DNA from: Vigna angularis
Taxonomy: Eukaryota; Streptophyta; Magnoliopsida; Fabales; Fabaceae
Direction of reading: 5' to 3'
NCBI RefSeq assembly: GCF_016808095.1
Contig: NC_068979.1
Span: forward strand, 15,171,001-15,235,000
Length of the DNA stretch: 64,000 nucleotides
The notes below the pieces were generated by a model that saw only the letters and a list, made by a program, of their open reading frames with translations, was not told the origin of the DNA and searched no databases. Below, piece by piece: positions 1 through 64,000 of this stretch. The stretch's first letter is position 1; each line of letters opens with the position of its first letter. The translations under genes and the position numbers were made by a program.

Positions 1-599
1 CTAAGAATTAAGAATATGAAAAGAAAATTAAAAAGACAAGAAAAGAAAAGAAAAAGCAAAGCTCAATGCAAAAGGAAAGTTGAAAAAAAAATAAGATTAA
101 TTGTGTTGTTATGATTCTCTTAACTCAAGGATTTTGTGATCCAGAAAAACCAATTTTCTTGTTAGCCCAGCCACGTTATAAGCCATTGAAAACTCCTCGT
201 GATGATGTATGCTTGTTAATGTTTTTGATTGTGGTTAAATGAAAGGCAAAGTTGATTCATGTGACATTGTGATAGTGGAGTGAATGAGTGATTACCTCTT
301 ATACACTTGAGTGTGAGTGAAACACTTTACCTGGTGAGGAAGTATTCCATGAGCACATGAACATCCATGCTTAATTGATTGATCATTCATGAAAAATAAC
401 ATTTGTTGGATATTAAATAACTTTGTGAACACTAAAGCATGTGCACATCTTGATTGAAATCTTGGTCATAAGTTTGATTGAAGTCTTTACTTATCTTGAA
501 AAGAAGATTTTTGAATGAGTGAACCATCATATGAATTGGTAGAAGATTGAGTTACATCTTGTTTTCTTGAGGACAAGCAAAGTTCTAAGTTTGGGGTTG
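1..599 (+). mobile_element. 3' internal tail of a family V LTR element (continues left of window)
   Basis: Non-coding sequence matching the 3' internal tail of the other family V copies (compare 10440-10717 with 17970-18361, and 36050-36652). It is A-rich at the start, with AAGAAAAG-type purine runs, and ends at about 588-599 in the G-rich tract TTTGGGGTTG that precedes each family V 3' LTR and is the probable polypurine tract. No ORF of interest is seen. The rest of the element lies outside the window. Confidence 0.75.
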
Positions 600-844
600 T
601 GATAACAGTTGAAAAACTGTTATTTTTATGCTTGAAATTGATACTAAAAGCAACCTGTAACACTTAGAAACTAGCTTGAAATCATGCTTTTGTTAATATT
701 TTCCGAAATAAGAGAGCTAGACAGGTTTATGCTTGATTTCAGTGTTTTTGTGTAGGTTTTAAGGTGAATTTGGTGAAAGAAGTGAAGAAGGAGAGAGATG
801 GAATCAGAAAAGACATCAGAAAGTGCAAAAGGAGAAGCCGCAAC
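600..844 (+). repeat. Truncated 5' part of a family V LTR
   Basis: Starts TGATAACAGTTG like the complete family V LTRs and follows them to the sequence before the GC-palindrome block, where it is cut by the end of E1 at 845. It is therefore the 3' LTR of the element at 1-599, broken by insertion or rearrangement. The missing remainder of about 1 kb is not found directly on the far side of E1; only a distal LTR piece at 27299-27714 has the right orientation. Confidence 0.8.
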
Positions 845-2146
845 TGATGAACAAATTTATGATCACCAAAATATGATGTCACAAACTTGTTTTACAATCG
901 GCACGTATGACCGAATCGTTTCAAGTAATAAACTTGGTAAGACCAAGTATCGTTCTCCCAAAGGACTCACGGCCTAGTTTAGTTATGTGATTCGTTGATT
1001 AGCTAAGACTTAAGAACGAAATAATTGGATTTTAATATGCAAAACGGAAAATAAACATGTATGCATGAATGTGATCAATGGCTAAAGCAAAATACAAACA
1101 CTTTCAATGGAATATATGGATGAGTATGTTGTTGGGGGAAAATTTCATCTTATCCACTCTCATATATTTTAGGAATTCAACATTCAAGTCATCATTGTTA
1201 ATGCCACTCTCTAAATTACCTTGTCAAGAAGGCCTATCCCCAATTACGAGTTCATACAATTCCTAGCATTCCTAATAATTAGTTCTTTTAGCACAGGAGC
1301 TTAACGACAACCAATATACTATTGGGAGTAATTCCCCGGATCTAGACTTCCCCGTACGTTCCCGTATCGACAAAATCAATAATCATGCATTGAATGAGTT
1401 AAACAAAGCAAGCCTTGAGCAAAGAGGAAAAACCCTAACTAATGATGAAAGAAAGCATAAGTCTTAGATTAAGATGCAAGCACAAATTCCATATATGAGA
1501 GCTTCAAAAGATTACATTGATTCCCCAACAAACATACAAGGTTTAGTTCACCATATTCATGGTGAACCTAGATGAACAATAATGAAAGAATGAAAGATAA
1601 AACCCTAAAAAGGTGAAGAGGTAGCCTGAGCATCCAAGATCCTCCTTCAAAGGGGTGGAAGAGAGAGTGTTTGCTTCGTTCCAGCCAAAGATACAAACCC
1701 TAGGAAACCCTAAAGCTTATATACTATTCGTAAATTACAGAAAATTAGGCCCAAGCCCAAAAATAGTGCCGCTCAGCGGTAAACTACCGCTCAGCAGTGA
1801 GTGTGTGAGCTCGGTTCTTCCCCTCAGCGGCCATTTTGCCCCTCAGCGGACCTCCCGTGAGCTTCTGAGTGCCGCTCAGCGGTAAACTGCCGCTGAGCGG
1901 TAGTTGCGGCTTCTCCATTTGCACTTTTTGATGCCTTTTCTGATTCCATCTCTCTCCTTCTTCACTTCTTTCACCAAATTCACCTTAAAACCTGCACAAA
2001 AACACTGAAATCAAGCATAAACCTGTCCAGCTCTCTTATTTCTAAAAATATGAATAAAAGCATGATTTCAAGCTAGTTTCTAAGTATAAAGGTTGCTTTT
2101 AGTATCAATTTTAAGCATGAAAATAACAGTTTTTCAACTGTTATCA
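845..2146 (-). repeat. E1 3' LTR (1302 bp)
   Basis: In window orientation it runs TGATGAACAAAT to TTTCAACTGTTATCA. It is nearly identical to 24661-25939. On the minus strand it holds a TATATAAG-type TATA box and AGGGTTT/telo-box-like motifs (about 1700-1730) and the CCGCTSAGCGG palindromes at about 1770-1905. The outer flank GCAAC (840-844) resembles the bases after the LTR (CAACC), but no target duplication can be assigned. Confidence 0.9.
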
Positions 2147-3419
2147 CAACCCCAAACTTAGAACTTTGCTTGTCCTCAAGCAAACAAGATGTAACTCAAT
2201 CTTCTACCAATTCATATGATGGTTCACTCATTCAAAAATCTTCTTTTCAAGATAAGTAAAGACTTCAATCAAACTTATGACCAAGAGTTCAATCAAGATG
2301 TGCACATGCTTTAGTGTTCACAAAGTCATTTAAATTCCAACAAATGCTATTTTTCATGAATGATCAATCAATTAAGCATGGATGTTCATGTGTTCATGGA
2401 ATATTTCCTCACTAGGTAAAGTGTTTCACTCACACACAAGTGTATAAGAGGTAATCACTCATTCACTCTACTATCACAATGTCACATGAATCAACTTTGC
2501 CTTTCATTTTACCACAATCAAAAACATTCACAAGCATGCATCATCACAAGGACTTTTCAATGGCTTATAATGTGGCTGGGCTAATAAGAAAATTGGTTTT
2601 TCTGGATCACAAAATCCTTGAGTTAAAAGAATCATAATCAACACAATTAGTCTTATTTTTCCCAACTTGCCTTTTGCATTTGCATTGAGCTTTGCTTCTT
2701 TTTCTTTTCTTTTCTTTTTCTTTGTATATTCTTACTTTTTAGCTCTTAGCTCAATGCTTTTCCTTTTTCATGTTTTCCCAACAACCCCAAACTTGAACAT
2801 TTAACAATACCACACAATATCTTCTACTTAACTCAAGGTAAAGATTTTCAATCAAGGGTTTTCAATTTATGTTCAAGGCTAAGGGTTTAAAGGATAGAAC
2901 ACAAAGTGTTCTCTTTTAGTGGGCTAACTTTATGAATTTGGCCAATAAAAAGGGTTCCAACAAACGGCCCTGATCACATGATGCAAAACAAGCAATTGAT
3001 TCACTCATAGAAAACCTGGGCAAAATCATTCATGCTTCCAAAGTAATAGCATTCAATCATAACAAAAACTCTGGAGCTCAAAACCTCACATATAAGCTCA
3101 TTCACATTTGACATACACATCCTGCTTAATTTCACAATCACAATCATAATATCATGCATTTGTTCACAAAGCTTGTGAATCACCTGTATAAGCATTTTAA
3201 TGTGCACATCATCTCAACATCAATCATTCAATAAGCATCATTCAGCATTACTTATCACACAATCACAGTTAATAGCAAACCATCATAACAAACCAGGTTT
3301 CCAATAGAGTACATCAAACCCTAATCTAAAAACAAAAACAAATAAGTTCAGAAAACTTAAACCAACAAAAGCATAAGCATATGATAGCATTCATCAGTAA
3401 ATGCTATCTCAACTCCTCA
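2147..3419 (-). other. E1 3' non-coding tail
   Basis: The probable polypurine tract (minus strand TTTGGGGTTG) lies at 2147-2156, right against the LTR. The rest is non-coding and conserved in E2, E5 and E7, including a pyrimidine run at about 2697-2723. Only short chance ORFs are present. A perfect 9-bp stem-loop at 3383-3408 is listed separately. Confidence 0.75.
3383..3408 (-). other. Stem-loop just downstream of ORF2 stop
   Basis: A perfect 9-bp inverted repeat (GATAGCATT / AATGCTATC) encloses an 8-nt loop, TACTGATG on the minus strand. It starts 11 bases past the ORF2 stop of E1. The same hairpin is at 9843-9868 in E2 and 50651-50676 in E7. The loop is that of the stem-loop array upstream of ORF2. 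Confidence 0.8.
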
Positions 3420-4646
3420 TCAATCTGAGCTGTCCTCTGTATCTTCCTCTTCCTCCTCATCTTCATCATCTTCAAATGCATCATCATCATCAGCTTCATC
3501 TTCTTCCATCTCTCTAGCTGAAGCTTCAGCTCCTCCTCCTTGCACTGACTCCTCTGGCCAAGCTACCACATTATGGAATTCATCCATAGTCCACCTGTGA
3601 GCTGGAGGTGTGTCATACATCCCCACAATCATCTCAGCAGTAGCCACCTGCCCTCTATGAATGGACTGTAGCTGAGCACCTATAAGAGATATGTACATGT
3701 CTCTCATCTGAAACGGTTCTGCCTCATGTGTTTCGGCAGATGTCTGGCTTTGTGCTGGCCCTCTCTCTCTGCGAGCACGGCGTGGTGGAACTGGCTGAGC
3801 TGCATCCTTACCTCCACAGTACTATCTGTAATAAGCCTCATCAATGGCTTTTCTAGGCCTTTCAAATGGTGGAACAGAAGTATCCACCCCAGCTAGCTTG
3901 CAAAGGTGAGTAATCAAGGAGGGATGTCCCAGGGGTGCTTTGTTGTTTGAGGTATTGGCACACACACTAATCTCATCAGCTATCACCTGCCCAATATTAA
4001 CATTTAAATTCCTGTTAGCATAGTAGATGAAGAGTGCCCTGTTGAGAGTAATATCTAACACATGTGAACATGGCTGAATGTTGGCATGAGAAAATATCAT
4101 CCAATACTTTGCAAGAGGAGTCAAATCCGTCCTCCTAATGTTAACCACTGAGCCAGATCTATTCCTTTGGAAGTGTCCTCTAGGTATGCATAGTACTCTC
4201 TCTACATCCTCATAATCAGCACCTTCCTCCATACAAAGAGCAAACTGGCGCTGCTCACCAGCCCACACAGTGTCCAGGAAGTTATTGATAGAATCAGGAT
4301 CATACCTGATAGCATGGCCTCTAACATAGCCCAGATAATTTTCAGCTGGATAGTCACCAATCTTCTTTGCATTGGTGTAGAACTCTTTTACCACAGCTAT
4401 GTTGGCAGGTGCAGGATATGTGGCTAGCTTTCCCCAGTCATTCCCTAACACTTGCTCTCCAAATTGAGGAGCAAAGTTAGGTATCATTCCAACTTTTCTT
4501 TCCATGAGGAGTCTTCTGTCTTGCACCACCTTGAAGTGCTTCTCATGTTTCCGAGAGAGGAACCTACTAGAATGGGGTTGTTCTGGTTCGTTTTCCTTTC
4601 TCTTGGTTGCCATGGTTTTCAATCTCTTTCCTGAAGAGGATACCAT
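3420..4646 (-). pseudogene. ORF2, plant transposon-protein-like accessory ORF, one nonsense mutation (E1 copy)
   Basis: The reading frame starts at MVSSSGKR (start codon ends at 4646; an upstream extension of 10 codons is possible) and runs to 3420. It is interrupted only by TAG at 3822-3824, where the E7 copy has CAG (Gln), so the two parts are in one frame. The N-terminus is basic (GKRLKTMATKRKE), followed by a core with VKEFYTNAKK, YVRGHAIRYD and SINNFLD. This pattern is typical of the 'putative plant transposon protein' domain (PF20167, from memory) often found near the 3' end of Athila-type elements. The C-terminus is a long Asp/Glu tail. Function is unknown; the position is that of an env-like or additional ORF. 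The E7 copy at 50688-51911 is intact. Confidence 0.75.
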
Positions 4647-5808
4647 TCCTATATTCACACACAAATACAAAACCACAGAACATGATGTTAATCATTAGTA
4701 AAACACAGAACACAACTCCTTTCGAAGCTAAACCACCGCTGAGGGCCAGAATTTCCCCTCAGCGCAACCAGTGCCTTAGTCCAGAACGCAAAAATTCAAG
4801 AAAACTCAGGTCTGGCAGAGTGCCGCTCAGCGGCAGTTTACCCCTGAGCAGTAACTCTGCAGAGTTTTGAAAAACCTCTTTTAAAGCTGTCCTAATTCCA
4901 CCCAAATGCAATTTTCAGTTTTCCAGTTCATAATCATGCAGTTTAATCAGTTCAAACATCAAATATATCATCAAATCATGCATAGAAATCAAAACCCCTA
5001 AATAATCATGCTTTGACAATCACATTCAAAATCAAGAACCCTAGAATCAACAAAATGCATTTTACTTACTTGGGTGGAGATACTAGATGCAATGAGAATG
5101 CTTCCAAGCTAAAATGCTCTCTTCCAACCCCAAACTTTGATGGCACACTAGTGAAAAAGTGAGTGGAAGAGAAGTTTTCTTAAGAGGGAAGAGTGAAAAT
5201 ATGTGGAAAACCTTGGAGAAGGTATGTGGGAGTGTTTGTGCAAAGAAGAGCCTGAAAGAATGAACAATTACGCAGCTTAGGGTTTAAAAATACCCTAATG
5301 GGCTCGGGTCCCGCTAAGGGGAACTAAGGCCCATCTGCGAGAGTACCGCTCAGCGGTAAGTTGCCGCTCAGCGGCACTTTCGTGAAGTGCTCTTCTCCTT
5401 CTTTTCTTAACCTGCGTGCCTCCTATGCATGCCCCTCACTGGTTCCCTGCAATTTTATGCTTAAAATACTTATGCAAACCCTATTATGCAACTAAAATGA
5501 AACAAACAAAAACAATTAATCAACTGGGTTGCCTCCCAGGTAGCGCTTGTTTAACGTCACGAGCCTGACCCAAAATCCACCAACACCCATCAGTAGGTGT
5601 TACACACTTAGCATCCTTCAGTAGATGCTATATCCAACTGGCAAAATATTTACAAAATAATGTTCAACAGATTAAAAATTACAAACCAAAATAAAATTAA
5701 AAGTTCTAAAATCAACTGGGTTGCCTCCCAGCAAGCGCTCTTTTAACGTCATTAGCTTGACCCAGTAAAGCTCAAGTTCCTTATTCATAGTTGATGTTGT
5801 TCTCCCAC
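4647..5808 (-). other. E1 ORF2 leader: non-coding, GC palindromes and structured modules
   Basis: Upstream of ORF2 on the minus strand. CCGCTSAGCGG-type palindromes lie at about 4735-4860 and 5340-5385. A short mirrored motif TACCCTAATGGGCTCGGG occurs at about 5290. The stem-loop array and its two flanking modules (5522-5765) are listed separately. No coding potential beyond chance is seen. Confidence 0.65.
5522..5765 (-). other. Structured intergenic cassette of E1: two modules flanking stem-loops
   Basis: On the minus strand, module 1 (5711-5765) contains TTAAAAGAGCGCTTG and the hairpin CTGGG-AGGCAA-CCCAG. Module 2 (5522-5572) has TTAAACAAGCGCTACCTGGG and the same hairpin. Between them are AGCATC-TACTGAAG-GATGCT (5610-5629) and AACACC-TACTGATG-GGTGTT (5582-5601). 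Different stems are each perfectly paired around near-constant loops. The cassette lies between the polyprotein relic and ORF2. Confidence 0.8.
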
Positions 5809-5813
5809 CAACT
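5809..5813. repeat. Target site duplication of E2, left copy (caact)
   Basis: CAACT precedes the E2 5' LTR and recurs at 19663-19667 right after its 3' LTR. The exact 5-bp match shows that E2 is a complete insertion into E1. Confidence 0.95.
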
Positions 5814-7113
5814 TGATAACAGTTGAAAAACTGTTATTTTCATGCTTAAAATTGATACTAAAAGCAACCTTTATCCTTAGAAACTAGCTTGAAATCATGC
5901 TTTTATTCATATTTTCAGAAATAAGAGAGCTGGACAGGTTTATGCTTGATTTCAGTGTTTTTGTGCAGGTTTTAGGGTGAATTTAGTGAAAGAAGTGAAG
6001 AAGGAGAGAGATGAAATCAGAAAAGACACCAAAAAGTGCAAAATGGAGAAGCCGCAAGTACCGCTCAGCGGCAGTTTACCGCTGAGCGGCACTCAGGAGC
6101 TCACGGGAGGACCGCTGAGGGGCAAAATGGCCGCTGAGGGGAAGAACCGAGCTGACGCACTTACCGCTGAGCGGTAGTTTACCGCTGAGCGACACTATTT
6201 TTGGGCTTGGGCCTAATTTTATGTAATTTACAAATAATATATAAGCTTTAGGGTTTCCTAGGGTTAGTATCTTTGGCTGGGACGAAGCAAATACTCTCTC
6301 TTCCACCCCTTTGAAGGAGGATCTTGGATGCTCAGGCTACCTCTTCACCTTTCTAGGGTTTTATCTTTCATTCTTTCATTATTGTTCATCTAGGTTCACC
6401 ATGAATATGGTGAACTAAACCTTGTATGTTTGTTGGGGAATCAATGTAATCTTTTGAAGCTCTCATATATGGAATTTGTGCTTGCATCTTAATCTAAGAC
6501 TTATGCTTTCTTTCATCATTAGTTAGGGTTTTTCCTCTTTGCTCAAAGCTTGCTTTGTTTAACTCATTCAATGCATGATTATTGGTTTTGTCGATACGGA
6601 AACGTACGGGGAAGTCTAGATCTGGGGAATTTCTCCCAATAGGTATATTGGTTGCCTTAAGCTCCTGTGCTAAATAAACTAATTATTAGGGATGCTAGGA
6701 ATCGTATGAACTCGTAATTAGGGAGAAGCCTTCTTTGAAAGGTAATTTAGAGAGTGGCATTACCAATGATGAATTGAATGTTGAATTCCTAAAATATATG
6801 AGAGTGGATAAGATGAAATTGACCCCCAACAACATACTCATTCATTTATTCCATTGAAAGTGTTTGTATTTTGCTTTAGCCATTGATCACCCTCATGCAT
6901 ACATGTTTATTTTCGTCTTTTGCATATAAAATCCAATTATTTCGTTCTTAAGTCTTAGCTAATCAACGAATCACAACTAAACTAGGCCGTGAGTCCTTTG
7001 GGAGAACGATACTTGGTCTTACCGAGTTATTACTTGAAACGATTCGGTCATACTTGCCGATTGTAAAACAAGTTTGTGACATCACATTTTGGTGTTCATA
7101 AAATTGTTCATCA
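5814..7113 (+). repeat. E2 5' LTR (1300 bp)
   Basis: Begins TGATAACAGTTG and ends GTTCATCA, followed by the primer site. It contains the GC-palindrome block at about 6060-6195 and a TATA region near 6238. Its partner is 18362-19662. Confidence 0.93.
6234..6275 (+). promoter_or_regulatory. Probable LTR core promoter (TATA box plus telo-box-like repeats)
   Basis: AATATATAAGC is followed by TTTAGGGTTTCCTAGGGTT. TATATAA fits a plant TATA box, and the inverted AAACCCTA-like motifs resemble telo-boxes. The block is conserved in all family V LTRs here (for example about 18780-18810, 32125-32155 and 37060-37090). The start site is inferred to lie about 30 bp downstream; nothing in the sequence proves it. 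Confidence 0.5.
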
Positions 7114-7119
7114 AGTTTT

Positions 7120-7138
7120 TGGCGCCGCTGCCGGGGAC
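7120..7138 (+). promoter_or_regulatory. E2 primer-binding site (tRNA-Asp type)
   Basis: TGGCGCCGCTGCCGGGGAC lies 6 bases after the LTR. It is complementary to the 3' end of plant tRNA-Asp(GUC) except for one base: E1, E4 and E7 read GTTGCC where E2 reads GCTGCC. It primes minus-strand cDNA synthesis. Confidence 0.85.
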
Positions 7139-7180
7139 TCGTGGTTTAACTAGTTTATTTGTTTGATTATTGATTATCTT

Positions 7181-7380
7181 TGACTTGTTTTTTTTATTTT
7201 AAATTTCAAATTTTTATTTTCTGTTTATATTTTTCAGTTTTTATTTTATTTTATTTTATTTTATTTTATTTTTCTGTTTTTATCTTATTTTATTTTATTT
7301 TTTTGTTTTTATTTTATTTTATATTTTTGTTTTTATTTTATTTTATTTTATTTTATTTTCTGTTTCCTATCTTCTTATCT
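7181..7380 (+). repeat. TTTTA-type pentanucleotide leader repeat
   Basis: A nearly pure T/A tract of TTTTA units with TTTTTCTG interruptions, between primer site and gag. Equivalent tracts lie in E4 (27810-27920), E5 (33120-33235), E1 (24505-24545, complement) and E7 (54000-54140, complement). ORFs across it encode only Phe/Leu/Tyr runs and are not genes. Confidence 0.85.
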
Positions 7381-7462
7381 TTTCAATTTTATCTTTTGAT
7401 TTTTTTTCTATCTTTTTGTGCTAACAAATATTTTCTAGAGTTTTGTGCCTAATGTTTGCAGG

Positions 7463-8983
7463 ATGCAATTTGGTCAAGAATTTAACTATATGGGCACTCA
7501 ATTCTATCAAAGTAATCTCAACCACTAGTGGGAACCTCACTCAAGCATGGATGAAAGCCAATTTTGGCAAGCTGCCAGACAATTTGAGAACCAACCACAA
7601 CAACAATGGCAACAACAAAGCTTTAAAATCAACAAAGGGAAGCAAGAGATCTCTTCATTTAGACAAGGCATGGAGGAAACACTAGGTCACGCATGGGACA
7701 GGTACAAAAGCCTATTAAGAAAGACTCCCACGCATGGATTTAACGAAGAAGAAGTAGTCCTAATCTTCCTTGGAGGTCTTGGTTCACAAACCATGATGAT
7801 GCTTGACGCCTCAGCTGGAGGCAATATCAAATGGAAAACTCCAGAGGAAGCCACAGAAATAATTGAAAACATGACTACGAATGACAATAAGTGGAACAGT
7901 GAAAGAGGAGCTCCTATTCAACAAAAAGGAGTTCTACAGTTGCAATCTAATGATGCCTTTATAGCTCAGAACAAGTTAATAACTCAAGAATTGGAGAATC
8001 TCACAAAGATACTTGAACAATTGCCAAAAGAGTTAAAGACTGTTGCACAGATTCAACCACAGATGTGTGAATTGATGTGTGAATTATGTGGGGGTGACCA
8101 TATCAATGGTCAATGCGCCTTTCCAGTGGAAGCTTTAAAAGATGTTAACTTCACGGCCAATCAATTTCCATACTGTTAGGGAAACTTCAATGAAGGGTGG
8201 AAACCACACCCAAGTATTGGTCAAGAACAAAGTGGGCAAGCTGGACAATCAGGGCAATTTGACAAGCAACAACAACAACCCTCTATATCAGTAACTTTGG
8301 ATGACACCCTTCAACGATTTTTGAAAAATTCCGACTCTACTCAGAAAAGCATCGAAGAATCATGTAAAAGGATGGAGATGCACCTTCGTTACATTAGTCA
8401 GAGATTGAATGATGAGGTTAATACTGAAGTTAACCTTAAGGAGGAAGGGCAAACCAATGTCACTGAAAGTGACAAGATTCTTGATGAGAAAAAAATAGAG
8501 GGAGATGAGGAAAAGATAGAGAGAAAAGAGAAAGAAGAGTTGAGTGAGAAAAATAAAGATGAAGAAAAAGAGAAAGAAGTGGTTGAGAGAGAAGAGAGAA
8601 AGAAGATTTGTGTGAAAATAAAGAAGTTGAAAAGAAAAAGAAAAGGGAAGAAAAAAATGAAAGAAAGGAAAAAGAGAAAATTTAGGGAGAGAAAAAGGAA
8701 GAAAAAGAAGATGAGAGGAAAGAAGAAGAAATCATATGAAAAATCCCATCCTCATCTAAAGAAGAATCATGGGAAGGAAAAGAAATTCAAGTGCTTTATG
8801 GAAATCTTCAAGAAATTGGAGATTAAAGTTCCTATGACTGAGACACTGCAACAGGTTCCTGGTTTGATCAAATTTTTGAAGAAGTTCAGTAGGAAGAAGA
8901 AAAAGAAGAAGGAACTTGAGCTTTACTGGGTCAAGCTAATGACGTTAAAAGAGCGCTTGCTGGGAGGCAACCCAGTGATTTAA
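7463..8983 (+). pseudogene. Decayed gag-derived ORF of E2
   Basis: One frame from MQFGQEFNYMG to 8983, broken by TAG at 7526-7528 and TAG at 8177-8179. The first part is rich in Gln/Asn. The middle has gag core motifs (HAWDRYKSLLRKTP, NIKWKTPEEATEII) and a zinc-knuckle-like CELCGGDHINGQC (C-x2-C-x3-H-x4-C). The last 150 residues are a Lys/Glu-rich coiled, very basic stretch that ends by reading through module 1 (LLGGNPVI). The N-terminal part is a chimera: a Gln-rich segment is joined directly to KGKQEISS, which in E1 and E4 follows a longer N-terminal gag domain. Gag would form the particle and bind RNA; this copy is not translatable in full. Confidence 0.75.
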
Positions 8984-9256
8984 AAACTTTTGATTTTATT
9001 TTGGTTTTGTAATTTTTAATTTGTGGACATTATCTTGTAAATATTTTGTTGGACATAGCATCTACTGAAGGATGCTAGTTGGATATAGCATCTACTGAAA
9101 GATGCTAAGTTTGTAACACCTACTGATGGGTGTTGGTGAGAAAATTTTGCACCTACTGATGGGTGTTGGTAAGTATTGTAACACCTACTGATGGGTGTTG
9201 GTGGATTTTGGGTCAGGCTCGTGACGTTAAACAAGCGCTACCTGGGAGGCAACCCA
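8928..9256 (+). other. Structured intergenic cassette of E2: module 1, five stem-loops, module 2
   Basis: Module 1 is 8928-8976 and module 2 is 9210-9256. Between them are five hairpins. AGCATC/GATGCT occurs at 9057-9076 and 9087-9106 (the second with loop TACTGAAA), AACACC/GGTGTT at 9115-9134 and 9180-9199, and GCACC/GGTGT at 9149-9166. Loops are TACTGAAG or TACTGATG otherwise. The cassette lies downstream of gag and upstream of the ORF2 scar. Confidence 0.85.
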
Positions 9257-10712
9257 GTTGATTGATTGTTTTTGTTTGTTTCATTGTAGTAGTAATAGGG
9301 TTGTGCATAAGTAATCTGAGGATTGAATTGCAGGGAACCAGTGAGGGGCATGAGTAGGAGGCACCTAGGTTAAGCTAGAAAGAAGAAAAAAACTTCCCGA
9401 AAGTGCCGCTGAGCGGCAAACTACCGCTGAGCGGTAGTATCGCAGACTGAGCTTAGGTTGCCCCTTAGCGGAACCCGAGTCCATTAGGGTATTTTTATAC
9501 CCTAAGCTGCGTTTTAGTTTTCTTTTCAGAATCTTCTTTGCACACACACTCCTACATACCTTTTCAAAGGTTCTCCACATTTTTTCCCTCTTCCCTCTTG
9601 AGAAAATCTCCCTTTCACTCACTTTCTCACTAGTTTTCCATCTAAGTTTGGGGTTGGGAGAGAGCATCATTGAAGGGGCTGATTGCTTCATTGTAGTTTA
9701 CTAATGCTTAACAATGTATCTTTTGGTTTTGTGAATTATGTTTGATGTAGGGATGGCCTCTGCATCGGGAAGAAAGAATCAAGACTATAAGATCCAAGAA
9801 GAGGAGGATACAGATGATAGCTCAGATTGATGAGGAGATTGAGATAGCATTTACTGATGAATGCTATCATAATTAGAGCAGAACTTATGCTTTTGTTTGG
9901 TTTAGTGTTTTGTACTTATTTACTTTTGTTTTAGAATAAGGTTGATGTACTCTATTGGAAACTTGGTTTGTTATGATGGTTTGCTATTGACTGTGATTGT
10001 GTGATAAGTAATGCTTGATGATGATTATTGATTGATTGATGTTGAGATAGATGTGCACATAAAGTGCTTATACAGGTGATTCACAAGCTTTGTGAACAAA
10101 TGCAGGATATTATGATTGTGATTGTGAGATTAAGCATGATGTGTATGTCAAATGTGAATGAGCTTATATGTGAGGTTTTGAGCTCCAGAGTTTTTATTGA
10201 TTGAATGCTATTGCTTTGAAAGCATGAATGACTTTGCCCAGGTTTTCTATGATTGAATCAATTGCTTGTTTTGCATCATATGATCAAGGCCGTTTGTTGG
10301 AACCCTTTTTATTGGCCAAATTCATAAAGTAGCTCAGTAAAAGAGAACGCTTTGTGTTCTATCCTTTGAACCCTTAGCCTTGAACATAAATTGAAAACCC
10401 TTGAAAAGCTTTACCTTGAGTTAAGTAGAAAATCTTGTGTGGTATTGTTAAATGTTCAAGTTTGGGGTTGTTGGGAAAACATGAAAAAGCAAAAACAATG
10501 AGCTAAGAGCTAAAAAATAAGAATATGCAAAGAAAAAGAAAAAGAAAAGAAAAGAAAAAGAAGCAAAGCTCAATGCAAATGCAAAGGCAAGTTGGGAAGA
10601 ATAAGAACAATTGTGTTGTTATGATTCTCTTAACTCAAGGATTTTGTGATCCAGAAAAACCAATTTTCTTGTTAGCCCAGCCACATTATAAGCCATTGAA
10701 AAGTCCTTGTGA
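9257..10712 (+). other. E2 non-coding 3' internal region
   Basis: Contains two GC palindromes at about 9403-9438, the ORF2 deletion scar (9753-9830), a 9-bp stem-loop (9843-9868), and the family's long non-coding tail. The tail includes the purine run at about 10525-10565. The sequence is interrupted by E3 after 10717 and resumes at 17970. ORFs here are short and basic or antisense and look fortuitous. Confidence 0.7.
9753..9830 (+). pseudogene. ORF2 deletion scar: N- and C-terminus fused in a 25-codon ORF
   Basis: ATG at 9753 opens MASASGRK, matching the start of ORF2 (MASSSGKR in E7). It closes with EEEDTDDSSD and a stop at 9828-9830, matching the acidic C-terminus. About 1.15 kb of ORF2 is missing between them. 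The post-stop stem-loop follows at 9843. E2 therefore descends from an ORF2-bearing element by internal deletion that kept the frame. Confidence 0.8.
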
Positions 10713-10717
10713 TGATG
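10713..10717. repeat. Target site duplication of E3, left copy (tgatg)
   Basis: TGATG at 10713-10717 is repeated at 17965-17969. Joining the flanks gives the continuous E2 sequence seen uninterrupted at about 36240-36270. Confidence 0.9.
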
Positions 10718-12702
10718 TGTTGAGAGGGTCGCACCTCACACAAAAAGTTGATTGCAAAATTAATGCAGTATAAACTAAGAAGTGACTCCTAGGTCGTCTC
10801 TCAAGGACCAATGTGGTTCGAGTCTTCAGTTAAACACGTAGAGGGGGGGGATTTTGAAAGATTTTTGTGAATGCAACTGAACTTAAATAAGACACTAATG
10901 CAAACGGAAATGTAAAAAACGGTCTCAATTACAAAATTAAAGCGGTTGGTCAGTAAAGCTAACATTACTTTTAAATTAAAGGAGTGAAAATTAACCAATT
11001 TAAAGGAGTGAAAATTAACTTTGTGATGATTAACATTGAAAGGAGAATATGGTAATCAAGCAAAGATCACTTAAAAATTAGCAAGCATTCAAACCTAAGT
11101 GTATGCAATATGAAAATTGTAACAAAAAAAACTTGAGAATAGAATCAAAGCATTTAAATTAATTTAAAAGAAAACCCTTGGAGCATCTCTCTTGAACGTG
11201 GCAGCAGCTAAATAAATCAGTTTTCTCCTCTATGCTTCCAACACGTAGCAGGCCGTGACACTTGTGTGTTTGCTTCAATAAAATCAAATGCATTTTGCCT
11301 AAAAGGAATTAAATGTGCTTCTCCCAACCAAGTGTTCCTTGTCCGTGACAGCTGCTGGACCCTCATGTGCTTCTAATAAATCAATGTACTCTCACTACCC
11401 ACTCCCATCAAATCAACGAACTCTTTCTTCCAGCAAAGATAATGAAAATTAAATGTGCTTCCAGCTCACATTCTAGTGCACACCGCTTCTGCATCTGCTC
11501 CTTCTATTCTCCAAAAACAATTCAATAAAACTCTTTTCTCAAATACTATCACCGTACATCTACTACTACTGCCCTCCAAATGCCAGAATTGATGTGACCA
11601 TTCCTCACTCCTCATCATTCCAATCTTCACCCGTGGCCATGTTAATGTGTACTGCACTCATTCTTCATTTGTGCTTCTAGAAAGAAAATAAAGGAGCATG
11701 TGCCTCTGTTGCCAACGTGTTTTCAAACCCAGAAAATTCCAAAACAAAAACAAAACTACTCTTCCACATATTTTTTGTCCAAGCCAACACAACCGCGTAA
11801 AAAACCACGCTTCCCAAAACGCATATTATGATTGTTTTATGCTTCCCAAATCGAAAAACCTAAGGTCAGAGTTAGCGTCAAAGTACTCCCACCATCCCCT
11901 CTCAATCACCGTATGAATCTTCTACATGTTGTTGAAATACTCAAAACCAAGAGCTTCGTCCAGCTGCTCCAATGCTTCATCGTGCACTGTAATCCTTGCT
12001 CCAGCTCCCTCTCGGTGGCTTCCACTTTTCACCGTTCATTCACCAAGTTGAATGTGGCTTCTCCCTGCCGTGACAGCATCAAGCAGCGCATAAAAACCGT
12101 GAATGCACCAAGCTTAAATCAAAGCTAGCTTTCATAATAAAAATTAAACAGGGGTTGCTCATGAATCCAGCGCTTGCAAAAAGGAAATGGAAAAATTCAA
12201 ATCAAAAAACTAAAAAAAAAACTTAGAACCAAAACCGAGAGTGTAAAAAGTGCCAAAATGTGTGGCGGCTGGGCACCTCTCTAAGGACGTGTGTCCTCCC
12301 TTTAATAGGGATGGGGTCCACACAATAAAACCCTAGGTCCAAGTCACTAACTTCTAATTTTTGGGTCTAATCTAATTTACCAAAAATTGACCCAAAATAT
12401 AAGAGTTGATACAGAAATTCTAAATTACTGAATTACAATTTAATTAATTCTAAAATGTCTGTATGGAGAGTCTTGGATTTATTTAGCATTCTTCCTGATG
12501 TCCTAAAATGTATTTCCGAAATTTTCCTGCACTTCAAAAATGCACTTAATCAGCTCAGAAAACCCAAATTAGCACAATTACAAATTTCTGACCAAATTAA
12601 GCAGAATTCGGAAAACGGGGAAATAACAAACAATTAAACACAATTCCCTGGTTTATTTAAGTGCAATAAACTAAATATAATTCAAGAAATAACGACTCAT
12701 CA
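10718..12702 (-). repeat. E3 3' LTR (1985 bp)
   Basis: Matches 15949-17964 nearly base for base, including a run of eight G at about 10843-10850 and the A-rich 3' quarter. ORFs of 60-98 codons occur in both LTR copies but have no recognisable similarity and are probably fortuitous. Confidence 0.9.
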
Positions 12703-14149
12703 AAATAGACCACACTTAGTCTTTTGCACTCCTGGGCAAAACCAAGACGAAAACCAGGGAACTACTCAAACATCAGGGGGCTGACACAGACTCGACAGAC
12801 AGACAACAAAGACTCAACAAGGACAGAAACAAAATTACACAGTTCTCAAGAAATCTAGACCAAGAAAGGAAGTAGACAATTCCAACACAAAATGAATCAG
12901 AGAAAGCAGATACTCATGAGATCATCCAAGCAATTCAAGACATGACAAAATGATCAATCAGCTCAAGAGGTGAATCAAAAGCAACAGAACCTCACATATG
13001 CACTATCACTGTATCTCTCAAGTGTATAAGGTAAAGAATTTCAACTCAATGCACTCAAGAAAGCAAACAACAATAGACTTGGCAAGCCTCTAATATCAAC
13101 ACTCAAAACATATGCATGTTCAAATCAAAAGGTTTTTTCATGGTTGTAAAGGGGCCAAGGACAAGGAAGGATATATCTGGATAAGAAGCTACAAACCATA
13201 AGGAACAAAGGAGCAATGGGGAACAAGTGTAAACACAATCAAATACACCCAAAACCTCTAATTCAATCCTCTTCTTGACTCCATTATTCACAATTTTTTT
13301 TTTCATTCATTTTTTTTTCATCATGTCTCTTTTCTTTTCTTTCTTTTCAAAACAAAACTGTAAAAGACAAGATACACATATATTTACCAAAACAAAACAA
13401 GAAGAGGAACCAACTAGCCAACTCATCAGAAACCCCCAAGAGACCACACTTGTTCCCAAAACACTTCCAAAGCTCCAAAATTCCCTAAGGTTAAGGTAAT
13501 CATGGTTTTTCACTTAGGGCTAGTGTATGAGCATTCAAAACAAAGAAATGGGGGAAAGTATAGGCTCAAAAAGGGTTTTCAAAGGATTATAACAAGGTAA
13601 GCTTATTTGGCTGGAGAGGCTCAAGAACAAAACTGCCTTTATCACTTCCAAACATGCATATCAATCAAGAATTATCAACAAGAGTCAAGCCAAGGCATAT
13701 GCGCAAGCAATCAGGAGACATATCACACACAAGAAAGAACATAAAGTGGCTCAAATCTCACACAGGGAAATTGTCACAATCAATTCAACCTCTCAAACAT
13801 CATAATCATCTTCCCAAGCAAAGAAAAGCATGGGATTTCAAACCAATAAGTATCAATCAAGTGAAGTGAAAGACAAGTCTACAACTTAAACAAAATCCAG
13901 AAATTATGAGAAACATGCAAAACTGTACACAAGACACAACAAAAATAACCTAGAAAAGAAAAAATTTAACCAAGAAAACAAAAACTAACGAAGAAAAATA
14001 AAAATCTCCCCCAATAGACCACACTTAAACTACACAGTGTCCTCAATGTGTCATAAGCATAAGATCAGAAATCATAACAGTCAAGAAATCATGGACAAGT
14101 GCAATAAAAGTAGGGAAAGGGGGAGAAGAGAGAAAGAAAACTCCCCTGA
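12703..14149 (-). other. E3 non-coding 3' internal region
   Basis: On the minus strand this lies between the gag stop and the 3' LTR. It is A/C-rich with no supported ORF. The motif ATAGACCACACTTA occurs twice (about 12705-12718 and 14016-14029): once right at the LTR edge, where the polypurine tract should be, and once just after gag. The duplication suggests that the 3' tail carries a repeated priming-type sequence. Confidence 0.6.
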
Positions 14150-15766
14150 TCATGGTGGCAGTTGCCAATTTTGGACTTTCAGGGAGATGTCTTCCACCAC
14201 AGGATCCAGCCAGGAAGTTTTGAGGAAAACTTGCTTCATCCTCCATATTTGATCAAGCAGGGAAATGTCTTCCACAGCTGGATCTAAGAAGAAGTGATTG
14301 TTGATGAGCGGGTTCAGCTGGTGCCTATTGATGTTGAAATTAGTGTGTATGTAAGCACCTTTTCCTTCCACTGTGGGTGCATGTTGGTCAAATTCATGTG
14401 TACCTCCTGCAACATGGTTAGTGCAATGTGGCTCCCAAGAAATGACATGCAGAGGTACAACACCTAATCCTAATTTATCAATCTGAACTTCAAATATACT
14501 CTCAGAACATGAATCACCTTCAAATTTAGAAACAATATCAACAACATGCTCAGATTCATGTTCAATGCATAGATAAGAAGTATTCAGATAGGATGACAAA
14601 AGTTGTTTCTCATCATGCAAAGAGTGGAAATGAAAAGCATGCTCATCAACAATATAATCATCAACATACCCCTCAACAACATAATCATCAACATAATCAA
14701 ATTGAGGTATGTTTACCTCCACTTCCCTGAAGATTGGAAGAGTGGTGGAAGATGATGATGGTCTACCTTTCTCAAAAATGTTGCTCATATCTGCCTGGTC
14801 CTCAAAATCTTTATCAGTCTCCTTAGGTGCAAGGGTAGGGACATAGGATGATGGGAAAGTAGATGGCATAGTAGTAAGCTCATGATTCTTCTCCCCATCT
14901 TCTATGTTGATGCCACTATCATCATCATCTGGAATCTGAACAGTCTGAAATGGTAACTCTAAATCTTGAGACTGTTCCTCAGTGAGTTGAGTGGCCATCT
15001 GCCCTATCTGATCAGTCATACTCTGAATGACAGCTCCTATTTCTTGCTGGAACTGCATGTTCTCTTGCTGGAACTGAAAGTTCTGCATGGTCATCTGCTC
15101 CAACAACTCCTTCAATGTAGGCTTAGAAGTAGAAGGCTGAGGAGCTATTTCGGCAGGAGCATTATACTGCTGACTCTCGTATTGCTGGACTGGTGGAGGC
15201 ATAAAAGTACTCTGGAATGGTGGTTCTTGATATTGATGCTGTGGAGCATTATACCATCCCAAGGTAGGGTCATTCCATCCAAGACCGTTGCTGTAAGCAT
15301 ATTGCACAGGGGAAAATTTGCTCAGAAACTGATGCTCAAGATATCCCCAATCGGTAACGGATCTCAGAGGAAGAGAGTCTTTCCAATCCTTAGCTGCTCC
15401 TTGTAATGAATGCGGAAATGCGCTCAAGAAAATGTGATCAAGAGGGACATCTGGAGGCTTCATTGAAGAGCACATGATGTGGAACTCCTCCAAATGTCTA
15501 TGTGGGCATTCTCCTGCAAAACCATGAAACTTAGGGAGCAAATATGTCAGTCCAGTGCTTAGAACGCAATAAAAATCATCCTTTGTAGGTGGAACCGGCT
15601 CACAAAGAGAGCTCTCAGAAGTTTGAGGATGAGCCATATTGTTCTCAGCATAAAAATCAGCAGAATAAACATGAGGACTGTACTCAGAGTTAGATGCAGA
15701 AGGAGAATCATACTCAGAGGCACTCACAGAATAAGCACCATTCACATAACCAAAATAGGTAGACAT
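14150..15766 (-). CDS. E3 gag-like protein (538 aa)
   Basis: An uninterrupted ORF starting MSTYFGYVNG, about 160 bp from the primer site. Residues of about 75-165 look like a Ty3/gypsy Retrotrans_gag domain: LPKFHGFAGECPHRHLEEFH, CSSMKP, LSAFPHSLQGAAKDW and EHQFLSKFSP, the classical sequence around the FF/KF motif. A Pro/Gln-rich stretch follows. A coiled Gln/Met-rich segment (about 220-265) comes next, then a long acidic C-terminal region with two copies of LDP(A/V)VEDISL near the end. No zinc knuckle and no protease are visible. The ORF is intact, so it may encode a capsid-like protein. A polyprotein tail fused to gag by deletion is an alternative for the last part. Confidence 0.75.
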   Translation of the reverse strand: MSTYFGYVNGAYSVSASEYDSPSASNSEYSPHVYSADFYAENNMAHPQTSESSLCEPVPPTKDDFYCVLSTGLTYLLPKFHGFAGECPHRHLEEFHIMCSSMKPPDVPLDHIFLSAFPHSLQGAAKDWKDSLPLRSVTDWGYLEHQFLSKFSPVQYAYSNGLGWNDPTLGWYNAPQHQYQEPPFQSTFMPPPVQQYESQQYNAPAEIAPQPSTSKPTLKELLEQMTMQNFQFQQENMQFQQEIGAVIQSMTDQIGQMATQLTEEQSQDLELPFQTVQIPDDDDSGINIEDGEKNHELTTMPSTFPSSYVPTLAPKETDKDFEDQADMSNIFEKGRPSSSSTTLPIFREVEVNIPQFDYVDDYVVEGYVDDYIVDEHAFHFHSLHDEKQLLSSYLNTSYLCIEHESEHVVDIVSKFEGDSCSESIFEVQIDKLGLGVVPLHVISWEPHCTNHVAGGTHEFDQHAPTVEGKGAYIHTNFNINRHQLNPLINNHFFLDPAVEDISLLDQIWRMKQVFLKTSWLDPVVEDISLKVQNWQLPP

Positions 15767-15926
15767 GGAAAAAGAAAAATACTAAAAATTACGAAACAAA
15801 TAAAACACAACACATTTATACATGCAACACGCACACACAAAACAGAACATCACATCACGTCACATCACAACACAAGACAAAACACAACACACACAAACAC
15901 AACAAAAACCTAAGACCGAACCATTG
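15767..15926 (-). other. E3 leader
   Basis: Short A/C-rich untranslated leader between primer site and gag start on the minus strand, with repeated CACATCACA-type words. Confidence 0.6.
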
Positions 15927-15945
15927 GTCCCCGGCAGCGGCGCCA
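15927..15945 (-). promoter_or_regulatory. E3 primer-binding site (tRNA-Asp type)
   Basis: In window orientation GTCCCCGGCAGCGGCGCCA, so the minus strand reads TGGCGCCGCTGCCGGGGAC, three bases from the LTR. It carries the same single mismatch to tRNA-Asp as E2. Confidence 0.85.
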
Positions 15946-15948
15946 TTT

Positions 15949-17964
15949 TGTTGAGAGGGTCGCACCTCACACAAAAAGTTGACTGCAAAATTAATGCAGT
16001 ATAAACTAGGAAGTGACTCCTAGGTCGTCTCTCAAGGACCAATGTGGTTCGAGTCTTCGGTTAAACCCGTAGAGGGGGGGGGGGATTTTGAAAGATTTTT
16101 GTGAATGCAACTGAACTTAAATAAGACACTAATGCAAACGGAAATGTAAAAAACGGTCTCAATTACAAAATTAAAGCGGTTGGTCACTAAAGCTAACATT
16201 ACTTTTAAATTAAAGGAGTGAAAATTAACCAATTTAAAGGAGTGAAAATTAACTTTGTGATGATTAACATTGAAAGGAGAATATGGTAATCAAGCAAAGA
16301 TCACTTCAAAATTAGTAAGCATTCAAACCTAAGTGTATGCAATATGAAAATTGTAACAAAAAAAACTTGAGAATGGAATCAAAGCATTTAAATTAATTTA
16401 AAAGAAAACCCTTGGAGCATCTCTCTTGAACGTGGCAGCAGCTAAATAAATCAGTTTTCTCCTCTATGCTTCCAACACGTAGCAGGCCGTGACACTTGTG
16501 TGTTTGCTTCAATAAAATCAAATGCATTTTGCCTAAAAGGAATTAAATGTGCTTCTCCCAACCAAGTGTTCCTTGTCCGTGACAGCTGCTGGACCCTCAT
16601 GTGCTTCTAATAAATCAATGTACTCTCACTACCCACTCCCATCAAATCAACGAGCTCTTTCTTCCAGCAAAGATAATGAAAATTAAATGTGCTTCCAGCT
16701 CACATTCTAGTGCACACCGCTTCTGCATCTGCTCCTTCTATTCTCCAAAAACAATTCAATAAAACTCTTTTCTCAAATACTATCACCGTACATCTACTAC
16801 TACTGCCCTCCAAATGCCAGAATTGATGTGACCATTCCTCACTCCTCATCATTCCAATCTTCATTCGTGGCCATGTTAATGTGTACTGCACTCATTCTTC
16901 ATTTGTGCTTCTAGAAAGAAAATAAAGGAGCATGTGCCTCTGTTGCCAACGTGTTTTCAAACCCAGAAAATTCCAAAACAAAAACAAAACTACTCTTCTA
17001 CATATTTTTTGTCCGAGCCAACACAACCGCGTAAAAAACCACGCTTCCCAAAACGCATATTATGATTGTTTTATGCTTCCCAAATCCAAAAACCTAAGGT
17101 CAGAGTCAGCGTCAAAGTACTCCCACCATCCCCTCTCAATCACCGTATGAATCTTCTACATGCTGTTGAAATACTCAAAACCAAGAGCTTCGTCCAGCTG
17201 CTCCAATGCTTCATCGTGCACTGTAATCCTTGCTCCAGCTCCCTCTCGGTGGCTTCCACTTTTCACCGTTCATTCACCAAGTTGAATGTGGCTTCTCCCT
17301 ACCGTGACAGCATCAAGCAGCGCATAAAAACCGTGAATGCACCAAGCTTAAATCAAAGCTAGCTTTCATAATAAAAATTAAACAGGGGTTACTCATGAAT
17401 CCAGCGCTTGCAAAAAGGAAATGGAAAAATTCAAAGTGTGCTTTTCATTCATGCTGAAAACGTTCAAAACCCCAAAAAAAAAACTTAGAACCAAAACCGA
17501 GAGTGTAAAAAGTGCCAAAATGTGTGGCGGTTGGGCACCTCTCTAAGGACGTGTGTCCTCCCTTTAATAGGGATGAGGTCCACACAATAAAACCCTAGGT
17601 CCAAGTCACTAACTTCTAATTTTTGGGTCTAATCTAATTTACCAAAAATTGACCCAAAATATAAGAGTTGATACAGAAATTCTAAATTACTGAATTACAA
17701 TTTAATTAATTCTAAAATGTCTGTATGGAGAGTCTTGGATTTATTTGGCATTCTTCCTGATGTCCCAAAATGTATTTCCGAAATTTTCCTGCACTTCAAA
17801 AATGCACTTAATCAGCTCAGAAAACCCAAATTAGCACAATTACAAATTTCCGACCAAATTAAGAAGAATTCGAAAAATGGGGAAATAACAAACAATTAAA
17901 CACAATTCCCTGGTTTATTTAAGTGCAATAAAGTAAATATAATTCAAGAAATAACGACTCATCA
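15949..17964 (-). repeat. E3 5' LTR (2016 bp)
   Basis: Pairs with 10718-12702. It differs by scattered substitutions, a longer G run (about 16073-16083), and a local replacement near 17435-17475. Confidence 0.9.
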
Positions 17965-17969
17965 TGATG

Positions 17970-18361
17970 CATGCTTGTGAATGTTTTTGATTGTGGTAAA
18001 ATGAAAGGCAAAGTTGATTCAGGTGACATTGTGATAGTAGAGTGAATGAGTGATTACCTCTTATACACTTGTGTGTGAGTGAAACACTTTACCTAGTGAG
18101 GAAATATTCCATAAGCACATGAACATCCATGCTTAATTGATTGATCATTCATGAAAAATAGCATTTGTTGGAATTTAAATGATTTTGTGAACACTAAAGC
18201 ATGTGCACATCTTGATTGAACTCTTGGTCATAATGTTGATTGAAGTTTTTACTTATCTTGAAAAAGAGAATTTTGAATGAGTGAATCATCATAAGAATTG
18301 GTTGAAGATTGAGTTAAATCTTGTTTGCTTGAGGACAAGCAAAGTTCTAAGTTTGGGGTTG
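17970..18361 (+). other. E2 3' internal tail (resumed after E3)
   Basis: Continues the family V tail cut at 10717. It ends in TTTGGGGTTG (polypurine tract) directly before the 3' LTR. Non-coding. Confidence 0.85.
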
Positions 18362-19662
18362 TGATAACAGTTGAAAAACTGTTATTTTCATGCTTAAAAT
18401 TGATACTAAAAGCAACCTTTATCCTTAGAAACTAGCTTTAAATCATGCTTTTATTCATATTTTCAGAAATAAGAGAGCTGGACAGGTTTATGCTTGATTT
18501 CAGTGTTTTTGTGCAGGTTTTAGGGTGAATTTAGTGAAAGAAGTGAAGAAGGAGAGAGATGAAATCAGAAAAGACACCAAAAAGTGCAAAAAGGAGAAGC
18601 CGCAAGTACGCTCAACGGCAGTTTACCGCTGAGCGACACTCAGGAGCTCACGGGAGGACCGCTGAGGGGCAAAATGGCCGCTGAGGGGAAGAACCGAGCT
18701 GACGCACTTACCGCTGAGCGGTAGTTTAGCGCTGAGCGGCACTATTTTTGGGCTTGGGCCTAATTTTATGTAATTTACAAATAATATATAAGCTTTAGGG
18801 TTTCCTAGGGTTAGTATCTTTGGCTGGGACGAAGCAAATACTCTCTCTTCCACCCCTTTGAAGGAGGATCTTGGATGCTCAGGCTACCTCTTCACCTTTC
18901 TAGGGTTTTATCTTTCATTCTTTCATTATTGTTCATCTAGGTTCACCATGAATATGGTGAACTAAACCTTGTATGTTTGTTGGGGAATCAATGTAATCTT
19001 TTGAAGCTCTCATATATGGAATTTATGCTTGCATCTTAATCTAAGACTTATGCTTTCTTTCATCATTAGTTAGGGTTTTTCCTCTTTGCTCAAAGCTTGC
19101 TTTGTTTAACTCATTCAATGCATGATTATTGGTTTTGTGGATACGGAAACGTACGGGGAAGTCTAGATCTGGGGAATTTCTCCCAATAGGTATATTGGTT
19201 GCCTTAAGCTCCTGTGCTAAATAAACTAATTATTAGGGATGCTAGGAATCGTATGAACTCGTAATTAGGGAGAAGCCTTCTTTGAAAGGTAATTTAGAGA
19301 GTGGCATTAACAATGATGAATTGAATGTTGAATTCCTAAAATATATGAGAGTGGATAAGATGAAATTGACCCCCAACAACATACTCATTCATTTATTCCA
19401 TTGAAAGTGTTTGTATTTTGCTTTAGCCATTGATCACCCTCATGCATACATGTTTATTTTCGTCGTTTGCATATAAAATCCAATTATTTCGTTCTTAAGT
19501 CTTAGCTAATCAACGAATCACATAACTAAACTAGGCTGTGAGTCCTTTGGGAGAACGATACTTGGTCTTACCGAGTTATTACTTGAAACGATTCGGTCAT
19601 ACTTGCCGATTCTAAAACAAGTTTGTGACATCACATTTTGGTGTTCATAAATTTGTCCATCA
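18362..19662 (+). repeat. E2 3' LTR (1301 bp)
   Basis: Partner of 5814-7113, ending TTTGTCCATCA. The target duplication CAACT follows at 19663-19667. Several palindrome copies are mutated (CGCTCAACGG, GCGCTGAGCGG) relative to the 5' LTR. Confidence 0.93.
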
Positions 19663-19667
19663 CAACT

Positions 19668-19871
19668 CCTCAGCTGTTTCCTGTGCACTGTTTTGATTCT
19701 TCTAAGACATGGAGATTCTATCTCTATCATCTCCTTCTCTTTGAAGCCTTTCACAACCCACAACTTGTTTTTGATTCTCACAGGTGCACCAAGTTGGGGT
19801 CTTCCTTTCTCCTAGTCATCAGGAATTTCTCCTCCTCTTCCCAACTTTTCTTCCTTTTGCACCTGAAACAA
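19668..19871 (-). pseudogene. Relic of the E1 polyprotein C-terminal tail
   Basis: On the minus strand, after the protease stop, the residues RIKNKLWVVKGFKEKEMIEI and then RRIKTVHRKQLR are readable up to the E2 insertion site. Across E2 the frame continues a few residues at 5800-5780 before a stop, and then module 1. This is a spacer left after pol was deleted; no catalytic motif is present. Confidence 0.5.
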
Positions 19872-21660
19872 CTAACAATGGTTACCTGCAACCTTGGGAT
19901 TTTCATCTATATGGCTAGTCATGTGTGCATCTTGAAATGCAGCTTTATAACTAGCTTCTTCCTCCTGTGCTTGTGTCTCATCTTTAAAGACATCTACAAC
20001 CACTCTCTCCTCTCGGTCCTGGAGCACCACTATACCTTCATTTACATCAATGATAGCTTTGGCCGTTTTCATAAACGGTCTTCCAAGTATGATAGGTATC
20101 TTCTCTGTCTCCATCTTCATCACCACAAAGTCTGCCAAGAACTGGAGTTTTCCAACACAAACTATAACGTCCTCTGCAATCCCACATGGTTCCTTTGAAG
20201 ATCCATCAGCCATTACTAACTTAACCTTTACAGGTTTCATATTAACATTGCCGATTTGCTCCAGTAAAGAGTAAGGTATCAAGTTAACACTTGAACCTAA
20301 ATCAAGAAGAGCTTTCTTCACCCTTTTCTTCCCTATGGTACAAGGGATAGAAAAGCTGCCTGGATCTGTTGCTTTAGGAGGGAATGGCTCTTTTTTAACA
20401 GTTATACACTCCTTTGCCTCATCATCTCTACGTCTTTTCTTTGTAGAGATGTCTTCATCAGTTTTAGTGTGAACTGTAATCTATTGTAGAATCTGCTCCC
20501 AAGGTGCATCATTATCCACCATTTTAAATAATTCTGTGAAGTCCAGTTGTTTCCCTTGATGTATTGGAAAAGGAAAAGTGTTTTTTCTCTCTATTTCTCT
20601 TCTCTCTTCTATATCTAACTCAACTTTCTCATCTTCAGTACTCTCTACCACCTTGCATTCTTCTCTGGGGTTAACCTCAGTATTAGCCCCAAAATTTCTG
20701 TTTGGCCTTTCTTCCACCTGCTTGGTGATCTGCCCCATCTGAGTCTCCAAATTTTTGATAGCAACTTCAGTGCTCTTTTGGGTAGACTCAGTTTTCTGTA
20801 TGAAATTGTTGAGAGTTTCCTCCATCCTCATGGACCTTTCATTAAGCATAGAGAACTGTTGCCATAAGGTGGGTTGCTGCTGCTGCTTATTATATTGACC
20901 AGCTTGCCCAGTTTGCCCTTGACCAATACTTGGGTGTGGTTTCCACCCCTGATTGTAGCTCCCTTGACGGTACTGATTGGTCATGTAGTTTACATCCTCT
21001 ACGACTTCAACTGGAAAGGCACATTGACCATTGATATGGTCACCTCCACACAATTCGCACAACTGGGATTGTACCGGTGCAACAATATTCAACTCTTTGG
21101 GTAATTGTGCAAGAGTTTTAGTAAGAGTCTCCAGCTGTTGAGTTAGAATTTTGTTTTGAGCTAGCAGGGCATCATGTGTCTGTAAATGAAGGACTCCTTT
21201 TTGTTGCATAGGAGCTCCTCTCTCACTATGCAGCTCATTATCACTAGTAGGCATGTTTTCTATAATCTCTGTTGCTTCCTCTGGAGTTTTCCATTTAATA
21301 TTGCCTCCTGCTGAGGCATCCAGCATCATCTTGGTTTGTGAACCAAGACCTCCAAGGAAAGTTAAGACTACTTCCTGATCTTCAAAACCATGCGTGGGAG
21401 TTTTACGTAACAAGCTTTTATACCTGTCCCATGCATGCCCCAATGATTCTTCCATGCCCTGCTTAAATGAAGAAATCTCTTGCTTGCCTTTAGTCACCTT
21501 TGATTGTGGAAAGTACTTGTTTAAAAATTTGGTTACCACTGCTTCCCACTCTGTGAAACTTTCTTCTGGAAAAGAATTTAACCAAAGCTTAGCATTGCCT
21601 CCCAATGAGAAAGGAAACAAGCTAAGTTTGATCGCTTCATCTGGCACCCCATTTATTTTG
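19872..21660 (-). pseudogene. E1 gag (C-terminal two thirds) and aspartic protease
   Basis: One minus-strand frame with a single TAG at 20481-20483. From the solo-LTR insertion it reads NGVPDEAIKLSLFPFSLGG and FLNKYFPQSK (capsid core), then HAWDRYKSLLRKTP. The zinc-knuckle-like CELCGGDHINGQC lies near 21040-21070. A Gln-rich segment, the LETQMGQITKQ coil and an acidic linker follow. After the TAG comes a retropepsin-like domain: ALLDLGSSVNLIPYSLLEQI (active-site D-L-G-S), VMADGSSKEP, ILGRPFMKTA. The frame ends at 19872. Gag and protease would assemble and mature particles. RT and integrase do not follow, so the element depends on others. Confidence 0.8.
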
Positions 21661-21665
21661 ACTGT
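21661..21665. repeat. Target site duplication of the solo LTR, left copy (actgt)
   Basis: ACTGT at 21661-21665 recurs at 24051-24055. Removing the insert restores the gag reading of E1 as seen in E4 near 28350. Confidence 0.93.
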
Positions 21666-24050
21666 TGTAACATCCCAAAATTATACAGTCATCAACTATA
21701 TACTTAGAATAATCACATATATTAATATGGCAAAACAGTTTTAAAGCAAAGGGAACGAAAAAATTTCGAAAGTGGCCGAACGACCTTTCACGTAGATAAT
21801 TCAACGAACGTTCACAAAATAAATGAGGACGAACGGTTTACAAAAACCATTACCGAACGTCCTAATATTTATACAATCAAAAAGAGCGCTCGCTCACAGT
21901 CGCTCAGTCTTCTAACTACACTAACTAAAAACCGAACGCCTTTACTGTTCGGCCTTCACTTCTACTTCTACGAGATTTGCGTCCTCCAAATTTTCTTCTT
22001 CCAGCGTTTCTTCAAGTAACGCCTCTCCGTCTGCTCACATCCACATGGATGATCATTGCATAGACAAGACGAAAGTTCATGGACGAACGACAACACAAGG
22101 AAACAACACAGGGTAAGCTTATTGAATTTAATTCAAGCCAAAACATACATTTCATACATATCAAATATATCAAATGACTCATAACACATACATTCAATTC
22201 ATCCATAACTCAATCAAAATCCTGATACTAGACCGACCGTCCGGACTGTATGAATTCTGTGTAGCTACGACGTCCGTGCACCCAGGTGGGATAGCTGTAA
22301 TACTCGTCAGCAGCCACCTGAGGTTAGTCCGTTCTGTCCAAGTTACAGTTATGGACTAAGACCTCCTGCCATTCCCACGCATGACATACCCCTCTCTACT
22401 TGAGAACGGGCACTCACGGAATATCAGGATGACCCGCCAGCTAAGCTTACCACATTCATACTTTACAAATCTCAATTTCCATTCATGAGTCGTTCCTCCC
22501 TGGAACGCTCGTTCAAATTCAACAATCATAATTTCATCTCTTACACCATTCGCACATCTTAATCTTTCCTCTTATTCACATTTTCATTCTTAGTTCCACT
22601 TTCATAAAAGGACGAACGTCCAGCCCTCTTTGTAATAGAGGACGAACGTCAATAGATCTATTGGACGAACGCTATTTAAATTTATGGACGAACGAGTATG
22701 GAAATTTCAGGACGGACGCTATTTCAATTCAGGACGAATGCTATTACCGCTAGTTTGATGATTACGGAAAGAACGAGCGTTCGGTATAGGACCGAGCGCT
22801 ACTTATCATTTACACTTTTTGGACGAGCGTTCGGTCTGAGACCGAGCGCCACTTAGGACGTACGCTTTTAGGTCGAGGCTATCCGTTGATTCAAAATCAT
22901 AGAAAATTTGGAATTTATATATAAGATGAGATACTTTAATAATTTGACTAAGAGTTCAAAGGGATATTTTTAGGCTTCTCAAATTCTTACCCAACACTCA
23001 GGATGTCTACGTTTGGCCGAATGCTCAAACGTAAAACTATATTTAAGAGGGCGTTCGTCCTCAGGGATAATCCTTTCCAATTGAAAGGGTTCGACTATTT
23101 CAAAGAATTTACTAGAAATACCGAACGGTCAAAGACCGTTTCGATACGAACGTTCATTTTCATAGGATTTAGATATTCAAACTCACATTTCAGTATACAA
23201 ATATTTTCCAGTATAGGCTTTCATACATCAGTTTACTCCAAATCATAGTACAAATCCATACATTTTCATACATCATCTCATCATACAACTCATTTTTCAA
23301 TTAAATCAAACCATAGAACATTACATCATTTTAGAATCATTTTCATATACCAACAGTCCAATATCATGAATCGTAGTTCAAGCATCACACAAACGCACAT
23401 GCAGTACAGAACATCATATGAATTAAATCTAATAAGCTTCCATTACCCGGATTCAGTAGCGAACGTTCTAAAAGTGAGTTGTTTCTACTCGTCCAAAGGT
23501 GGCTTTCTATTCTCAATGTTCCTCTTAAACTCTTCAACTAAAATTAACAAAAAGAAACTGAAAGAACTGAGTTTACACCCATGCATGCAGCTGGATCAGG
23601 GTTTGTAGGAAATCCAGAAACGATCGCCCAAGGAAACTTACCAGAATTGGTAGTGATTCGGTCCAAGATGAAGCTCACGTTGCAGTGGTCGTTCTCACGG
23701 TGCTGAAACGTGAACGGAGCAGAGAATAGTGAGTTGCAGAAGAGAGAAGGAGAATGGTTTTTAGAGAGAAGATGGAGAATTTGGGATTCAGAAATTCTGG
23801 GGAAGAAGATGAAGTGTGCTGAGAAAGGGGAAGAGTTTTCCAGAAATCAATTTTCTCTTCCCAGGCAGGACGTGCGTCCATTCCTCTGCTGCCACATGTC
23901 TTCCATTAACGTTTTGGAACGTTCCAAAAATGACATCTGGCCGTTGCATGCAAAGTGAGTACGTGTGTGTCTTTAATGGCACTGAACACGTGTCACGGGC
24001 ATTAATGGAAGCAGAGTGGTGATTCAGCAGTGAATTTAATGGACGTGACA
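21666..24050. mobile_element. Solo LTR (2385 bp) of an unrelated LTR retrotransposon
   Basis: Begins TGTAACATCCC and ends GGACGTGACA, with matched TGT/ACA ends and a perfect 5-bp target duplication. No primer site, polypurine tract or coding domain lies inside, so it is a solo LTR left by LTR-LTR recombination. It is packed with GAACG/CGTTC words, often as GGACGAACG (dense at 22610-22870). Long LTRs with TGTAACATCCC or GGGATGTTACA ends are common in Tekay-type chromoviruses; that assignment is inference. On the minus strand a pyrimidine-rich leader-like stretch near 23730-23830 suggests minus orientation. Confidence 0.85.
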
Positions 24051-24055
24051 ACTGT

Positions 24056-24433
24056 GTTGCAAATCTCATTAAATGTAGTGAGGTGCTCATACGGGCTTTC
24101 ATGAGATAACCCGTTGAATTGATTGCTCTTCACCAGTTGGATTAATGCTGGTTTGACCTCCATGTTAGCTGCGTTGACTCTAGGTCTAGCTATACTGTTA
24201 AAGTGCTGAGGTCCAGCAGTATTGGTGTAATCAGCAAGAGTTCTTCTATTATTATTGTTCTCCATATTTTCTGTGCTATGAACAGAACCTTGTGGTGATG
24301 GTTGCAACAGAGTTTCCGGAGAAGGAAAGAGTTCTATAGATGTTCGGATTCTTCTCCTCCGTCTACTCTCGTCTAGACCTTCAAGAAGAGGTTCTGTTGT
24401 TTTCTTGCTCCTTGTTCTAATTGCTTCCTGCAT
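24056..24433 (-). pseudogene. E1 gag N-terminal part
   Basis: Starts MQEAIRTRSKK (ATG ending at 24433), continues through RRRRRIRTS and PSPETLLQPSPQ, and reaches the capsid start VKPALIQLVKSNQFNGLSHE, then HLTTFNEICNTV, where the solo LTR cuts it. It is the 5' half of the gag that resumes at 21660. The E4 copy at 27976 has the same N-terminus. Confidence 0.8.
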
Positions 24434-24660
24434 GCACAAGAAAACAAAACCCTAAAAAAAATTGGTTAGCACAAAAAGATATAGGAGAACATATAATATT
24501 CAGAGAATAAAATAAAATAAAATAAAATAAAATAAAATAAAAACCGAAAAAATAAAAACAGAAAATAAAAATAGAAATTCAAAATTAAAGTCAAAGATAA
24601 TCAATAATCACACAAATTAACCAGTTAAACCACGAGTCCCCGGCAACGGCGCCAAAAACT
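24434..24660 (-). promoter_or_regulatory. E1 leader and primer-binding site
   Basis: The primer site is at 24636-24654 (minus strand TGGCGCCGTTGCCGGGGAC, a perfect 18-19-base match to the tRNA-Asp 3' end as I know it). The TAAAA-type tract is at 24505-24545. The ATG of gag follows a TGCAG that could serve as a splice acceptor. Confidence 0.8.
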
Positions 24661-25939
24661 TGATGAACAAATTTATGATCACTAAAATATGATGTCACAA
24701 ACTTGTTTTACAATCGGCAAGTATGACCGAATCGTTTCAAGTAATAAACTTGGTAAGACCAAGTATCGTTCTCCCAAAGGACTCACGGCCTAGTTTAGTT
24801 ATGTGATTCGTTGATTAGCTAAGACTTAAGAACGAAATAATTGGATTTTAATATGCAAAACGGAAAATAAACATGTATGCATGAATGTGATCAATGGCTA
24901 AAGAAAAATACAAACACTTTCAATGGAATATATGGATGAGTATGTTGTTGGGGGTCAATTTCATCTTATCCACTCTCATATATTTTAGGAATTCAACATT
25001 CAAGTCATCATTGTTAATGCCACTCTCTAAATTACCTTGTCAAGAAGGCCTATCCTCAATTACGAGTTCATACAATTCCTAGCATTCCTAATAATTAGTT
25101 CTTTTAGCACAGGAGCTTAACGACAACCAATATACTATTGGGAGTAATTCCCCGGATCTAGACTTCCCCGTACGTTCCTGTATCGACAAAATCAATAATC
25201 ATGCATTGAATGAGTTAAACAAAGCAAGCTTTGAGCAAAGAGGAAAAACCCTAACTAATGATGAAAGAAAGCATAAGTCTTAGATTAAGATGCAAGCACA
25301 AATTCCATATATAAGAGCTTCAAAAGATTACATTGATTCCTCAACAAACATACAAGGTTTAGTTCACCATATTCATGGTGAACCTAGATGAACAATAATG
25401 AAAGAATGAAAGATAAAACCCTAAAAAGGTGAAGAGGTAGCCTGAGCATCCAAGATCCTCCTTCAAAGGGGTGGAAGAGAGAGTGTTTGCTTCGTTCCAG
25501 CCAAAGATACAAACCCTAGGAAACCCTAAAGCTTATATACTATTCGTAAATTACAGAAAATTAGGCCCAAGCCTAAAAATAGTGCCGCTCAGCGGTAAAG
25601 TACCGCTCAGCGGTGAGTGCGTGAGCTCGGTTCTTCCCCTCAGCGGCCATTTTGCCCCTCAGCGGACCTCCCGTGAGCTTCTGAGTGCCGCTCAGCGGTA
25701 AACTGCCACTGAGCGGTAATTGCGGCTTCTCCATTTGCACTTTTTGATGTCTTTTCTGATTCCATCTCTCTCCTTCTTCACTTCTTTCACCAAATTCACC
25801 TTAAAACCTGCACAAAAACACTGAAATCAAGCATAAACCTGTCCAGCTCTCTTATTTATAAAAATATGAATAAAAGCATGATTTCAAGCTAGTTTCTAAG
25901 TATAAAGGTTGCTTTTAGTATCAATTTTAAGCATGAAAA
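24661..25939 (-). repeat. E1 5' LTR, outer end truncated
   Basis: Matches 845-2146 closely and stops at AAGCATGAAAA, about 28 bp short of the expected TGTTATCA end. Satellite DNA begins directly after. Confidence 0.88.
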
Positions 25940-27298
25940 ACATGATGGTTGGAATGCTCTCTTTATATCACCAAAAGGCTACTGTAAAAATCTTGGAGCA
26001 AGAAATTTTTCATTTTTCTGGGTTTTGAAGCTAGCCAAGTTTGGTGGTGAAAGTTGGGTAACTTGGTGCTTGGTGGCAAGTTTTGAGAAATTTTCAAAGT
26101 CCTGGTTTTTTGGGTTTGATGGTTGGAATGCACTCTTTATATCACATAAAAGCTATTGTAAAAATCTTGATGCAAGAAATTTTTCATTTTTGTGGGTTTT
26201 GAAGCTGGCCAAGTTTGGTACTAAAAGTTGGCTAAGTTGAAGCTTGGTTCCAAAGTTTTGGGAAATTTTCAAAGTGTTGCTTTTTGGAGTTTGATGGTTG
26301 GAATGCCCTCTTTATATCACGAAAAGGCTACTTTAAAAATCTTGGTGCAATAAATTTTTCATTTTGGTGGGTTTTGAAGGTACCAAGTTTGGTGGTGAAA
26401 GTTGGCTAAATTGGTGGTTGGTAAAAAGTTTTAGGAAATTTTCAATGTGTTCATTTTTTGGGTTTGATGGTTGGAATGCTGTCTTTATATCACCAAAAAG
26501 CTACTGTAAAAATCTTGTTGCAATATATTTTTCATTTTGGTGGGTTTTGAAGCTAGCCAAGTTAGGTAGTGAAAGTTGGCTAAGTTGGTGCTTGGTACCA
26601 AGTGTTGGGAAATATTCAAAGTGTTGATTTTTGGGGTTTGATGGTTGGAATGCCTTCTTTATATGTCCAAAAGCCTACTGTAGAAATCTTGGTGCAAGAA
26701 ATTTTTCCTTTTGGTTGGTTTTGAAGCTAGCCAAGTTTGGTGGTGAAAGTTGGCTAACATGGTGCTTGGTGCCAAGTTTGGGGAAATTTTCAAAGTGTTG
26801 GATTTTAGGGTTTGATGGTTTGAATGCACACTTTATATCACGAAAATGCTGCTGTAAAAATCTTGGTGCAAGAAATTTTTCATTTGGTGGGTTTTGAAGC
26901 TAGCCAAGTTTGGTGGTGAAAGTTGGCTAACTTGGTGCTTGGTGCTAAGATTGGGGAAATTTTCAAAGTGTTGGTATTTGGGGTTTGATGATTCTAATGC
27001 ACACTTTATATCACGAAAATGCTACTGTAAAAATCTTGGTGCAATAAATGTTTCATTTTAGTGGGTTTTGAAGCTAGCCAAGTTTGGTGGTGAAAGTTGG
27101 GCTATGTTGGTGCTTGGTATCATGTTTTGGGAAATTTTGAAAGTGTTGATTTTTGGGGTTTGATGGTTAGAATGGCCTCTTTATATCACCAAAAGGCTAC
27201 TCCAAAAATCTTGGTGCTAGAAATTTTTCATTTTGCTGGGTCATGAAGCTAGCCATGTTTGGTGGTGAAAGTTGGCGAAGTTGGTGCTTGGTACCAAG
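25940..27298 (+). repeat. Satellite array, ~174-bp monomer, about 7.8 copies
   Basis: The word GATGGTTGGAATG (or a close variant) recurs at 25944, 26118, 26293, 26466, 26640, 26814, 26987 and 27162, a period of 173-175 bp. Each unit also contains TTTATATCACNAAAA, AAATCTTGGTGCAA and GAAGCTAGCCAAGTTTGG. Units differ at perhaps 5-12% of positions. The array is bounded on both sides by family V LTR fragments. Open frames across it (for example 26025-26897) only reflect the repeat. I do not recognise the monomer. Confidence 0.92.
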
Positions 27299-27714
27299 AT
27301 TGTATGAACTCATAATTAAGGATAGGCCTTCTTGACAAGGTGATTTAGAGAGTGGCATTAACATTGATGAAAAGATTGTTGAATTCCTAAAATATAAGAG
27401 AGTGGATAAGATGAAATTGATAACCCCAACAACATACTCATCCATATAATTCATTTCGTGTTTGTTTTACTCTTTTTGTCATCGATCACATTCATGCATA
27501 CATGTTTAATTACTGTCTTTTGCATTAAAACTACAATCAATCGTTCACAAGTCTTAAATAATCACCGAATCACATAACTAAACTAGGTCGTGAGTCCTTT
27601 GGGAGAACGATACTTGGTCTTACTGAGTTTATTACTTGAAATGATTCGGTCACACTTGCCGATTGTTAAACAAGTTTGTGGCGCCGTATTTCGGTGTTCA
27701 TAAATTTGTCATCA
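27299..27714 (+). repeat. E4 5' LTR, distal 416 bp
   Basis: From ATTGTATGAACTCATAATTA to TTTGTCATCA, closest to the E5 LTR (32587-32993). The upstream LTR part has been replaced by satellite. Confidence 0.85.
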
Positions 27715-27720
27715 AGTTTT

Positions 27721-27739
27721 TGGCGCCGTTGCCGGGGAC
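27721..27739 (+). promoter_or_regulatory. E4 primer-binding site (tRNA-Asp type)
   Basis: TGGCGCCGTTGCCGGGGAC, six bases after the LTR end. The TTTTA-type tract follows at about 27810-27920. Confidence 0.88.
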
Positions 27740-27975
27740 TCGTGGTTTAACTAGTTTATTTGTTTGATTATTGATTATCTTTGACTTGTTATTTTCTGTT
27801 TATATTTTTTGTCTGTTTTTATTTTTATTTTATTTTATTTTATTTTATTTGTTTTTATTTTTCTGTTTTCTGTTTTTATTTTTCTGTTTTCTGTTTTTAT
27901 TTTTCTGTTTTTATTTTATCTTCTTTTATATCTTTTTGTGCTAACCAATTCTGTTAGGGATTTGTTTTCTTGTGT

Positions 27976-30732
27976 ATGCAGGAAGCAATCCGAACAAGGA
28001 GCAAGAAAACTAGAGATCCTCTTCTTGAAGGTTTGGAAGAAAGTAGACGGAGGAGGAGAATCAGAACATCTAGAGAACTTTTTCCTTCTCCGGAAACTCT
28101 GTTACAACCATCACCCCAGAACTCTGACCATAGCACTGAAAATATGGAGAACAATAGACGAACTCTTGCTGATTATACAAATGTAGCTGGACCTCAACAC
28201 TTCAACAGCATAGCAAGACCAAGAGTCAATGCAGCAAATATGGAGGTGAAACCAGCACTAATCCAATTGGTTAAGAGTAACCAGTTTAATGGGTTGTCTC
28301 ACGAAAGCCCATATGAGCACCTCACTACATTTAACGAGATTTGCAACACAGTCAAGATAAATGGGGTGTCGGACGATGCAATCAAACTTAGCTTGTTTCC
28401 ATTCTCACTAGGAGGCAATGCTAATATTTGGTTAAATTCTTTTCCAGAAGGAAGTTTTACAGAGTGGGAAGAGGTGGTAACAAAATTCCTAAACAAGTAC
28501 TTTCCACAATCAAAGGTAAATAAAGGAAAGCAAGAGATTACAACTTTCAGGCAAGGTATGTAGGAATCACTAGGTCATGCATGGGATAGATTTAAAAGCT
28601 TGCTGAGAAAAACTCCCACACATGGTTTTGACGAGGGGGAGGTAGTCTTAGCTTTTCTTACAGGTCTTGGGTCTCAAACCAAGATGATGCTTGACGCCAC
28701 AGCTGGAGAGAACATCAAATGGAAAACTCCAGAAGAAGCTACAGAAATCATTGATAATATGGCCACTAGTGATAATGATTTGAATAGTGAAAGAGGAGAT
28801 TTTAGTCAACAAAAAGAAGTTTTACAGTTGCAAACCTATGACGCCTTGTTAGCACAAAATAAGATTATTTTTCAGCAGTTGGAGGAAGTAATTACGCAAC
28901 TCTCTCAGTTACCTCAGGAAATACAAAAGGTTTTAATGCTTCAACAGCAGCAGCAAACATGGCAAATGCAACCCATTTCATTTAGGAAGACAACAAAACT
29001 AGACGAAACTTTTCAACAATTCTTGAAAACGAATGCATCTTATTGTAAGAATGTGGACGTTGCATTTCAAAATATGAAGAATTATGTTGAGCGAATAGCT
29101 AACAAGATGAAAACTGATGATCTTAGAAAGGAGTGTAAAACTATTGTGACTAGAAGTGGTAAGGTGTTCGAAGAGAGAAAAAGAGAGGAAAAAGAAAATG
29201 AGAGTGAAAAAGAGAATTGTGAGTGGAAAGAAAGAGTTGAGAGAGAGAAAAAAGAAGAAGAAGATAAAAAGAAAGAAGAAAAAGAAAGAGAAGAGAAAGA
29301 TGAAAGAAAAAAAGAAAGAGAATTTGAAAAACCACTTCCTTATCCAAAGAATATTTCAAGGAAGGAGAAAGAAAAACAGTTGGAGAGATTCATGGAGTTG
29401 TTTAAAAAGTTAGAGATTACTATACCATTCTTTGAAGCATTGCAACAGATGCCAGCATATGCAAAATTTTTGAAGGAACTCCTTACAAAGAAGAACAAGT
29501 ATATTGAGAAGGAGACTATCCAAATACAGGGGAACTGCAGTGCAATTATACAAAAAGTACCTCCTAAGCTTAAAGATCCAAGAAGCTTCAATATTTCGTG
29601 CACCATAGGAGACTTGGAAGTTGGAAGAGCATTGATTGATTTGGGAGCTAGCATTAATTTAATGCCGCTATCTATGTGTAAACAAATTGAGGGATTGGAA
29701 ATCAAACCTACCAGAATGGCTCTTCAATTGGCAGATAGATCTCTTAAATATCCATATGGAGTGGTTGAACATGTGTTAGTGAAGGTTGATAAGTTTGTAT
29801 TCCCAGTAGATTTTATTGTAATCGAGATGGAAGGAAATAGTGATGTATCTCTCATTCTTGGGAGACCTTTTATGAAGACTGCTAGAGTTTTAATTGATGT
29901 GGAGAATGGTAAGCTGAAATTGAGAGTTCATGATGAAGAAGTCACTTTTGACGTATTCAAAGCTATGACATATCCAAATGATGATAAGGCATGTTTTCAA
30001 TTTGACGAACTTGATGAAGTTTGTATGATACAAGAAAAGATGGTGAGGCCGGTTTCTCCATTAGAAAGAACTCTCATTGATGCTTGTGAAGATCTAGATG
30101 AAGGAGAAGAAAGATTAGTTGAAGAATGCGTGATGGAATTGGAAACATTGAAGAAGATTCCAGTGGAAGATACAAAATTTGAAATAATTGAGAAGGAAGA
30201 AGAAGTCAAAGTAAAGAAGCCGGAATTAAAAAGACTCCCAACACATCTAAAGTATATTTTTCTAGAAGAAGATGAAAACAAGCCAGTTATTATTAGTAAT
30301 TCATTGTCTTTACAAGAAGAAGAACAATTTATAGAAATTCTGAAGGCAAATAAAGGAGCAATGAGGTGGTCAATATCAGATCTTAAAGGTATTAGCCCAA
30401 CTTATTGTATGCATAAGATTTTTATGGAAGAGGATTATAGACCGAGTGCTCAACCACAGAGAAGGTTAAACCCTGTAAGGAAGGAGGTGGTCAGAAAAGA
30501 AGTGTTGAAACTTTTAGAAGCTGGTATTATTTATCCAATCTCTGACAGCGAATGGGTAAGTCCAGTTCAGGTGGTTCCAAAGAAAGGCGGCATGACAGTA
30601 ATTCACAATGATAAGAATGAACTTATTCCCACTCGCACGGTTACTGGGTGGCGGATGTGCATTGATTACAGAAAGTTAAATAAAGCCACTAGGAGGATCA
30701 TTTTCCTCTTCCTTTCATGGACCAGATGTTAG
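27976..30732 (+). pseudogene. E4 gag-protease-RT polyprotein, one stop and one frameshift
   Basis: A single frame broken by TAG at 28561-28563 (GAG in relatives). Gag spans residues 1 to about 390: MQEAIRTRSKK, capsid core (LSLFPFSLGGNANIWLNSFP, FLNKYFPQSK), then a Gln-rich region; no zinc knuckle is obvious here. A Lys/Glu-rich spacer follows (29160-29340). The retropepsin-like domain shows RALIDLGASINLMPLS and LILGRPFMKTA. RT begins with LEAGIIYPISDSEWVSPVQV and WRMCIDYRKLNKATR. A one-base loss near 30692 then shifts the frame. This is the Ty3/gypsy order, and RT motifs and spacing fit Athila-like elements. Confidence 0.85.
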
Positions 30733-30922
30733 AAAGATTAGCAGGTCAAGCTTTCTATTGCTTTTTAGATGGATATTCTGGATACAATCAAATTGTGGTA
30801 GATCCAAAAGATCAAAAGAAGACAACTTTTACTTGTCCTTTTGGTATTTTTGCTTATAGGAAGATGCCATTTGGATTGTGTAATGCTCCAGCTACTTTTC
30901 AAAGGTGTATGCAGATTGAGTG
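30717..30922 (+). pseudogene. E4 reverse transcriptase, second frame, truncated
   Basis: Continues RT in the shifted frame: MDQMLERLAGQAFYCFLDGY, GYNQI, TFTCPFGIFAYRKMPFGLC and NAPATFQRCM. The sequence stops just before the catalytic (F/Y)xDD box, so the enzyme would be dead. RNase H and integrase are absent. The break lies at about 30915-30922, where the minisatellite begins. Confidence 0.85.
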
Positions 30923-31180
30923 AACCATCTTTGTCCACCATTAGTTTCCACCTCTAGAGTGAAAGATTCCACCATTAGTTTCCACCTCCAGTCCATCATC
31001 TTTGTCCACCTTCACTCCACCATCTACCTCCACTCCACCATTCACCTCCTTTCCACCATTAGTTTCCACCTCCAGTCCACCATCTCTGTCCACCTCCACC
31101 ATCCACTTCCTCTCCATCATTACTTTCCACCTCTACTCCACCCTCTATTTCCACCTCAAACCCTAACCCCCAAATCCAAC
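30923..31180 (+). repeat. Minisatellite of TCCACCATC-type units
   Basis: Imperfect repeats built from CCACCATTAGTTTCCACCTC and TCCACCATCTTTGTCCACC, units of about 16-35 bp in varying order. It abuts the broken RT. No coding role is seen. Confidence 0.75.
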
Positions 31181-31719
31181 AACAAGAACATCAAGTAAGT
31201 AGGCTAGGGTTAGCAACACTTACCTCACATACGTACGCTCTTCAAATTTCACCTTCAAGGAATCACCACGCCATAATGATTACAAGACCAGTTTCACAAG
31301 AATGCTAAACCCAAAAATCGCAATTGGTAAGGGTAATTTGATTTAACCCATTTCCTTAAACCTAACTGATGTCATTATATTTTTTTTTAATTCACACATT
31401 CAAATATATCATATGTGTCACGTATTGCAAAAACTTACACGTCATTCAGTTTTGGCCACGGAGGCAACTGCACCGTTATGTTTTTAACGCCGTAAGCCTA
31501 AAGGACCATTTTTAACATTTTTAACAAAATATGGGACCTAACTGAACTTTTTTAAAACGTAGGACGAATTTGAACAAAACCTCCAAAACTAGGGACCAAA
31601 TGATGTATTAAACCTTATATCTATTAGATGTTTTTATTTTTTATTTTTGGAGAGAGAAGCCACTTTAATTATATTCTTCTTTCCTTCTTATTTTGTGGAA
31701 GGCTCTTTCCTGGGGCTAT
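31181..31719. other. Unassigned DNA with one TIR-like transposon end
   Basis: No ORF of interest. From about 31495 to 31613 the text is of the kind seen in TIR transposon ends (AGGACCATTTTTAAC, GGGACCTAACTGAAC, CTAGGGACCAAATG, GTATTAAACC). The last word resembles the end of the TIR element at 39343. No matching opposite end was found, so this is a fragment at best. 31614-31719 holds nothing recognisable. Confidence 0.35.
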
Positions 31720-32993
31720 TGATAACAGTTGAAAAACTGTTATTTTGATGCTTAAATTTGATCCTAAAAGCAACCTTTAACACTTAGAAACTAGCTTGAA
31801 ATCATGCTTTTGGTTATATTTTTATAAATAAGAGAGTTGGACAGGTTTATGCTTGATTTCAGTGTTTTATGCAGGTTTTAAGGTGAATTTGGTGAAAGAA
31901 GTGAAGAAGGATAGGAATGGAATCAGAAAAGACATTAAAAAGTGCAAAAGGAGAAGCCGCAACCACCGCTCAGCGGCAGTTTACCGCTGAGCGGCAATCA
32001 AAAACCTACGTTGGCTCCGCTGAGGGGTGCAAAGGCCGCTGAGGGAAGGAACCCAACTCGCGCACTTACCACTGACCGGTACTATTTTGGGCTTGGGCCT
32101 AATTTTCTGTAATTTTACGAATAGTATATAAGCTTTAGGGTTTCCTAGGGTTTGTATCTTTGGCTGGGACGAAGCAAACACTCTCTTTTCCACCCCTTTG
32201 AAGGAAGATCTTGGATGCTCAGGCTACCTCTCTACCTTTCTAGGGTTTTATCTTTCATTCCTTCATTATTGTTCATCTACATTCACCATGAATATGGTGA
32301 ACTAAACCTTGTATTGTTGTTGGGGAATCAATGTAATCTTGTGAAACTCTCATATATGGAATTTGTGTTTAAACATCTTATTTGAGATACATGCTTTCTT
32401 TCATCAGTAGTTAGGGTTTTTCCTCTTTGCGTAAGGCTTGCATTGTTTAACTCATTCATTGTCATGATCATTGATTTTGTCGATATGGGAACGTACGGGG
32501 AAGTCTAGATCCGGGGAATTTCTCCCAATAGCATATTGGTTGCCTTTAAGCTCCTACACTTCAGAACTAATTACTAGGAATGCTAGGAATTGTATGAACT
32601 CGTAATTAAGGATAGGCCTTCTTGACAAGGTAATTTAGAGAGTGGCATTAACATTGATGAATTCCTAAAGTATATGAGAGTGGATAAGATGAAATTGATA
32701 ACCCCAACAACATACTCATCCATATCATTCATTACGTGTTTGTTTTACTCTTTTTGCAATTGATCAAATTCATGCATACATGTTTAATTACTGTCTTTTG
32801 CATTAAAAACCTACAATCAATCGTTCACAAGTGTTAAATAATCAACAAATCAGATAACTAACTAGGCTGTGAGTCCTTTGGGAAAACGATACTTGGTCTT
32901 ACCTAGTTTTATTACTTGATACGATTCGGTCACACTTGCCGATTGTTAAACAAGTTTGTGGAGCCATTTTCGGTGTTCATAAATTTTTCATCA
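31720..32993 (+). repeat. E5 5' LTR (1274 bp)
   Basis: Starts TGATAACAGTTG and ends TTTTTCATCA. The GC block is at about 31966-32045, with fewer palindromes than E2. The TATA region is near 32125. Confidence 0.9.
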
Positions 32994-32999
32994 AGTTTT

Positions 33000-33018
33000 T
33001 GGCGCCGTTGTCGGGGAC
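33000..33018 (+). promoter_or_regulatory. E5 primer-binding site (tRNA-Asp type)
   Basis: TGGCGCCGTTGTCGGGGAC, with one mismatch (T for C) relative to E4. The TTTTA-type tract follows at about 33120-33235. Confidence 0.85.
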
Positions 33019-33313
33019 TCGTGGTTTAACTGGTTTATTTGTTTGATTATTGATTATCTTTGACTTGTTTCTGAATTTTTAATTAAAAATTTCGAATTTT
33101 TATTTTCTGTTTATATTTTTCAGTTTTTATTTTATTTTATTTTATTTTATTTTTTGGTTATTATTTTATTTTATTTTATTTTATTTTATTTTTCTGTTTT
33201 TATTTTTCTGTTTTCTGTTTTTATTTTATCTTATTATCTCTGATCTTATATCTTCCTTTATATCTTTTTGTGCTAACAATTGTTTTTAGGGTTTTGTGCC
33301 TAATGTCTGCAGA

Positions 33314-34702
33314 ATGCAATTTGGTCAAGAATTTAACTATATGGGCACTCAATTCTACCAAAGTAATCTCAATCACTAGTGGGAACCTCACTCAAGCATG
33401 GATCAAAGCAAATTTTGGCAAGCTGCCGGACAATTTGAGAACCAACCACAACAACAATGGCAGCAACAAAGCTTTAAAATCAACAAAGGGAAGCAAGAGA
33501 TCTCTTCGTTTAGACAAGGCATGGAGGAAACACTAGGTCACGCATGGGACAGGTACAAAAGCCTATTACGAAAGACTCCCATGCATGGATTTGACGAAGG
33601 AGAAGTAGTCCTAATCTTCCTTAGAGGTGTTGGTTCACAAACCATGATGATGCTTGACGCCTCAGCTGGAGGCAATATCAAATGGAAGACTCTAGAGGAA
33701 GCCACAGAAATAATTGAAAACATGACTACTAATGACAATAAGTGGAACAGGGAAAGAAGAGCTCCTATTCAACAAAAAGGAGTTCTACAATTGCAATCCA
33801 ATTATGCCTTGATAGCTCAGAACAAGTTAATAACTCAACAATTGGAGAATCTCACAAAGATACTTGAACAACTGCCAAAAGAGTTAAAGACTGTTGCACA
33901 GGTTCAATCACAATTGTGTGAATTATGTGGAGGTGATCATATCAATGGTCAATGCGCCTTTCCAGCAGAAGCTTTAGAGGATGTTAACTTCATGGCCAAT
34001 CAATTTCCATACAGTCGGGAGAATTTCAATCAAGGGTGGAAACCACACCCAAGTATTGGTCAAGGACAAAGTGGGCAAGTTGGACAAACTTGGCAATTTA
34101 ACAAGCAACAGCAACAACCAACCTTATGGCAACATATTTCTATAATTAATGAAAGATCAATAAGGATGGAAGAAACTCTTTAGCAATTTATACAGAAAAC
34201 TGAATCTTCTCAAAAGAGCACTGAAGCTGCTATTAAGAACTTGAAGATTCTAATGGGGCAGATTACCAAGCAGTTGGAAGAAAGGCCTGACATGGATTTT
34301 GGGGCTAATACTGAGGTTAACCCCAGGGAAGAGTGTCAAGAGCTAGTGAGTGTAAATGTTGAAAAAGTTAAGTTGGAAAAAGAAGAGAGAAAAGAGAGAG
34401 AAGAGAAAGAAGAAGAGAAAATTTGTGTGAAGATTGAGAAGGTGAGTAGAAAAAGAAAAGAAAAAAAGAAAGTGAGAGAAAAGAGAAAGAGGACGAGAGG
34501 AAAAAAGAAAGAATCATATGAAAAACCTCGTCCCCATCCAAAGAAGTATCATAGGAAGAAGGAATTTGAGCACTTTATGGAAATCTTCAAGAAATTGGAG
34601 ATTAAAGTTCCTATGATTGAGACATTGCAACAGGTTCCTGGTTTGATCAAATTTCTGAAGAAGTTCAGTAGAAAGAAGAAAAAAAAAGAAGAAAGAATAT
34701 GA
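33314..34702 (+). pseudogene. Decayed gag-derived ORF of E5
   Basis: One frame with TAG at 33377-33379 and TAG at 34181-34183. It has the same chimeric start as E2 (MQFGQEFNYMG, Gln-rich stretch, then INKGKQEISS), a capsid fragment (HAWDRYKSLLRKTP), CELCGGDHINGQC, the Gln-rich PHPSIGQGQSGQ region, the MGQITKQLEERP coil, and a Lys/Glu-rich tail. The tail ends shortly before module 1. The first TAG is at the same codon as in E2, where E7 has TGG. Confidence 0.78.
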
Positions 34703-34707
34703 GCTTG

Positions 34708-35012
34708 GGTCAAGCTAGAGACGTTAAAAGAGCGCTTGCTGGGAGGCAACCCAGTGATTTAAGAACCTTTTAATTTTTGATTTGGTGATGTAATTTTGAA
34801 CTTTTGGGTATTTTTTTTTTGTTAAACGTTTGTTACAGGGTTTACATCTACTGATGGATGTTAGGCGGAAGAGTATCTACTGAAGGATACTATGTTTGTA
34901 TACACCTACTGATGGGTGTTGGTAAGGAAAATTTGCACCTACTGAAGGGTGCTGGAGGATTTTTGGTCAGGCTCGTGACGTTAAACAAGCGCTACCTGGG
35001 AGGCAACCCAGT
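34708..35012 (+). other. Structured intergenic cassette of E5: module 1, four stem-loops, module 2
   Basis: Module 1 is 34708-34754 and module 2 about 34965-35012. The stem-loops have four different stems: ACATC/GATGT (34844-34861), AGTATC/GATACT (34872-34891), ACACC/GGTGT (34902-34919) and GCACC/GGTGC (34935-34952). Every change on one arm is matched on the other. Loops are TACTGATG or TACTGAAG. Confidence 0.85.
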
Positions 35013-36652
35013 TGATTGATTTTTCTGTATAATTTTTTGTTTTGATCCTGCTTTAGTTGCATAATAAGGTTGTGCATGAGTGATATGAGAATTTTATTGT
35101 AGGGAGCCAGTGAGGGGTATGTTTAGGACGCATCTAGGTCAAGCTAAGAAGAAGAACACTTCCCGTAAGTGCCGCTGAGCGGTAGTGTCGCAGAAGGGGC
35201 TTGGGTTGCCCCTCAGTGGAACCCGAGCCCATTAGGGGTATTTTTATACCCTCTAAGCTGCGCCTTGGCCTCTCTTTTTAGATTCTTCTCTACACACACT
35301 CCTACATACTTTTCCAAGGTTTTCTACAACTTTTCCCTCATCCCTTTTGAGAAAATTTCTTTTCCACTCACTTTCTCACTTGTTGTCCTTTTAAGTTTGG
35401 GGTTGGGAGAGAGCATCATTGATGGGGATGAGTTTTTCAAAACACTAGAGCAGGGTTTGTTTTATAATTCATTGTTACTAGAATAGGGTTTGATGTACTC
35501 AATTGGAAACTTTATCTGTTATGATGGTTTGCTGATGATTGTGATTGTTTGATAAGTAATGCTTGAATGATGCTTTGATATGGATTGATTTTGAGATGTG
35601 TACATTACATGCTTATACAGGTGGTTCACAAGCTTTGTGAACAAATGCAAGTTATTATGATTGTGATTGTGATATTAAGCAGGATGTGTATGTCAAATGT
35701 GAATGAGCTTTTATGTGAGGTTTTGAGCTCTAGAGTTATTACTTTGAGTGTTATTACTTTGGAAGCATGAATAACTTTGCCAGGTTTTCTATGATTGAAT
35801 TACTTGCTTGTTTGCATTATATAATCAAGGCCGTTTGTTGGTAACCCTTATATTAGCCAAATTACATGAAATAAGCCACTAAAAGAGAACACTATGTGTT
35901 CTATCCTTTGAACCCTTAGCCTTGAACATAAATTTAAAACCCTTGTTGAAAGCTTTACCTTGAGTTAAGTAGAAAATATTTTGTGGTATTGACAAATGTT
36001 CAAGTTTGGGGTTGTTGGAAAATAGAAAGGGAAATTGAAAGCATTGAGCTAAAAACTAAGAATTAAGTATGTGAAAAGCAAAAGAAAAAGAGAAAGAAAA
36101 GAGAAGAAGAAGCAAAGCTCAATGCAAAGGAAAGATGGGAAAGTAAGAATGATTGTGTTTATATGATTCTCTTAACTCAAGGGTTTTGTGATCTAGAAAA
36201 ACCAATTTTCTTGTTAGCCCAGCCACATTATAATCCATTGAAAAGTCCTTGTGATGATACATGCTTGTGAATTTATTTGATTGTGGTTAAATGAAAGGCA
36301 AAGTCAATTCATGTGACATTGTGATAGTAGAGTGAATGAGTGATTACCTCTTATACACTTGTGTTTGAGTGAAACACTTTACCTAGTGAGGAAATATTCC
36401 ATGAGCACATCAACATCCATGCTTAGTTGATTGATCATTCATGAAAAATAGCATTTGCTGGATATTAAGTGATTTTGTGAACACCCAAAGCATGTGCACA
36501 TCTTGATTGAAATCTTTGTCATGAGTTTGATTGAAGTTTTTACTTATCTTGAAAAGAGGATTTTTGAATGAGTGAACCATTGTACAGATTGGTAGAAGAT
36601 TGAGTTACATTTTGTTTGCTTGAGGACAAGTAAAGTTCTAAGTTTGGGGTTG
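35013..36652 (+). other. E5 non-coding 3' internal region, ORF2 deleted
   Basis: Contains one or two GC palindromes (about 35168-35222). A pyrimidine-rich segment matching the ORF2 leader of E2/E7 ends near 35415. The sequence then jumps to the 3' tail (from about 35490), so ORF2 and its post-stop hairpin are gone. It ends in TTTGGGGTTG before the LTR. Short ORFs here appear fortuitous. Confidence 0.7.
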
Positions 36653-37938
36653 TGATAACAGTTGAAAAACTGTTATTTTCATGCTTAAATTTGATCCTAA
36701 AAGCAACCTTTAACACTTAGAAACTAGCTTGAAATCATGCTTTTGGTTATAGTTTTAGAAATAAGAGAGCTGGACAGGTTTATGCTTGATTTCAGTGTTT
36801 TATGCAGGTTTTAAGGTGAATTTGGTGAAAGAAGTGAAGAAGGATAGGAATGGAATCAGAAAAGACATTAAAAAGTGCAAAAGGAGAAGCTGCAACCACC
36901 GCTCAGCGGCAGTTTACCGCTGAGCGGCAATCAAAAACCTACGTTGGCTCCGCTGAGGGGTGCAAAGGCCGCTGAGGGAAGGAACCCAACTCGCGCACTT
37001 ACCACTGACCGGTACTATTTTGGGCTTGGGCCTAATTTTCTGTAATTTTACGAATAGTATATAAGCTTTAGGGTTTCCTAGGGTTTGTATCTTTGGCTGG
37101 GACGAAGCAAACACTCTCTTTTCCACCCCTTTGAAGGAAGATCTTGGATGCTCAAGCTACCTCTCTACCTTTCTAGGGTTTTATCTTTCATTCTTTCATT
37201 ATTGTTCATCTAGATTCACCATGAATATGGTGAACTAAACCTTGTATTGTTGTTGGGGAATCAATGTAATCTTGTGAAACTCTCATATATGGAATTTGTG
37301 TTTAAACATCTTATTTGAGATACATGCTTTCTTTCATCAGTAGTTAGGGTTTTTCCTCTTTGCTTAATGCTTGCGTTGTTTAACTCATTCATTGTCATGA
37401 TCATTGATTTTTTCGATATGGGAACGTACAGGGAAGTCTAGATCCGGGGAATTTCTCCCAATAGCATATTGGTTGCCTTTAAGCTCCTGCACTTCAGAAC
37501 TAATTACTAGGAATGCTAGGAATTGTATGAACTCGTAATTAAGGATAGGCCTTCTTGACAAGGCAATTTAGAGAGTGGCATTAACATTGATGAAAAGATT
37601 GATGAATTCCTAAAGTATATGAGAGTGGATAAGATGAAATTGATAACCCCAACAACATACTCATCCATATCATTCATTACGTGTTTGTTTTACTCTTTTT
37701 GCCATTGATCAAATTCATGCATACATGTTTAATTACTGTCTTTTGCATTAAAAACCTACAATCAATCGTTCACAAGTCTTAAATAATCAACAAATCAGAT
37801 AACTAACTAGGCTGTGAGTCCTTTGGGAAAACGATACTTGGTCTTACCTAGTTTTATTACTTGATACGATTCGGTCACACTTGCCGATTGTTAAACAAGT
37901 TTGTGGTGCCGTTTTCGGTGTTCATAAATTTTTCATCA
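36653..37938 (+). repeat. E5 3' LTR (1286 bp)
   Basis: Pairs with 31720-32993. It has an extra AAAGATTGATGA-type stretch near 37593. It ends TTTTTCATCA and abuts the TIR element with one base between. Confidence 0.9.
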
Positions 37939-37939
37939 A

Positions 37940-38152
37940 GTTTAATACCCAATTTTGTCCCCAGTTTAGTTCGGAAATCTCAATTTAGTCCCTCGTTAGA
38001 AAAGTAATTGTAATGGATCCTTACTTGTAAATTTGTGAGTCAAGTTAGTCCCTTCCGTTAAATATAAGCAAACGGAGTTAATGGGATGATGATGTGGCAA
38101 TAGTTAGTGGTTAGGTGTCAAAACGCAATTGTGTGCGTGCTTACGTGTTGTT
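37940..38152 (+). repeat. Left terminal inverted repeat
   Basis: Starts GTTTAATACCCAATTTTG and ends GCTTACGTGTTGTT. It is complementary to 39131-39343 with about five mismatches and no indel. Confidence 0.9.
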
Positions 38153-38194
38153 GTCAAAACGCAATTTATCCCTAATTTCTAATAAAACCCAATT

Positions 38195-38830
38195 TCTGTA
38201 ACAGCTGCCCTAACTTTATTTCTATGTAACAGCTGCCCCCCGCCAAACTGGCCACCGCGAAGAGGCCTTCCGCCTGGTCCATGACGTCGTCGGCGACCCC
38301 AAGCACGGCGTCAGATCTTCTCTCTTGCCCCATTTCCGTGCGATAGAGGAGAAGCCCCTTGGGTCTGAGAACAACACTGACCGTCGCCTGGGCAAGCCTG
38401 ACCACCATGAGCCACGAGCCAGGACGCCGCCAGTTGCAGCGTCAAGGCCCTCCTCACCCTCCGATTCGACGCGAGCTCTCTCCCTTCTCCGTCGAACACC
38501 GCCTGAGAAAGCCCAAACGTCTCGAACCAGGATGCCGCCAACGCCACAAATCACGGCCAAGGTTGCCGCCGGTCGCCGCACCCCAAGCACCGTCTTTTGG
38601 GCCACGAGCGAAATCAGTCGCCGTCAACGAAACTGGCCACCATTGTCCTCGCCGGAATTTGCTTCCTCATCGGCGCCATCAACACCATTCTCCTCCCTCC
38701 CTATTCGAGAGTCCTTCTCTCAAATGCCAAACGTCTCCAGCAACACCACCGTCGATGTCGAGGACAAAAGCATCTTTCCTTCTTTTTTTCTCATCCTTTT
38801 TTATTTACTGGTTAGTTTGGTATTGATTGA
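38195..38830. other. GC-rich captured segment inside the TIR element
   Basis: Overlapping Pro/Arg/Ser-rich frames are open on both strands, which GC-rich sequence produces by itself. On the plus strand one frame reads HDVVGDPKHGVRSSLLPHF near 38280-38335. Another reads KLATIVLAGICFLIGAIN near 38630-38690, a hydrophobic segment like a membrane anchor. Sequence after 38815 turns T-rich with a GTTAGT that could be an exon-intron border. The source gene is not recognised. I would not call a CDS. Confidence 0.45.
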
Positions 38831-39130
38831 TTCGTTCGATGTTTTGTCTACTGGGGTTGGAAACTATGAGTGTGTGTTGAGTGCATATGAGTGTGAGTGT
38901 GAGTAGTCATGGCCGTTTTGGAATTAATTTGATGAATGTTGTAGCATAGAAAAGTTGAGGGAGATCTTGTTAGATAGAAAAACTATTTATGCCTTCTGTT
39001 TTGCTTTATGAAAATGCGTCTGTTATTCCAATTTGCTTTTATTTGCATGTTTTCTGGGTTCTAAAGGGGTATGAAGTGTTGATGTTAGGGAAGTGTATGC
39101 CCAACTTAGGGACCAAAACTTTTCTAATTC

Positions 39131-39343
39131 AACAACACGTAAGCACGCACACAATTGCGTTTTGACACCTAACCACTAACTACTGCCACATCATCATCTC
39201 ATTAACACCGTTTGCTTATATTTAACGGAAGGGACTAACTTGACTCACAAATTTACAAGTAAGGATCCATTACAATTACTTTTCTAACGAGGGACTAAAT
39301 TGAGATTTCTGAACCAAACTGGGGACAAAATTGGGTATTAAAC
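39131..39343 (-). repeat. Right terminal inverted repeat
   Basis: Starts AACAACACGTAAGCACGC and ends ATTGGGTATTAAAC. It is the inverted copy of 37940-38152. Confidence 0.9.
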
Positions 39344-39878
39344 CTATTAATTAATAAGCCATTTTACCTTAAATTTCTTTTCTATATCAGCTATAAATAA
39401 TTAAGACTACCTGGAGAAATGGCGTAGTAGTACAACCCAAGTAGGCTAGATTCAACATAAAAATTGGGTTGTCTACTCTGTCGAACATGAAAGTTTTGGG
39501 TTCCTCATCTTTATATAATAAGATATTTTCGCCTTTTAACTTAGCATCTTTGTTTAACAAATCTTTCCAAACTTCCCATCCTAAAGTTGATTTGAGAATT
39601 TTGGTTATGTTGACTCTTCTTCATACGTTTGGTTGCATATTTTATACTAGTCTATTTAGTTTTGGTGCAATGAGGTATATGTCGAGTGTGGTGAACCTGT
39701 ATTTAGTATAATTTTTGAAATCAAATTGTGTCAAATATGAATTACAAAGAAAATTATCCTCTGATTTGGTTTCAAGAAGAGGAGAAAAACTGTGAATAAT
39801 ATATCATTCAAAGCAGAATTATTGTTAGCTTGTACATTCCTTACCTTTAGGTGATACTAAAAGTTCATATATTTGCAG

Positions 39879-39936
39879 GATGGTAAGACCTTACCCAATG
39901 GACCTGTTATTTCTCCTGACAGATTTTATTGAGAAG
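39879..39936 (+). pseudogene. Relic of a lipin/PAH (phosphatidate phosphatase) exon
   Basis: After a splice-acceptor-like TTTGCAG the frame reads DGKTLPNGPVISPDRFY and then a stop, followed by GAAG and a GTGAG donor-like site. The lipin/PAH family LNS2 region has DGKxLPxGPVVISPDGLFPS, so the match covers about 15 residues with one Val lost and then divergence. PAH enzymes dephosphorylate phosphatidic acid. Only this fragment is seen. Confidence 0.5.
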
Positions 39937-40809
39937 GTGAGACATTTTTAATGTGAAAGCAGTTATAATTGAATAGGTATTGCCATGCTCAAGTAATAAA
40001 CTCTTGATCATCATGAATTTGAAATCAGGTTGTGTGTTTGTATTCTTATAATGCAAAGGATGCCATTTATCACTGTGTGGCCCAAAATTAGGTAGGGGTG
40101 ATGTAATTCACATGAATATTTAAATGCTCAATCATAATCCTTGGCATATAAAGAGTCTTAATTTTTTTTTTACTTTAACTTGTTTGTATAGCTACTTGAC
40201 AAGTTCCAAATTTAGTTTATGCATGAGTTAAAAATAAGAAGTTAAAGGAATTATGATAAAGGTTCTGCAAAGTAACATATGGATAAATTAATTTTAGTTT
40301 ATGATAAAGGTTCTTCTTATATTTCTTTTTTAAAAAGAGCTTATAAAGAAGCTCATCCAAAGAGGCTCCTGGTACTCAATTAGTCACCAAATAACAGATT
40401 TGATGAAATGAATTCTAAATGGATCAAAACAGTGCAAAAGTTGATCAGATGGGGTAAAAGGATTTGTTTCCACCCCTAGACTTAACACATAATAAATCTA
40501 TATTTTATTTGATTATCTTGGATCTTAAATTCTTTGTCTGTGATCATTGTAACATCATTACTGTGAGAAAAGGGTCAAAACGAAATAAGTGAAGTTTTTT
40601 AACAAGTGAAATAAAGTACCTTTTCATTATATTTTAATTGTAGTCGAAGAAATATCTTCGTGTTTGGTAATTATAAAAAGGAAAAAAAATACAACTTTAA
40701 CATAGGTGTCATTTTAGTGTGAATATCATGGGACATTACTGTCTCACATTCTTTGTATTCATAAGATTAAAAAGTAAAGTGGTTCTACACTTTCCTATAG
40801 TGTACAACA

Positions 40810-40884
40810 AAGAAAGGTGAAAGTGATGCTGAAGATCTAATTGGCTGCAGAATTAAAGTTTAGTGGCCTTTGGATAAGAAGTTT
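40810..40884 (+). pseudogene. Relic of a PDS5-like Tudor domain segment
   Basis: One frame reads KKGESDAEDLIGCRIKV, then TAG, then WPLDKKF. Plant PDS5 cohesin cofactors contain a Tudor-like segment close to (D)LVGxRIKVWWPxDKxFYEG. The TAG stands where the first Trp (TGG) is expected, and the continuation FYEG is lost. Short but specific; too decayed for function. Confidence 0.5.
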
Positions 40885-41079
40885 GTTCTTATATTAAATC
40901 TTGAGAGATCAATTGAAGAAGCAAAATGGTATATTGATGCCATCGGTTTTATTAATCTAAGACATGTGAAAAAAAATTGTATATACATTTTTAGTTATGT
41001 CTAAAGCTTTTTGACCACATCCTCGAAAGATGACTCATGGATTTAGCTTCTTTTTTTTACTGCACTTTTATTAGTTTGC

Positions 41080-41084
41080 CTAGT
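41080..41084. repeat. Target site duplication of E6, left copy (ctagt)
   Basis: CTAGT at 41080-41084 matches 47471-47475 exactly. Confidence 0.95.
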
Positions 41085-41920
41085 TGATAGACGGGGCCTA
41101 AGCCCAATTAGTTTAGTGTAGTATTTCTTTTACTTTTAAAACATGTGTAAAAGGTGTTAGGCATGTGCTAGATAGGAGGGACTTTTAGTCTTATATATAG
41201 CCATGTCACCACCTCTTGTAAGATACTTTTGAACATAATGAATTGTTATTCTGTTGAGAACACTCCAGAGCAATTCTACCTTGAAAGTCAAGGCTAGAGA
41301 ATCCCAAAGGATCTCCTCTAGCCACCTTCCATTCACATCATCCATTCTCTCAATTTTCCAGCATCAGTTTCTCTCTCCTCCGTAGCATCCATCTCACGCC
41401 ACTCTCACCAATTACTAGCGTCCTCGTGGCTTGCGTCAGGTCTACTGCCACGCGTGCCTTTTCTCTCACGAGATTCCATCAGCATAGCTTCCATATCCTC
41501 ATTTCGCGTCTGCACCTACGTTTCCTCTGTCGAAAACTCTTCAACCACAAACCTCATTCTCATCATCGTTGGACCTTCACCGTGGTGCTTCTCGTCAACA
41601 ATCAGGTTCCTCGCTTCAGTTTGTTGTCGATCCAACCTTCGAACTACATCCATTCGAGCCTCTTCACCGAACATCATCAGGAGCCTAGGGTTTCTTCCGC
41701 CTCTAGGTTATTTCTTAGAGTTCCTTCAGTTCCATCGATTAAATCTTCTTCTCCACCGATCAAATTCTCCCTTACCTTCATCCCTAGAGTTTTCTCCGAT
41801 TAAACCTCAACCTAGGGTTCTTAGTTCTTCTGCTTCGTTCCGCTGCGCATTGATGTCAAGGATGCCTCGAGGAGTCCAAATCTCTCAAGTTTCGTCTTCT
41901 CCTCGGAGCGTCAGCTATCA
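41085..41920 (+). repeat. E6 5' LTR (836 bp)
   Basis: Starts TGATAGACGGGGCC and ends GCTATCA, so the outer six bases are inverted repeats (TGATAG/CTATCA). A 125-codon and a 161-codon ORF overlap the second half; both lie downstream of the TATA box in the LTR and show no family resemblance. Confidence 0.95.
41189..41202 (+). promoter_or_regulatory. E6 LTR TATA box
   Basis: TCTTATATATAGCC lies about 105 bp into the LTR. An identical copy is in the 3' LTR at 46739-46752. It is a typical plant TATA box; the start site is inferred about 30 bp downstream. Confidence 0.6.
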
Positions 41921-41922
41921 AG

Positions 41923-41936
41923 TGGTATTCAGAGCC
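41923..41936 (+). promoter_or_regulatory. E6 primer-binding site (tRNA-iMet type)
   Basis: TGGTATTCAGAGCC two bases after the LTR. The classical initiator-Met site is TGGTATCAGAGC; this copy has one extra T. Two such elements recently in one lineage would show whether this form primes. Confidence 0.75.
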
Positions 41937-44900
41937 TAGGTTAGGCGCGTCCGCTTGAGCTAAGTATCTCGTTTCTCTTTGATCTGAGTTACTCTTTGTT
42001 GATTCTCAAATTTTCTGTCTCGATCTGTTCTCTGTTCTTGAGATTCAATCTGTGCGTTTGGTTTTTTTTCAAATTTTCCGTGTTGTTGATTATCATTCGT
42101 GCAATGTTTTGAGTATTTTACTTTGTCTTGTTTGTTGTTTGGTTCTGTACATCAATTGCTGCTTACAGTAGGTTCTGGTTGAGTCAATTTGTGTGTGCCA
42201 GCTTTACTTTGAGTCTTTTCCTCATCTTAATCGGTCCAAAATTTTGTTTGAGTCATTTTATTTGAGCATCAATTCTGTTTTGTCATAGTTGTCATGTTAA
42301 TTGATTTTTCTTGTTCATAACTTCAAGTTGTACTTCTTAATTAAGTTGTGTTTGTGGTGATCTGATTGTATGTTCAATGTGCATACCGTATGAGCTATGA
42401 CATTCAATACTGAGAGCTCGGATGCATGAAATGAGCAGCAGATCTGATTTGAATTTTCTGTTGTGAACTTCTGGTTTTAATAAGCTGTTGAATCTGAACA
42501 TTGAAGCTATTCTGCACTTTTAAAATTAAGCTGGAATGCTGAGATGACTAGTAACAAAGTGCCAACCAGAAAAGTCGTGATATGCTCAGCATTAGCTTGG
42601 TTGTTAGTGTGAAAATCACAGCAGAGATTACTTGCAAGCAGTAGGCCGAACTGCATATTTCCTTGCTTGAGTCATTTGTTTTGTTGTTGTTCATTTCAGT
42701 AGTAGATCATTGCTGGAATTTTGTGTATTTAATCCTAGAGTCTTTGCAAACCATTTTTAAAATTTCTAAACTGCAGAACTAAGTTGTTTCAATGCTTGTT
42801 AATCACTGTTTTGGTCCAAAACGAAATAAAGGCATGAGTTGAGTAAATCGGTTCAAAAGAGGCAAATTCTGAAAAGAAAAATAAGGAACTGAACATGTGA
42901 ATTTGAGTAAAAGCCTATGAAATTGTGTAAACTGGCCTTGAATGATCAAAACAAGCATCATTAAACTTGTTCGAATGGATTTCAGTGTGTAATTGTGTCC
43001 AGAATTGAAATTGCTAAAAATAGCTATTGGACAAGTTCAATTTTGCATCTGAAACCTGTGTTCACCAACCAGTTCTGCAATTCCTTACTGCATTTTTTTT
43101 ATTTGTTTTCTTAATCTGTTCTAGATCCCTTGTTAGGTTCTGTTTGTGTGCTCACCTTATTCATTACCTTGTTTCTTGTTTGTCTTGATTGACTTTCCTG
43201 GTTTTTGTCTCAATGCATGTGCATTCTGTTCTGCTGAATCATAATTGGATCTTTTCTTTGCTTTATTAATCTGATCTCAAGTCAGTTGCTTTGCTGTTTT
43301 TGTCATTCCATTACCTTGTTTATCCTAGCCATTTTCCTGATTGAGAAATCTGATTCCATTCTGGTTTTTGGGATTTGAAAGAAGGTAAGTGTGAATGGTA
43401 GCATATTAGGTGGTGGTGATCCACAGGATTCTCTGGTTTAGACTGAAAATTTCATTTGAGTGCCTTAAAATGTTTTAAAGAGAAACCTCAGTGCTGTGAG
43501 CTTAGTAAGGCTGAATTAGGCCACTTCCTTGGCACATTTGTATGAGAGAATCAGTTTTACTTAACTGTGTGCTGACGGTTTACTTGTGCAGGAAAGTGAG
43601 ATTGATTAAGCTGGAATGCAACCCATTGGACCAAGAGAGAAAGTTTTCTTGCATTGAATCTGATTATTGCATTCTGTTGCATTCATTTTAGATTTTAAAT
43701 TGTTTACTGAAATCATTGAGATATTATATGTCTGAATGTGATTACTGATTTCATGGTTTGCTTACAATTGTTGAAATTTGTTGAGTCCTTATTAGCACCA
43801 TCACTCTTTCTTTGTTGAGATCATTTTTCCAAATGCATATAGAAAATATTTTCCTGGTATTAATCACATGCAGAATTCAGTTTTGTTCAGATTGATTGAT
43901 TGCATACCCTTGCATGCCACCTAGTTAGTTGTTCATGGACTGATTTATGCATGAATTGATTTGCTTGGAGTAATTAGGCTTGTGCATGAACTTGTTTTAA
44001 CTGCCAAAGCATCATTCCATTTGTTTAAGAAGTGACTAAAGCACTTAATTTCCAATTCTGACTTCCTGGTTGAATTAAGCACATCATTATTTTTACCCGT
44101 TGGATTTATCAGATTTTAAATTAGAATTGAATGGTTGCTTAAATCAGTTTAGTTCAGCTTTGAATTACACACATTGCATCTGGTTAATGTCCATTCCTAT
44201 TTGTATTTGCTGGATTTGGGTTTGATTTTGTATGCAGAAATGAACCTATGTAGAAATGAACCAGTGCAGGGTGTCCAATAGAAGTTGAGATTAGTTTAGA
44301 ATGAGCATGAGTATAGCTTGAGCAACCAGTAGCAGCCATCTGAACTGAAGGGAGTTTCTTTTATCTAAAACTGCTTTTGATATCCTTAAATTGTTTTGTA
44401 TGGCCTGCAATCATTGGGATTAGAATTGTTTAATCTGCTGATTTAGTTGGAATTATCTGTGCAGAGTTGTTTTCATTGGAATTCAAATTGTCCAGGAGTT
44501 TAATTGAGCAGCTGCAGAATCTCACTAGAAAGCTTGTGCAGCCAAGAGAAAGGGAAGTTCTTACTGCCTTATATTTTTGTGCAAACTAATTTTACTAAGG
44601 GTGTAAGTGACAGCAGTCTTGATTCATTTGTGTTGCAGGATTGGACAAGTTAATTTCTTGATTAGGCTGAGAGAGGTAGTTGAAGGCCATATTTTGATCA
44701 AGTGAAGCCCTGCAGCAGTGAACCGTACCCAGAACGTTCAAGAACAAGACTAGTAGCATAGCTTGTTTTATTTGAATTTGTTTTTGTGTAATCTGGTTTG
44801 TAATAGTCTAGTGTTAGCTTTTTGATTGGGTTTATTCTGCATTGTAAAAGGCCTTTTATAAAGTCCAAGTGCTTTGGAACAGTCCTTGGTGCTCTTTCAA

Positions 44901-45325
44901 ACTCTTGGCAATTTTACTTGCTTTAAATTTAGCATAGGTAGATAGATGAATGTGTGATTTGATTTGTGTTTCTCGTAGGGGGTCATTAGGGTCCGCTGGA
45001 TTCTTAAGTGTTGTGTTTGTTTTATTTTGTGTTTCACGTTTAGGGGTGATTTAGGCTAAAAGGGATTAAACTCTAAGCCTTATCACATTAGAGTCCGAGA
45101 GTCTAGTCTTTTAATTGTGCTTAATTGTTGTGATTATTTGTGAGTTGTGTCCTTTGATTTTAAAAGTGATTTTAGTTTAAAGGGTAACTAGTAGTAACCT
45201 AAGACATTTCTGGCAAGGCAAGACTTGGTACTTAAGCAGTCTTTATGACTCACCTCTCTTACCTGGGACTTGTCTAAGTGTGAATCTTGTATATCTTTTA
45301 CACTAGAAAACTTTTAGAAACAAAG
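41937..45325 (+). other. E6 long non-coding leader (3.4 kb)
   Basis: T-rich, with stop codons in all frames and no recognised domain. Unusually long for a region between primer site and gag. It is probably a 5' untranslated region or an intron-like leader; many GTAAGT- and TTGCAG-like words are present (for example 43383 and 44633). Confidence 0.7.
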
Positions 45326-46606
45326 ATGTCTTGTTATCCATATAGGTCTTCTAGGAATTTTAATTTTGATAAGCAACTTAGTTACAAAGACATCAAAAGA
45401 GAACATGATAAAGCTAGAAGGAAGTCTTGTCCATTTTATGAATTTGATAGGATTGAAGATGATTTGTATAAACAAGCTAGTGGAAGTATTCCATTCTTTG
45501 GTGATGATATTGGTGCATTAACATACCTAGCTTGGGAAAAGGAAATTGATGACATGCATTCATTCATGGTTAGAAAAAGTAAATCTGAATCCTTCTATTC
45601 TAGAGATAATGAATCTTATATTCTTAATCTCTACACTTCTAGTTTTGAAAAGCATGCAAGAAAGTGGTGGGATGATAGGCAATATCATGTTAAGATAGGT
45701 AGAAAATATCCCATTCATGATTGGAATGAATTGAAAGCTTGTATGAGAAGAAAGTTTGTGCCTCGAGAAATTGAAAGAAACTTAGAACTTATGAGAGAGC
45801 TTATTAAAGAAGGTGAGTCATTCATTCAAAATTTAAGTGGGTTCTCTCGTAGGGAAAGTGAGTTTCTAGAAAAACTCAAGAGGCTATGGGAAGAGACAAG
45901 CAAATATAGAATTCAGAGATTAAAAAGAGAAAAACAAAAGCAAGAAATAAGAGAGAGAAGAGAAGAAGAGAAAAGAAGAGAGCAAGAGAGAAGAGAAGAA
46001 GAAGAAAACAAGAGAAGAAAAGAGGAAGAAAGAGAGAGAAGAGACGAGGAAGAAAGAGAACGAAGAGAAAGAAGAGAAGAAGAGAAAAGAAGAGAGAAAG
46101 AGAGAAAAGAAGCACAAAGAAGAGAAAAGGAAGAAGTTGAAAGAATAGAAATGGAAGAAAAGAAAAAGCAACTAAGGGTCACATCTCCTCCTACCCTAGA
46201 AGCTAGACTCTTAAGGGGAGGTTTTCTATCCTCTCACTTTTTTCCATTTATATTTGAATTTTCCAAATTTTACTTTTCTTTCAAAGACTTTGCCACTCCA
46301 TCTTTAAAAATGTTATCACTTTCAACACATGCAAAGTCACAACTTAGGTTATGGTTACCTTTATGGTTACCAATAACTCAAGATACACATAAAATTGCAA
46401 ATGACGAAAGGTTTCCTTGTTACATTAACATTAAAAATTTCAAAATTAGGAAACCTTCTTCTACACATAGTCTTTTATATATATTACTGGGTCAAAAAGA
46501 ACTAAGTAGAGATATGTTTGATGTTTATTGCAGATGGATATTTGACCCAGGAGGAACCCTTGTGAAGCCAACAAAAATAAGTCTTCAGAAGCACCATCAG
46601 ATTTGA
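45326..46606 (+). CDS. E6 gag-like protein (426 aa)
   Basis: Chosen start MSCYPYRSSRNF; an in-frame extension of 13 codons is possible. Residues of about 75-165 match the Ty3/gypsy Retrotrans_gag pattern: PFFGDDIGALTYLAWEKEID, ARKWWDDRQ and WNELKACMRRKFVPREIERN. Residues 195-285 are a very long Glu/Arg/Lys helix (RREEEKRREQERREEEE-type), probably a coiled coil. The last 130 residues are hydrophobic and mixed, and appear to come from shifted reading of pol or 3' sequence. No zinc knuckle, protease or RT is present. The frame is intact, consistent with the young LTRs. A capsid-like role is known for the family; it is inferred here. Confidence 0.8.
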   Translation: MSCYPYRSSRNFNFDKQLSYKDIKREHDKARRKSCPFYEFDRIEDDLYKQASGSIPFFGDDIGALTYLAWEKEIDDMHSFMVRKSKSESFYSRDNESYILNLYTSSFEKHARKWWDDRQYHVKIGRKYPIHDWNELKACMRRKFVPREIERNLELMRELIKEGESFIQNLSGFSRRESEFLEKLKRLWEETSKYRIQRLKREKQKQEIRERREEEKRREQERREEEENKRRKEEERERRDEEERERRERREEEKRREKERKEAQRREKEEVERIEMEEKKKQLRVTSPPTLEARLLRGGFLSSHFFPFIFEFSKFYFSFKDFATPSLKMLSLSTHAKSQLRLWLPLWLPITQDTHKIANDERFPCYINIKNFKIRKPSSTHSLLYILLGQKELSRDMFDVYCRWIFDPGGTLVKPTKISLQKHHQI

Positions 46607-46634
46607 GGACAAATCCTTTCCAAGGGGAAGGGGA
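46575..46634 (+). other. E6 remnant polyprotein C-terminus and polypurine tract
   Basis: In another frame than gag the DNA reads DLRTNPFQGEGDDR, the usual C-terminal signature of many plant Ty3/gypsy polyproteins, where the polypurine tract overlaps the coding end. The tract itself is AAGGGGAAGGGGA at 46622-46634, immediately before the LTR. It shows that E6 arose from a full element by internal deletion. Confidence 0.75.
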
Positions 46635-47470
46635 TGATAGACGGGGCCTAAGCCCAATTAGTTTAGTGTAGTATTTCTTTTACTTTTAAAACATGTGTAA
46701 AAGGTGTTAGGCATGTGCTAGATAGGAGGGACTTTTAGTCTTATATATAGCCATGTCACCACCTCTTGTAAGATACTTTTGAACATAATGAATTGTTATT
46801 CTGTTGAGAACACTCCAGAGCAATTCTACCTTGAAAGTCAAGGCTAGAGAATCCCAAAGGATCTCCTCTAGCCACCTTCCATTCACATCATCCATTCTCT
46901 CAATTTTCCAGCATCAGTTTCTCTCTCCTCCGTAGCATCCATCTCACGCCACTCTCACCAATTACTAGCGTCCTCGTGGCTTGCGTCAGGTCTACTGCCA
47001 CGCGTGCCTTTTCTCTCACGAGATTCCATCAGCATAGCTTCCATATCCTCATTTCGCGTCTGCACCTACGTTTCCTCTGTCGAAAACTCTTCAACCACAA
47101 ACCTCATTCTCATCATCGTTGGACCTTCACCGTGGTGCTTCTCGTCAACAATCAGATTCCTCGCTTCAGTTTGTTGTCGATCCAACCTTCGAACTACATC
47201 CATTCGAGCCTCTTCACCGAACATCATCAGGAGCCTAGGGTTTCTTCCGCCTCTAGGTTATTTCTTAGAGTTCCTTCAGTTCCATCGATTAAATCTTCTT
47301 CTCCACCGATCAAATTCTCCCTTACCTTCATCCCTAGAGTTTTCTCCGATTAAACCTCAACCTAGGGTTCTTAGTTCTTCTGCTTCGTTCCGCTGCGCAT
47401 TGATGTCAAGGATGCCTCGAGGAGTCCAAATCTCTCAAGTTTCGTCTTCTCCTCGGAGCGTCCGCTATCA
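46635..47470 (+). repeat. E6 3' LTR (836 bp)
   Basis: Same as 41085-41920 apart from two substitutions. Followed by CTAGT. Confidence 0.95.
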
Positions 47471-47475
47471 CTAGT

Positions 47476-48058
47476 TATCAAGTTTTTTCTGACTAGCTCT
47501 TAATTAATTATCTGTGTAATTTTTCTATGTTTTCTTTAGTTTGATCCTAGAAATATTTTTTTAAAATTCCCATTGCCTTAACATCTTCCTAGGATTTCTA
47601 ATTAAAGTTCCATGTTGATGTATTGATATACTGCAAATTTTATGAAGTGTAAGTATCCTTTTTCAAATTAGTTTTAGTTTAATTTCAATTGGAGGCATGT
47701 GTTTCATTGTAAATCTCAATATAAATTTTTTTATTATTTTGGAAAAATTTAATTGAAGTATGTCGTGTTTTATTTCTTCTAGCTTCATTGGACGCCTTGT
47801 ACCCCATTCAGAATGTACCCCATCATTATTTCTCTTTTCAAGAGTGTAATTGAAGTGAAAATTAGAGAATTTGTGTGCAATTTCAACACTGTATTGGAAG
47901 AGATATCATTATCCAAACAAAATCTTTCCACGCCTCTTGATTGTATGAAAAATCGTAAATTTGATATTGTAAGTGTTCAATAATTCATTAATAGGTTTAA
48001 GTATATTTTGTTAAGTTGTTTATGTAATATATCTATTTTAAATGTAAAATGTTTGGTA
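47476..48058 (+). other. Low-copy AT-rich DNA between E6 and E7
   Basis: Resumes the sequence before E6. No ORF of note and no recognised motif. Its last 52 bp plus the 5-bp target site (48007-48063) recur at 54292-54348, which is discussed as a finding. Confidence 0.7.
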
Positions 48059-48063
48059 TGGTG
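48059..48063. repeat. Target site duplication of E7, left copy (tggtg)
   Basis: TGGTG at 48059-48063 recurs at 55715-55719 after the last LTR, and also at 54344-54348 inside the duplicated junction. Confidence 0.88.
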
Positions 48064-49411
48064 TGATGGACAAATTTGTAAGCACCAAAATATGATGTCA
48101 CAAACTTGTTTCACAATCGGCAAGTATGACCGAATCGTTCAAGTAATAAACTTGGTAAGACCAAGTATCGTTCTTCCCAAAGGACTCACGGCCTAGTTTA
48201 GTTGTGTGATTTGTTGATTAGCTAAGACTTACAAACGAAATAATTGGATTATATTATGCAAGACGAAAAACTAAACATGTATGCATGAATTGATCAATGG
48301 CAAAGACTAAAGATAAACACTTTCAAAGGAATATATGAATGAATATGTTGTTGGGGGTCAATTTCATCTCATCCACTCTCATACATTTTAGGAATTCAAC
48401 ATTCAAATCATCATTGTTAATGCCACTCTCTAAAGTACCATTCTAGATGGCTTCTCCCTAATCAAATAGTTCATACAATTCCTAGCATTCCTAATGATTA
48501 GTTCATGAGTGCAGGAGCTTAACGACAACCAATATAATATTGTCAGTATAATATTGGGAGAAATTCCCCGGATCTAGACTTCCCCGTACGTGTCCGTATC
48601 GACAAAACCAATAATCATGCAATAGAATGAGTTAAACAATGCAAGCATTGAGCAAAGAGGAAAAACCCTAACTAATGATGAAAGAAAGCATAAGTCTTAG
48701 ATTAAGATGCAAGCATAAATTCCATATATGAGAGCTTCAAGAGATTACATTGATTCCCCAACAAACATACAAGGTTTAGTTCACCATATTCATGGTGAAC
48801 CTAGATGAACAATAATGAAAGAATGAAAGATAAAACCCTAGAAAGGTGAAGAGGTAGCCTGAGCATCCAAGATCCTCCTTCAAAGGGGTGGAAGAGAGAG
48901 TGTTTGCCTCGTTTCTGCCAAAGATACTAATTCTAGGACGTGTAAGTCCTTATATACTATTTTAGAATTACAAAAGATCTAAGCCCAAGCCCATAAAAGT
49001 GCCAGAAAACGAGTCCAAGCCCATTATTAAGATTGGCGCTCAGCGGTAAATACCGCTCAGCGGTGACTGCGCTTCCCTTTTCTTCCCCTCAGCGGCCAGT
49101 TTGCCCCTCAGCGGACCTCCCGTGACCTCCTGAGTGCCGCTCAGCGGTAAAATGCCGCTGAGCGGTGCTTTCGGCTTCTCCTTTTGCACTCTTTAATCTC
49201 TTTTCTGATTCCATCTCTCTCCTTCTTCACTTCTTTCACTAAATTCACCTTAAAACCTACACAAAAACACTTAAATCAAGCATAAACCTGTCCAGCTCTC
49301 TTATTTATGAAAATATAGATAAAAGCATGATTTCAAGCTAGTTTTTAAGTCTAAAGGTTGCTTTTAGTATCAATTTTAAGCATGAAAATAACAGTTTTTC
49401 AACTGTTATCA
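48064..49411 (-). repeat. E7 3' LTR (1348 bp)
   Basis: Window orientation TGATGGACAAATTTG to CAACTGTTATCA. The GC-palindrome block is at about 49035-49170. It is identical to 54349-55714 apart from one substitution noticed (near 49090/55378) and one 18-bp unit missing. Confidence 0.92.
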
Positions 49412-50687
49412 CAACCCCAAACTTAGAACTTTGCTTGTCCTCAAGCAAACAAGATGTAACTCAATCTCCAACCAATTCATATGATAGTTCACTCATTCAA
49501 AAATCCTCTTTTTCAAGATAAGTAACAACTTCACTCAAACTTATGACCAAGAGTTCAATCAAGATGTGCACATGCTTTAGTGTTCACAAAGTCATTTAAA
49601 TTCCAACAAATGCTATTCTTCATGAATGATCAATCAATTAAGCATGGATGTTCATGTGCTTATGGAATATTTCCTCACTAGGTAAAGTGTTTCACTAAAC
49701 ACACAAGTGTATAAGAGGTGTAGTGTTTCGCTCATTCACTCCACTATCACAATGTCACATGAATCAACTTTGCCTTTCATTTTACCACAATCAAAACAAT
49801 CACAAGCATGCATCATCAAAAGGACTTTTCACTGGCTTATAATGTGGCTGGGCTAACAAGAAAATTGGTTTTTCTGGATCGCAAAATCCTTGAGTCAAGA
49901 GAATCATAACAACACAATCATCTTATTCATTCCCAACTTGCCTTTTACAATTGCAACTGCATTGAGCTTTACTTCTTTTTCTTTTCTTTTCTTTTTCTTT
50001 GCATATTCTTACTTTTTAGCTCTTAGCTCAATGCTTTTTATGTTTTCCCAATAACCCCAAACTTGAACATTTAACAATACCACATAAGATCTTCTACTTA
50101 ACTCAAGGTAAAGATTTTCAATCAAAGGTTTCAAGTGTATGTTCAAGGCTAAGGGTTCAAAGGATAGAACACAAAGTGTTCTCTTTTAGTAAGCTAACTT
50201 TATGAATTTGGCCAATAAAAAGGTTCCAACAAATGGCCTTGATCACATGATGCAAAACAAGCAATTGATTCAATCATAGAAAACCTGGGCAAAATCATTC
50301 ATGCTTTCAAAGTAGTAGCATTCAATTATACCAAAAACTCTGGAGCTCAAAACCTCACATATAAGCTCATTCACATTTGACATACACATCCTGCTTAATC
50401 TCACAACCACAATCATAATTTCATGCATTTGTTCACAAAGCTTGTGAATCACCTGTATAAGCATTTTAATGTGCACATCTATCTCAACATCAATCAATCA
50501 CTAAACATCATCAAGTAGTACTTATCACACAATCACAGTTAATAGCAAACCATCACACAAACCAGGTTTTCAAAAGAGTACATCAAACCCTAATCTAAAA
50601 ACAAAAACAAATGAGTTCAGAAAACTTAAACCACAAAAGCATAATCATTTGATAGCATTCATCAGTAAATGCTATCTCAGCTCCTCA
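49412..50687 (-). other. E7 3' non-coding tail
   Basis: Polypurine tract (minus strand TTTGGGGTTG) at 49412-49421, then the conserved tail as in E1. A perfect 9-bp stem-loop lies at 50651-50676, eleven bases past the ORF2 stop, with loop TACTGATG on the minus strand. No real ORF. Confidence 0.8.
50651..50676 (-). other. Stem-loop downstream of intact ORF2
   Basis: GATAGCATT / AATGCTATC arms with an 8-nt loop, the same as at 3383-3408 and 9843-9868. Its constant distance from the ORF2 stop suggests a 3'-end or translation-linked RNA signal. Confidence 0.75.
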
Positions 50688-51911
50688 TCAGTCTGAGCTC
50701 TCTGTATCTTCCTCTTCCTCCTCATCTTCATCTTCATCAAATGCATCCTCCTCCTCATCTTCATCTTCTTCCATATCTCTAGCTGAAGCTTCAGCTGCTT
50801 CAGCTTCTCCATGCAATGGTTCTTCTGGCCAAGCTACCACATTATGGAATTCATCCATAGTCCACCTGTGTGCTGGAGGATTATCATACATCCCCACTAT
50901 CATCTCAGCAGTGGCCACCTGCCCTCTGTGAATGGACTGCAACTGAGCACCTATAAGAGACATATACATGTCCCTCATCTGGAATGGTTCTGCTTCATGT
51001 GTATCCACAGACGTCCGGCTCTGTGCTGGCCCTCTACGAGCCTGGCGTGGTGGAACTGGCTGAGCTGCATCCTCACCTCCACAGTACTGTCTATAATAAG
51101 CCTCATCAATAGCTTTTCTTGGCCTCTCAAATGGTGGAACAGAAGTGTCCACCCCAGCTTGCTTGCAAAGGTGAGTGATCAAAGAAGGATGTCCTAGTGG
51201 TGCTTTGTTGTTTGAGGTGTTAGCACATACACTGATTTCATCAGCTATTACCTGCCCAATATTAACATTCAAGTTTCTGATAGCACAGTAGATGAATAGT
51301 GCCCTGCTGAGAGTAATATCTGACACATGTGAACATGGCTGAATGTTGGCATGAGAAAATGCCATCCAATATTTTGCAAGAGGAGTCAAATCCGTCCTCC
51401 TAATATTAACCACTGCGCCAGATCTATTCCTTTGGAAGTGTCCTCCAGGTATACACAGTACTCTCTCAACATCCTCAAAGTCAGCACCTTCCTCCATGCT
51501 AAGAGCAAACTGACATTGCTCACCAGCCCACACAGTATCCAGGAAGTTGTTGATAGAATCAGGATGAAACCTGATAGCATGGCCTCTGACATAGCCCAAA
51601 TAATTCTCAGCTGGATGGCCACCAATCTTCTTTGCATTGGTGTAGAATTCCTTGACCACAACTATGTTGGCAGGTGCTGGATAAGTGGCTAGCTTTCCCC
51701 AATCATTCCCTAACACTTGCTCTCCAAATTGAGGAGCAAAGTTAGGTATCATTCCAACTTTTCTCTCCATTAGAAGTCTCCTGTCCTGAACCACCCTAAA
51801 GTGCTTCTCATGTTTCCTAGAAAGGAACCTGCCATTATGGGGCTGCTCTGGTTCCTTTTCCTTTCTCTTGGTTGCCATGGTTTTCAATCTCTTTCCAGAA
51901 GAGGATGCCAT
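50688..51911 (-). CDS. ORF2, intact plant transposon-protein-like accessory protein (407 aa)
   Basis: Starts MASSSGKRLK (ATG ending at 51911). A frame extension upstream begins just before a TTGAATGCAG that could be a splice acceptor. The N-terminus is basic (KRLKTMATKRKEKE), a possible nuclear signal. The core (about 45-270) has NDWGKLATYPAPANIVVVKE, FYTNAKK, YVRGHAIRF, SINNFLDTVW, LTPLAKYWM and GQVIADEISVCAN. This fits the 'putative plant transposon protein' domain (PF20167). A Pro/Arg/Gln linker follows, then a segment MRDMYMSLIGAQLQSIHRGQ, and an Asp/Glu-rich C-terminus of about 35 residues. The sense orientation, downstream of gag and near the 3' LTR, is that of an additional or env-like ORF of Athila elements. 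Molecular function is unknown. Confidence 0.82.
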   Translation of the reverse strand: MASSSGKRLKTMATKRKEKEPEQPHNGRFLSRKHEKHFRVVQDRRLLMERKVGMIPNFAPQFGEQVLGNDWGKLATYPAPANIVVVKEFYTNAKKIGGHPAENYLGYVRGHAIRFHPDSINNFLDTVWAGEQCQFALSMEEGADFEDVERVLCIPGGHFQRNRSGAVVNIRRTDLTPLAKYWMAFSHANIQPCSHVSDITLSRALFIYCAIRNLNVNIGQVIADEISVCANTSNNKAPLGHPSLITHLCKQAGVDTSVPPFERPRKAIDEAYYRQYCGGEDAAQPVPPRQARRGPAQSRTSVDTHEAEPFQMRDMYMSLIGAQLQSIHRGQVATAEMIVGMYDNPPAHRWTMDEFHNVVAWPEEPLHGEAEAAEASARDMEEDEDEEEDAFDEDEDEEEEEDTESSD

Positions 51912-52993
51912 TCCTGCATTCAAAACACAAACCAAAACCACAGAACATGATGTTAATCATTAGTAAACACAGAACACAACTCCTTTCGAAGCTAAACCAC
52001 CGCTGAGGGCCAGAATTTCCCCTCAGCGCCACCAGTATCACACGCAAAACCAGAAAAACCAAATCTGGCAGAGTGCCGCTCAGCGGTAAATGCCGCTCAG
52101 CGGTGACCTGCAGATTTTTGCAAATCTCGTTTTAAAACTGTCCTAACTCCACCCAAATGCAATTTTCAGTTTTCCAGTTCATAATCAAGCAGTTTAATCG
52201 GTTCAAATATCAAGTATATCATCAAATCATGCATAGAAATCAAAATCCCTAACTATTCATGCTTTGACAACCACATTCAAATTCAAGAACCCTAGAATGA
52301 ACCAAATGCATTTTACTTACTTGGGTGGAGATGCTAGATGATATGAGAATGCTTCCAAACTAGAATGCTCTCTTCCAACCCCAAACTTTGATGGCACACT
52401 AGTGAAAAAGTGAGTGAAAGAGAGATTTTCTAAAGAGGGAAGAGTAAAAAGATGTGCAAAACCTAAGAGAAGATATGTGGAAGTGTTTGTGCAGAGAAGG
52501 GCTTGAAAGAATGTAAAAACGCGCAGCTTAGGGTTTAAAAATACCCCAATGGGCTCGGGTTCCGCTAAGGGGAACTTAAGCCCATCTGCGATAATACCGC
52601 TCAGCGGTAATTGCCGCTCAGCGGCACTTTCGTGATGTGCCCTTCTCCTTCTTTTCTTGACCTACGTGCCTTCCCTACATGTCCCTCATAGGTTCCCTGC
52701 AATTCAATGTTAAAAATGCTTATGCAAATCCTAACTAAAAATAAATAAACAAAAACAATCAATCAACTGGGTTGCCTCCCAGGTAGCGCTTGTTTAACGT
52801 CACGAGCCTGACCCAAAATCCACCAACACCCATCAGTAGGTGTTTCAAACTTACCAGCACCCATCAGTAGGTGCAAAATTTCTTACCAACACCCATCAGT
52901 AGGTGTTACAACATTGTATCCTTCAGTAGATACTTAACCACCTAGCATCCTTCAGTAGATGCTAAATTCAACAAAATATTTACAGAATAATGT
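51912..52993 (-). other. E7 ORF2 leader with GC palindromes and stem-loop cassette
   Basis: Minus strand, between ORF1 and ORF2. Module 2 is at 52764-52815. Five stem-loops lie at 52825-52963 with stems AACACC (two copies), GCACC, GTATC and AGCATC, all perfectly paired. GC palindromes lie at about 52075-52105 and 52597-52627. A pyrimidine stretch and AAATGCATTTTACTTACTTG (about 52306-52325) could hold splice-donor-like signals. No other ORF. Confidence 0.75.
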
Positions 52994-53085
52994 TCACAAA
53001 TTAAACCAAATCAAAATTAAAAGTTTGTCAATCACTGGGTTGCCTCCCAGCAAGCGCTCTTTTAACGTCATTAGCTTGACCCAGT
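52764..53085 (-). other. Structured intergenic cassette of E7: module 1, five stem-loops, module 2
   Basis: Module 1 (53033-53085) is read through by the C-terminus of ORF1 (LLGGNPV). Stem-loops on the minus strand are AGCATC/GATGCT (52944-52963), GTATC/GATAC (52916-52933), AACACC/GGTGTT (52888-52907 and 52825-52844) and GCACC/GGTGC (52857-52874). Loops are TACTGAAG with AT-type stems and TACTGATG with ACACC-type stems. Confidence 0.85.
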
Positions 53086-53887
53086 AAAGCTTAAGTTCCT
53101 TCTTCTTTTTCTTCTTCCTACTGAACTTCTTCAGAAATTTGATCAAACCAGGAACCTGTTGCAGTGTTTCAATCATAGGAACTTTAATCTCCAATTTCTT
53201 GAAGATTTCCATTAAGCACTTAAATTTCTTTTCCTTCCTATGATTCTTCTTTAGATGAGGATGGGATTTTTCATATGATTTCTTCTTCTTTCCTCTCATC
53301 TTCTTTTTCTTCCTTTTTCTCTCCCTAAAATTTCTCTTTTTCTTTTCTTTTATTTTTTTCTTCCCTTTTCTTTTTCTTTTCAACTTCTTTATTTTCACAC
53401 AAATCTTCTTTCTCTCTTCTCTCTCAACCACTTCTTTCTCTTTTTCTTCATCTTTATTTTTCTCACTCAACTCTTCTTTCTCTTTTCTCTCTATCTTTTC
53501 CGCATCTCCCTCTATTTTTTTCTCATCAAGAATCTTGTCACTTTCAGTGACATTGGTGTGCCCTTCCTCCTTAAGGTTAACTTCAGTATTAACCTCATCA
53601 TCCAATCTCTGACTAATGTAACGAAAGTGCATCTCCATCCTTTTACATGATTCTTCAATGCTTTTCTGAGTAGAGTCGGAACTTTTCAAAAATCGTTGAA
53701 GGGTGTCCTCCAAACTTTCTGATAGAGAGGATTTTTGCTGCCATTGTTGTTGTGGTTGGTTCTCAAATTGTCCGGCAGCTTGCCAAAATTGGCTTTGATC
53801 CATGCTTGAGTGAGGTTCCCACCATTGGTTGAGATTACTTTGGTAGAATTGAGTGCCCATATAATTAAATTCTTGACCAAATTGCAT
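52994..53887 (-). CDS. ORF1 of E7, shortened gag-derived basic protein (297 aa)
   Basis: Starts MQFGQEFNYMG, with TGG where E2 and E5 have TAG. The Gln-rich segment (QPQQQWQQKSS) is joined to SLEDTLQRFLKSSDSTQKSI, so the whole capsid core and zinc knuckle seen in E1/E5 are deleted. Residues of about 95-225 are extremely Lys/Glu-rich (KKKMRGKKKKSYEKSHPH-type). The C-terminus has KLEIKVPMIETLQQVPGLIK, also found in the spacer of E4, and reads through module 1. It may bind RNA through charge; no catalytic or zinc motif remains. The open frame may be by chance or selection. Confidence 0.65.
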   Translation of the reverse strand: MQFGQEFNYMGTQFYQSNLNQWWEPHSSMDQSQFWQAAGQFENQPQQQWQQKSSLSESLEDTLQRFLKSSDSTQKSIEESCKRMEMHFRYISQRLDDEVNTEVNLKEEGHTNVTESDKILDEKKIEGDAEKIERKEKEELSEKNKDEEKEKEVVEREERKKICVKIKKLKRKRKGKKKIKEKKKRNFRERKRKKKKMRGKKKKSYEKSHPHLKKNHRKEKKFKCLMEIFKKLEIKVPMIETLQQVPGLIKFLKKFSRKKKKKKELKLYWVKLMTLKERLLGGNPVIDKLLILIWFNL

Positions 53888-54236
53888 TCTGCAGACATTA
53901 GGCACAAAACTCTAGGAAATATTTGTTAGCACAAAAAAATATAGAAGAAGATATATATTCAGAAGATAAAAAGATTTAGAAGATAGAATCAAATAAAACC
54001 TAATAAAAAAAAAAAAATAAATAAAATCTAACCTAATCTAAAAGATAAAATAAAATAAAATAAAATCTAATCTATCCTAATCAAATAAAATAAAATAAAA
54101 AACAGAAAAATAAAATAAAATAAAATAAAATAAAAACAGAAAAAATAAAAACAGAAATTCAAAAAGTCAAAGATAATCAATAATCACACAAATTAACCAG
54201 TTAAACCACGAGTCCCCGGCAACGGCGCCAAAAACT
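53888..54236 (-). promoter_or_regulatory. E7 leader and primer-binding site
   Basis: Primer site at 54212-54230 (minus strand TGGCGCCGTTGCCGGGGAC). The TAAAA/TAGGA-type tract covers about 54000-54140. Non-coding. Confidence 0.85.
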
Positions 54237-54291
54237 TGATGGACAAATTTGTAAGCATCAAAATATGATGTCACAAACTTGTTTCACAATG
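54237..54291 (-). repeat. E7 5' LTR, first 55 bp only
   Basis: TGATGGACAAATTTGTAAGC onward to TTTCACAAT, then the sequence leaves the LTR and jumps into a copy of the left flanking DNA. One base differs from 48064-48118. Confidence 0.85.
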
Positions 54292-54348
54292 TTTGTTAAG
54301 TTGTTTATGTAATATATCTATTTTAAATGTAAAATGTTTGGTATGGTG
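54292..54348. repeat. Duplicate of the E7 left flank (copy of 48007-48063)
   Basis: 57 bp identical to the DNA left of E7, including the TGGTG target site, placed between an LTR fragment and a whole LTR. Host sequence should not lie here in a normal element. Confidence 0.88.
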
Positions 54349-55714
54349 TGATGGACAAATTTGTAAGCACCAAAATATGATGTCACAAACTTGTTTCACA
54401 ATCGGCAAGTATGACCGAATCGTTCAAGTAATAAACTTGGTAAGACCAAGTATCGTTCTTCCCAAAGGACTCACGGCCTAGTTTAGTTGTGTGATTTGTT
54501 GATTAGCTAAGACTTACAAACGAAATAATTGGATTATATTATGCAAGACGAAAAACTAAACATGTATGCATGAATTGATCAATGGCAAAGACTAAAGATA
54601 AACACTTTCAAAGGAATATATGAATGAATATGTTGTTGGGGGTCAATTTCATCTCATCCACTCTCATACATTTTAGGAATTCAACATTCAAATCATCATT
54701 GTTAATGCCACTCTCTAAAGTACCATTCTAGATGGCTTCTCCCTAATCAAATAGTTCATACAATTCCTAGCATTCCTAATGATTAGTTCATGAGTGCAGG
54801 AGCTTAACGACAACCAATATAATATTGTCAGTATAATATTGGGAGAAATTCCCCGGATCTAGACTTCCCCGTACGTGTCCGTATCGACAAAACCAATAAT
54901 CATGCAATAGAATGAGTTAAACAATGCAAGCATTGAGCAAAGAGGAAAAACCCTAACTAATGATGAAAGAAAGCATAAGTCTTAGATTAAGATGCAAGCA
55001 TAAATTCCATATATGAGAGCTTCAAGAGATTACATTGATTCCCCAACAAACATACAAGGTTTAGTTCACCATATTCATGGTGAACCTAGATGAACAATAA
55101 TGAAAGAATGAAAGATAAAACCCTAGAAAGGTGAAGAGGTAGCCTGAGCATCCAAGATCCTCCTTCAAAGGGGTGGAAGAGAGAGTGTTTGCCTCGTTTC
55201 TGCCAAAGATACTAATTCTAGGACGTGTAAGTCCTTATATACTATTTTAGAATTACAAAAGATCTAAGCCCAAGCCCATAAAAGTGCCAGAAAACGAGTC
55301 CAAGCCCATTATTAAGATTGGCGCTCAGCGGTAAATACCGCTCAGCGGTGACTGCGCTTCCCTTTTCTTCCCCTCAACGGCCAGTTTGCCCCTCAGCGGA
55401 CCTCCCGTGACCTCCTGAGTGCCGCTCAGCGGTAAAATGCCGCTCAGCGGTAAAATGCCGCTGAGCGGTGCTTTCGGCTTCTCCTTTTGCACTCTTTAAT
55501 CTCTTTTCTGATTCCATCTCTCTCCTTCTTCACTTCTTTCACTAAATTCACCTTAAAACCTACACAAAAACACTTAAATCAAGCATAAACCTGTCCAGCT
55601 CTCTTATTTATGAAAATATAGATAAAAGCATGATTTCAAGCTAGTTTTTAAGTCTAAAGGTTGCTTTTAGTATCAATTTTAAGCATGAAAATAACAGTTT
55701 TTCAACTGTTATCA
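54349..55714 (-). repeat. Complete LTR at the right end of E7 (1366 bp)
   Basis: Copy of 48064-49411 with an extra 18-bp palindrome unit (CCGCTCAGCGGTAAAATG) near 55440. Followed by TGGTG. Its left side carries the same 57 bp that flank 48064, so it looks like a solo LTR at the same target site. Confidence 0.88.
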
Positions 55715-55719
55715 TGGTG

Positions 55720-56144
55720 TTGAATGAAAACTATTGTGATGGATAGTTGTGTTTATATATATTACAGGTTTGTATTGTGGTATATGCAGTTGGCAACTAT
55801 ACACATTTCCAGATATTGTTTTCAAGTTGATGTTAACTGGCTCTAGTTTCTGGGAAAGTATTATTTTCTATTTTTAATCATGTTGACAAGTGCTAACTGT
55901 GGAGTGCTGTTTCCTGATTTCTCGGCCTTAAAAAATATCAAAATTTTTCTTAACCAAGCAACCATGCCATTCTGGTTTTGCTCTGGTATGAGCCTACAGG
56001 ATTTGATTGAAATACAGAATAAGGATTATTTTTGACATAGGCCCCACCAATAGTTCCAAATAAATACAAAATTATGAAATGTTGGGTTGAAGCTTCTTCA
56101 ATTATCAAAGATTGAAAGACGTTATTTTGTGTGAATGATTGCAG
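55720..56144 (+). other. AT-rich DNA, probably intron before the phosphatase exon
   Basis: Continues the low-copy sequence cut by E7. It ends in a good acceptor, GAATGATTGCAG, at 56133-56144. No coding segment is recognised in it. Confidence 0.55.
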
Positions 56145-56471
56145 GATTTAGTGATAGAGAGAATCCAAGATTCAATATCAGAAGAGAATAAGAGGTTGAT
56201 CTATCTTGGAGATGGAAGTGGAGACTATTGTCCAAGTTTGAGGTTGAAAGAGAAGGACTTTATGATGCCAAGGAAGAACTTTCCATTGTGGGATCTGATA
56301 TGCAGAGATCCTTCATTTCTTAAGGCTGAGATTCATGGTTGGAGTGATGAAGAAGAACTTGGAGATGGAAGTGGAGACTATTCTCCCTTCATTTCCTCTT
56401 ATTGCAAGCTTCAGACTCTGTCAGTCACTGCTCATGAGGCTTTGCCCAAAGCTCTACCAGTTCGACCATAG
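56145..56471 (+). pseudogene. Last exon of a PHOSPHO1-like (phosphoethanolamine/phosphocholine) phosphatase, altered
   Basis: After the acceptor the frame reads DLVIERIQDSISEENKRLIY, LGDGSGDYCPSLRLKEKDF, MMPRKNFPLWDLICRDPS and AEIHGWSDEEEL. This is the C-terminal part of plant PHOSPHO1-type HAD phosphatases (the PEPC1/PS2 group, phosphate-starvation-induced in Arabidopsis). GDGSGD is HAD motif IV with its metal-binding aspartates. After EEEL, where the family normally has an EQVLL-type helix, the DNA repeats 25 bp of motif IV exactly (56205-56229 and 56358-56382). It then returns to a family-like end, FISSYCKLQTLSVTAHEALP, and stops at 56469-56471. The frame is kept. No upstream exons (motifs I-III) were found in the window, so it is probably a gene fragment. 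Confidence 0.72.
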
Positions 56472-56755
56472 TTTCATGGTTTTGTAACTTTTGCAATGGA
56501 CCAAAGTAGAATATAACATGACTAACTTTTGTCTCAATAGTATAATAGTATATATTGCATAGTCAGTTACCTTTGCCTTAATTTCTGTAATATCCGATGA
56601 CAATCTAGTTAACACGAGGTAGGACCATCCAGTTGTAAACATCACGTTTTAATAAAAATTGACAGATATTTGGTATTATCTTTTATAATTTGACAGTTTT
56701 ATTTGACTTTTATCAGTATATGAAACTATTAGTTATTGGGTGTAGATGATCATCT
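56472..56755. other. Intergenic DNA downstream of the phosphatase exon
   Basis: AT-rich, with AATAAAA at about 56650 that could be a polyadenylation signal. Nothing else is seen. Confidence 0.5.
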
Positions 56756-57072
56756 AATTTTTTTTATAAAACCATAAGTTACATACGAATTTTTTCGTAT
56801 ATAAATTATATACGGATTGTACATATGAATTTTTTCATATATAATATACATACAGATTTTATATACTGATTTTTTCGTATATAATTTATATACAGATTTT
56901 TTCGTATATAACTACATACGAAAAAATTTGTATATAAATTATATATGAATATATTCGTATATAATTTATCTATGATAATTTTATATACGGATTTTTGTCC
57001 GTATATAAGTCCTATGTAACTAAGTGTTATATACGGATTTTGGGCCTTATATACGGATTTTTTCTTGTAGTG
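56756..57072 (-). mobile_element. One end of a CACTA DNA transposon
   Basis: The minus strand from 57072 reads CACTACAAGAAAAAATCCG, a classical CACTA terminus. Inside are about ten subterminal copies of TATACGAAT/TATACGGATT and their inverted forms (56780-57060), many paired as ACGAATTTTTTCGT-like hairpins. The opposite CACTA end and a transposase are not found; the terminus borders TAT, a possible 3-bp target site. It is a truncated copy. Confidence 0.75.
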
Positions 57073-57735
57073 TATGCACTCTTTTCACCAGTTGCTTTTA
57101 TGTACACCTCCATTACATCCCATTACATTTCAGCACAATTTTCACAACACATAAATAAATACAAATATTATTATTAGAATGAATAACAATGCATAAGCAT
57201 AACCAACCTTCTTTTTGGACCTTCTTTTAGGGCTGTGAATCATCTTCTTGTTCAATATTCAATCTACCCCTCTTCTGCCTAACCTGGTACATTTTACTTC
57301 AAAACTGTTGATGGAGCATATTGTTAAACTATCTTACAATAATTCGGGAAATTCAATTCTAGCATTGGCATCGAATGATATTCATGTGGTTTGGCTCTAG
57401 CCACACACTAACTACAACTTGGATGGAAGGTAATTAACTTCTTTTGTATCAAATCGTGAAAGGGAAAAAAAAGTACAGAAACTATATTATTGTGTAAGAT
57501 TTGAAATTAGGGAAAACATGGCAGAAAAAGGAAAGACTAAAATATATATTTACTACTAATAGAGGTTTGTGTCGAATACAAAAAATGTTGACATGAATTG
57601 AAAAAGTGTGATTCAACATTTAGGAAAGATGAAGCGTATCAATCAATGAAATGCAGGAGGAAGTTTAAGCAAATGTAAATCGGGATGATGAAAAAAGAGG
57701 GGAAAGAAATAGATAGATTGAAGTATGGATCAATG
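57073..57735. other. Intergenic AT-rich DNA
   Basis: No supported ORF, repeat or motif seen. Confidence 0.5.
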
Positions 57736-58181
57736 AGAGGAATTGCGATACTGTTTAGCGTGAGGCAAGACCTTGCACTGTTTGACGACGTTTAGGAGGT
57801 CCTGCTCTCTAAAGCAATTGAGGAATTGGGCCAGGCCTTCAAGAAAGAGTGTCGCCTGATACACAGTGGTCACGCTCATTATGTCCTCAAGAACTCTCTA
57901 CCTCACACAGTTCGCGTAAAGAACCCCGCCACCACCTCTTCCATATGCGCATTAGCGTCTGTGCCCACCGCCTCCTTGGCAGCAGCGATATTCTGCTCCT
58001 CCTAGCACCGAATCCAGTTCCCCACAACGCACTTCATGAAGGCGTTCTTGGTGCGCTTGAGGTGGTCTGAGAGGGTCACGACGATGTGGCGAAGGCAACA
58101 TGCAAGAGCTACCTTCCATGGACGGTCAGGGAAGGGGAGAAGGAGGTGGTGGCGGGGGTTGTTTTGGTCAATCTTAAAAAT
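57736..58181 (-). pseudogene. GC-rich relic of an unidentified protein-coding gene
   Basis: On the minus strand one frame reads FPDRPWKVALACCLRHIVV, LSDHLKRTKNAFMKCVVGNW, and after a stop EEQNIAAAKEAVGTDANAHM, to about 57910. A shifted frame gives VLEDIMSVTTVYQATLFLEG, LAQFLNCFREQDLLNVVKQC. The composition is that of plant coding DNA, with frameshift and stops. I do not recognise the family. The plus-strand frames here are shadows. Confidence 0.4.
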
Positions 58182-58560
58182 TAAATAATGGTATGAGTGC
58201 TCATGCGATCGTCCGCATGAGCCTAGCACTCAATACTCTCAAGTCTTTCTAAATAATTAAATAATGATATGAATACTCGTGCGATCGTCTGCATGAACCT
58301 AACTTAATATCCTCAATCTTAAAAAAATTTAAGTAATGGTATGAGTGCTCGTGCGATCGTCCGCATCAGCCTAGGACTCAATACCCTCAGGTTTCCTAAA
58401 TAAATAAATAATGGTATCAACACTCGTGTGATCATTCGCATCATCCTAGTGCTTAATATTGTTCTTTCTCTTGTAAAAATAATTAAAAATATATTTAAAT
58501 ATCATTCTAAAGGTATGAGTACTTGACCGTCCGTGTCGGTCTAGTACTCATTACCTTCCT
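58182..58560 (+). repeat. Tandem array, ~74-bp unit, about five diverged copies
   Basis: AATGGTATGAGTGCTCGTGC-like starts at 58187, 58263, 58335, about 58411 and about 58509 (the last after a longer spacer). Each unit has TGCGATCGTCCGCAT and ends CTAGTACTCAATACC. GGTAT-GAGT and ACTC-ATACC are inverted, so every unit can fold as a hairpin. Confidence 0.75.
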
Positions 58561-59150
58561 TTTTCTCAAAAATGCAAAAAAGATAAAATCTTTAAAAACT
58601 AAAAACATTCCCATCTTCAAACGAACAAACAATCTTTTGCCCAGAACTACTGTATTTTTGATTCTCCATCAAGAGTGGAGATATGTAGGAGCAAATTGTT
58701 AGGTTCACTTCCCTAAAAATCCAAATTTATCCATAAGCATATTTCAAGCAAATTTTCTAAAAAGAACTATGTAACTCTGCTTTCTCATTCTGAATGAGAA
58801 TACATAGGAACAAGGTCAATCCTTATCGGGCCCAAAAAACTAAAAAAATATATTTTGTTTCTTTAGAGTGTTATTTTTCGGGGATAATTAAACATTTTGA
58901 AAACCACAACACTTTCGCGTATTTAATTAAGGGTACTGCCTTTGAACAGGCATTGTAGGGTACTAATACTTTCTCTACACGTAACCGACTCCCGAACCTA
59001 GAATCTGGTTTTTGCAGACCATGCCTTATCACGTTATGGTTTTTCCGTAGTTTCCAAAATAAACTATGGTGGTGACTTCAAATCTCTTTTCTAAATCCGT
59101 CTTCTTCTTGGATCGTCGTCATGTTGTGATTCCGGTTGTGACAGGATCTT
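58561..59150 (+). other. Possible Tat/Ogre-type LTR end remnant
   Basis: Words such as GTAACCGACTCCCGAACC (58981-58998), AAATAAACTATGGTGGTGAC and CTTATCGGGCCC resemble the 3' part of LTRs and the primer region of Tat/Ogre elements as I remember them. No paired LTR or coding part was found. Weak call. Confidence 0.3.
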
Positions 59151-59929
59151 TGTGTGATTTTAGGAAGAGGAGGAATGAAGGAGTAGAATAAAGATGAGAA
59201 AAAGAAAACTGAGTGAGGGTGGTAGGTTACAGGTCCTAGGTGTTAAATGAAGTAAGGGAAAAATATGATATAAGTTGGGGTGCTTGGCCTCAGGTTAGTG
59301 GGGAAAAGCGTTGGTTGAGAATAAGGTGTGAGTGGGGTAGGTTCTGGTTGTGTTAAAAATGTGTGTGTTGGGTTGTGTTAGGCAAGAAAAATATAAGGAA
59401 GAGAAAGTAGGAGAGAACGAATGAAGTAAGTAAAAGTGTGGATGGGTAATTATTGGATTAAGTAGACCACACGATTATGTTTATTGGGGTTTAATATTTT
59501 ATATACCTTGTGTATCATACAGACCGGACGGTCTAGAGAAAGCAACACTGAACCAACCTAACCGGACGTGTTATACTAAGGTCGGTCGGTAGGTTCTCTA
59601 GATCATTAAGACCATGATTAAGGTAAACAACGATTAGAGCCATTGGGCTAAAATTGGGTCGTGATTAACTCTTCACTAATCCCAAGCTCATGGCGAAAAC
59701 TATAAATATAGGTCGAAGGTAAGTGGTAGATAGGTTCCATTTACTGCACATTTATTATTGTTGTATTGAATTGTCGAACGGTTCACATACTGACTTTGGC
59801 ATTGGAGGATCTTTGATAGGTTCCCTCCCGAACGAAAGAGAAAGACAACAAAGTTTGGAACGAGACCGGACGACAAGAAGGCAAAATTGTGAAGGAGTTT
59901 GGTGACTCAGCGCCATAACCAAAACATTT
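59151..59929 (+). repeat. LTR-like leader of a Tat-type element, left limit uncertain
   Basis: Contains TGTATCATACAGACCGGACG (59511-59530), which could be the LTR start, a TATA box TATAAATATAGG (59701-59712), and the primer site directly after 59929. The partner LTR is not in the window. 59151-59510 shows nothing recognisable. Confidence 0.45.
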
Positions 59930-59947
59930 TGGCACCCACCGTGGGAC
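59930..59947 (+). promoter_or_regulatory. Primer-binding-site-like sequence of the Tat-type element
   Basis: TGGCACCCACCGTGGGAC. Plant Tat-type elements often carry TGGCGCCCACCGTGGGGC at this place, 20-odd bases before a gag starting MVTTRN, as here. Confidence 0.6.
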
Positions 59948-59967
59948 CGAGTTACTTGTAAAACCCA

Positions 59968-61066
59968 ATGGTGACCACGAGAAACATGAGTGTTGACGAC
60001 CCAATGGAGATTATCCGGATGCTATAGTAGAAGATGGAGATGATGCAGCAATGCCATGAGGCGAAACTCGTAGCTGTAAGGGCTGAATGTTCGGCGCGGA
60101 TTGCCCGAGAGAGGGGATCGGGGGCAGGCGAGAAGGAGGAAGGAGAGCAGGCCAAGGAACGTGGCAAAGCTGCACTGGAAGATGAAACCGAACATAGTAA
60201 TGGGCGAGACAAAACGTGGAAACCCACGGAACCAGAGGTCGAGGGAAGTAAGGTCAAATCAGTACATGCGGAGAGTGTTGCGGGGGACAAGCAGTTGGTG
60301 GTGAAATCCGAACCCTCATCAACATTACTCCCTTTCGTCCAGGCAATCATGGACGTCCAAATATCATAGCAGTTCAACCCGCCCCAGTTTAAGATATACG
60401 ACGGGACGATGGACCCGGAAGCCCACATCAAGACCTTTTCGAACACAATGGTGTTCCGTACGGGTAACAATGTCATCTGGTGCCGAGCGTTTTCCTTATC
60501 ATTGGAGGGGGAGGCACTTGACTGGTTTAACTCACTTCCTCCCAACTCCATAGAGAATTTCGCAGGATTGCAACGCATGTTCAATCGTCAGTTCGCCCGC
60601 CTTGCAGTACGTCCTACCTACTCTCAAGCCCGAACCATTCAAGGACAACGTCTGCCGACGAGCGCCCAAAACTATGAAAGAGCTGCAAGAGAGGGCGGTT
60701 GATGAGATAAGGGTGGATGAGATGAAACTACCGTAAAAGAGGGAAAATCAGGAGAGCAAAGGGGAGAAAATAGACGGAAGGAAGTCGAAAGGTCAGACCG
60801 GGAAACCCGGAGGGTTCAAGCCAAGAGAACTACCCCGGGGACTGGGATTCCAACAGTACACCCCATTGAACGCCCCTCGGGCGAAAATCTTTCAGGAAGC
60901 CCGAAGTGTTGAGCTAATTCTAGAACCAAAGAGACGACCCACACTGCCAGGGGCGGACGACAACAAACATTGTTTGTATCATAAAAACATGGGCCACACC
61001 ACGGAAGAGTGTGTAACCCTGAAGGATAAAATAGAAGAATTAATCTGTGTGGGGCGACCTGGCTCT
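59968..61066 (+). pseudogene. Decayed Tat/Ogre-type gag
   Basis: Starts MVTTRNMSVDDPMEIIRML followed by two adjacent TAG codons, then runs to TAG at 60367-60369 and on to 60702 in the same frame. The capsid domain is clear: PPQFKIYDGTMDPEAHIKTF, LSLEGEALDWFNSLPPNSI, FNRQFA. A frameshift then leads to the C-terminal part (60780-61066) with QYTPLNAPRAKIF and a CxxH...GHTTEEC motif (CLYHKNMGHTTEECVTLKDK), typical of this gag type. It is cut at 61066 by E8. Codon use is GC-richer than the surrounding family V DNA. Confidence 0.78.
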
Positions 61067-61815
61067 TGATGCCAAATGATAGAAGCAACTTCACTCTTCA
61101 AGAATGAGCAGCTTCTCGGACCAGAAGTAGCAGTGGAATGGACAATGGTTGGAGATGCGCAGATGCACGGAAGGTGTTTGATGAAATGTTTGGTACAGTT
61201 TTGGAGGTGTGTATGCAATGGTTCTAACTCAGAAAGCCTTCCAAGAGGGAAGGAAGCTAGAGAATGAGTGTGCTAAAGTGGCACAAGATAGAGAACTTGA
61301 AGAAGAAGTGGCTGGAAGCAATCCAACAACATTTCACTATATCAATTGAAGTTTCATTTTACAAGAGATCAAGCTCTCTTTTATAGATGAAGAAGAGCTA
61401 TGATCTATGCAGAAAATCTATGCAAATTACATTCAAAATGTGCTGGAAAACTTAGGTAGCATGTGCTGAAATATGAATAAGATGGTTGGTGTGTTTCATG
61501 TGATAAATGTGAGTTGTAAGCAAGGTATTTTCCACGTGCAACATGTGAGATGGTTGCTGCAAACATTGATGCACGTTGGCAGCTTTTCCATTCAGCAATT
61601 GCACTCCTCTTGGCTTCCCTTTGTTTCCTCTTTGCTTGACAACTTCCTAGGATCCTTCCATCTTTTATTGTCCTACAAAATAATGGAACTAGTTAAAGAG
61701 TACATGCTAAGACTTAGAAAGAAAAGATTAAGTCCTTATTCAACTTCCCTTTCTTGGTCTTAGAGTGAAGTTGATAATTCTTTTGGATGGAAAGTCCCTA
61801 AAGGGGTTGTCATCA
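61067..61815 (-). repeat. E8 3' LTR (749 bp)
   Basis: Window orientation TGATGCCAAATG to GGTTGTCATCA, with outer TGATG/CATCA inverted ends. On the minus strand TCTATAAAAGAG at 61376-61387 is a good TATA box, supporting this orientation. Confidence 0.8.
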
Positions 61816-62013
61816 TTCCCTCCCTCTTTAAAAACGATTTGTCCTCAAATCGGGAAGAAAGAAAGAAGCACAACTTGGGTTCTTATTGGCCACCAGGGTC
61901 AAAAATATATCTACAAATAGCAAAAATTAGTATGATTAATGAGATATATGCAAAGATAAGAAGATAAAAGGAAGGCCTTTTGACAAAAATGTTATGAGAA
62001 GAAGTCTTGGCCT
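61816..62013 (-). other. E8 polypurine tract and polyprotein tail remnant
   Basis: The minus strand reads DLRTNRF near 61840-61860, then in a shifted frame KEGGND, ending in GAGGGAGGGAA next to the LTR. This is the usual C-terminal signature overlapping the polypurine tract. The rest is non-coding. Confidence 0.65.
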
Positions 62014-63371
62014 TTAATATATTTTTGGATTCACTTTGTTTGAACATTCCCCATGATAAAATGAAGAAACAAAGTGATGTGTTTGAGAAGAAGAGTCAAG
62101 GTATTTACCTTTTAAGGAAGAAGTTAACAACATGCATACCTTTGTCTCCTTCTTCTTTTCTTGAGAAGGTTGCTTGTCCAACTTATTTTCTTGTTTTCTT
62201 TCTTTTTCAATTCTTTCTTTGATTTTTATCTCATCCTCTTTCACTTGTTGAGGTGTAAGAGGAATCAATGTGATTTTATTTCCTTTATGAAGGAAAGTTA
62301 TTTTGTTGGTATAGCCATCATGAGTGGAGTTATGATCATATAGCCATGGCCTACCAAGTATACATGCCCAACATCCATTGGAACAACATCACATAAAACA
62401 TTTTCTTCATAGTTGCCAATGGATATTGGTATGGTTACCTGTGTGTTCACTATTACATCTTCATCCTTTGTTATCCACTGAAGCTTATAAGGCTTGGGAT
62501 GAGAAATAGTAGGTAAGGCCAATTTGTTCACCACTCTAGAACTACAACAATTGCAAGAGGAACCACTATCCACAATCAATGAACAAGTGTTTTCAAAGAT
62601 TTTGCATCGTGTTCTGAATAGGTTTTCTCTTTGTAATTGTTCTAGTTCTTTGGTTTGACTTCCAAGAAGTCGTCTTACCAATAATAACTCACCTTGACAA
62701 GGTAAGGCTTCTTCCTTAGATATAGAAGTATCTGAGTCACTAGAAGAATCTTCATTTTGACTTTGATGGTCTAAGAGATTAGTAGGCCGTTTCTGAGGAC
62801 ACTCAGAAGAATAATGTCCTTTCTCTCCACACTTAAAGCATTTGGTCTCTCTACCCCTTGTTTCTTTTGAAGATTCTTTGTGAAAGGTATTTCTTTCTCG
62901 CTCTCTCTCTTTTTCTTTACCTCTCACTTTCTCTTTCTCTTTTTCTTTTTCTTTTTCTTGAGGCTTTTCATACCTCTTTGGACTACCCTCCCTCTTAGGA
63001 TCTTTCCTATACTTGGAGGTGGTAGGGTAATTCCTTTTAGTGGAAGCTTTTCTTCTAATTTGTTCTTCCACTCTCACACATAGCTACACAAATTCATTAA
63101 GATCTAAATAAGGTAAAAGCTCTACCTTATCTCTGATCTCATAGTTAAGACCGCTTTGGAACCTAGCTATGGTGAATCTCTCTTCCTCTTTGATTCCAGC
63201 TCTTAACATGAGTAGTTCTAACTTTTGTCTATATTCCTCAACACTCATGTTTCTTTGTTGAAGTCTATGGAGCTTGTCCATGACTTCTCTGGCATAGTAG
63301 GCTGGAACATGCCTCCGATGCAAGGCTGCCTTTAACTCATTCCAGTACTGGATGGTATAATCTCCATGCAT
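62014..63371 (-). pseudogene. E8 gag and protease relic
   Basis: From 63371 the capsid end reads YWNELKAALHRRHVPAYYAR, MSVEEYRQKLELLMLRAG and FQSGLNYEIRDKVELLPYLD. TAG at 63084-63086 interrupts it, then the same frame goes on with RVEEQIRRK. A basic Lys/Glu stretch precedes a perfect zinc knuckle CFKCGEKGHYSSEC (C-x2-C-x4-H-x4-C). The protease shows CSLIVDSGSSCNCCSS (active-site D-S-G), VNKLALPTISHPKPYKLQW and VLCDVVPMDVGHVYL, after which a frameshift (about 62365) leads to ITLIPLTPQQVKEDEIKIK and the end at 62014. RT does not follow. The order is that of Ty3/gypsy chromovirus-like elements. Confidence 0.8.
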
Positions 63372-64000
63372 CTATGTGGTAGCTCTCAAAAATTTGTTCA
63401 ACCTTCATCTATGTTTGGAAAGGTTAATTGATGGTGCAAGCAAGTTTATATCATCAAATGGAAGGTGTACAAACACTCAAACAGCCAAGAAACACACTTC
63501 AGCAGAAATTCACTCGTTCACTTCTAAATTTAGCTAAAATTGATTGTTTAGGAAGTGATTTTTTCATATCAGCTCAAATTTGACCAAATCAACAATGCAG
63601 ACAAGTTTTAAATGGTAAAATACACTTACACAAATGGTTAAACTGCATTGAAACAGCCAAATGCTCCAAATCACAGGTTGAGTTGCTAATTATGCAACAT
63701 TTTGAAGCAAAAACTGGACCAGAAACAAGAAAGCAATGGAACAAAGTTGGCTGGCACAATCAAAGGCATATGGAAGTCCTAAATGACTAGATCTAGCTAT
63801 AGAATATGAGCTAGCAAAATTAAAGGTCCTAAGACACAACAAGGATGTCAAGCACGGTGCAAAAACTTGATTTAAAAATTGACTGTTTTGGAAACCAGAA
63901 TTTAATCAACTCAACCATTCATTTTGCAAATCTGTGATTGATTGGAGTTACTATAACTTGATACATGCTTCAAATCATAAAATAAACTTGTCTCAAATTT
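63372..64000 (-). other. E8 sequence upstream of the readable gag
   Basis: No ORF, LTR or primer site recognised. AT-rich. It may be leader or intron-like sequence, or a gag N-terminus too decayed to read. Confidence 0.45.

Follow-up and report, generated by a model that had tools for sequence, protein, structure and literature searches.

Adzuki bean (Vigna angularis) LTR elements carry arrays of short hairpins in which a near-constant loop sits on compensated stems, mispairs favour G·U over A·C, the hairpins lie in sense orientation and the coding context differs between element types. The reading that we tentatively favour is that the array acts in cis as RNA, with a protein recognising the stem-loops by their loop, most likely for packaging of genomic RNA; we infer the protein binding, Gag as the binder and the packaging role. 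How plant LTR retrotransposons choose RNA for their particles, and how gene-less ones are carried, is to our knowledge still an open question. With thousands of occurrences in a crop genome, a repeated RNA motif that is short and co-varies would make it testable with small RNAs and purified proteins, and would give a handle on element families whose coding parts are gone.

Self-comparison of the window (the whole 64,000-nucleotide stretch analysed, from contig NC_068979.1) revealed four related LTR elements, labelled here E1, E2, E5 and E7; E1, the element of the finding, is apparently the E2 of the earlier note on this DNA.

5814-19662, plus strand: LTR element E1, with a nested insertion at 10718-17964
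845-25939, minus strand: LTR element E2, interrupted by E1
31720-37938, plus strand: LTR element E5
48064-55714, minus strand: LTR element E7

LTR pairs in the four elements are 97.6–98.7% identical, the upstream LTR of E7 being rearranged. Next to this copy (54292-55714) stand, in place of a PBS, the same bases that flank the 3' LTR of E7, so that the copy is rearranged or tandem. The elements carry gag, E2 and E7 also ORF2, and no pol-like ORF of at least 150 aa was found in E1, E2, E5 or E7.

20481..21647, minus strand: gag of E2, matching PF03732 (E = 3e-17)
50688..51941, minus strand: ORF2 of E7, an open frame matching PF20167 (E = 1e-65)

E5 gag falls just below the PF03732 cut-off (23.4 bits, cut-off 24.1), and the E7 gag ORF had no PF03732 match. 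Named matches to E2 gag are mostly legume proteins; window ORF2 is 74–93% identical to the best 20 matches listed, all predicted Vigna angularis proteins, and its structure prediction (pLDDT 35.8) was too low to use. After the 5' LTR, E1, E2 and E5 have GGCGCCG(C/T)TG(C/T)CGGGGACT, a candidate PBS. A PBS for tRNA-Asp is described for Diaspora and Calypso (PMC1142308), and an additional 3' ORF with PF20167 for a sunflower Athila (PMC11728184). Judged by sequence, the four elements look like pol-less, Athila-like (gypsy/Athila) LTR retrotransposons. Arabidopsis has Athila elements that carry gag and env and lack pol, a coding layout like that of E2 and E7; the main text of the paper on them mentions no hairpin, palindrome, stem or inverted repeat (PMC2410132). 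No relatives were found in viral and prokaryote sequence collections. The nested element at 10718-17964 has 2-kb LTRs and a gag-like ORF, and its 3' part is 76–79% like a non-coding element described below (L018); it holds no hairpin of the TACTGA-loop family. At 25943-27302 lies a tandem repeat of about eight copies with a unit of about 175 bases.

All 16 array hairpins and three solitary hairpins reported by the earlier note were located in the window, each on the sense strand.

9057..9199, plus strand: E1 array, five hairpins, loops at 9063, 9093, 9121, 9154 and 9186
5582..5629, minus strand: E2 array, two hairpins, loops at 5616 and 5588
34843..34953, plus strand: E5 array, four hairpins, loops at 34849, 34878, 34907 and 34940
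52825..52963, minus strand: E7 array, five hairpins, loops at 52950, 52921, 52894, 52862 and 52831
9843..9868, plus strand: E1 solitary hairpin, 9-bp stem GATAGCATT, 12 nt past the end of an internally deleted ORF2 region
3383..3408, minus strand: E2 solitary hairpin, past the end of the ORF2 region with the same sequence preceding it, the frame being broken earlier
50651..50676, minus strand: E7 solitary hairpin, 11 nt past the ORF2 stop

E5 lacks the region that holds the solitary hairpin elsewhere. The loop is TACTGAAG or TACTGATG in 18 of the 19 hairpins, constant but for one as had been claimed, the exception being TACTGAAA at 9093 in E1. Stems of the E1 array read, in order, AGCATC, AGCATC, AACACC, GCACC and AACACC, and its first two hairpins (h1 and h2) resemble a local duplication or conversion. 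Of 28 sense TACTGA in the four elements, 22 begin an 8-base loop whose stem has five pairs or more, compared with 0 of 8 on the antisense strand and 0 of 12 outside the elements, and TACTGA is the window's top hexamer for heading 8-base-loop hairpins (background 0.95%). A covariance model (R1) recovered the 19 hairpins, as expected because it was built from them, and nothing else in the window up to E = 5. Rfam gave no match in the window above gathering score, and the LTRs of E1, E2, E5 and E7 contain no hairpin of the family. Pairing of the loop in trans with the element was considered and rejected: CATCAGTA is present on the sense strand of the E5 LTR and absent from that of the other three LTRs.

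A gag-internal hairpin with nearly the same loop, missed by the earlier note, is present in all four elements.

8413..8438, plus strand: E1 gag-internal hairpin, loop TACTGAAG, coding part of NTEVN
53572..53597, minus strand: E7 gag-internal hairpin, loop TACTGAAG
34300..34325, plus strand: E5 gag-internal hairpin, loop TACTGAGG, one C·A mismatch in the stem
20666..20691, minus strand: E2 gag-internal hairpin, loop TACTGAGG, one C·A mismatch in the stem

The mismatch in E2/E5 is at pair 4, and pair 7 differs by a G-C to A-U change, one of E2/E5 and E1/E7 having G-C and the other A-U. Because the loop codes part of NTE.N, a peptide kept in many legume gags, the loop match may be convergence. 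These hairpins were left out of the covariation analysis, and R1 (E up to 5) did not recover them.

Covariation was assessed over 14 distinct rows and six pairs, comprising five stem pairs and the loop-closing U·G. Standard pairs occupy all 84 cells. The covariation score was 0.491, compared with 0.264 ± 0.037 in shuffled alignments (0 of 500 as high), and the same structure slid along the alignment scored only 0.040–0.229; two of the five shuffle measures were weaker, as the number of pairs changed on both sides was reached in 10 of 500 shuffles and that of further pair types in 500 of 500. Stem positions 2, 3, 5 and 6 change with both arms together, in agreement with the earlier note. Of the six-pair stem that it had proposed, five core pairs stand, with one G·U among them in the window set; position 1, the outermost, is unpaired in 6 of 14 distinct rows, is not maintained and falls outside a core made of five pairs and the loop-closing U·G. 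In the hairpin with the odd loop TACTGAAA, this closing pair becomes U-A.

Counted by hand under parsimony, there were at least five two-sided stem changes, in E5 h1 (pair 2), in h2 (pair 3), between the T and C types (pair 5), between h4 and h3/h5 (pair 2) and in the solitary type (pair 6). These core stem changes are all transitions. With two random substitutions in the ten core sites, the probability of one fully compensated branch is 0.037–0.079, and of five 7e-8 to 3e-6, values that overstate the case because the hairpins were noticed by their pairing. Whole-unit conversion, which the earlier note had named as a way in which stems might change without compensation, cannot have given rise to the stem types seen at a single window position (ACATC/GATGT in E5 h1, AGTATC in h2 and AGCATT past ORF2). 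In this comparison of four elements, divergence among E1, E5 and E7 was 2.5–9.4% in loops, 6.7–14.3% in stems and 12.4–26.5% in spacers; for pairs with E2, stem divergence ranged from 0 to 20% (15 sites each).

Several observations favour the sense RNA as the selected form. With the gag hairpins included, the sense strand folds more stably than the antisense strand in 20 of 23 hairpins (mean −9.6 versus −7.5 kcal/mol), the other three being E1h2, the E2 gag hairpin and the E5 gag hairpin. Pairs were also counted in 22 motif-bracketed arrays, 4 of them in the window and 18 from elsewhere in the genome, at 97 sites located by TACTGA alone: 485 core cells held 470 Watson-Crick pairs, 12 G·U, 1 A·C and 2 others, so that 99.4% were paired compared with 87.7% with arms shuffled (G·U versus A·C, P = 0.003, binomial test, copies not independent). 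Sites outside the motif bracket, some of them stray TACTGA next to arrays, gave 220 Watson-Crick, 19 G·U, 10 A·C and 26 other among 275 cells, and all 152 clustered sites, strays included, gave 690, 31, 11 and 28. These pairing counts are biased towards intact units because array loci were located with a pattern in which the loop and some of the 3' arm are fixed; in one set of 57 TACTGA sites, 13 adjoined hairpins without being hairpins themselves. Genome-wide, the second pair from the loop was C-G in 2,247 cases, U·G in 426 and C·A in 25 (reversed controls, 0–1), a contrast predicted by selection on the sense RNA, on the assumption that decay alone would yield U·G and C·A about equally. The 426 U·G cases are not 426 events because one two-hairpin family inflates the count: among 18 stretches picked from the genome U·G list, 16 bear one identical two-hairpin type.

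Folding of whole arrays was less uniform. Several hairpins lose to pairing with neighbours (mean core pair probability 0.02–1.0), most strongly h3 with h5 in E1 and E7. The arrays of E1 (z = −2.97) and E7 (z = −3.21) are more stable than shuffles, and that of E5 hardly beats them (z = −1.19, 9 of 100 shuffles as good). The sense RNA is favoured because the segment between the arms is near-fixed while the arms vary, the sense strand folds better and the mispairs lean to G·U; selection on an RNA fold, as the earlier note had proposed, is supported, and the fold itself well supported.

On either side of each array in the window stands a copy of a motif that ends in GGGAGGCAACCCAG, in E1 as follows.

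8927..8975, plus strand: E1 flank motif M1, with GTCA..TGAC, AGCGCTTG and CTGGGAGGCAACCCAG
9210..9258, plus strand: E1 flank motif M2, with CAAGCGCT, complementary to AGCGCTTG of M1

M1 and M2 could pair over 8 of 8 bases (ensemble probability 0.01–0.52), and these letters are invariant among the four elements.

A genome-wide search for the loop with part of an arm gave 6,661 matches, compared with 126 for the reversed pattern. Sampling covered 35 places with the pattern on C1 and five 10-kb stretches of C10. In the C1 sample, 17 of 35 places had an array between two motifs (18 arrays); within the stretches fetched there, 14 showed the gag hairpin and 13 the solitary one. At another nine (L013, L018, L019, L020, L022, L024, L028, L030 and L036), arrays or hairpins were accompanied by a single motif or by none. 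Since the remaining nine (L010, L011, L012, L014, L015, L016, L017, L021 and L023) had no convincing hairpin, not all of the 6,661 matches are hairpins. Arrays had between 2 and about 9 hairpins, which shows that their number need not be fixed.

Two further contexts, with one example each, separate the array from ORF2. On the minus strand of L024, a pol-like tail frame and its stop are followed by the motif TTGGGAGGCAACCCAA and then by eleven TACTGA sites, 8 of which have at least four consecutive pairs; the frame resembles the end of pol (tblastn with P0102, taken to be pol, 69% over 36 residues). Compared with CTGGG..CCCAG of the window, TTGGGAGGCAACCCAA shows an outer pair changed from C-G to U-A. 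LTR identity in L018 is 99.9% across 1,210 bases and 98.9% across another 652. The PBS of L018, at 2329, is preceded by about 45 bases that do not align with the 3' LTR, and a purine tract lies ahead of that LTR. Its array (about 2551-2970) lies about 220 bases past the PBS and comprises nine TACTGA sites, each with at least four consecutive pairs, among them the new stem TACTGC/GCAGTA. No gag, pol or ORF2 similarity was found in L018 (tblastn, five queries), nor any Pfam match in the five ORFs scanned of ten listed. L013, L019 and L022 share its 3' part and have two or three hairpins. The array is thus not tied to ORF2, to which the earlier note had bound its role, occurring past a pol-like tail and near a PBS. 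Because a gene-less element should keep what a function in cis needs, retention of the array in the young L018 suggests such a function.

RNA hairpins that bind proteins typically have a loop that is read and a stem that must only pair. Each adzuki hairpin would form, in the sense transcript, a 5-pair stem closed by U·G with ACUGAN as its loop; where N is U, the alternative is a CUGA tetraloop closed by A-U. The stem would need only to pair, the loop would be the part read, and copies side by side could create a high-avidity site for a protein. Unspliced genomic RNA might then be recognised for packaging by Gag, the element's own or a helper's. Unspliced genomic RNA would contain the gag hairpin and the array, and the solitary hairpin would be present in both genomic RNA and ORF2 mRNA. 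Selection of genomic RNA by Gag is attractive because it fits the element with a pol-like tail, those with gag and ORF2 and the gene-less one. A broader version, more doubtful than the packaging role itself, is that legume Athila-like elements mark their genomic RNA by multiple loop-read stem-loops, a dispersed packaging code common to pol-bearing, pol-less and non-coding elements that would let non-autonomous ones use another's Gag.

The main rival, which we consider unlikely, is control of splicing or export: the array would be intronic to a spliced ORF2 mRNA, and would keep RNA unspliced or bind a nuclear ORF2 protein for export. It ranks first because the array lies upstream of a conserved acceptor-like TTGCAG|GG, the acceptor-like sequence (TTGCAGGG, or TTGTAGGG in E5) following about 65–90 nt past the second motif in all four elements. 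A donor-like CACCCAAGTAAGT is found in E7 and E2 and an acceptor-like AG right before the ORF2 ATG in E7 and E1; all these splice sites were called only by eye and from their pattern. For a related ORF of a sunflower Athila, nuclear localisation is predicted (PMC11728184); against this reading, L018 has the array and no recognisable ORF2. The TACTGA loop also resembles a plant branch point, a role rejected because the distance is too long: in E1, about 140 nt separate the last hairpin from the AG.

Somewhat less probable is that the arrays have no function, tandem-repeat turnover and template-switch correction of imperfect palindromes keeping the arms complementary. Unit numbers of 2 to about 9 and the likeness of E1 h1 and h2 are consistent with this, as are the tandem arrays common in retrotransposons (PMC11963269). 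However, turnover of this kind predicts neither a near-fixed loop beside diverging spacers, nor G·U over A·C, nor the same loop past ORF2, about 2 kb away in E7, and unit conversion cannot yield novel stem types.

Two readings are improbable. The palindromes might act as DNA, host transcription factors binding them as dyad sites ahead of an internal promoter for ORF2, in line with a TATA-like sequence seen by eye downstream of the array and with the clustering of Sirevirus palindromes upstream of ENV and in LTRs (PMC2829016); such sites should keep their arms and free their spacer, the reverse of what the arrays show, a G·U over A·C bias is meaningless in double-stranded DNA, and the LTRs of the four elements lack family hairpins. 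Action on ORF2 translation or on 3'-end formation of gag mRNA accords with the array lying between gag and ORF2 in window elements, but not with arrays past a pol-like tail and in L018, where no ORF2 is recognisable, nor with the distance of about 0.9 kb to the ORF2 ATG in E7.

Of known systems, dispersed RNA packaging signals of ssRNA viruses, with many stem-loops, a common loop and free stems, offer a parallel; they differ in that coat protein binding is shown there. The earlier note's statement that no described feature resembles the arrays was too strong. The closest described feature is the repeated motifs of Sireviruses (Ty1/copia), palindromes of which 77 of 79 in the linker lie upstream of the env-like gene; they also occur in LTRs, have a CGG-CCG core in 12 of 13 elements and are called Sirevirus-specific, classic Ty1/copia elements being without them (PMC2829016). 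Both features are short palindromes clustered in non-coding DNA upstream of an env-like gene, yet conservation is opposite: arms are conserved in Sireviruses, whereas the adzuki arrays co-vary in their arms around a near-fixed 8-base loop, are absent from the LTRs of the four elements, lack the CGG-CCG core in all six array and solitary stem types and belong to elements that look gypsy/Athila-like. Palindrome clusters in maize Sirevirus LTRs, with consensus CACCGGACNNNGTCCGGTG, are linked to small RNAs and likewise give RNA structure from repeated palindromes, but with arms fixed and the middle free (Bousios 2016, as described in PMC10760457). Retand and other elements have tandem repeats between pol and the 3' LTR (PMC11963269), alike in region; in the adzuki arrays, spacers diverge while hairpins are kept. 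No description of such a hairpin array was found in the accessible plant retrotransposon literature, which lay mostly outside subscription journals.

A better match to the Sirevirus motifs, and distributed like them, is a separate set of 31 CCGCT(G/C)AGCGG palindromes in the window, often paired 17–18 nt apart, which the same elements carry both in their LTRs and ahead of ORF2 (at 1769, 1872, 1890, 6061, 6079, 9406, 9424, 25585, 31966, 31984, 52076, 52093, 52597 and 52614, among others). The flank motifs form hairpins of their own (GTCA..TGAC and CTGGG-AGGCAA-CCCAG, two copies per element in all four), diverge by 0–6.6% compared with 12–32% for spacers (six element pairs) and, in L024, lie directly past the pol-like tail. 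A polypurine-like AAGTTTGGGG, also found at the 3' LTR, occurs upstream of ORF2 at 9641-9660 and 52398, where it is a possible second priming site; multiple PPTs are described for Sireviruses.
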